This document shows positions 1 to 32,623 of a DNA stretch of 32,623 nt, in pieces. Origin of the DNA: a virus. Where the stretch lies: IMG/VR virus record IMGVR_UViG_3300000116_009546, positions 1 to 32,623 of that record, one strand, 5' to 3'. Within the stretch, counting starts at the first letter, position 1; each line of letters starts with the position of its first letter. The position numbers and the translations under genes are program-made. The notes beneath the pieces were generated by a model that worked only from the letters and a program-made list of their open reading frames with translations, searched no databases and was not told the origin of the DNA.

Positions 1-47
1 ATAACAAAACAAACAATAATTCAAAACCCAGGTATACTAGAAGAAAA

Positions 48-596
48 ATGTCAGGATCGTACACAGAAAAAGAAAAATTAAACTTTACTCTCAAGAAAGT
101 TTCTAAAATATTAAATGAAAATCATATAAATGATTGGTTTATATTTTTTGGAACTCTACTGGGGATTATTAGAGAAAACAGTTGTATAGAAGGAGATGAC
201 GACATAGACATAATGATAAGTCATGATTACCAAAAACTTCGTGATGTATTTGAGTCTGAGGGTTTTAAATTTACATCAGCTCACGGAATAGGCGGGTCAA
301 AAAGAATATTAAAAAGTGTTCCAACTCATGAATTTTGCTCTTTTGACTTCTATATATGCGAAGATATTATGGGAGATTACCTTAGTAGGTGGCAAAATGT
401 AATTGTCAAGGATGTACAAATAGAAAAAAAGGAATGGGATTCTGTTCTTCTGAATTTACCTAATGATCCAATACCGAAACTAGAAAAAATGTATGGAGAA
501 AACTGGAGGACTCCGCTAAAATATACTAGACAATATCAAATGGAGCAAACAAGGAAAGATTCAATATATAATATGTCTAAAAGGAGTGTAATATAA
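48..596 (+). CDS. LicD/fukutin-type nucleotidyltransferase-fold protein
   Basis: Probable transferase of the LicD family, whose members move phosphocholine or other phospho-linked groups onto glycans. The sequence shows the family's opening block at residues 35-42 (GTLLGIIR) followed by the acidic metal-binding cluster D50-D54 (DDDID), and near the end the MYGENWRTP block seen in many LicD proteins. At 182 residues it is a compact version. The frame stays open upstream to the left edge of the window, so the start at 48 is not certain; no Shine-Dalgarno sequence precedes it. It heads, in this window, a long co-directional glycan gene cluster. The family is well supported; the transferred group cannot be told from sequence. 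Confidence 0.75.
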   Translation: MSGSYTEKEKLNFTLKKVSKILNENHINDWFIFFGTLLGIIRENSCIEGDDDIDIMISHDYQKLRDVFESEGFKFTSAHGIGGSKRILKSVPTHEFCSFDFYICEDIMGDYLSRWQNVIVKDVQIEKKEWDSVLLNLPNDPIPKLEKMYGENWRTPLKYTRQYQMEQTRKDSIYNMSKRSVI

Positions 597-602
597 ATAT
601 CA

Positions 603-1229
603 ATGGATAAGTTATATTGGGATAAATTTTATAAACAATATGCAAATAGAAATGACATTTCTGAATGCAGTACTTTTGCCAGTTTTTGCTGCGATAATTT
701 TTTAAATAAAAGCCCTAAAACAATTGTAGATCTTGGTTGTGGAAATGCAAGAGACGCTAAGCATTTTGCTAAAAAACATTTAGTCTATGGCGTCGATCAA
801 ATTATTGACGAGGAAGTTGTAAATTCAAATAAATCATCATTATTGAAGTTAGTAGAGCAAGATTTCGTTTATGATAACTATGATTTTGGTAAAAAAATAG
901 ACGTTTTTTATTCTAGATTTACAATTCACTCAATCACACAAAAAGACCAGAAAACACTCTTGCCGAAAGTTTATGATTTTTTACAATCTGGAGGCCTGTT
1001 TTGCATCGAAGCTCGCACCACGAAAGATCCGAAATTTGGAATTGGTAAACATGTGTCCGATACAACATATTTTAACGATGGACATACACGTAGGTTTATA
1101 AATTCTCAAGAGTTTTTAAATACAACAATGTTAATGGGTTTTAAATTAAAATATTTCAACGAACAAGATAATTTATCTGTTTACAAAGACGACAACCCCG
1201 TATTAATGAGAATAATTTTAGAAAAATGA
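603..1229 (+). CDS. Class I SAM-dependent methyltransferase
   Basis: Small-molecule type methyltransferase of 208 residues. Motif I is visible as IVDLGCGNARDAKHF around residues 41-55, with the acidic VYGVDQ strand end after it, and a later FLQSGGLFCIEART block that matches the post-IV region of Rossmann methyltransferases. It lies 6 bases after the LicD-like gene and its stop overlaps the next start (ATGA), so the three are probably translated together. The substrate is likely a sugar or glycan intermediate given the neighbours; that is inference. No membrane segment or signal peptide is seen. Confidence 0.8.
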   Translation: MDKLYWDKFYKQYANRNDISECSTFASFCCDNFLNKSPKTIVDLGCGNARDAKHFAKKHLVYGVDQIIDEEVVNSNKSSLLKLVEQDFVYDNYDFGKKIDVFYSRFTIHSITQKDQKTLLPKVYDFLQSGGLFCIEARTTKDPKFGIGKHVSDTTYFNDGHTRRFINSQEFLNTTMLMGFKLKYFNEQDNLSVYKDDNPVLMRIILEK

Positions 1230-1978
1230 AAACACTTTGCATATTTAGTGCATACAATGAGATAGAATTTTTAGATCACAAAAAAAAATTTTGTGAATAT
1301 CATGGGCTAGATTTGTATGTTGTAGACAATTACTCAAATGACGGGACATGGGAATGGCTTCAGGACAATAAGATTCCATCTCACAGATTAGATACAAATG
1401 GTTCTTTTCATTTAGGTAAATTACAGCGTGAGAACGTGGAAGTTATTCGCAAAATTAAACCTGATTGGGTTTTATATAATGGAGCTGATACATTTCCTTT
1501 ATGCACTAATAATGTAAAAATTTCTGATGTAATCGAACGTCATGGAAATGAATGTGATATTATACCCTTGCCTACACTAAATATTAGAAATACTGGGGAG
1601 GAATGGAATGGTTCATATTTTAATACATACTATCATGCAGACCCCCAGATAAGACCAAAATTAATGCTTTATAAATATACTGAAAAATACAGGCTTATTG
1701 CCGACGATTTTAGTGGACCTTCTATGAAGAGGTTTAAAGATCCAGACATAAGTTTTTTGCAGTTAAATTATGGAGCAGCTAAACCAGAGGAAATACAGAA
1801 AGAAAGATTTAAAAGAAGGCAAAAAGCTTGGGCCGAAGGGCTTCCAAAAGAATTCGGATCCCATTATATATTAAATGACGATAATAAATATATTTACAAT
1901 AAAGAATCTTGCTTAGACATAAGATCCCGACCACAGTACAAGGAAATCCTTGATAGTATTCAAACTATATTTGATTAA
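1226..1978 (+). CDS. Glycosyltransferase, GT2-like (GT-A fold)
   Basis: Putative glycosyltransferase of 250 residues. The N-terminus reads as a GT-A strand-helix start (CIFSAYNEIEFLDHKKKF, residues 5-22) followed by YVVDNYSNDGTWEW (31-44), the pattern of GT2-related proteins in which a nucleotide-binding Asp sits in a VVDNxSxDGT motif. A classical DXD is not obvious; GADTFP near residues 91-96 may take that place. Its start overlaps the preceding methyltransferase by 4 bases. No transmembrane helix is seen, so it would act in the cytoplasm. Donor and acceptor are unknown. Confidence 0.72.
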   Translation: MKTLCIFSAYNEIEFLDHKKKFCEYHGLDLYVVDNYSNDGTWEWLQDNKIPSHRLDTNGSFHLGKLQRENVEVIRKIKPDWVLYNGADTFPLCTNNVKISDVIERHGNECDIIPLPTLNIRNTGEEWNGSYFNTYYHADPQIRPKLMLYKYTEKYRLIADDFSGPSMKRFKDPDISFLQLNYGAAKPEEIQKERFKRRQKAWAEGLPKEFGSHYILNDDNKYIYNKESCLDIRSRPQYKEILDSIQTIFD

Positions 1979-1986
1979 TACTTATT

Positions 1987-2802
1987 GTGAAAGTAGGAAT
2001 CATAGGTTTAGGTTTCGTTGGAAGTGCTATGCTTTCAAGTTTTAAAAGAAAGCAAATTAATACATTAAATTTTGATAAATTCTCTTCCTGCACTAATACT
2101 TTAGAAGATTTATTAAAAACAGATTTAATCTTTTTATGCTTGCCCACTCCCTATGATTCAGTCTTAAATCAATACGATAAATCAGCTATTCGAGAAACCT
2201 GTGATTATTTGAACAAGAGGAAATATTCTGGGTCAGTTGTTATCAAAAGTACAGTTGAGCCAACTACATGTCAAAAACTATCAAAACAGTATACGAACCT
2301 AAATATTGTCCATAACCCTGAATTTTTAACCGCAAGAACAGCCAAGGAAGATTATCATAATCAAAAACATATAGTTTTAGGAAAAACCCGATCTTGCTCA
2401 GATGACCATTATAATAGAGTTATTGATTTTCATTCATTGAATTATCCGTGGGCACAAATTTCAAAATGTAAAAGTATTGAGTCTGAATCCGCAAAATTAT
2501 TTGCCAATAGCTTTTATGCAGTAAAAGTTCAATTTTTTACAGAGTTATTTATGTTGTGTCAAAAAAGTGGATGTGACTATAATACAGCAAAACAGATTTT
2601 AATTCGAAATAATTGGGTCAATCCAATGCACACAGATGTTCCTGGTCCTGATGGCGAAATTAGTTATGGTGGGTTATGCTTTCCAAAGGATACAAATGCT
2701 CTAAATGAATTTATGAAGCAAAATAAATCACCGAATGCCCTATTGGATTCTTGCATAAAAGAAAGAAACTCTATGCGAGAAGATCACGAAAACTGTAAAT
2801 GA
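1987..2802 (+). CDS. Short UDP-glucose/GDP-mannose 6-dehydrogenase-like protein
   Basis: NAD-dependent nucleotide-sugar dehydrogenase related to UDP-glucose 6-dehydrogenase, which oxidises UDP-hexose to UDP-hexuronate. Visible motifs: GLGFVGSAM (residues 7-15) for NAD, the STVEPTT strand, HNPEFLTARTA, and the catalytic-cysteine motif GGLCFPKD with C231. It starts with GTG at 1987. The family is normally about 390-450 residues with a C-terminal UDP-binding domain; this one stops at 271, about 40 residues after the catalytic Cys, so that domain is missing. The end is a clean stop overlapping the next gene by 4 bases (ATGA) rather than an obvious frameshift. Activity without the third domain is uncertain. 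Confidence 0.85.
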   Translation: MKVGIIGLGFVGSAMLSSFKRKQINTLNFDKFSSCTNTLEDLLKTDLIFLCLPTPYDSVLNQYDKSAIRETCDYLNKRKYSGSVVIKSTVEPTTCQKLSKQYTNLNIVHNPEFLTARTAKEDYHNQKHIVLGKTRSCSDDHYNRVIDFHSLNYPWAQISKCKSIESESAKLFANSFYAVKVQFFTELFMLCQKSGCDYNTAKQILIRNNWVNPMHTDVPGPDGEISYGGLCFPKDTNALNEFMKQNKSPNALLDSCIKERNSMREDHENCK

Positions 2803-3812
2803 AAATTAACATTGCAGTTTGCGGTTGTGGTCATATAGGACAGAGGCATATTGAAATGATCCATCGCCATGATGGATTAAATTTAAGTGCGATAATTGAT
2901 ACAAAAACCAAAGCCGAAATCGCAAATAAATACAATTGTATTTATTATGATGATTTATATAATTTTATAAAAAGCGAAAAAAAACTAAAACAATATACAG
3001 ATGTTATTGCAATAGCAACCCCGAATGGATTACATTATGAACAGGTATTAATGTGTTTGAGAAATGGTTATCATGTAATAATAGAAAAACCAATATGCTT
3101 TAAGAAACAACAAGCAGAACATATTATACAAGAATCTATCAAGCATCAGAGAAAAATTTTCTGTGTTATGCAAAATAGATATTCACCTCCCTCTGTTTGG
3201 TTTAAGCAATTGATAGAGTCTAGAGCATTGGGTGAAATTTACCTTGTTCAACTTAACTGCATGTGGAATCGTGACAGAAGATATTATCATAATGAAACCT
3301 GGCATGGAGACAAATTGCTCGATGGAGGAACTCTCTATACACAATTTTCTCATTTTATAGATTTAATGTATTGGTATTTTGGAGATATAGAAAACATCAA
3401 AGGGTCAATGAGAAACTTTAATCACAAAAAAATGACAGATTTTGAAGATACTGGTAGTTTTATTTTTGATTTTGTTGGTGGAGGTATGGGGGTATTTACA
3501 TTTACCACTTCAGTCTATGAAACGAATTTACAAAGTGACATAACAGTTATTGCGGAAAATGGCACAGTGAAAATTGGCGGACAATATATGAACGAGGTCG
3601 AATATTGCAACATTAAAAATTATAATATGCCAGAGTTACAATCAACAAATGAAGCAAATGATTATGGGCCATATAAGGGCTCAGCTGCAAATCACTGCTA
3701 TGTTTATGATAATGTTTACGACGTACTTACTAATAATAAATTAATAACATGCAATATGTTTGAAGGTATGAAAGTAGTAGAAATAATCGAAAAATTATAT
3801 AAAATAAAATAA
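2799..3812 (+). CDS. Gfo/Idh/MocA-family sugar oxidoreductase (WlbA-like)
   Basis: NAD(P)-dependent oxidoreductase of the Gfo/Idh/MocA family, 337 residues, the usual length. The Rossmann motif is CGCGHIGQRH (8-17), the family EKP signature is at 96-98, and the second domain carries LLDGGTLYTQFSHFIDLMYW (173-192), the His/Asp block of the substrate site. The context right after a UDP-sugar dehydrogenase resembles pathways to 2,3-diamino- or 3-keto uronic sugars, where WlbA oxidises C3 of UDP-N-acetylglucosaminuronate. That assignment is inference; the family is clear. It overlaps the dehydrogenase by 4 bases, suggesting coupled translation. Confidence 0.87.
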   Translation: MKINIAVCGCGHIGQRHIEMIHRHDGLNLSAIIDTKTKAEIANKYNCIYYDDLYNFIKSEKKLKQYTDVIAIATPNGLHYEQVLMCLRNGYHVIIEKPICFKKQQAEHIIQESIKHQRKIFCVMQNRYSPPSVWFKQLIESRALGEIYLVQLNCMWNRDRRYYHNETWHGDKLLDGGTLYTQFSHFIDLMYWYFGDIENIKGSMRNFNHKKMTDFEDTGSFIFDFVGGGMGVFTFTTSVYETNLQSDITVIAENGTVKIGGQYMNEVEYCNIKNYNMPELQSTNEANDYGPYKGSAANHCYVYDNVYDVLTNNKLITCNMFEGMKVVEIIEKLYKIK

Positions 3813-3830
3813 AATAAAAAATAATAAATT

Positions 3831-4409
3831 ATGGGCAAAGAATTAGACAATAAGTATTACGACTCCGTTTTTGGCAAAAAAACCTCGATGTACAACCAGA
3901 ACGCATCACAATTAAAATGGTACTATCCGAATTGGAAAATAGCCTTAGATTATATCATCGAGAATAATCACTTCAATATAGTAGACCTTGGTTGCGGACC
4001 AGGTCATTTCTCTACTCTAATAACGGAAAGCATGAAGGTTAACTATTTGGGTTTAGATTTTTCTGAGACCGCTATATCGCAAGCAATCAAACGCAATAAT
4101 CAAAATAATGTAAACTTCAAATTACAAAACCTAAAAATTTTTGAGCGGCCAAAAATAAAATCTATATTTACTGCATTTGAATTCCTGGAGCATATTAGTT
4201 TTGATAAAGAAATCATAAGCCAGCTCCTTTCTGGAGATCAGATTATTTTTAGTGTGCCAAATTATGACTCAGCTGGACACGTACGCACTTATCCTGATGA
4301 CGATTACATTCGCAATCGCTACAATGAACTTCTTGACTTAGAACAACTAAATATTGTAAAATTTAACGGTCGTCAAAAAATATTTTTATATTTAGGTATT
4401 CGAAGATAG
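3831..4409 (+). CDS. Class I SAM-dependent methyltransferase
   Basis: Methyltransferase of 192 residues. Motif I is IVDLGCGPGHFSTL (about 45-58), the acidic strand-2 end is YLGLDFSETAISQA, and FTAFEFLEHISFD matches the motif around strand 4. After the motif core comes DQIIFSVPNYDSAGHVRTY, a pattern common in small sugar or lipid methyltransferases. The start ATG follows AATAATAAATT with no Shine-Dalgarno. It sits inside the glycan cluster, 18 bases after the oxidoreductase. Substrate unknown. Confidence 0.8.
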   Translation: MGKELDNKYYDSVFGKKTSMYNQNASQLKWYYPNWKIALDYIIENNHFNIVDLGCGPGHFSTLITESMKVNYLGLDFSETAISQAIKRNNQNNVNFKLQNLKIFERPKIKSIFTAFEFLEHISFDKEIISQLLSGDQIIFSVPNYDSAGHVRTYPDDDYIRNRYNELLDLEQLNIVKFNGRQKIFLYLGIRR

Positions 4410-4413
4410 CCTT

Positions 4414-5082
4414 ATGACATCCCAAATAAAAATGCTCAAGAATGATATAGTTATAGTTTTGCACATATATCATGTAGAACTTTGGGAGTATTTTAATGAA
4501 AAATTAAAAAAAATAAATTGTGGTTTTGATCTGTATGTTACATTGTGTCAAGACAATCAAGATATATCAAATAAAATATTAAGCGAATTTCCTTCTGCGA
4601 ATATCAAACAATATCCAAATAAAGGCCAAGACATAGAGCCATTTCTCAAAACAATCAACGAAATAAGGGGAAAAGATTACAAATATTTAATAAAATTACA
4701 CTCCAAAAAATGTGAATATAATTTAAAGCTAGGGTCTCATTGGAGAGGTCTTTTGGTTAATTCTCTTATAGGGTCGAAAGAAATTTTGTATAGAAATATA
4801 TCAATCATCAAAGAAAGTGATTACAAGATGTGTGGATCCAAGCATTGGATAAGATCTCAATACTCTCCATTAACAAAGAATATTCCAATGAATTTTATCG
4901 GAGGCACAATGTTTATTACTGATTTTAAAATATTTGTTGAAAATTTGACCGAAGATATGGCCAATAAGTGGTGCGATAAAATGCCTTTTGGTTATGTTAG
5001 GGATGTATCCTACACACATAAAGTTGAGCGAATGCTTGGTCATTTAATAGTTAAATCTGGATATAAGATTAAAGGGGTTTAA
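4414..5082 (+). CDS. RgpF-like (rhamnan synthesis protein F family) protein
   Basis: Resembles the RgpF family found in O-antigen and rhamnan synthesis clusters, thought to act as glycosyltransferases. The pattern IVLHIYHVELWEYFNEKL near residues 12-29, then FDLYVTL, then KQYPNKGQDIEPFL and YKYLIKLHSKK, follows the order seen in that family (start strand, NxGxDIxPF motif, hKlHtKk motif). A later FIGGTMF block also fits. At 222 residues it is short but has these core motifs. It lies 4 bases after the previous gene. The sugar transferred cannot be inferred. Confidence 0.78.
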   Translation: MTSQIKMLKNDIVIVLHIYHVELWEYFNEKLKKINCGFDLYVTLCQDNQDISNKILSEFPSANIKQYPNKGQDIEPFLKTINEIRGKDYKYLIKLHSKKCEYNLKLGSHWRGLLVNSLIGSKEILYRNISIIKESDYKMCGSKHWIRSQYSPLTKNIPMNFIGGTMFITDFKIFVENLTEDMANKWCDKMPFGYVRDVSYTHKVERMLGHLIVKSGYKIKGV

Positions 5083-5090
5083 ATTGCAAA

Positions 5091-5789
5091 ATGAAAATCG
5101 GTATCATTACTTATAATATTCCTCACCTTAAAACTGAGCAACTTGTTTTGAGTCTTGTTGAAAACAGCCAAATCTCAAAGATTAATTTGTATTGTTTACC
5201 TTTTGTGCCGAGAAAAAAAAGGCATGTTAAATACAACCACAGACCAGACACAAATTTGTCTGTGAGTTTTATAGACTTATCTTATTTTGATAATGTTGAA
5301 TATCGAGAGTGGGATGGTAAATCAAAAGTCTACCACAACGATGATTTTGTTATTATTGCTGGTGCTGGAATTATTGATCCATCCTTATTTGGTAATGTTC
5401 CAATCCTTAATGTGCACCCTGGAATCATTCCTTTGGTAAGAGGTCTTGATGCCTATAAGTGGGCAATTTACAATGGGCATCCATTAGGCAATTCATTACA
5501 TACTATTGATAAGGAGGTTGATAAGGGAAATTTATTGACCATTAAAATGACGCCAATTTTTGAGAGTGATACTTATTATTCTTTGGCAAGAAGACATTAT
5601 GAATATGAAATTAATTTATTAAAAAATTCTATGGATTATCTTGGAAATTTTATTGAAGCTTCTTTTCCCGAGGCATCATCCAATATGAGGATGCCAATCG
5701 ATAAAGAGGATTCCATGATTTTGCGATTTGAAAAATGGAAACAAAAATACTGCTTAAAAAATTCTCAGACTAGAAAAAATAAGATTTAA
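5091..5789 (+). CDS. Formyltransferase-domain protein, probable sugar N-formyltransferase
   Basis: Contains the formyltransferase core used by methionyl-tRNA, GAR and nucleotide-sugar formyltransferases with 10-formyl-tetrahydrofolate. The catalytic triad can be placed: N107 and H109 in PILNVHPGIIP, and D144 in KEVDKGNLL. The DFVIIAGAGIIDPSLF stretch just before is the usual Rossmann-like strand. In a glycan cluster the likely role is N-formylation of an amino sugar nucleotide, as in some O-antigens. No aminotransferase to make the amino sugar is visible in this window, so it would have to lie outside it or come from the host. Length is 232 residues, close to short sugar formyltransferases. 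Confidence 0.82.
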   Translation: MKIGIITYNIPHLKTEQLVLSLVENSQISKINLYCLPFVPRKKRHVKYNHRPDTNLSVSFIDLSYFDNVEYREWDGKSKVYHNDDFVIIAGAGIIDPSLFGNVPILNVHPGIIPLVRGLDAYKWAIYNGHPLGNSLHTIDKEVDKGNLLTIKMTPIFESDTYYSLARRHYEYEINLLKNSMDYLGNFIEASFPEASSNMRMPIDKEDSMILRFEKWKQKYCLKNSQTRKNKI

Positions 5790-5805
5790 ATGTATTATAC
5801 ATAGT

Positions 5806-6678
5806 ATGTATGTAATACTTGGAAAAAACGGATACATAGCTGAAGCTATAATTAAAGAACTAGAATCCAGAAAGCTTTCTTATATCGCCTTAAGTCGATC
5901 TGATGTAGACTATACAGATACCGCAAAACTAGATAAATGGCTATCTAATAATGTATACAGCAAGATTGTTGCAAATCATAATGCGAATATAATTAATTGT
6001 GCGGGGTACATAGGTAAACCAAATGTAGATGCATGTGAAAGTGCAAAAGCTGACACTATAGAAGGCAATGTCGTACTACCCTCTAACCTTGCAATGCTTT
6101 GCAGAAGTAGGGGATATTTATTTACACATATATCTTCAGGATGTATTTACGGGGGTTATTCTAAAGATTTCACTGAAGACGACCCATCTAATTTCGACTT
6201 CCAAAATGGAAGTTTTTATAGTGGCACAAAAGCTTTAGCAGAAAATTTAGTACAAAAAGAATGTGAAAAATCTTATATATTTAGACTAAGAATACCTTTT
6301 GATGAAATAGAATCTCCAAGAAATTATCTGACCAAGTTATTAACTTATGATAAACTTTTAGATGCTAGGAATTCAGTTTCGCATAGGTCTGATTTTGCAA
6401 AATATTGCATTGAGCTTATAGAGAAAAAAGTTCCCTACGGAATATACAATGTAACAAATAAAGGCAGTGTAACCACAAAAGAAGTTGCCGAATTGATGAA
6501 AGAGCATTTACAATTAAATAATAAAAAGTTTGAATTTTTCACCAATTTAGATTCTTTCATGCAAAGTGTGACCGCTCCAAGATCAAATTGTGTTTTAGAT
6601 ACCTCAAAAATAGAGCAATATATAAAAATAAGAAGTGCTAAAGAAGCGATAGCAGACGCTTTGTCTAAATACAGCTGA
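5806..6678 (+). CDS. RmlD-like NAD(P)-dependent sugar reductase/epimerase (extended SDR)
   Basis: Extended short-chain dehydrogenase of 290 residues, closest in layout to dTDP-4-dehydrorhamnose reductase (RmlD). The N-terminus gives MYVILGKNGYIAEAI, a variant of GxxGxxG, then INCAGYIG around 63-70, HISSGCIYGG at 108-117 with the catalytic Ser, and the YxxxK pair Y138/K142 in FYSGTKALAE. It likely reduces a 4-keto sugar nucleotide or epimerises it. No rmlA, rmlB or rmlC homologue is in this window, so the rhamnose assignment is not secure. It follows the formyltransferase with a 16-base gap. Confidence 0.8.
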   Translation: MYVILGKNGYIAEAIIKELESRKLSYIALSRSDVDYTDTAKLDKWLSNNVYSKIVANHNANIINCAGYIGKPNVDACESAKADTIEGNVVLPSNLAMLCRSRGYLFTHISSGCIYGGYSKDFTEDDPSNFDFQNGSFYSGTKALAENLVQKECEKSYIFRLRIPFDEIESPRNYLTKLLTYDKLLDARNSVSHRSDFAKYCIELIEKKVPYGIYNVTNKGSVTTKEVAELMKEHLQLNNKKFEFFTNLDSFMQSVTAPRSNCVLDTSKIEQYIKIRSAKEAIADALSKYS

Positions 6679-6679
6679 T

Positions 6680-7486
6680 ATGATTAATAATAACATATAT
6701 TGTTATTATAACCAAATAAATACAGAAGAAGCTAAAACATTAACTAACCAAAGTCTAGAACTTTTAAATTTATGGAAACAAAGCTGGTCTAAATTTGGTT
6801 GGAATCCAGTAGTTCTGGATGAAAGTAATGCTAAAAAAAACCAAAGAATTAAAAAGATACATTTCAATAGAGATAGTTTTTTATTTAAATTAGATTCAAA
6901 TTTAGTTGAATATTCCAGCCAATGCATAAAAAGATGGTTCGCTTATAGGAGTTGTTTTATAAAAACACCAGAAAATAATATTTCCTGTGAATTTAATACA
7001 GAAAATAATTCATTTTCAATTTCATGCAACACAAATGGAAATTCTAATTATGATTATAATTATATTACTTGGGCAGATTATGATGTAATGAATTATGGAT
7101 TTACTCCAAATGAAGCTTACAGTATTTTTAAAAGCAATCAATTTAAATCGGCTAGATTTTGCGGAGAATATGCATGTGGAATTATGGATAAAGAGGGGTC
7201 TGAAAAAATCATTAACACAATATTAAAAATTAATAATTTAAAATCTGTAGATGAATTAAAAATCTTAATGCCAGAATGGAAAGATGAATTCACCAACGAT
7301 ATGATTTTTTTAATAAATTTAGCGGGATTTAAAAATATTAATGTATGCGAATCTTTTTACAACAAAAAAGCATGGAAAAATTCAAAATTGTTACATTTTC
7401 ATAATGGAGTTAATCATTTAATAAAAGAAGCTAAAAACATTCCAACAAGAAAAGAATTAGTAGAAAGATTAAGGCCTATTTTTTAA
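6680..7486 (+). CDS. Putative glycosyltransferase-like protein of unknown family
   Basis: Not firmly recognised. The N-terminal portion IYCYYNQI... then LLNLWKQSWSKFGWNPVVLDE (about 29-49) follows a pattern I associate with GT-A-like proteins that walk from a start strand to a W-x-x-W-x-x-G-W-x-P block. NYITWADYDVMNYGF (about 126-140) contains a D-Y-D that could act as a DXD metal site. There is no membrane helix or signal peptide. It begins 1 base after the stop of the SDR gene and is followed by a methyltransferase, so it belongs to the same transcription unit. Codon use is strongly AT-rich. Confidence 0.5.
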   Translation: MINNNIYCYYNQINTEEAKTLTNQSLELLNLWKQSWSKFGWNPVVLDESNAKKNQRIKKIHFNRDSFLFKLDSNLVEYSSQCIKRWFAYRSCFIKTPENNISCEFNTENNSFSISCNTNGNSNYDYNYITWADYDVMNYGFTPNEAYSIFKSNQFKSARFCGEYACGIMDKEGSEKIINTILKINNLKSVDELKILMPEWKDEFTNDMIFLINLAGFKNINVCESFYNKKAWKNSKLLHFHNGVNHLIKEAKNIPTRKELVERLRPIF

Positions 7487-7502
7487 TATAAAGATAATAA
7501 TT

Positions 7503-8087
7503 ATGGCAAACTTAAGCTCACAAAAACACCTAGATTACATCAATCATCAAAAACAAAAAACAACAAATCCTGACAAAATTAAAAAATGGCTAGAAGAAGA
7601 ATGGGATGAAAAGCTTAATGGTTTTAAAGAAATTTTTTCTCAGTATGATGAAGCTTTTGATAAAAATGGAAAATGCGTCGGCTTAGGAGCAAGAACAGGG
7701 CAAGAAATAGCCGCGCTCAGAGATTTAGGTTATGATGATTCAATTGGTATTGACTTAGTTCCATTTGAGCCATACACAATAGAAGGAGATTTCCACAATT
7801 TGCCATTCAAAAGCGATTCTATTTCGCTGGTTTACTCTAATGCGGTAGATCATGTATTAAATCCTTTTTTATGGAGTCAAGAAATTGATAGAATTTTACG
7901 CAAAGGAGGTTATATTTTATTTAATTTACAAATCGATATGGGTCAAGATGAATATAGTGTTTTTGAAATAGAAAACATCAAATCTGATTTAATTGATAAA
8001 TATTTTAGTGATTATAAAATAATAAAAAACAATAGCATACCCCAAAATGTTCATGCGATGAACTGGGAAACATTACTTCAAAAATGA
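7503..8087 (+). CDS. Class I SAM-dependent methyltransferase
   Basis: Methyltransferase of 194 residues. The SAM-binding loop appears as CVGLGARTGQEIAALRDLGY (about 58-77) with SIGIDLVPF as the strand-2 acidic end, then LPFKSDSISLVYSNAVDHV and ILRKGGYILFNLQ, which match motifs of the Methyltransf_11 group. The motif I glycine pattern (GLGARTG) differs from the usual DxGCGxG. The start ATG follows AAAGATAATAATT, again no Shine-Dalgarno. The stop overlaps the next start by 4 bases. Substrate unknown. Confidence 0.78.
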   Translation: MANLSSQKHLDYINHQKQKTTNPDKIKKWLEEEWDEKLNGFKEIFSQYDEAFDKNGKCVGLGARTGQEIAALRDLGYDDSIGIDLVPFEPYTIEGDFHNLPFKSDSISLVYSNAVDHVLNPFLWSQEIDRILRKGGYILFNLQIDMGQDEYSVFEIENIKSDLIDKYFSDYKIIKNNSIPQNVHAMNWETLLQK

Positions 8088-9055
8088 AAATAAACTTTAT
8101 TTCAAGTAATGTAAACTTAAACAGAGGGAGTTATAGAATACACGTTCGAGATTTAAATGATTATTTCAACCAATGCAATTTTAATTCGTCAATTAATAGT
8201 AATAAATTTTCAAATGTTAGCATACTAGATAAAGGATTAAATCCTAATGTTTCTAATTCTCGCATAGTGGGCTTAATAACTCCTAATGCTGACGATCATA
8301 AACAAATCAAACAAGCTGATTTTTGCATAGTTGGCTCTGCAGAAGAAAGAGAGAGTTTAATTCCTTTCAATAAGAATGTTTTTATTTTTCCTCAAATAGA
8401 GCGAGCGTATTTGAATAAAACTCAGAAGAACCACACAAAAAAAGAAGTGATTACATTGGGGTATCATGGAAACCCGCATCATTTAAATCATTTTTCACTC
8501 GGTCTTAACCGTGCATTGAGTAGGATTTCAAAAAAAAATAACATAGAACTTTTAATATTCAAAAGCAAATTAAGCCAAATGTCTAACTGGGTTGCAGAAA
8601 AGCCTGACATCCCGATTAAATATATTGATTTTAATTTAAAAACATTCTCTTCAGATATATATAATTTCGACATAGGATTGGTTCCAAATATTTCTGAATT
8701 TACTATAGGGAAACAAGATGAACGTATTGCAGAGGGTATTTATAATACAGATTATAAAATTAGATTTAAACACAAATCTAATATAGGCAGAGCCTTAGTT
8801 TTGATACAACACGGAATACCTGTTATTTGCGATATAACACCATCAAATATGAGTATATTTCATGATCCCAACAATGGGTACGCTGTTTTAAGTGAAGATG
8901 GTTGGTATAATGCTATTGAATCACTTATTGACCACAAAGAGAGAAATCGTGTTGCACAGAATGCATACGATCAATATTTAAAGCTTTATAATCCAATTTA
9001 TTGGGCTAAAGATTTATACGAAAATATAAACAAAATATATCTTAAAAAGAAATGA
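8084..9055 (+). CDS. GT-B fold glycosyltransferase (GT4-like)
   Basis: Putative glycosyltransferase of 323 residues. The N-terminus INFISSNVNLNRGSYRIHVR looks like a GT-B start with a donor-side Gly/Ser-Tyr-Arg motif. The C-terminal half has NIGRALVLIQHGIPVICD (about 258-275), the helix-strand typical of GT1/GT4 proteins just after the E-x7-E region, followed by YAVLSEDGWYNAIESLIDH, the closing helix. The classical E-x7-E is not clear. It overlaps the genes on both sides by 4 bases. Acts presumably in the cytoplasm; sugar unknown. Confidence 0.7.
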   Translation: MKINFISSNVNLNRGSYRIHVRDLNDYFNQCNFNSSINSNKFSNVSILDKGLNPNVSNSRIVGLITPNADDHKQIKQADFCIVGSAEERESLIPFNKNVFIFPQIERAYLNKTQKNHTKKEVITLGYHGNPHHLNHFSLGLNRALSRISKKNNIELLIFKSKLSQMSNWVAEKPDIPIKYIDFNLKTFSSDIYNFDIGLVPNISEFTIGKQDERIAEGIYNTDYKIRFKHKSNIGRALVLIQHGIPVICDITPSNMSIFHDPNNGYAVLSEDGWYNAIESLIDHKERNRVAQNAYDQYLKLYNPIYWAKDLYENINKIYLKKK

Positions 9056-9780
9056 ATGGAATAATATACATTGCCTTCAATGATGTATTCGTTAAAGAAG
9101 CTAAATTATCAGCTGAATCACTTAAAAGATTTTCTGATACACCAATCACTCTTTTTACTGATAGAGATATCGATTGCGAATATATAGATGAAATCAAAAT
9201 TATAAAACCAGATCACATAAGATCCAAGGTTGATTATATCTCAGAATCTCCATATAAAAAAACATTATATCTTGACTCTGATACGGTCATCGCAAGGGAC
9301 ATATCGGACATGTTTGATGTACTTGATAGGTTTGATGTCGGGGTTACTCATGATTACGCTAGAAAGCGAGAAAATTATTGCAACATACCAGAATATGACA
9401 GGATACCATACTCATTTTCTGAAGTAAACGGCGGAATAATGGCTTTTAACGATTCTGATAAAGTCAAAGCATTTTTTAAATTGTGGAAAAAATATTTTTA
9501 CAAGTATAGACATCTTACTTCTGGCTGGGATCAAGTTAGCCTAAGGATATCTCTTTGGGAAAGTCAGGTCAGGCTTCATCACTATCCACCTGAGTACAAT
9601 GTCCGACCAGAATCTATTCGTGAAAAAGTTAAAAATAATCATAAGAAATTAGGCGAAGGCCATTTAAAACCAAGAATATATCATATGCACTATGACAACG
9701 AAGTTCATCATGGAAACTATAATGTAAAAAATCTTGAGGAGCTAGAAGGTATTGTTAAAGATAAAGCCATAGAATTATAA
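9052..9780 (+). CDS. Glycosyltransferase, GT8-like with DXD motif
   Basis: Nucleotide-diphospho-sugar transferase of 242 residues. The order is a start strand GIIYIAFNDVFVKEAKLSAESL, then TPITLFTDRDI, then PYKKTLYLDSDTVIARDI with D75-S-D77 as the metal/donor DXD, and NGGIMAFNDSDKVKAFFKLW. The last block is the conserved substrate region in GT8-type enzymes, and HMHYDN near the end supplies a possible metal-binding His. It starts inside the stop of the preceding gene (ATGA). Donor and acceptor unknown. Confidence 0.78.
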   Translation: MNGIIYIAFNDVFVKEAKLSAESLKRFSDTPITLFTDRDIDCEYIDEIKIIKPDHIRSKVDYISESPYKKTLYLDSDTVIARDISDMFDVLDRFDVGVTHDYARKRENYCNIPEYDRIPYSFSEVNGGIMAFNDSDKVKAFFKLWKKYFYKYRHLTSGWDQVSLRISLWESQVRLHHYPPEYNVRPESIREKVKNNHKKLGEGHLKPRIYHMHYDNEVHHGNYNVKNLEELEGIVKDKAIEL

Positions 9781-9787
9781 AACAATT

Positions 9788-10609
9788 ATGAACGATATAC
9801 AAAGAAAAATAATAGATTGTTTTATATTTTATAACGAATTGGATATGTTAAGTTATAGACTCAAAGTATTAAATGATTATGTAGATTATTTTGTTTTAGT
9901 TGAGGCAAAATACACCCACAAGGGAAATAATAAAAAACTTTACTTTAATGAAAATAAAAATAAATTCAGAAAATATTTGCATAAGATAATACATGTTATA
10001 GTCGAAGATGTCCCAGACTACAACATCTTGTCTTCATATAAAACTTGGGGCTCAAATAAAATAGCTTGTTACAATGAAATACATCATAGAAATTGCATTA
10101 AAAGAGGTTTAAATGATTTGGCTTTACAAGATAATGACCTAATTATTATTAGCGATGCGGACGAAATACCCAACCCGAAAAAATTTCATTTAATGAAAAA
10201 AGATGAAATTAATTCAATGCAAGCATTAGTTTATTATTATAATTTAACATGCGTGGGTCACTATAGCAATAAGCTATGCCCCAAGCTTTTAACATTTAAA
10301 AAACTTTCTCAATATTCCTGCCAATCAATAAGAAAAAAAACTCAAAATATTATTCCAAAATCCGCTTGGCATTTAAGTTATTTCGGTAATTCTGATTTTA
10401 TAATAAATAAAATAAGTGAGTTCAGTCATTGTGGCGATAGCATAGTTAGTGAAATTTTAAATTCTAATAATCCAGAGAAAGAAATCAATAACAGGATAAA
10501 AGAATCTAGAGATTTATTTTCGGGAAGAGCTTCCAACTTTAGACATTTAAAAATTCAAGATAATAAAGATCTACCCCCTTTTATTAATTTTTTCAAAAAC
10601 TATAAATAA
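9788..10609 (+). CDS. GT17-like glycosyltransferase
   Basis: Resembles glycosyltransferase family 17, named for the eukaryotic beta-1,4-mannosyl-glycoprotein N-acetylglucosaminyltransferase but also found in bacteria and large viruses. Features are IIDCFIFYNELDMLSYRLKV (8-27), the VDYFVLVEAKYTHKG strand (32-46), and LIIISDADEIPNP (118-130) with D123/D125/E126. The usual downstream His-rich tail is represented by SAWHLSYFG and FSHCGDS. Length 273 fits. The start ATG is preceded by ATAAAACAATT without Shine-Dalgarno. The family call is strong; the linkage is not known. Confidence 0.85.
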   Translation: MNDIQRKIIDCFIFYNELDMLSYRLKVLNDYVDYFVLVEAKYTHKGNNKKLYFNENKNKFRKYLHKIIHVIVEDVPDYNILSSYKTWGSNKIACYNEIHHRNCIKRGLNDLALQDNDLIIISDADEIPNPKKFHLMKKDEINSMQALVYYYNLTCVGHYSNKLCPKLLTFKKLSQYSCQSIRKKTQNIIPKSAWHLSYFGNSDFIINKISEFSHCGDSIVSEILNSNNPEKEINNRIKESRDLFSGRASNFRHLKIQDNKDLPPFINFFKNYK

Positions 10610-10612
10610 ATT

Positions 10613-11194
10613 ATGACTGCTAAGTTTAATGACAATTGGTATAGCGACTCTCAGCTCAGAGATCTAGGTGATATTGTATCGCAAATTCCCGACAAAGAGG
10701 GTGCTGTGATTGAAATTGGTTGTTGGGAAGGAAAGTCTACCCATTTTTTAGCCAATAAAATTTACCCTCAAAACCTTATATGCAATGATACATGGCTGGG
10801 GAATATTGCAGAAAGCCATGTTACAAAAAAAAGGCATATAGAAGAAATAATTTTAGAGACAAGAGATGTTTACAGTATTTTCCTAAACAATATGAATGAA
10901 TTAACAAAAGGCAACTATTCGATAGTTAAAAAGGATTGCTTTGATTGGTTAAAGAGTTTTGACAAGCCGATTAAATTTTGCCATATAGATGCATCGCATG
11001 ATTATGAAAGTGTTTTTAAAACCATCAACTTATTGTTGCCCCATATGATCCCAAATGGAATATTGTGCGGGGATGACTTTTTAAATGCATCCGCTAATAG
11101 GGAGGATCTAAACGGAGGTGTTGAAAGGGCTGTTAGAGAGGCTTTACCCCAGTACCAAAGTAAAAAAAATATTTGGTGGTGGATTAATAAATAA
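10613..11194 (+). CDS. SAM methyltransferase, Methyltransf_24-like
   Basis: Methyltransferase of 193 residues similar to the class that includes cephalosporin hydroxylase- and TylF-related proteins. Motif I is VIEIGCWEGKSTHFLANKI (about 32-50), the strand-2 end is LICNDTWLG, and the hallmark FCHIDASHDYESVFKTINLL followed by NGILCGDDF supplies metal-like D/H residues. The gene right after the next gap has the same layout, suggesting an old duplication. It ends in a short inverted repeat. Target is probably a sugar hydroxyl or amino group, by context only. Confidence 0.8.
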   Translation: MTAKFNDNWYSDSQLRDLGDIVSQIPDKEGAVIEIGCWEGKSTHFLANKIYPQNLICNDTWLGNIAESHVTKKRHIEEIILETRDVYSIFLNNMNELTKGNYSIVKKDCFDWLKSFDKPIKFCHIDASHDYESVFKTINLLLPHMIPNGILCGDDFLNASANREDLNGGVERAVREALPQYQSKKNIWWWINK

Positions 11195-11209
11195 AGATAA
11201 GCGTATCTT
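11194..11209. other. Short inverted repeat (AAGATA-AGCG-TATCTT)
   Basis: A perfect 6-bp inverted repeat with a 4-base loop begins at the last base of the preceding stop codon, in the 50-base gap between the two Methyltransf_24-like genes. The stem is AT-rich and is followed by AAATATATAAAA rather than a run of T, so it is a poor intrinsic terminator. It could be a weak RNA hairpin or an operator; chance is possible in DNA this AT-rich. Confidence 0.25.
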
Positions 11210-11244
11210 AAATATATAAAAATTAATAACAATACATAAATAAA

Positions 11245-11916
11245 ATGCCATCACTAGAGAAACCAGACACCGAAGGTAAATATAGGGTCAAGTTACCCCT
11301 ATCCGAAGCGAATAAAGCAAGAGAGTCTTTTCTAAAAGAAATCTCTCCACTATTACCCAAAGAGAGTGTAGGTATAGAGATAGGGGCCCAGTCGGGGGTT
11401 TTTTCGTCACTTATATTAAAATGCCTTCCATTAAAAAAATTGTATTTAATTGACCCGTGGGAAAAAGCCTCAGGGTGGCCTCCAAATGAGGAGCCACCTT
11501 CGTTACCTCCATCTCTCAAGCATGGAAACCTCTCTTCGCATAAAAAACTTTTTGATAATGCCGCTTATTCGACAAACAATGAATTAAGGTTGGTCCAAGG
11601 AAAATTTTCTCAAGAAATAAACGAAGGGAGGGTTGAGTTAAAGCAGGGGCTTTCCTATGATTTGGTGGATGATTTTCCAAATAATTATTTTGATTTTATA
11701 TATATTGATGCCTGTCATATATATGAATGTGTAAAGGCAGACCTAGAAGCTTACCTTCCTAAGCTAAAACCCGCTGGCCTTATGTGTGGTCATGATTATT
11801 ACAAAAGTCATATTTGGGGAGTCGATGAGGCTGTAGACGAATTTCTGAAGACTCATAAAGAATTTAAATGGCAAACATTAAGCCCTGAGTGTGATTGGGC
11901 ATTGAGACGGAAATAA
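11245..11916 (+). CDS. SAM methyltransferase, Methyltransf_24-like
   Basis: Second methyltransferase of the same type as its upstream neighbour, 223 residues. Motif I is VGIEIGAQSGVFSSLILKCL (about 39-58), the strand-2 end is LYLIDPWEKASGWPP, and the FDFIYIDACHIYECVKADL / AGLMCGHDYY block supplies the D/H residues typical of the group. It starts after a 50-base gap, the largest in the cluster, and its opening codons look less AT-rich than its neighbours. That could mean a separate acquisition. Substrate unknown. Confidence 0.8.
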   Translation: MPSLEKPDTEGKYRVKLPLSEANKARESFLKEISPLLPKESVGIEIGAQSGVFSSLILKCLPLKKLYLIDPWEKASGWPPNEEPPSLPPSLKHGNLSSHKKLFDNAAYSTNNELRLVQGKFSQEINEGRVELKQGLSYDLVDDFPNNYFDFIYIDACHIYECVKADLEAYLPKLKPAGLMCGHDYYKSHIWGVDEAVDEFLKTHKEFKWQTLSPECDWALRRK

Positions 11917-11919
11917 TTG

Positions 11920-12678
11920 ATGAAATGTTTAATTTTATTTACAGCACACGGGAGTACAGAAGAGTGGGAGATAGCTGCCGCTTTCATGAATTCATACCCA
12001 GATGATTCCATTTTGAGGAACGCTGACATTTTAGCTTATGTAAATTGCCCTTCGGTTTCAGCAACTAAAATAGAGAATTATCTTAAAAAATTTCCAAATA
12101 AAAACAAAAGGTTGCTATATACACCCCTTAACGGACACACGGTTGACCCTTCGTTAGAGTTGACAGAGCAAGGTAATGGACTGAAGACCTCGAATAAAGA
12201 TCTCGGCTTTTATCATTCTCAAGTAAAAAATACTTTCGGATGGAGAGCAGGAACACTAGAGGCGTATGCGATAACCTTTCCACTTGTTCGTCAATATGAC
12301 TATGTCATACATTTAAACATAGATGCATATGTAACAAATACAAAATATATAGATAGACTACTTGTAGATAATTTAAATAATGATGTTTCTCATCATGTAT
12401 TTGATTGGAGAAATGGAAATGGTTTTGCCTCTGACTGTCAAATATATCGTCCAAGTAAATTTAAGTACAATCACTTTCAAGATTATAAAATAGGAATAGA
12501 TAAATATAAAGATGGAAGTAATAAATTTGTAACAGAATATATTTTATCTTGGTTAATAAAAAAAGACTCAGAAATAAAGTATAAAATAATCCCTTCCAAT
12601 AGACGTGATTTTGGAATTTGGCACACACATGACAATGAAAAAGTTTTGAAATTTATTAAACAGAAAAATATTATGTAA
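11920..12678 (+). CDS. Putative glycosyltransferase-like protein of unknown family
   Basis: Protein of 252 residues not confidently recognised. I chose the ATG at 11920 over the in-frame TTG at 11917. It begins MKCLILFTAHGSTEEW, a plain beta-strand start, and carries QYDYVIHLNIDAYVTN (about 127-142), where D-Y and N-I-D occupy the place a DXD has in GT-A glycosyltransferases. HHVFDWRNGNGFASDCQIYRP follows as a possible substrate-side loop. HTHDN near the C-terminus may bind metal. The position between a methyltransferase and a radical SAM gene supports a glycan role, by association only. Confidence 0.45.
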   Translation: MKCLILFTAHGSTEEWEIAAAFMNSYPDDSILRNADILAYVNCPSVSATKIENYLKKFPNKNKRLLYTPLNGHTVDPSLELTEQGNGLKTSNKDLGFYHSQVKNTFGWRAGTLEAYAITFPLVRQYDYVIHLNIDAYVTNTKYIDRLLVDNLNNDVSHHVFDWRNGNGFASDCQIYRPSKFKYNHFQDYKIGIDKYKDGSNKFVTEYILSWLIKKDSEIKYKIIPSNRRDFGIWHTHDNEKVLKFIKQKNIM

Positions 12679-12679
12679 T

Positions 12680-13573
12680 ATGGAATGGTCGAAAGATGAT
12701 ATATTTAAAGGTAATATAGAAATTACTACCAAAATAGGATGCTCCAATATGTGCGAGTATTGCCCTCAAATTAAGTTAATAAAAAAATATCAGTCTCCAG
12801 CGAGAATGATGACTTTAGAAAATTTCAAAAAATACACTAAAGACATCCCGCCCTCTCTTAATTTTCATTTCACTGGTTACGTGGAACCCTTTGATAATCC
12901 AATTGCTCACGAATTAATCTTATGGGGTCATGAACTAGGCCATAAGCTTAGAATTAGTACAACTCTCGAAGGGCTTTCAAAAAATCAATATCATGCCATA
13001 CGAGATATTCCTTGGGACGACTTTAGCATCCATTTGCCTTCCTCCTCCTATGATGAAAGGATAGGTATTGGAAGTAGAAAAGATCTTCATGAATGTGGAC
13101 GTCCTAAACTAAGGGAAGATTGGTTAGAAATGCTTGACTATGTTTGTTCCAATAAGCCTAGGGGTAGGTTCACTGCTCATCCTCATGGAGGTTGCCATCC
13201 GCAAGCAATCCCTATTTTAAAAAAGAATAATGTGCCAGTAAAGGATATGAAGCTAACAACTCGTGCCCAGAATACTGATGACGAAAAAGAGTTAAGAAAA
13301 AAAAGAGAAGAATCCTCTAACAAGAAAAAAAAGTTACCTCCAGGCCAAAATATTAGAGGTAAATGTGCCAGAGTTTATCAGCCCGTGCTTTTACCAGATG
13401 GTAAACTAGCATTATGTTGTGCGGATTATGGATTAAAACATGTATTCGGAGATTTGTCTAAACAAACATGGTCAGAATATAGGCACTCTGAGCAATTTAA
13501 AAATTTAGTAAGGCACGGTGCAGATCTTTGCGATTTTTGCGACTTTGGAATAGTATATAATATCTCTAATTAA
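12680..13573 (+). CDS. Radical SAM protein with SPASM-like C-terminal cysteines
   Basis: Radical SAM enzyme of 297 residues. The [4Fe-4S]-SAM motif is CX3CX2C at C21, C25 and C28 (KIGCSNMCEYCPQ). NFHFTGYVEPFDNP around 61-74 fits the SAM-contact GxEP-like strand. The C-terminal part has C229, C246, C247, C284 and C287, with LLPDGKLALCCADYG in between, which resembles the auxiliary-cluster SPASM/twitch region. Such proteins modify peptides or sugars (epimerisation, deoxygenation, cross-links). No small precursor peptide is seen next to it, so a sugar or glycan substrate is more likely here. It starts 1 base after the previous stop. Confidence 0.85.
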   Translation: MEWSKDDIFKGNIEITTKIGCSNMCEYCPQIKLIKKYQSPARMMTLENFKKYTKDIPPSLNFHFTGYVEPFDNPIAHELILWGHELGHKLRISTTLEGLSKNQYHAIRDIPWDDFSIHLPSSSYDERIGIGSRKDLHECGRPKLREDWLEMLDYVCSNKPRGRFTAHPHGGCHPQAIPILKKNNVPVKDMKLTTRAQNTDDEKELRKKREESSNKKKKLPPGQNIRGKCARVYQPVLLPDGKLALCCADYGLKHVFGDLSKQTWSEYRHSEQFKNLVRHGADLCDFCDFGIVYNISN

Positions 13574-13582
13574 GTCTTGTTT

Positions 13583-14233
13583 ATGAAAAAACATGGAGGG
13601 CTGGAAGTATTTTCAATGGAACATAAAGAGAGCTTTGGGCCATACTACAAAATGAGTAGATATAAAACTTACCAGCAAATAGCGCTAGATCTTGAGGGGT
13701 ATAACCTTAAAGGGGATGCTGTTGAAGTAGGCATATCGAATGGAATATTATATAATATGTTAGATACAAATAAATGCACCCTAACTGAATTAAAATATCC
13801 AAGTTATGATATGCAAAACCTTTCTACAGTTAAGGATGAAACTTATGATATTTATTTATGTGATAACACCTTAGAGCATATACCATCTCCTACCAAAGGG
13901 CTTAAAGAGGCTCAAAGAGTTCTAAAAAAGGGAGGCATTGGAATATTTATCGTTCCATTTATAGCTCTTTGCCAACCAGATGACTACTTTAGATTCTCCA
14001 AGTTGGCACTTGAAATTTTATTTAAAGATTTTAACAATTTTTCTATTAAAAGCTGGGGTAATAATGAAGCCGCTTCGTGCTACATCAAGCACGATAAATG
14101 GGTAACCGTAGACAAGGAAGAAAACGACACACTTTATTGTTGCAATAAATTGATACCAGGTTGGTCAAAGCAAATACCATCAACGAATGATGAAAAATAC
14201 CCAATACACTATTCTATAATTGCTGAAAAATAG
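13583..14233 (+). CDS. Class I SAM-dependent methyltransferase (Methyltransf_11-like)
   Basis: Methyltransferase of 216 residues from the ATG at 13583 (an in-frame TTG at 13577 is less likely). Motif I is degenerate, AVEVGISNGILYNML, and the strand-4 motif YDIYLCDNTLEHIPSPTKGL plus EAQRVLKKGGIGIFIVPF is textbook for the Methyltransf_11 group. The missing second Gly of motif I (GISNG) may weaken SAM binding or simply be divergent. It lies in the glycan cluster between the radical SAM gene and a GT2 gene. Substrate unknown. Confidence 0.75.
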   Translation: MKKHGGLEVFSMEHKESFGPYYKMSRYKTYQQIALDLEGYNLKGDAVEVGISNGILYNMLDTNKCTLTELKYPSYDMQNLSTVKDETYDIYLCDNTLEHIPSPTKGLKEAQRVLKKGGIGIFIVPFIALCQPDDYFRFSKLALEILFKDFNNFSIKSWGNNEAASCYIKHDKWVTVDKEENDTLYCCNKLIPGWSKQIPSTNDEKYPIHYSIIAEK

Positions 14234-14242
14234 TTTTCACAT

Positions 14243-14968
14243 ATGAAATCTAGCAAAAAAATTACAATAAATTTATCCTATTACAACCAAGAAAAAGTCT
14301 TAAAAGATCATATCTATCTTTGGAAGAGTTATTCCGATGAAGTGAAAAAACAATTTTCATTTTGCGTCGTAGATGATTGTAGTAAAATTCCAGCCGATGA
14401 AGTTCTTTCTGATATTGATTTAAGTGATTTGGATATTAAGATTTACAGAGTCACGGATGACCTGTATTGCAATATTGCAGGCGTAAGAAATTTAGCTGCT
14501 ACGATGTGCGAAACTGATTGGATGGTCATACTTGATATGGACACAATGATATCTGAAGAATTAGCTGAATCGATGCTGATTCTAATATCTGCGACTAGTG
14601 GGAATTGTTTCAAGTTTAATAGAACAGTCCCTTCGGATAAAAATCATGAAAAGAACAACCAGATCCATCCAGCCGTTTGTCTATTAAGAAAAGAAGACTA
14701 CTGGAGTGTTGGAGGGTGCGAAGAAGATCTTGTCGGTCACTATGGTCAGACAGACCCTATTTTTTGGTATCGTGCTAGAGATAAAATAAAAGTACACATA
14801 ATGCAAAATTTATATCTAGATTATATACCAGAAGGAGAAGCGGAAATAAATAGAGATCGAACACATAACGCCAATCTTTTCGAACAAAAAAAGAAAAATA
14901 ATAGCTGGTCCACAGACCAGTTAAGATTCAAATGGAAGCAACTATTTATGAATGATCGAATGCTCTAG
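14243..14968 (+). CDS. Glycosyltransferase family 2
   Basis: GT2 enzyme of 241 residues. It has the family start TINLSYYNQEKVLKDHIYLW, the nucleotide-binding FCVVDDCSKIPADE (40-53), VRNLAATMCETDWMVILDMD (81-100) with the DXD at D98-M-D100, and GGCEEDLVGHYGQTDPIFWYR as the acceptor-side GG-x-(E/D)ED block. This is the most complete GT2 pattern in the left cluster. It is the last + gene of the cassette and its 3' end overlaps the convergent minus-strand gene by 23 bases. Confidence 0.87.
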   Translation: MKSSKKITINLSYYNQEKVLKDHIYLWKSYSDEVKKQFSFCVVDDCSKIPADEVLSDIDLSDLDIKIYRVTDDLYCNIAGVRNLAATMCETDWMVILDMDTMISEELAESMLILISATSGNCFKFNRTVPSDKNHEKNNQIHPAVCLLRKEDYWSVGGCEEDLVGHYGQTDPIFWYRARDKIKVHIMQNLYLDYIPEGEAEINRDRTHNANLFEQKKKNNSWSTDQLRFKWKQLFMNDRML

Positions 14969-15554
14969 CGGTGTTATAGTAACCCATATTAACAGTAGTT
15001 CTTCCATTGTTGATCGGCAAATAAGCTATATGAGCAGGTCCTGGAGCAGTCGGAATATTATACTCTATATACATAGAGCCTTCACCTCCATTTTTATGTT
15101 TCAAAGCTATTGAATTTTTCCATTCATCTGTTGTTATTCCATGACATAAAGTATATTGAGCTGGACCATCAATCTTATATTTTCCTAGCTGCGCTACTTT
15201 AACAACATCCCAGCTGTCTGGCTTAGCTGAATAAACACTGCTTCCATATTTAACCTTATTGCCGTCTGCAGGGTCTACCCAGGAAGTTGCATCCGCCGCT
15301 GAAACTGGAGCATTTTCAGTACCCCCGTAATAATAAACTTTGCCTTCTTGTGCGGGGTAAACTATTTCTTCAGCACTACTGCCTGAAAATACTCTATAGC
15401 TACCGACCTTGCCATTCACGAAAACTACACAATCAGCACCTTTTGGTACAGTAACTTTTGCTTCATCTAGGCTACTAAACCCACGCTGGGCTTGAATTCT
15501 TCCATCAAATGGAACGGAAAATCCTGTTATATTTTGAAAAGTTATATAAGCCAT
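14946..15554 (-). CDS. Unknown protein, probably virion-associated
   Basis: No known family recognised, 202 residues. It is rich in Gly, Ala, Ser, Thr, Val and Tyr with alternating beta-like segments (AYITFQNITGFSVPFDGRIQ at the start, DCVVFVNGKVGSYRVFSG, GKVYYYGGTENAPV), the texture of a small beta-sandwich or decoration protein. No signal peptide or transmembrane helix. It is the last of three minus-strand genes that face away from the giant fibre-like gene. Its base composition is visibly less AT-rich than the glycan genes. The start ATG follows TTTAATAAATATT with no Shine-Dalgarno. Structural role is inferred from context. Confidence 0.6.
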   Translation of the reverse strand: MAYITFQNITGFSVPFDGRIQAQRGFSSLDEAKVTVPKGADCVVFVNGKVGSYRVFSGSSAEEIVYPAQEGKVYYYGGTENAPVSAADATSWVDPADGNKVKYGSSVYSAKPDSWDVVKVAQLGKYKIDGPAQYTLCHGITTDEWKNSIALKHKNGGEGSMYIEYNIPTAPGPAHIAYLPINNGRTTVNMGYYNTARAFDHS

Positions 15555-15584
15555 AATATTTATTAAATTAAATTAAAAATTATC

Positions 15585-16307
15585 TCATCCCCCCTCAGCA
15601 GTATAAGTAAGTGGGACTCCGATGAAGTCTTCAGTTACTCGAACTGCCACATTCGTACCTGATTCCACATCAGCATCCCATGTGTACACTGCACGTCCTT
15701 CACCATCAACTGTAGGCATAGAAACTGAAGCGCTATAAGTGTCTTGGTCTTCTTGTCCGACTGGTCTGCCCCCTCCTTCTGCTGCACCATGAAAAATAAC
15801 GTCTGCTCCTCCATCATTTGTTACAGAAACTCTGGAGCCGCCACTTGAGGTCATTGGCTCAGGCTCTCCAAATGTACTATTTACAGAAGTTCTGTTTCCT
15901 CCAACAAATTCGTATCCAACAGCAAAATCAGCATCCGTCCCTGAATTAACATTTACATTTTCTTCTGCGGGAGGCCAATTTTCTGATTCATCATAGGGAC
16001 TGTCTGGAGGTGTAGAAAAGTCGTAACCTTCATCATTGTTTCTATTTTGACCATATCCATCCTCTGACATATTAAAGCCATAAGCAGCATCAAGATCTAC
16101 GACAGTACCCACTGAGGCATGTCCTTCTTGAGCTTTTGAAAAATTTGTTCGATCATTGGCTGGCATATCACCAACAGATTGATTGTTCTGTTCATCTCCT
16201 GGTTGCGTCCCTTCATCACCAAAGGTTATAATTGAGCCGCCTCCTTCACCTTCAACATGAGATATTTGAGGAGGATTATCTGCTGTATAAACGTATTTTG
16301 TAGACAT
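15585..16307 (-). CDS. Acidic Gly/Asn/Ser-rich protein, probably virion-associated
   Basis: Unrecognised protein of 240 residues. The sequence is strongly acidic and low in Lys, dominated by Gly, Asp, Glu, Asn, Ser, Thr and Pro, with likely disordered stretches (DEGTQPGDEQNNQS, DFSTPPDSPYDESENWPP). The C-terminal third (SASVSMPTVDGEGRAVYTWD onward) looks like an Ig-like or beta-sandwich repeat. No signal peptide. The gap to the next gene in the operon is 30 bases. Its composition contrasts sharply with its upstream neighbour, which is Lys-rich; an electrostatic pairing is possible but speculative. Confidence 0.55.
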   Translation of the reverse strand: MSTKYVYTADNPPQISHVEGEGGGSIITFGDEGTQPGDEQNNQSVGDMPANDRTNFSKAQEGHASVGTVVDLDAAYGFNMSEDGYGQNRNNDEGYDFSTPPDSPYDESENWPPAEENVNVNSGTDADFAVGYEFVGGNRTSVNSTFGEPEPMTSSGGSRVSVTNDGGADVIFHGAAEGGGRPVGQEDQDTYSASVSMPTVDGEGRAVYTWDADVESGTNVAVRVTEDFIGVPLTYTAEGG

Positions 16308-16329
16308 AATTTATAATTAGTTAGTAGTA

Positions 16330-17187
16330 TTAATATTTTTTCTTTTTCTTGTAACCACTTTCAGATTTCATCTTGGGATCTTCATGGGTATACCCCATTT
16401 TTCTCATGCGTAAATGATCTTCGTACGTTTTTGCATCATAAGCTTTACCATTTTTATCGTACATTTTATGTGGCTTGAACTTTTCTCCTTCTTTTTGTCC
16501 ATGCTCAGCTTTAGCTTCCTTCTTTTTCTTTTGTGCTTTTTTATAAGCCTCTGGATCGGGGCGATCTTTATCGCCAGGTTTTGCGGGTTTATAATTTTTC
16601 CCTTCTCGTTTCTTTTTCTCACGAATATTGTGCCATAAACCCTTTCTTTCTGCTTCAGATTCCTCTTTTGGGGAATCTTTTTCAGACTTTTTAGGGTCTT
16701 TACCTTGTTTCTTTAAAATCTTTTTTTGCATCTCAGGAGGAAGCTTTTTTTGCTTCTCAGAAAGTTCAGCTTCTGATTCATCTAAGTGATCTAACATTTC
16801 TTGGGTAAGCTCCGTATTGCCTTTAGTCACATTTGTAACACTCTTTTTATTCCACATCTTGCAAGACCAGTATCTTGCCTTAGTTTTTGGTCCAGGATTA
16901 GCACAATTGTGTCGAGCACGAAAAGATTTTCTACGCTCTGGGCTGTCACGCTTAATTTCCATATTTGGATCGCCAAAATTTACTTTTACTACATTACCTT
17001 TTTCATTTTTTACATATACCGAAAACTTTTTAGGGCCACCAGGAGTTCTAAAAGGCTTGTTCAATTTCTTTCCTTTTGTTTTTTCTTCTGCCCAAATTTC
17101 TTCGGAAATAAGTTCTTCATTACCCTCTTCTTCAGCTAGTGCTTTTCTAATTTCTAAAGAAAAATCTATTTCGTGTCTACGATTCAT
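16330..17187 (-). CDS. Lys/Glu-rich marine-phage-type protein
   Basis: Protein of 285 residues from the ATG at 17187; an in-frame TTG at 17238 would add 17 residues and overlap the divergent gene. The first half has a recognisable core: RTPGGPKKFSVYVKNEKGNV, then KVNFGDPNMEIKRDSPERRK, then FRARHNCANPGPKTKARYWS with CKMW after it. I recall this block from proteins of large marine phages and some algal viruses; function unknown to me. The second half is a Lys/Glu-rich, likely disordered tail with GLWHNIREKKKREGKNYKP, ending in KKKKKY. A DNA- or capsid-interior role would fit the charge. No membrane segment. Confidence 0.65.
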   Translation of the reverse strand: MNRRHEIDFSLEIRKALAEEEGNEELISEEIWAEEKTKGKKLNKPFRTPGGPKKFSVYVKNEKGNVVKVNFGDPNMEIKRDSPERRKSFRARHNCANPGPKTKARYWSCKMWNKKSVTNVTKGNTELTQEMLDHLDESEAELSEKQKKLPPEMQKKILKKQGKDPKKSEKDSPKEESEAERKGLWHNIREKKKREGKNYKPAKPGDKDRPDPEAYKKAQKKKKEAKAEHGQKEGEKFKPHKMYDKNGKAYDAKTYEDHLRMRKMGYTHEDPKMKSESGYKKKKKY

Positions 17188-17201
17188 GTGTAAAAAAAAA
17201 T

Positions 17202-17510
17202 GTGTTAATAATTGATGCAGAATTGACGGCTCCTCCAAGCGAGGTAGTCCTCTTTAGAGATATTACACTATTCAGCTATGTATTTCTAGAAAAAAACGTA
17301 GTTGTAGAATGCAAAAGGTCAGAAAGAGATTTTTACTATAAATGGCTGAAGGATAAATGTGCATGGGATTATGTTGAGGACTTTGTGATCCCAAGAACTG
17401 TTAACGGCTGGTCTATCAGGCCTAAGAATGCAAATTTAGAACTAAAAAGAATAGATTATTCTAATCTATCGCTTATAATAGATAAATTGAATATTTTATC
17501 TCATCTTTAG
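17202..17510 (+). CDS. Small protein of unknown function
   Basis: 102 residues starting with GTG at 17202; the nearby ATG at 17200 meets a stop at once. Sequence features: two hydrophobic beta-like stretches (MLIIDAEL and LFSYVFLEKNVVVECK), then SERDFYYKWLKDKCAWDYVE, an aromatic acidic helix. I do not recognise a family. It lies 14 bases from the divergent Lys-rich gene and 16 bases before the giant fibre-like gene, so it is likely co-transcribed with the latter and could be a chaperone or tail accessory, by position only. Confidence 0.5.
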   Translation: MLIIDAELTAPPSEVVLFRDITLFSYVFLEKNVVVECKRSERDFYYKWLKDKCAWDYVEDFVIPRTVNGWSIRPKNANLELKRIDYSNLSLIIDKLNILSHL

Positions 17511-17526
17511 TGTAAATTATATTAAT

Positions 17527-20500
17527 ATGCCAAGTTACGAAAATATATCAGAATGGGTAGCTAATGCAAATAACGACAGTGCTATATCTGCCGAAACCCT
17601 GCAATATTTAATTTCTTTAGGACTGGCAGAGAGAGATTCAGCAAACGTATATTCAATTAAAAGCAATGTAACTTCGGAGACGGAACTGCCAGGGTACGAA
17701 AAATACGAGGATGGAGTAGAGTATCCAGTTATAGCAAGCTTTCTTAATAATGAAGGCAAGGCATGGACATGCAATTTAGAAGAAGCTGACTATCCAGACA
17801 GAGGGTCATCAGTGGCTAAATATGGAACATGGAAAAGGGTCTCGTCTTCAGTAGAAGAAGTTTTTTCTATAGAAGAAACCCTATCTTTTCACAATCTATC
17901 AGTATATGTATTTCAGGGAGCAGATACAGATCCTAAAGACGATATTCCAAGTGTTACAAATGCAGATGATATGGACACTAGCATCGAAATTAGTGACCCA
18001 AATAATACTAATTGGGTATTTCTTCCTAATGTTAAATACAAAGATCATCAAGATTATGTTTTGAATGATCAAGGTGGTGGATTTTACAAATGGGAGAAAA
18101 AGCCATTTGATATAACAGATATTCAAGAAAAAATTTATGCACATTTCGATGCATCAGATTCCAGTAACTATGCTGAGAGCGGTGGTAATCTTACAAGTGT
18201 CACAGAATTAACTGGAAATGGGGTCAATCTTACAACATTAAAAACAGTTGCCATAGATAGTAGCGGACCTCTAGATATGTTTGATTTTTCATCAAACGGT
18301 TCTTTCAGAATGTATAATGGAGGCTCTGCCTTGTTTAATTCAAATGGTACAGGCAATTATTTAGGTTGTCTTAATGTGTTTTTCGTAATCAAAAGAGCTA
18401 ATGTAAATTACAATAGTAACCAAACAATATTAGATCAAGGAGCTAGAAACGGATTTAAAATCTACATAACACCTGATGGAACAATAGTCTATCACATGAA
18501 CGGGGTTATAACTGATTTTAAATCCTCAGTCAACCTGCAAAAAGATCAAAATCATCTAGTTCATATAAGAATAGACAGGGAGTTAGAAACTAGCACTAGC
18601 AGACAAACTGGAGATTCGCAAATTGATTTTATTAGTATAATCGTCGATGGTAAAAAAATATTATGCAAAAAAGAAATTAATGTTCCAGTAAAAACTAGAC
18701 CAGTTCTCAATATTGGTGGAGGAAATAATGCAGTATCATATTTTAGGGGTAGCATAGGCGAAATAATTATATCCGACGACAAAGAAATAAAACAACACTC
18801 AACGGACATAATTCAAGGATATTTGGCACACAAATGGAATATAACATTAGAATCTGATCATAAATACTTTTCTTCACGACCTTATACTTTAGATCTAAGA
18901 AAAGATGATGAATATGATCCGCAAGATTTCAAAAGTGTGGAGTCGTTTTTATGGAAACCAGATTTGCTTAAAAGTAGGCCAAAGTTTTGGGTAGATTTTA
19001 GCGATAAATCAAAATACATTCTTAATGACGATAAGACTCTGCAAAAATTTGTTGACAAATATGGGAACGAATTTACCACAGAACATAAATTTGGAATAAC
19101 GCAACCCGACAGACATGAATATATAGAAAGTCAATTAAATGGGAGGAGAGTTCTGGATTTAGCTGAAAATGAATTTTTGAGACTCAGTAACATTGATATA
19201 GGAGAGAGAAATCATAAATTTTTTATAGTTGCAAGAGTTAGAGCAGTAGATGCAAAATCTGATTCTCTTTTCTCTATAGATTCAAGCATACCAGATACCA
19301 TGGAATTTCAATTTGCATCTGTAGAAAACGATGCAGATAGGGGAAAATTTTTAGGATGGATACAAGCAGCACGTGGTAGTACTGGAGGAGCGGCAGGATC
19401 TCCAACCTTTGGGACAGACTGGGTTGATGATTCTTGGCACATTTTTGAATGTAGATTTGACGTTCCTCACACTAACGGAGTGGATAGGGCATTTTTCTCA
19501 GTTGTCGATGGTACTGCTAATAGTAGGGAAGCTGTTCACCGAAATCGACTTGGATCTTCTATTAAATTATTGATTAATAATAATAGGAGAGAGAAACAAG
19601 GGGTAAACTGTCAAATAGGTGAATTTTTAATGATAAATACTAATGATGAAGAAAGTATTTTGAAAGTACAAGCATATTTAGCTCACAAATGGGGATTAGC
19701 ACATTTACTCCCTTCAAGTCATAAATATAAAAAAATTGCTCCACAAAAAAATGAAAAATTGCAAAAATTAATTTATAGGGATACCTTAGATGCTTATATT
19801 TTACTTGGAGGAAACAATGCAAAAGGGATGGCTAGTGTGTCTGATTTAACTAGCCCTTTAAATGAAATTCAACACGAAACGGTATTTGAGTGTAGGTATC
19901 ATGACACTTTGGATGATGCTCAAACTGAGCTAAAAAGAGATATAGTGCCAAAAGCAGTAAATCCTGGAAATACATCAGATGACTCGTCATTATTTGGTTT
20001 AGAGGTTAATTTAATTAATGAATTAAAACAAAGCCAAAGGGAAACACCTGCAATATTAAAGTATTATGTAGGAGACGCAGGTTTGCTTGATTGGAGCAAG
20101 GCAAATAGTTATAAAACTAACCCTGCAAACCAATTAAATGCATGGGATTCTTTAACTCAATCCATAGAAGATTTTAAGACAGCGGTAGAATTTAATTATA
20201 AAAAAGTAAATTTTAGAGGAGTTATTATTTTACTTGGAGAAGAAGATTTAACATCTTTAAATTCAACAAGTTACGAAACATCACTCAAGCAGTTAGCAAC
20301 AGATTTAAGGAACGAAAACTTGTTGGATGATAATATCCCAATTATTTGCATAGAGCCTCAACATAACACGTCTGGAACTGATCACGCTAGTTTATCAAGC
20401 ATGAAGAGTGCCTTCGCCAATTTTGAGTCAGATAGTATATACAATCACTTAATATCAACTTCAGATAATACAATCAGAACAAACGGAATGATTGATAATG

Positions 20501-21399
20501 GCGGAGTAAGAAAGCATTTTAATTCTACAGGGTTTAATTTAATAGCTGGAGCTACAAAAGATTTAATAAATGACTGGAACCCATCTTATTTAAAAGATGT
20601 AGATTTTTGGTATGATTTTAACGATCTTAATACAGTAACAAACTCAGTGGTTCTTAATCTTGATGAGATAGAAAATAAAATCGACACTGGATCTAGAAAT
20701 ACAGATTTAGCATACAATAATTCATTCGTAGGTAATAACGGGACCGTTGCGGCAAAACCAACTATAACAAATCCACCAGGAAATTTATCATCTTTAAATA
20801 TATCAGAATTTTCAACATCATCGCAAATAAAAACTACAGATGCCGTATTTGGGACTTTGGGTGATGATGTAGATGAGTTTTCAATAATTATTTCATTTAT
20901 GTCTGAAGGGGTGGCCGCTGACCATGATCCAAGTTTAACGAATGTAATACTAGAAAGTGGGGATATGAAATTTAGCATGTATTCAGATAATGCCACAAGT
21001 GGACCTAAGTTTACAGCATTCGAAATCGATGGTGACGAGATAGAAGATAACAATATCGACGCTGCAGAAGTTTACAGTTCTACACAAGGCTGGGGAAACA
21101 CTCAAACAAAACCATGTTTTTATGAAATTTCATTCAAGAAAAACGAAAAAATGGAGCTCAGGAAATTAATAAACTTGCCTGGAGATCAGGTCAGAGATGT
21201 GATTTGCGCAAAGGAGTTGAACGCAAAAACTCATGGAGCTCACACATTACAGTTGGGTGGCGGATCTACATTTTCAGCATGCGAAATAATTGGAATAAAG
21301 TCTTTAATCAACGACGAGCAAAGAAGAACAATTTTATCTTACTTAAGGAAAAAGTGGCTACTTTCTTCTGATAGCCCTCCAAAATTTTACATTAACTAA
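17527..21399 (+). CDS. Giant fibre/adhesin-like protein with LamG-like and SGNH-like modules
   Basis: 1290 residues. Three related beta-sandwich (ConA/LamG-like) modules are visible at about 200-445, 480-735 and 1030-1290. Each closes with a short helix containing an L-x-x-K-W signature (GYLAHKWNI, AYLAHKWGL, SYLRKKWLL). Between the second and third lies an SGNH/sialate O-acetylesterase-like module at about 755-1015: AYILLGGNNAKGM, GVIILLGEEDL, IPIICIEPQHN, and a C-terminal block VRKHFNSTGFN. The usual nucleophile motif GQSN/GDS reads GGNN, so the Ser is absent. No signal peptide. This architecture suits a receptor-binding tail fibre or tailspike-like protein; the phage setting is inferred. 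The first 120 residues may be the attachment region. Confidence 0.78.
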   Translation: MPSYENISEWVANANNDSAISAETLQYLISLGLAERDSANVYSIKSNVTSETELPGYEKYEDGVEYPVIASFLNNEGKAWTCNLEEADYPDRGSSVAKYGTWKRVSSSVEEVFSIEETLSFHNLSVYVFQGADTDPKDDIPSVTNADDMDTSIEISDPNNTNWVFLPNVKYKDHQDYVLNDQGGGFYKWEKKPFDITDIQEKIYAHFDASDSSNYAESGGNLTSVTELTGNGVNLTTLKTVAIDSSGPLDMFDFSSNGSFRMYNGGSALFNSNGTGNYLGCLNVFFVIKRANVNYNSNQTILDQGARNGFKIYITPDGTIVYHMNGVITDFKSSVNLQKDQNHLVHIRIDRELETSTSRQTGDSQIDFISIIVDGKKILCKKEINVPVKTRPVLNIGGGNNAVSYFRGSIGEIIISDDKEIKQHSTDIIQGYLAHKWNITLESDHKYFSSRPYTLDLRKDDEYDPQDFKSVESFLWKPDLLKSRPKFWVDFSDKSKYILNDDKTLQKFVDKYGNEFTTEHKFGITQPDRHEYIESQLNGRRVLDLAENEFLRLSNIDIGERNHKFFIVARVRAVDAKSDSLFSIDSSIPDTMEFQFASVENDADRGKFLGWIQAARGSTGGAAGSPTFGTDWVDDSWHIFECRFDVPHTNGVDRAFFSVVDGTANSREAVHRNRLGSSIKLLINNNRREKQGVNCQIGEFLMINTNDEESILKVQAYLAHKWGLAHLLPSSHKYKKIAPQKNEKLQKLIYRDTLDAYILLGGNNAKGMASVSDLTSPLNEIQHETVFECRYHDTLDDAQTELKRDIVPKAVNPGNTSDDSSLFGLEVNLINELKQSQRETPAILKYYVGDAGLLDWSKANSYKTNPANQLNAWDSLTQSIEDFKTAVEFNYKKVNFRGVIILLGEEDLTSLNSTSYETSLKQLATDLRNENLLDDNIPIICIEPQHNTSGTDHASLSSMKSAFANFESDSIYNHLISTSDNTIRTNGMIDNGGVRKHFNSTGFNLIAGATKDLINDWNPSYLKDVDFWYDFNDLNTVTNSVVLNLDEIENKIDTGSRNTDLAYNNSFVGNNGTVAAKPTITNPPGNLSSLNISEFSTSSQIKTTDAVFGTLGDDVDEFSIIISFMSEGVAADHDPSLTNVILESGDMKFSMYSDNATSGPKFTAFEIDGDEIEDNNIDAAEVYSSTQGWGNTQTKPCFYEISFKKNEKMELRKLINLPGDQVRDVICAKELNAKTHGAHTLQLGGGSTFSACEIIGIKSLINDEQRRTILSYLRKKWLLSSDSPPKFYIN

Positions 21400-21407
21400 T
21401 TTAGCTC

Positions 21408-21436
21408 TTGATTTTTAATAAAAATTAGTGTATACT
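21408..21436 (+). promoter_or_regulatory. Candidate sigma70-type promoter of the tmRNA
   Basis: TTGATT at 21408-21413 and TATACT at 21431-21436 are separated by exactly 17 bases. The predicted start of transcription near 21443 would leave a short leader of about 19 bases before the mature tmRNA 5' end at 21462, consistent with RNase P trimming. AT-rich sequence raises the chance of such matches, but the placement is well suited. Confidence 0.5.
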
Positions 21437-21461
21437 TGTATTAAGTTCTTTAAAATTTTAT

Positions 21462-21903
21462 GGGGGTGTTCTGGATTCGACTGATGTTGGATTCTTGCAC
21501 TGCAAGTCGGAGATGTGTCAGGCTCCGATATCAAGACACAAAGCTGTACATGGCGAAGGTTATGATAGCATTGAAGAGCTTCTTGAAGCAGCTCGTGAAG
21601 AGTACGATAATCTCGTGCAATTCGAGCAGGCTGAAGAGCTTGAGATGGTAGCTTAAAAGCTGCCCCCTCGCAACTTTTGACGCAGATATTAAGATTGCGG
21701 GGTCACCAATCTGCAAAACAGATAAAAGTTTATCTATTTCATAAACTGTACCACTGAGTATTCGGGGGCCTCAAGTTTGAGTGAATAATTGAAATGGTTA
21801 GTTAGATGCTAATATCACAACTATAAAAAAAATTAGCTAAACTTGTAGATGTGCTTGCTTGAAGGCACTCAGGACGCGGGTTCAACTCCCGCCACCTCCA
21901 CCA
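21462..21903 (+). ncRNA. ssrA: Transfer-messenger RNA (tmRNA), one-piece
   Basis: Complete tmRNA of 442 bases, for ribosome rescue by trans-translation. The 5' end GGGGGTGTTCTGGATTCGAC and the 3' end with T-arm GCGGG-TTCAACT-CCCGC, acceptor CACCTCC, discriminator A and encoded CCA form the tRNA-like domain; the third acceptor pair is G-U, the alanine identity element. P2 pairs GCAC-TG-CAAG (21497-21506) with the 3' strand at 21842-21854. PK1 is perfect: TCGGAG/CTCCGA (21507-21512 with 21523-21528) interlaced with TGTGTC/GACACA (21514-21519 with 21535-21540). PK2 uses CGCAA/TTGCG and GCAGAT/ATCTGC (21669-21714). It is longer than the usual 350-400 bases mainly because of the long tag frame. 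The last 22 bases overlap an antisense gene. Confidence 0.97.
21552..21656 (+). other. tmRNA tag-peptide reading frame, 34 codons
   Basis: The resume codon is most likely GGC at 21552, 11 bases after PK1 and tmRNA position 91 (E. coli resumes at 90). U and A sit at -5 and -4 as in E. coli. From there the frame runs 34 codons to TAA at 21654-21656: it begins GEGYDSIEELLEAAREEY and ends AEELEMVA. Twelve residues are Asp or Glu and only one is Arg. With the charged Ala the tag would be 35 residues, against about 10-15 in many bacteria. The end is MVA instead of the common LAA. A GCT three codons earlier is an alternative resume point (37 codons). Confidence 0.85.
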
Positions 21904-22316
21904 TTTAAAATTAATTTTAAACTTTTTTTAACCCAAATATCTAAAGACTGGTCTGTTAATATTAAATCGGGATTTTTTGGTGGATCAAATAATTTATTAG
22001 TATCTTCAAATCTCCCGCTTTTAATTCTATTAATATATATAATGTAATCAGGATTAAATGCTGATCTACATTCTTTTATTGGACAAACAAAGTCGGCAAT
22101 TACATAATTACCACCATAGGTCGCCCATTCACATATTTTACCCATTCTTTTGGCCTGTTCTATTCTGTCTTCCTTGCTCCATCCCAAATCTTTGTTTATA
22201 TTCTCTCTAACTAGGTCGGCATTAAACCAAGCGGCATTTAATTCTTTAGCTAAAACTTTTGCTAAAGTTGTTTTGCCAGAACCAGGCAGCCCCATGATTA
22301 GTATTTTCCTTTTCAT
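21882..22316 (-). CDS. APS kinase-like P-loop kinase
   Basis: P-loop kinase of 144 residues resembling adenylylsulfate kinase (CysC), which phosphorylates APS to PAPS. Motifs: Walker A GLPGSGKTT (9-17), then FNADLVRENINKDLGWSKED (31-50), which matches the DGDNxR-x-x-L-x-x-DLGFSxxDR region, then IADFVCPIKECRSAF. The NAD in place of DGD and the missing KGLY-type region suggest a divergent enzyme, so another small substrate is possible. The last codons encode GGGGGS and lie antisense to the 3' end of the tmRNA. The gene stands alone on the minus strand between two + units. It would supply PAPS only if a sulfotransferase exists, and none is seen here. Confidence 0.75.
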   Translation of the reverse strand: MKRKILIMGLPGSGKTTLAKVLAKELNAAWFNADLVRENINKDLGWSKEDRIEQAKRMGKICEWATYGGNYVIADFVCPIKECRSAFNPDYIIYINRIKSGRFEDTNKLFDPPKNPDLILTDQSLDIWVKKSLKLILNGGGGGS

Positions 22317-22418
22317 TACCTAATAATCATATAATTATATACAGATTATTTCAAAAAATAATATGTATGGATATTTTGAGGGATTCGAACTTTATTGGGG
22401 TTTTTTCAAAAATTTTTT

Positions 22419-22447
22419 TTGATATATAGAGTTTTATAGCATATTAT
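22419..22447 (+). promoter_or_regulatory. Candidate sigma70-type promoter before the GT2 gene
   Basis: TTGATA at 22419-22424 and TATTAT at 22442-22447 are spaced by 17 bases in the 136-base region between two divergent genes. Transcription would start about at the ATG at 22453, which implies a leaderless or nearly leaderless mRNA. The region is extremely AT-rich, so chance similarity is a real possibility. The rest of the gap (22317-22418) holds nothing else I can identify. Confidence 0.3.
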
Positions 22448-22452
22448 ATTAT

Positions 22453-23334
22453 ATGCTAATTACATTTTGCATATCAGCTTACAAGGAAGACGACTATCTT
22501 ATTAATATAGTTAAAAAGCTTGTCAATCAAGAACATAAGAAGTTTAATTGTATAATACAAGACAATAGTGTCGACGGAAAATTTAAAAAAATTTTAAATA
22601 CAATCAAAGATTTGCCTAATTTTTTATACGATAAAAAAAATACAGATGGACTTTCTGATTCAAGAAATAGATGCGCCGCTATTGCAAAAACAAAATACGT
22701 ATATTTTTTAGATGACGACATCGATATTGAAACAGACTTCACAAAAACCGTAGAAAAGTATATTTTATACCACAAATGCCCTCATATAGTCGTGGGCAAG
22801 GTTTTACCTGAGTGGAACAATAAACAAAGACCTGAATGGATTCAAGATGGTATGCTTGGTTTAATGTCTATAGTCAATTTAGGAGAGCAACCTTTAAAAT
22901 ATAGACAAGGAAAATTTACATGGGCTGCAGGCGCGAATATATGTTTCGAAAGGAAAAGTTTCGTCGAAGCGGGTGGGTTTTCTACAAAATTGGGTCGAGA
23001 TAAAAACTTTGATTCTCTGCTTAGTGAAGAAGAAAATCAATTAATAAGAAAAATGCACAAGCAAAATGCATATATTTTATATGTACCTCAAATAGTAGTT
23101 AAGCATTTTATAAAAGACGAAAAGTTGACTAAGAATTGGATGATAAAAAGAGTAGCATGGCAAGCCGTTTCTGATGTATTATGCGAGCAAAACTGGTATG
23201 ATAATAAAGACATTCAAGATGTTTTAATAAAGGATGCCTCTATGTCTTTATACAATAAAGAAACCGAAAATTTCTCTAAATATTTATCTAAAATAAGATA
23301 TTTATGTTATAAAATGTTAAAGGGAGAGATTTAG
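22453..23334 (+). CDS. Glycosyltransferase family 2
   Basis: GT2 enzyme of 293 residues with a full set of family signatures: LITFCISAYKEDDYLINIVK (2-21), FNCIIQDNSVDG (31-42), LSDSRNRCAAIAKTKYVYFL (67-86) running into the DDDID metal site (87-91), and FTWAAGANICFERKSFVEAG with GG(F) and LLSEEENQL (the ED-like catalytic block). The C-terminal third is helical and lacks membrane segments. It is followed directly by the fucosyltransferase-like gene with no gap, so these two form a small operon separate from the left glycan cassette. Confidence 0.88.
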   Translation: MLITFCISAYKEDDYLINIVKKLVNQEHKKFNCIIQDNSVDGKFKKILNTIKDLPNFLYDKKNTDGLSDSRNRCAAIAKTKYVYFLDDDIDIETDFTKTVEKYILYHKCPHIVVGKVLPEWNNKQRPEWIQDGMLGLMSIVNLGEQPLKYRQGKFTWAAGANICFERKSFVEAGGFSTKLGRDKNFDSLLSEEENQLIRKMHKQNAYILYVPQIVVKHFIKDEKLTKNWMIKRVAWQAVSDVLCEQNWYDNKDIQDVLIKDASMSLYNKETENFSKYLSKIRYLCYKMLKGEI

Positions 23335-24285
23335 ATGAAAGCTATAGTTTATTGCATTACTAACGAAGCAACAAATCAATTTGGTCATTGCCAAACATTA
23401 GACGGGATAGGTTCAATCATGAACGGAATAGCATTTTGTCATCAAATAGCTTTGGTAAATAATTTAGAATTCAAAATATTATGTAAAAACAAAAAAATAA
23501 AAAAATTTATTAACATAGAAAAATTTGAATTAAAAAATGAAGAAATAGATGCTAGTAGTATTATAAATATGCCTGGAGATTTATTAATAGATTTATTGAG
23601 GCAAAATAAAAATAACTTTGATGTTGCTTTTGTTTCAACAAAAGGTGTTAATCTAAATTACAATTTTCTGAAAGAGACAAAAAAATTAATAGATGAAATT
23701 TTTAGAAAAAACGAAACAGTATTAGAGATTTTTGATAAAATCAAAGCTAATAAAAATATCCAAAATGTTCTACATATAAGAACTGGAGATTACATATGTT
23801 TAACTGAAGAAAAAATGGAAAAATATTTCCCTCCATCTAGCTATCCCTTTAGACCCGATAAATGGTTTAATTTAATGGACGAAGATACTAGATTAAAATT
23901 AATATCTCAATATATACCAAAAACAATTAAAAGGATTGGATTTGTTTGTTCTGACAATTCAAAAATAAAATATAATTTAAATAAAAAATTTAAAAATTTA
24001 GGGTATATAAAACAACATTCTATGCATTCAGGAATTTCTGATGCTCGAGATGATGATATTTTATTGCCTTTAGTTGAATTTAATATAATGTCAAACGCAA
24101 ATGAATTATATTCAATATATTCAAATCCTTATGGGAAAAAAATGTCTAGTATGTTTTTTTGGTCTTCAATGTTTAAACCTTTAAAAACAATCAATTACTT
24201 CTTGGATTGCCAAGAAAATTCAATAGAGAAAGATATGAGCGGCCTTCAAGAAGGTTTTCTTACGCAGGAAGATCTGTCTATATAA
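23335..24285 (+). CDS. Fucosyltransferase-like (GT11/O-FucT-related) protein
   Basis: 316 residues. The central HIRTGDY (147-153) matches the H-x-R-x-GD signature of alpha-1,2- and protein O-fucosyltransferases, where the Arg contacts GDP-fucose. RIGFVCSDNSKIK about 55 residues later matches the (F/V)CSDN motif of the donor domain. The N-terminal half has GIGSIMNGIAFCHQIALVNN, a helix typical of these GT-B enzymes (usually GGLGNQ). Similarity outside these motifs is low, so donor GDP-fucose is likely but not certain. It begins immediately after the GT2 stop, and its end overlaps the convergent sigma-like gene by 40 bases. Confidence 0.65.
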   Translation: MKAIVYCITNEATNQFGHCQTLDGIGSIMNGIAFCHQIALVNNLEFKILCKNKKIKKFINIEKFELKNEEIDASSIINMPGDLLIDLLRQNKNNFDVAFVSTKGVNLNYNFLKETKKLIDEIFRKNETVLEIFDKIKANKNIQNVLHIRTGDYICLTEEKMEKYFPPSSYPFRPDKWFNLMDEDTRLKLISQYIPKTIKRIGFVCSDNSKIKYNLNKKFKNLGYIKQHSMHSGISDARDDDILLPLVEFNIMSNANELYSIYSNPYGKKMSSMFFWSSMFKPLKTINYFLDCQENSIEKDMSGLQEGFLTQEDLSI

Positions 24286-24953
24286 TGCCTTTCTTTTCTA
24301 ATCCTTAATCTTTCTTTGCCAAAAAGATAATTAACTGATTGATTTCCTATTAACAAAAGTTCATCTTCGTCTGTATATTTTATTTTTATATTAGATTTAA
24401 TTCTTTCAAATATTTCTATAACAGAAAAAGAAATCGCTTGATGTGTGACCCCTAAGGCATCTGCTATGTCACTAAGTTTTCTACCTTTTAAAACATAAGG
24501 CAATATAGTTTTTTGATTTTCTGATAAAAAATTGCTATACTCAAAGATCCATTTTTTGATATTTTCAAATTTAGTTGATTTATTCATTGCTGCAAATTTA
24601 GGATCATCTTCTCCTAAGGTGATTACAGCCAAGTCAAACGCAGTTTCAACATCAGGGTCTTCAGATTGAACAAGAGTATCTACTCTATGCTGATAATATT
24701 TCTTATCTCTATTCGTGGACCCTTTCGCATTCCACCTAACAAAATTAACAGCTGTACGATATGTAAATTTTTTAAACTCTACATCGTTATCAAACTCCAT
24801 ATCAATCAATTTAGATAAGAAATGATTGTTGATATCAGATACAATTTCTTCTACAGTCTGCACATGCTCATCCCTCCTGTTTTTAGAAACAATCTTTATT
24901 AAATCATGCTGATATTCAGATAACCACTGGGTATTTTTTTCTCTATTATTCAT
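24246..24953 (-). CDS. Sigma-70-like transcription factor (sigma4-type HTH)
   Basis: 235 residues from the ATG at 24953; an in-frame TTG at 24962 is less likely. The N-terminal half has the spacing of a degenerate sigma2 region (YQHDLIKIVSKNRR, then FKKFTYRTAVNFVRWNAKGS). The clear part is the C-terminal HTH: LSENQKTILPYVLKGRKLSD followed by IADALGVTHQAISFSVIEIF, which is sigma4-like. A basic tail (KERLRIRKERHYIDRSS) follows. It is the last gene of the minus-strand operon and overlaps the double-HTH gene by 8 bases. It could be a phage sigma factor or a sigma4-only regulator. No sigma1 region. Confidence 0.65.
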   Translation of the reverse strand: MNNREKNTQWLSEYQHDLIKIVSKNRRDEHVQTVEEIVSDINNHFLSKLIDMEFDNDVEFKKFTYRTAVNFVRWNAKGSTNRDKKYYQHRVDTLVQSEDPDVETAFDLAVITLGEDDPKFAAMNKSTKFENIKKWIFEYSNFLSENQKTILPYVLKGRKLSDIADALGVTHQAISFSVIEIFERIKSNIKIKYTDEDELLLIGNQSVNYLFGKERLRIRKERHYIDRSSCVRKPS

Positions 24954-25827
24954 TGGCTTCAAGTACTTTTTTTATTGTTTTTTTGGCATGTCCCAACTTT
25001 TCACTAATTTTTGTAAGATGAAATCCTTGTTTATATAAAGACAAAACTTTAGGAGTTATTGATTCTATAAATTTTTGACTCTTCTCTTGATGAGTCTTTT
25101 TTATTTTTTCATTCTTTGCTTCGTGATTTATATTTCTATCTGCAAAAGTTGGTTTAGGTGGGGGATATTCTTTTTGCCAATCAGTTTCGGGAAATCTTTC
25201 GTTTAAGATCCTATATAAACATCTCTGGCCCATACCTAAATGTTGCGCTGCATGAGTTCTGTTATTGTCATGCATTTTTAATGCTAAAATTATTTTGTTT
25301 TTAAAAGCTTTTCTTTCTGATTTTGGCCATGGAATCCACTTGCCATTTTTCCATATCATGTTAGATTTTTGTTCTTTAGTGATATTATTATGCCTATTGG
25401 ATTGACCCTTTTTAAACTTGACACAATTTTGAACACAATTCTTTTGTGTTATATTATTGTATCTATTTGTGTAACCTTCTGGTCTAGGATGAATGTATTT
25501 AAATAAATGATCTGCTATGTTAGGAAATGAACAATTTTTTACATGCTCCCAGTCTTTAAGGTTTAACTTTAAATTATTTATCGAGCTTTTTCGTCTTAAA
25601 AGATTTATCTGTAAAGATTTAACTTTTAATCTCGGCTCAGTCTCTCTTACTTTTTTAATTAAAATATCTTTAACTAGCTCCAAGGATCTGGCCTTTATTA
25701 TTGTTTTGTAATCGACTTCTTCTCCATCTGCGTTTCTTTCAGTAAAAAACACACTCCAATATTGATCAAAAGAGTATTTTTCTTTTTTTTGTTTGTGATA
25801 TTTTTTATTGTTTTTCATTTTAATCAT
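24946..25827 (-). CDS. Double helix-turn-helix DNA-binding protein
   Basis: 293 residues, strongly basic; start at 25827, or at the next Met at 25818. A Fis-type HTH lies at about 175-210 (KIILALKMHDNNRTHAAQHL then GMGQRCLYRILNERFP), and a second resolvase-like HTH closes the protein (PKVLSLYKQGFHLTKISEKL then GHAKKTIKKVLEANE). The middle has a duplicated element: NRYNNITQKNCVQNCVKF and NRHNNITKEQK about 25 residues apart, with Cys in a CX3C pair between. I know no protein with this exact arrangement. It lies between a small membrane protein and the sigma-like gene, overlapping both, so a regulatory role is likely. Confidence 0.6.
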   Translation of the reverse strand: MIKMKNNKKYHKQKKEKYSFDQYWSVFFTERNADGEEVDYKTIIKARSLELVKDILIKKVRETEPRLKVKSLQINLLRRKSSINNLKLNLKDWEHVKNCSFPNIADHLFKYIHPRPEGYTNRYNNITQKNCVQNCVKFKKGQSNRHNNITKEQKSNMIWKNGKWIPWPKSERKAFKNKIILALKMHDNNRTHAAQHLGMGQRCLYRILNERFPETDWQKEYPPPKPTFADRNINHEAKNEKIKKTHQEKSQKFIESITPKVLSLYKQGFHLTKISEKLGHAKKTIKKVLEANE

Positions 25828-26050
25828 CTAGTGAATCATCAACTTGTTTTTTGAAATCAGGATTGTTGTTGTATTCTGATATAGACTTTCCTACATAAAA
25901 AGAATATTTGTCTATAAATATAACAACCCCAACTATTATATACATATTGATGTCGTATGGACCAATGCTCATAAATAAACAAAATCCTAATAAGGCATAG
26001 GGTAAAAATTTATTTAAGAGATATTCTATTAGAGCTTGATTATTATTCAT
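25820..26050 (-). CDS. Small membrane protein of unknown function
   Basis: 76 residues. Two hydrophobic stretches, FLPYALLGFCLFMSIG (15-30) and INMYIIVGVVIFIDKY (34-49), are probably transmembrane helices joined by a tight GPYD turn, with both ends polar. The C-terminus is acidic (QVDDSLDD). Size and layout would permit a holin-like or membrane-anchor role, but there is no lysis gene nearby and I do not recognise it. It overlaps the sigma factor upstream and the HTH gene downstream by 8 bases each. Confidence 0.5.
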   Translation of the reverse strand: MNNNQALIEYLLNKFLPYALLGFCLFMSIGPYDINMYIIVGVVIFIDKYSFYVGKSISEYNNNPDFKKQVDDSLDD

Positions 26051-26651
26051 TTTCGAAATTTCCGTATACTTTGTAATTATTAATTTTTGATTGAGTGCAT
26101 TTTAATAAATGAACTCTCAGCCTATGTAAGGTAGATGAAACGGCTCCCATGCTTCTTCCAACATTTTTAGATATTTCTTTCATTGATTTACCTTCCTTAA
26201 ACCATAGTTTACAAATATCAATCATATGTGTAGGTAATTGTGTATAACAAATATCTAAGGCTTTTTTGTTTATATCGTACTCTTCTAAAAATTCTTCTTG
26301 TTCTTCTAAAATGGAATCAATTAATTCATTACTAAATGTTAATTTGCTTCTACCTTTTTTCGTTCTAAAGGCCATGATTTGGTAACGGCAAATAGCAAAA
26401 GCCCAATGTTTGAGCTCTCCTAAGTTGGGGTCAAACTCCCTTTGTTTTTTGCACAAAATTAAATTTGTGTCTTGTAAAATGTCCTTTGCATCTTCTTTAT
26501 TGAAGACGGCAGACATTATAAATGAAAATAACTGACCTTGAATTTTACTTATTTCAGTATCAAAATCAAACGGTAAACTAAAGCAAAGATCTTTCGAATT
26601 CCCATTGCTTTGAGTACGGGTTGAATTTTTCAATTGAGATGTTTTGTACAT
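26043..26651 (-). CDS. ECF sigma factor, Rhodopirellula/Verrucomicrobium-like
   Basis: Sigma-70 family, ECF type, 202 residues. Sigma2 spans about 36-100: QGQLFSFIMSAVFNKEDAKD then ILQDTNLILCKKQREFDPNL, continuing ELKHWAFAICRYQIMAFRTK with the DNA-melting aromatic residues. Sigma4 spans about 130-186 with the HTH SMKEISKNVGRSMGAVSSTL followed by HRLRVHLLKC. The DAxDxLQxTNxxL signature and the C-terminal LxxC match, from memory, the ECF family named after Rhodopirellula and Verrucomicrobium. The start overlaps the preceding gene by 74 bases; no better in-frame start before the sigma2 region is seen except a TTG six codons in. No anti-sigma factor next to it is evident. Confidence 0.88.
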   Translation of the reverse strand: MYKTSQLKNSTRTQSNGNSKDLCFSLPFDFDTEISKIQGQLFSFIMSAVFNKEDAKDILQDTNLILCKKQREFDPNLGELKHWAFAICRYQIMAFRTKKGRSKLTFSNELIDSILEEQEEFLEEYDINKKALDICYTQLPTHMIDICKLWFKEGKSMKEISKNVGRSMGAVSSTLHRLRVHLLKCTQSKINNYKVYGNFENE

Positions 26652-26814
26652 TAAGATTTTTTTTGGTTAACATTGAATCGTGAGATATCAGGGCATCATC
26701 AGCACTTTCTGACATATAATAGTGGAAGCTGTCCATTGCACTATGTTCTAAGCCTGCATTATATTTTATTCTATATTCAAAAACAGGATTAGATTGATAT
26801 TTTTTATTTTTCAT
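26578..26814 (-). CDS. Small conserved-looking protein of unknown function
   Basis: 78 residues from the ATG at 26814; an in-frame upstream start would add 12 unlikely residues. The order is FEYRIKYNAGLEHSAMDSFH, YYMSESADDALISHDSMLTK, then NISIEKFNPYSKQWEFERS. It reads like a compact alpha/beta domain of a kind I believe is common in large phages, but I cannot name a function. Its final 74 bases are shared, in another frame, with the ECF sigma start, and its start overlaps the previous gene by 11 bases. Confidence 0.6.
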   Translation of the reverse strand: MKNKKYQSNPVFEYRIKYNAGLEHSAMDSFHYYMSESADDALISHDSMLTKKNLNVQNISIEKFNPYSKQWEFERSLL

Positions 26815-26974
26815 CTGACCAATAAATTTCATCCAACAACACAAACACAACTTCGTCTTCGATTTCTAAGTCTACTCCGACAGCTTGACCTTCAGATACA
26901 GGAATGTCTGATTCTTTATAAAAAAATTCTTCTACCGAAGAGGCATAAACTATTTGACAAGATTTTATATTCAT
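26804..26974 (-). CDS. Small acidic protein of unknown function
   Basis: 56 residues, ATG at 26974, TAA at 26804-26806. It reads MNIKSCQIVYASSVEEFFYK and then an acidic beta-like stretch with VDLEIEDEVVFVLLDEIYW, ending in SDEK. The frame fits the operon exactly: it starts 2 bases after the stop of the upstream gene and overlaps the next start by 11 bases, so it fills an otherwise unexplained 120-base interval. No family recognised. Confidence 0.6.
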   Translation of the reverse strand: MNIKSCQIVYASSVEEFFYKESDIPVSEGQAVGVDLEIEDEVVFVLLDEIYWSDEK

Positions 26975-26976
26975 AA

Positions 26977-27252
26977 TTATTCTTCGAACATTGTTAATTG
27001 GTTTTGATCTATTTTCTGATCTGATTCTAATTCTATCATAACATCATCCATTTTGTCAATACTTTTTTTATCTCTCATCCAGTTTCTTTGAGCTACTCGA
27101 ACAACAAAACGCATAAAAGCAAAAGCATATACTTTATTTAGCTGTATACTATCAGCGTCGTTTTCTTTATCAGAGTCAGTTTCAATTATGAATTTTTTAT
27201 TTTCTTCATCATAAGTGAACTTGGCATGTTTCAATTTTTTAACAATTTTCAT
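26977..27252 (-). CDS. Small phage-like protein of unknown function
   Basis: 91 residues from the ATG at 27252. This start overlaps the upstream stop by 4 bases (ATGA) and has GGAGG 8 bases before it, one of the few good Shine-Dalgarno matches in the window, although that GGAGG is also coding sequence; an upstream start at 27267 is less likely. The second half, NKVYAFAFMRFVVRVAQRNW, is an amphipathic basic helix, followed by an acidic tail ending DQNQLTMFEE. No family recognised. Charge layout suggests a nucleic-acid- or protein-binding role. Confidence 0.55.
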   Translation of the reverse strand: MKIVKKLKHAKFTYDEENKKFIIETDSDKENDADSIQLNKVYAFAFMRFVVRVAQRNWMRDKKSIDKMDDVMIELESDQKIDQNQLTMFEE

Positions 27253-28013
27253 AAAAAATTCCTCCAACCAGATCCAGTTTTTTTAAATAAATCACCATTT
27301 GCTCTTAAAGCAGTTGTACTGAATGGGTCAATCCCCTCACTCAATAATAGAAAATTGAATAATGGTTGATCTCTATAAGACAAATATTGGTTAGAATAGT
27401 ATTTCCAAAACAAAGAAGAAAGCTTTTTGTATGTAGTATTATTGGGATTATATCCTATGACTGTGTTTTCAAAATACTGACTAAAATCAAATGAGACATT
27501 TTTATTTAAATTTTTTAAAAAATTTATTGATGTTTCCATAATTGATTCGCTATCTCTGCCTGATCTAATAATATTTTTAACTTCGGCATTTATTCCACCA
27601 TTTACGACCGAGGAATCTCTGTGTGGGCTCAATCCAAATCCAGCTTTGCTTTTAGATATTGATCTAGCAAGATTCTCCCAGTCATAATCAGGTATGGGGC
27701 TAAGCCAACTATCGCAATAAAAAATAAAATCATATTTCCGTAAAATTTTCCAACACAGAAATTTTGGAAACCTTGATTTTTTAGCGTTTAATATGCAAAT
27801 ACTTTTGTTCGCTTCTTGTAATCTAACATTCTCATAATTTTTACTTAAATTAGTAAAGAAATCTTCCTTTACATTTCTTAAAGACCATTGTGTATTTAAT
27901 TTAAAATTTGAATAAACTATATAGTCGTATTTAGGATTTTTTTTAAAAGATCCTATTCGGCAGGATGTAGAAATTTGGTCTCCAAACAAAGATGTTATGA
28001 AGCATATTTTCAT
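27249..28013 (-). CDS. TOD1/MUCI70-like (DUF616-type) glycosyltransferase
   Basis: 254 residues. The order of motifs follows the TOD1/MUCI70 glycosyltransferase-like domain: KYDYIVYSNFKLNTQWSLRN (28-47), SRFPKFLCWKILRKYDFIFY then CDSWLSP (80-106, D101 in the DXD-like place), a PHRDSSVV block near 135-143, and RDQPLFNFLLL near 217. No membrane helix is seen. It sits in the minus-strand operon between the DNA methyltransferase and small regulatory genes, overlapping both by 4 bases, away from the main glycan cassette. Acceptor unknown. Confidence 0.7.
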   Translation of the reverse strand: MKICFITSLFGDQISTSCRIGSFKKNPKYDYIVYSNFKLNTQWSLRNVKEDFFTNLSKNYENVRLQEANKSICILNAKKSRFPKFLCWKILRKYDFIFYCDSWLSPIPDYDWENLARSISKSKAGFGLSPHRDSSVVNGGINAEVKNIIRSGRDSESIMETSINFLKNLNKNVSFDFSQYFENTVIGYNPNNTTYKKLSSLFWKYYSNQYLSYRDQPLFNFLLLSEGIDPFSTTALRANGDLFKKTGSGWRNFL

Positions 28014-29077
28014 TTGTTTATATTTCTTACCATTTCAAGGCACATTTTAGGAGGAAAACACTCTCCTAACACTTTGCGAATAAAACTTTCGCTATATTTG
28101 CCTTCTAAATTATCTAGATAATTCTCAGGCAATCCACATAGGATAATTAACTCCCTGACACTCATGACTCTAGCATCTGAATAAGTGCCATCAGCGAGTA
28201 ATTTTCCTGGGTGAACATTATTTTGGCTTGAAATTGCTCCATTGCACATAGTTACAGTAGGAGATGGCTTATCCCATTCTATTCTTTTATAAGTAGTCAT
28301 GAAACCTTTAATTCTTCTTCCATCTTTCTTAGGGTAATGAATTTTATTGTTAAATGCTGTTTGGCCTGTTGGAGTATTTTTCATCCAAATGACATGATTT
28401 TCATTATGTTTTTTTGCATAATGCCAAGGTAAGGCAGAATTAAGTCCAGACTCTAAAGAAGGTAGATGGCCTATTGCATCCCTAGTTGAGATTGTATTGG
28501 TGTTAGGTTCTGGGTGTTTCCAGTCGCCACCTTTAGATATCAAACCTATAAATCTTTTTCTTGATTGTGGAGTATTGTAATCTTTGGAATCTAAAATTTT
28601 GTAATTCATCTTATAGTCAGAAGGCAACTGGCTGTTTATGTAATCAATAATATTAATCACCTCCGAACCTGTATCAATGAAAGTTGTAGCCATTCCTGGA
28701 ACATTTTCTATTAGCATGTAATCAGGAAGTAGGTCATTAAAAACTTCTAAAGCATGAATAATTAATTTATTTCTTGGATCATTGTAACTATGAATACTTT
28801 TATTTTTTAGAGCATTAGCCGCACTCATACCTTGACAAGGCGGCGTTGCAATAATTAAATCTATTCCGTTTAGTGAGTCTGGAATACTGTCGTATATATT
28901 TGATTTAACCTCTGGGTCACACACGTCACCGCAAACGATTTTTGAATCAGGGTGAAGATCTTGATAAAGCTCGCATCTATTTTCCTCTAATTCATTTGCA
29001 ACAACAACATTTACGCCTAAAGTTTTTAAATAAACTTCTCCAAATCCAACATTACTAAATAAAGACAAAGCATTCAT
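28010..29077 (-). CDS. DNA (cytosine-5)-methyltransferase, orphan
   Basis: C5-cytosine DNA methyltransferase of 355 residues from the ATG at 29077, which overlaps the upstream stop (ATGA). Motif I NALSLFSNVGFGEVYLKTLG (2-21), motif IV ATPPCQGMSAANAL with catalytic C81, motif VI ENVPGM (124-129), motif VIII QSRKRFIGL (171-179), a target-recognition region from about 200 to 290, and motif X GECFPPKMCLEMVRNI at the end are all present, so it looks active. No restriction endonuclease is adjacent. In phage, such orphan enzymes usually protect the genome from host restriction or alter gene expression. Target sequence cannot be inferred. Confidence 0.92.
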   Translation of the reverse strand: MNALSLFSNVGFGEVYLKTLGVNVVVANELEENRCELYQDLHPDSKIVCGDVCDPEVKSNIYDSIPDSLNGIDLIIATPPCQGMSAANALKNKSIHSYNDPRNKLIIHALEVFNDLLPDYMLIENVPGMATTFIDTGSEVINIIDYINSQLPSDYKMNYKILDSKDYNTPQSRKRFIGLISKGGDWKHPEPNTNTISTRDAIGHLPSLESGLNSALPWHYAKKHNENHVIWMKNTPTGQTAFNNKIHYPKKDGRRIKGFMTTYKRIEWDKPSPTVTMCNGAISSQNNVHPGKLLADGTYSDARVMSVRELIILCGLPENYLDNLEGKYSESFIRKVLGECFPPKMCLEMVRNINK

Positions 29078-29610
29078 CTGTATTCTTTCCTTAATAATCT
29101 CCATCTTTCAGAATCAATTTCCTGACGTCCAGAGTCAATAGATTTTATCATTTCAAGTGTGTTTTCAATTGAATTATATATATATTTATGGGGCACCATT
29201 CCAAGCAACCAAAGAGGAGTTTGCTTTTTTCCTCCTTCAATGCTAATAAATATAGGTTTTTTCATACGTACAGCTGTAACTATTTCTTCTGCACTGCCCC
29301 ACGATGCTACATCAGGGTATATATGAGCTATTATAAAATCAGATCGATCAACTAAATTTAAATCGTAAGATCTAATAATTTTCATTTTTTCAGCTACTGA
29401 ATCGTAATCTTTATTACTTAAAGACGATAGCATTTCTTTTCGAGCATTCTCATCCTCATCAATGTCTTTAACAAATGGTTTTTTATAAGGATCAAAGCAT
29501 GTAATATTAAGTGGTTTTAAAGCTCTAGAGACTTGATCTCTCCAGCTGCGACCATTTTTATATTGCATATGGCCAACCAAATACACTTTGGTTTTATATA
29601 AAACATTCAT
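29074..29610 (-). CDS. Nucleoside 2-deoxyribosyltransferase-like protein
   Basis: 178 residues. The N-terminus KVYLVGHMQYKNGRSWRDQV with FDPYKKPF about 20 residues later, then IIRSYDLNLVDRSDFIIAHI and YPDVASWGSAEEIVTAVRMK, followed by PIFI, fits the nucleoside 2-deoxyribosyltransferase fold, including the acidic residues of the G-[TS]-x-x-E region. These enzymes cleave or exchange the base of deoxynucleosides. It overlaps the cytosine methyltransferase gene by 4 bases, which suggests linked roles in nucleotide salvage or DNA modification. Exact activity unproven. Confidence 0.75.
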   Translation of the reverse strand: MNVLYKTKVYLVGHMQYKNGRSWRDQVSRALKPLNITCFDPYKKPFVKDIDEDENARKEMLSSLSNKDYDSVAEKMKIIRSYDLNLVDRSDFIIAHIYPDVASWGSAEEIVTAVRMKKPIFISIEGGKKQTPLWLLGMVPHKYIYNSIENTLEMIKSIDSGRQEIDSERWRLLRKEYR

Positions 29611-29618
29611 TTTAAATT

Positions 29619-30242
29619 TTAAATATGAAACCTTAACAAGGATGCGACATCAACATTTCTTTCTGGCTTCCAATCTGAAATGTATCTATGGAGCTTGATT
29701 TTGTTTTTTTCTATTAAATTCCAATATTCTTCTGAATCAAGTTCAGAAACTTTATCTACATCATGACCTGCGCCTATAATTAATGGGAAGTGTTTTAATA
29801 TATCAGAATCAACCATGTCTTTAAATAAAGGATATTCAGCTCCTTCTATGTTAACTTTCATTATATTGAAATCACTATCAAAAGAAGGAACTTCTTCTTT
29901 TATCCACTTTGAAAAAACTACAGAATCAACTTCTTCGAATTCATCTGTAACATTATGTTTTGTTCTGAATATGGAATGACCTACTTCTCCTGGTTGTAAA
30001 TTTTTATCGACATGATAAAGTTTTATTTTATCACCATGTTTGTTTGATATGGCTTTATGTATAATATTTACATTCGGGAAGCCCGAGAATCTCTCAACGT
30101 TATATTGAGCAAACTTTTTGCATGCTTCAAAACCATAGCAGTGATAATCCGAAATATTTAGAGAAGGAAATATCTTTGATATAAAATCATTTAATTCATA
30201 ACCTACATGAAGCCCTAGATCAAAATAATTAACTCGCCTCAT
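29619..30242 (-). CDS. FkbM-family methyltransferase
   Basis: FkbM-type SAM methyltransferase of 207 residues. Signatures: VNYFDLGLHVGYELNDFISK (4-23; motif I is DLGLHVG, for the more usual DVGANxG), HCYGFEACKKFAQYNV, NIIHKAISNKHGDKIKLYHV, and NIMKVNIEGAEYPLFKDMV, which is the most diagnostic block. Enzymes of this family O-methylate sugars or secondary metabolites. It overlaps the next upstream gene in the operon by 4 bases. It is a further methyltransferase beside the six of the left cassette, but placed in the modification/replication operon. Confidence 0.82.
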   Translation of the reverse strand: MRRVNYFDLGLHVGYELNDFISKIFPSLNISDYHCYGFEACKKFAQYNVERFSGFPNVNIIHKAISNKHGDKIKLYHVDKNLQPGEVGHSIFRTKHNVTDEFEEVDSVVFSKWIKEEVPSFDSDFNIMKVNIEGAEYPLFKDMVDSDILKHFPLIIGAGHDVDKVSELDSEEYWNLIEKNKIKLHRYISDWKPERNVDVASLLRFHI

Positions 30243-31009
30243 TTGTTTTTTAATATTTTAATGAACTCTCTAGCCTGCTTTGGCGGAACATCATTAAAAT
30301 CAAACCAAGATGATGGATCTACAGAGTGTTTTTTAAAATCATAGACTCCATCTTTATACCATTTCCTTAGCTTCTCTAAGAAACCATCGAAATCCAAAAT
30401 ACCATGATCAGAACAAAGAGTTTTTAGCATTCCTTGTGGGGATAGAGCCGAAGAATCAGCCATGGTTTTTATTGGAGATCCGTCTGATTTATCTATTTCA
30501 TCATCCCCAACAATATGTACATTTAAAAAATTTCTAACACATCTAACAAAAGCTCTGTTGCATGCAATTGTTTCTAAGAATTTTGTAGCAAAACTGCTAG
30601 TATTGTTTAATGTAGCATTAGCCATGTCTTGAAATACTATAGGCTGATTAGCGGTCTCATAGTTAGGCAAAAACGATATTGTACAAATCACAGCGACATG
30701 ATCTTTTTCGCATTTTACAGTTTCATAGCTAACCGAATCAAAGCCTCTAAGTTTTGCTAATTCTTTGATTCCACTAAGCTTTATTAGCAATTGATGATCT
30801 CCAAGTCCTTCGATGCTCCTAGGCAAAGGTTTTTTTCTTGAATCAAACCAACTTTTGTTAGGAAATAAATGTTCATCCTTAACCATAGACCTCCAGTCTA
30901 TAGATCCATCTTCATTAAATGAATAATCTATGTTGGATAGTAATCCATACTCATCTCTTGAGTATAGATCGATTGCTTTTAATCTTTTATTTGTTTGTCG
31001 TGTGCTCAT
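30239..31009 (-). CDS. Putative single-strand annealing (Rad52/ERF-like) protein
   Basis: 256 residues. A central block (CEKDHVAVICTISFLP about 100-115, then FLETIACNRAFVRCVRNFLN about 144-163) has the strand and the ET-x-A-x-x-RA-x-x-R-x-x-R helix pattern of phage Rad52/ERF-type annealing proteins. The last 60 residues (GMLKTLCSDHGILDFDGFLE to PPKQAREFIKILKNK) resemble the C-terminal helical tails of such proteins. These anneal complementary single strands in phage recombination. Match is by pattern, not by clear homology. Its 5' end overlaps the neighbouring gene by 23 bases. Confidence 0.42.
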   Translation of the reverse strand: MSTRQTNKRLKAIDLYSRDEYGLLSNIDYSFNEDGSIDWRSMVKDEHLFPNKSWFDSRKKPLPRSIEGLGDHQLLIKLSGIKELAKLRGFDSVSYETVKCEKDHVAVICTISFLPNYETANQPIVFQDMANATLNNTSSFATKFLETIACNRAFVRCVRNFLNVHIVGDDEIDKSDGSPIKTMADSSALSPQGMLKTLCSDHGILDFDGFLEKLRKWYKDGVYDFKKHSVDPSSWFDFNDVPPKQAREFIKILKNK

Positions 31010-32147
31010 AAATATAATAAAAATCTTGGTCTTCCCAGAAATCGTTTGTATCCAAAATGCGGTTATACTCTTCTAATTGCTTACCTACAATCCAGTGAGC
31101 TTTAGATGCATATTTGCCAGATTTTGAATACATGGTTTTCGAAGTTTTAAAAACACTATTTTTGCATATTTTAGCGATTTTGTCAAGCATGTTTTTATTT
31201 ATATGAATATATTCTATATCTTCGTCTATGAACTGACTTCTTATTTTATTTATGATATCTTTCTTGTAACAAACAAGTTGATAATTAATATTAAATCTTT
31301 TTAAATTTAATAAAAAATCTTTGTCGATTGAATTCTCGATTCGATAAACTAACTTATCTACAGAGCCTTTGCACGCATAAAGGAAATTGACTGAAAAAGG
31401 TTGGGATGTTATTAGTCCAATCCTTCTGCCTCTACTACAAAAGGAAATTATTTTATTTTCATCAAAATTAAGATCGGCACGTATGTTCAATACACATTTC
31501 GGAAAAAAGTCATCAGCACAATCGAAATCAGGTATGACTTCTATCATTTTCATGTGAGCTGAATCTCCCGAATGCACCATATTATAATTATCTAGGTCAT
31601 GCTTGATGCCAAGTTCATTTAGTATTTTCGATGCAACATGAGATGGATCTATTTTATCTATTGTCTTTTCTTGTTCGTTGACGTCCAATGAAGCATGCAT
31701 TTCCCCTTTGGGGGATTCGACAAATGCGCAACCATCTTTGATTGGTAAACCAAAATAATCAGAATTAAAACACGAAAATAAACAAACTAACTTTGTGTCA
31801 GAAAAATAAGACAAATAGGATAAATAATTTAGACAATTAAAATGAAGCAAGGATCTTTTAATAATGTAAGCAGTTTGATTAAAGTTTTTGCCTGAGTGAT
31901 TGATTGTGTTATCAATCATGGGGCTATTAGGTTCTCCCACTTTCAAAATAGATATATCATGCTCTTTTAATTTTGGATAAATTAAATCAACCACCTGCTG
32001 CCAATGAAAGTAGAAAGACGAGTTTTTGGATGGATTTATATCAAATGTAATATATTTATTCTCGCAAACTGGTGTAAAACATTCGTTAATGTCAGGGCTG
32101 TTCAGTTTAAGTGCCGACTGCAGTGCGTATGAATCTAGTTTGTTCAT
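30987..32147 (-). CDS. GT9/heptosyltransferase-like protein, C-terminal half
   Basis: 386 residues. The segment YITFDINPSKNSSFYFHWQQ, then VVDLIYPKLKEHDISILKVG, and FNQTAYIIKRSLLHFNCLNY resemble the ADP-heptose:LPS heptosyltransferase C-terminal lobe (strand-helix-Gly pattern, then the T-x-x-x-A helix). After about residue 170 I do not recognise the rest, so there may be a second domain. The preceding gene looks like the N-terminal lobe of the same fold, joined by ATGA. LPS-type substrate would fit a Gram-negative host; that is inference. Confidence 0.5.
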   Translation of the reverse strand: MNKLDSYALQSALKLNSPDINECFTPVCENKYITFDINPSKNSSFYFHWQQVVDLIYPKLKEHDISILKVGEPNSPMIDNTINHSGKNFNQTAYIIKRSLLHFNCLNYLSYLSYFSDTKLVCLFSCFNSDYFGLPIKDGCAFVESPKGEMHASLDVNEQEKTIDKIDPSHVASKILNELGIKHDLDNYNMVHSGDSAHMKMIEVIPDFDCADDFFPKCVLNIRADLNFDENKIISFCSRGRRIGLITSQPFSVNFLYACKGSVDKLVYRIENSIDKDFLLNLKRFNINYQLVCYKKDIINKIRSQFIDEDIEYIHINKNMLDKIAKICKNSVFKTSKTMYSKSGKYASKAHWIVGKQLEEYNRILDTNDFWEDQDFYYIYEHTTNK

Positions 32148-32623
32148 TTTGCTAAATTTTTTGTACTAAAATTTTTATTGGGTATTCCGATGCTGTCTAT
32201 TGCTTTTGCATCAATTAAATCAAAATTAATGTAATAATCAAAATATTTTATAGAATTACCCATGCCCCCTAGCATACCCAAATGATCATTCATTTCTTTA
32301 GAATATTTTATTGTTTTGTATATGTTAGAGTTGCATGCTACAATTTCAAAAAATTCTAATTTTGTAGCAAAGAAAATATCGCAATCAGGATTCGATTCTT
32401 TAAATGATTTTAAAAACATAGAAGAAAAGAAAACACACTCAATGTTTGATGTTGCTACAAATAAAGCTTTCTTATTGCCTTCATTCGAGATTACTTTAGA
32501 AAAGTCAACAGATTCTTTTTGGGAGTTTTTTTGATTCTCTTGTGCTGCAACAGATCGAAAGTAATCTAGGATGCTGGATCTGCTTCGGCCTTCTGATAAG
32601 GCTTGCATCCAATGCTGGTGACC
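32144..32623 (-). CDS. GT9-like N-terminal half, partial at window edge
   Basis: The frame is open to the right edge; an ATG at 32608 is possible but the codons before it (GHQHW) read on in frame, so the true start is probably outside. At least 159 residues are visible. NKKALFVATSNIECVFFSSM followed by FLKSFKESNPDCDIFFATKL and ACNSNIYKTIKYSKEM matches the start strand, helix and second strand of GT9-type lobes (the ...GDxxxxTPxxxxLKxxxPxA... region), without its usual GD. A leader of about 35 residues before that contains EGRSRSSILDYFRSVAAQEN. It overlaps the next gene by 4 bases. Confidence 0.5.
   Translation of the reverse strand, partial: GHQHWMQALSEGRSRSSILDYFRSVAAQENQKNSQKESVDFSKVISNEGNKKALFVATSNIECVFFSSMFLKSFKESNPDCDIFFATKLEFFEIVACNSNIYKTIKYSKEMNDHLGMLGGMGNSIKYFDYYINFDLIDAKAIDSIGIPNKNFSTKNLAK

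Follow-up and report, generated by a model that had tools for sequence, protein, structure and literature searches.

The reason that phages carry tmRNA genes has so far been guesswork, and the locus described here raises the question of what such a gene would do in a viral genome. The window, the whole stretch of DNA that we analyzed, covers 32,623 bases and corresponds to bases 1-32,623 of an 80,766-base IMG/VR virus record (G000) from a marine phage. A one-piece tmRNA had been predicted at this locus, and the covariance-model search proposed as a check gave a significant match with both PK1 and the tRNA-like domain (TLD) intact: in a cmscan of the window, RF00023 aligned over its full length (1-374/374) at 21462-21903 (+), with 112.6 bits (cut-off 47 bits) and an E-value of 1.8e-43, as the sole Rfam family found. 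A separate search of the genome records agreed with this placement, and the RNA has one-piece order, matching RF00023 in cmscan and not the two-piece (permuted) models RF01849 or RF04321. ARAGORN, also proposed as a check, did not report the tmRNA in the window, though it does report several close relatives. The locus is certainly a tmRNA.

In G000, the tmRNA lies among virion-protein, Pol III, ClpC and other phage genes, and we found the same tmRNA gene again in more than 20 other viral contigs. Because phage genes flank the tmRNA and the gene recurs in this way, a host chimera is very unlikely; we rejected it, and the description of the source as a phage-like genome stands. The accompanying statement that few phages carry a tmRNA was overstated, since by 2021 the count stood at 402 of 18,146 phage genomes (about 2%; PMC9004378), and annotations list a tmRNA for many Streptomyces and Mycobacterium phages. 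On the opposite strand, the 3′ end of an APS-kinase-like P-loop ORF (21882-22316, -) shares 22 nt with the tRNA-like 3′ end of the tmRNA. Elsewhere, window positions 48-14968, 22453-24285 and 27249-28013, together with parts of G000 beyond 50 kb, hold very many glycosyltransferase-, sugar-nucleotide-enzyme- and methyltransferase-like genes.

Scanning IMG/VR with the conserved 5′ end of the RNA yielded 73 loci, and scanning with the tag yielded three further viral loci and one MAG contig that is itself phage; 23 tmRNAs of the window's scaffold were alignable over their entire length. We wrote a structure model (P1, P2, PK1-PK4, P5 and T arm) from the window sequence and found that PK1, PK2, PK3, PK4, P2 and P5 contain 92.2% standard pairs across the 23 sequences. 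Double-sided changes occur at 30 of 73 pairs (16.1 in shuffles), and 114 cells carry such changes, whereas shuffles give 33.3 and slid controls no more than 27; taking the model from one aligned sequence gives it an advantage over the slid controls, which does not account for the count of compensatory changes. The acceptor stem GGGGGTG/CACCTCC with its G3-U436 pair and the encoded CCA are invariant in 23/23 relatives. These data show that the tmRNA structure is intact and under compensatory selection, in agreement with the original prediction of an intact one-piece RNA with G3-U70, CCA, P2, PK1 and PK2. Coordinates of all features are collected in Table 1.

Table 1. Features of the tmRNA locus and the Hsp100 gene of the same virus record
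Feature	Coordinates	Strand	Basis
Sigma-70-like promoter, TTGATT-17-TATACT	21408..21436	+	9/12 match in AT-rich region; similar elements upstream of most relatives
boxA-like GTTCTTTAAAA, directly before mature 5′ end	21445..21455	+	Perfect match to published consensus GYTCTTTAANA (PMC5725501)
tmRNA (ssrA), one-piece, mature 5′ end to encoded CCA	21462..21903	+	RF00023; 23-relative alignment; covariation
Acceptor stem 5′ half GGGGGUG, holding G3 of the G3-U70 alanine identity pair	21462..21468	+	Invariant G3-U pair, 23/23
PK1 (CGGAG/CUCCG and UGUGUC/GACACA)	21508..21540	+	Compensatory changes in both stems
Tag frame including stop, resume codon GGC, encoding GEGYDSIEELLEAAREEYDNLVQFEQAEELEMVA*	21552..21656	+	pN/pS; resume context; AlphaFold2
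P5 hairpin around tag stop codon	21647..21664	+	Window pairs 7/7; relatives variable, 66% paired
PK2	21666..21714	+	Covariation test
PK3	21718..21746	+	Covariation test; pseudoknot with weakest support
PK4	21800..21837	+	Covariation test
T arm GCGGG-UUCAACU-CCCGC	21876..21892	+	Paired in all 23 sequences; two double changes
Acceptor stem 3′ half CACCUCC and encoded ACCA	21893..21903	+	RF00023 match; alignment; covariation
ClpC-type Hsp100, 799 aa (G000, outside the window)	35205-37604	-	Colinear with S. aureus ClpC

The original prediction left out what we consider the interesting part of this locus, namely an unusual tag, an association with Clp, and a boxA. The tag peptide GEGYDSIEELLEAAREEYDNLVQFEQAEELEMVA has 34 residues, a net charge of -11 and an EMVA end, and so departs from the canonical ssrA degron of about 10 residues with an LAA end; the commonest bacterial tag length is 10 (PMC11915505). 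Its resume context in the window has U at -5 and A at -4, as E. coli U85/A86 (PMC2481249), and across relatives A at -4 is invariant and U at -5 nearly so. In seven acidic-tag phages, pN/pS is 0.27 in the tag frame, while the other two frames contain stops and give 1.21 and 2.42; in nine phages with a basic tag (GAKNRVRALGFKNRLAAKRFGFKSRKLALAA type) it is 0.23 versus 1.26 and 1.51. These values show that the tag frame is under purifying selection. The selection tests on tag and structure together led us to reject a pseudogene or decoy, and the RNA very likely functions in trans-translation; charging, use of SmpB and trans-translation themselves we infer.

The acidic and basic tags are unalignable and opposite in charge (about -11 versus +10), and the surrounding RNA reaches 84-88% identity across the two classes. 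Basic-class tags terminate in canonical LALAA. AlphaFold2, run on the single sequence, models the acidic tag as one helix (residues 7-33, mean pLDDT 91.6), and this helix is amphipathic (hydrophobic moment p 0.007). The basic tags vary in length, at about 20 or 31 residues, and differ in an in-frame internal segment (FKNRLAAKRFG-like; L009, L048 and L015 versus L071 and others), as if tags grow by in-frame duplication.

The plausible promoter upstream of the RNA also found support: on inspection, most relatives have a TTGAC...TATA(A/C)T-like pair in the corresponding position. Between this promoter and the mature 5′ end lies GTTCTTTAAAA, and the window holds no other 11-mer of this type (0.19 expected). 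A boxA with at most one mismatch to GTTCTTTRAAA is found at -16 to -20 in 25/26 relatives (0.07 in shuffles), and a boxA also precedes 8/19 tmRNAs of other Clp-linked lineages. More than one lineage of phage tmRNAs is thus directly preceded by a GTTCTTTRAAA boxA-like element that resembles rRNA antitermination leaders, and its sequence suggests that it may function as a boxA at the tmRNA, in antitermination or in processing.

Outside the window, G000 encodes an Hsp100 that lies 13 kb from the tmRNA on the opposite strand and matches S. aureus ClpC end to end with 621 bits. The protein has the full ClpC layout of two N repeats, D1, M domain, D2 and ClpP loop, with one N repeat falling below the Pfam cut-off. 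Its M domain is ClpC-like, both Walker sites and the pore loops are intact, and an SLGF motif aligns to the GF ClpP loop of ClpC. Among 48 viral records from the tmRNA scans, we detected an Hsp100 (AAA_lid_9) in 14/21 scaffold-family records and in G018, whose tmRNA is of a different kind and likewise long-tag. With three long-tag records from outside the family included, 15/24 phage records with a long-tag tmRNA contain an Hsp100, compared with 0/18 of those with a short-tag one (Fisher p 1.4e-5 with relatedness ignored, a value that overstates because related phages are not independent). The short-tag count comprises confirmed tmRNAs and omits L007, L046, L049, L052, L067 and L068, in which the tmRNA is unconfirmed. 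Hsp100 was undetected in the large long-tag records G002, G012, G016, G019 and G042 (76-149 kb), which may be incomplete.

A reverse search, started from an alignment of phage Clps, gave the same association: 24 of the 50 phage records found by Clp similarity contain a tmRNA, versus about 2.3% of phages (PMC9004378). In the 40 records with both clp and tmRNA, every tag that was read has 20-41 residues, the two genes lie less than 5 kb apart in 28 (7.6 expected by random placement), and the tmRNA is downstream of clp on the same strand in 32. Only 32-220 bp separate them in G005, G006, G021, G023, G055 and G060, and several other relatives have the tmRNA 1-5 kb past clp. The scaffold-family gene order is Pol III alpha - clpC - tmRNA - nucleoside-deoxyribosyltransferase-like gene, and in a separate lineage the tmRNA follows clp by 2.4-5 kb. 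In the huge phages G083 and G092 the tmRNA begins 129-134 bp after clpP, and in G084 clpP, clp and tmRNA adjoin one another. These data show that long-tag tmRNAs are associated with, and frequently adjacent to, phage clp genes, and at the level of association the tmRNA likely belongs to a Clp-linked tagging module of the phage.

Several further observations concern the gene content of these phages. The clpP-tmRNA spans are 193634-194645 in G083 and 222727-223757 in G092, both phages of more than 300 kb. The phage ClpP of G084 (43599-44135) has one in-frame TAG, a possible stop-codon reassignment or sequencing error. In the basic-tag phages L113, L114, L115 and L116, a gene of about 430 aa is located between clpC and tmRNA, and the L113 copy, which we tested, has no Pfam match. 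We found smpB in G063, G083, G088 and G092 and no SmpB in the 20 mostly scaffold-family records searched, G000 included. ClpP was not detected in any viral scaffold-family record, G000 included.

We did not find strict co-evolution of tag and unfoldase. The Clp tree mixes acidic and basic tag classes, so a strict lock-and-key relationship is unsupported: the Clps of G021 (acidic tag) and G060 (an unrelated tag of near-neutral charge) are sisters, and phages with only about 42% shared between their Clps have acidic tags that barely differ. Phage Clps are mostly about 35-70% identical to each other and their tmRNAs 68-94%. Judged from this greater divergence of the Clps and from the mixing of tag classes, tmRNA genes appear to travel between phages independently of clp.

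We compared the locus with known systems. It shares with tmRNA/ssrA (RF00023, e.g. E. coli ssrA) the TLD with G3-U70 and CCA, P2, PK1, the U(-5)A(-4) resume context, the tag ORF, the P5 stop hairpin and PK2-PK4, but differs from E. coli ssrA in its 34-residue helical acidic tag with EMVA end, GGC resume codon, boxA leader and phage origin. Like the tmRNAs of Streptomyces and Mycobacterium phages, phage G and pelagimyophages/Melnitz (PMC4131195, PMC9004378), it is phage-encoded, and SmpB was undetected in most records searched. The pelagimyophage/Melnitz tmRNAs, as many marine ones, are two-piece (PMC4131195, PMC9004378), whereas that of the window is one-piece, and the tmRNAs of these known kinds that we examined have, unlike the window's, short tags such as ANSKFAFALAA or ANDNVALSLAA, with no Hsp100 in the 18 short-tag records. 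A phage contig with a short-tag tmRNA and many tRNAs, L014, also carries a GOLLD RNA (RF02032; 9666-10138, -). Huge and jumbo phages have been reported, separately, to encode tmRNA and SmpB (PMC7162821) and ClpP, ClpS, ClpA and ClpX (PMC7824862), and the window's phage group has the same classes of translation and proteolysis genes. The phage Hsp100 resembles the unfoldase of the ClpC/ClpA-ClpP protease in its layout, including the GF-type loop; unlike that system, G000 has no ClpP and the phage Clps are strongly diverged from one another. Phage tmRNAs are thus already known; the link between long-tag tmRNAs and clp and the adjacency of clpP and tmRNA are not described in the literature that we searched.

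Two relatives have PSCyt2/PSD1 genes, one of them also with a full DUF1501 gene, and these families are known mainly from planctomycetes and verrucomicrobia. Gene content is therefore compatible with a host in the PVC (Planctomycetes-Verrucomicrobia-Chlamydiae) group, and such a host would fit the chlamydial resemblance that the original prediction proposed for the acceptor ends. We did not accept an alphaproteobacterial host suggested by MAG contig L078: the contig is phage (Pol III, ClpC, tmRNA), binning is weak evidence, and the MAG's own Clp gene (L085) is distinct. The G000 Pol III is only about 30% identical to those of cultured phages and the neighboring 1290-aa virion protein has no match among cultured phages, so no cultured host can be assigned.

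We think it probable that the phage tmRNA is functional and feeds tagged proteins to Clp proteolysis, most likely via the phage's own unfoldase. The tmRNA would have its own promoter and be made with a boxA leader; host AlaRS would charge it, and host SmpB would bring it to ribosomes stalled on broken mRNAs in infection. Translation would resume at GGC and add the acidic helical tag ending in EMVA, and Clp would then unfold and degrade the tagged proteins, with the phage ClpC-type Hsp100, docked on host ClpP, as the most likely unfoldase. A less likely alternative is that a host-acquired tmRNA simply frees ribosomes when host mRNA is degraded, with a long tag that belongs to the host lineage and is degraded by host ClpXP, while the phage Clp does other work (virion assembly, chaperoning) and the genes co-travel in one replication module. 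Consistent with this alternative, the tags end in VA/AA as normal tags do, tag class does not track Clp clade, and the synteny from Pol III alpha to the deoxyribosyltransferase gene could be passive linkage. The PVC-type genes in two relatives also point to hosts that may themselves have long tags; the chlamydial tag has 22 residues. Against it, one scaffold carries two opposite tag classes, and the association of long tags with Clp recurs in clearly different scaffolds and tags (the GNVLNKM... lineage, GKNKVSELF..., DNDFIVSENF...), some of them beside clpP.

It is quite improbable that the tag is protective or a signal, for example one through which the phage Hsp100 would solubilize or disaggregate proteins independently of ClpP, or one that would protect phage proteins against host ClpXP. 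The amphipathic acidic helix and the lack of a phage ClpP in the scaffold-family records would fit such a role, but the phage ClpC keeps its GF-type ClpP loop, basic-class tags have the canonical degradation end, and other clp/tmRNA phages do encode ClpP. Least credible is a decoy RNA that would titrate SmpB or block the tmRNA of the host, a role proposed for phage DS6A, whose tmRNA is TLD-only. A phage RNA of that type is on record, and inhibition of E. coli tmRNA by a similar molecule has been described (PMC4131195, PMC11915505), yet a decoy has no need of a tag, and the full 442-nt RNA here has kept its tag frame as well as P5 and PK2-PK4.

The tendency of long-tag tmRNA phages to encode their own Clp unfoldase suggests a phage-borne "tag and destroy" kit. 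We propose, more tentatively than for the single locus, that some phages carry a complete system of this kind. Its tmRNA would be boxA-driven and encode an extended tag specific to the phage; together with a phage Hsp100, and in some phages ClpP and SmpB as well, it would handle the proteins of infection-stalled ribosomes independently of host ssrA/ClpX, with the long tag serving as a grip for the unfoldase. One RNA scaffold bearing two tags of opposite charge offers a natural experiment on what a degradation tag requires. With long tags under selection, a tie to viral Clp that recurs across lineages and a conserved boxA leader, the question of why phages carry tmRNA now has a concrete answer that can be tested: some may bring their own kit for stalled ribosomes and broken proteins.
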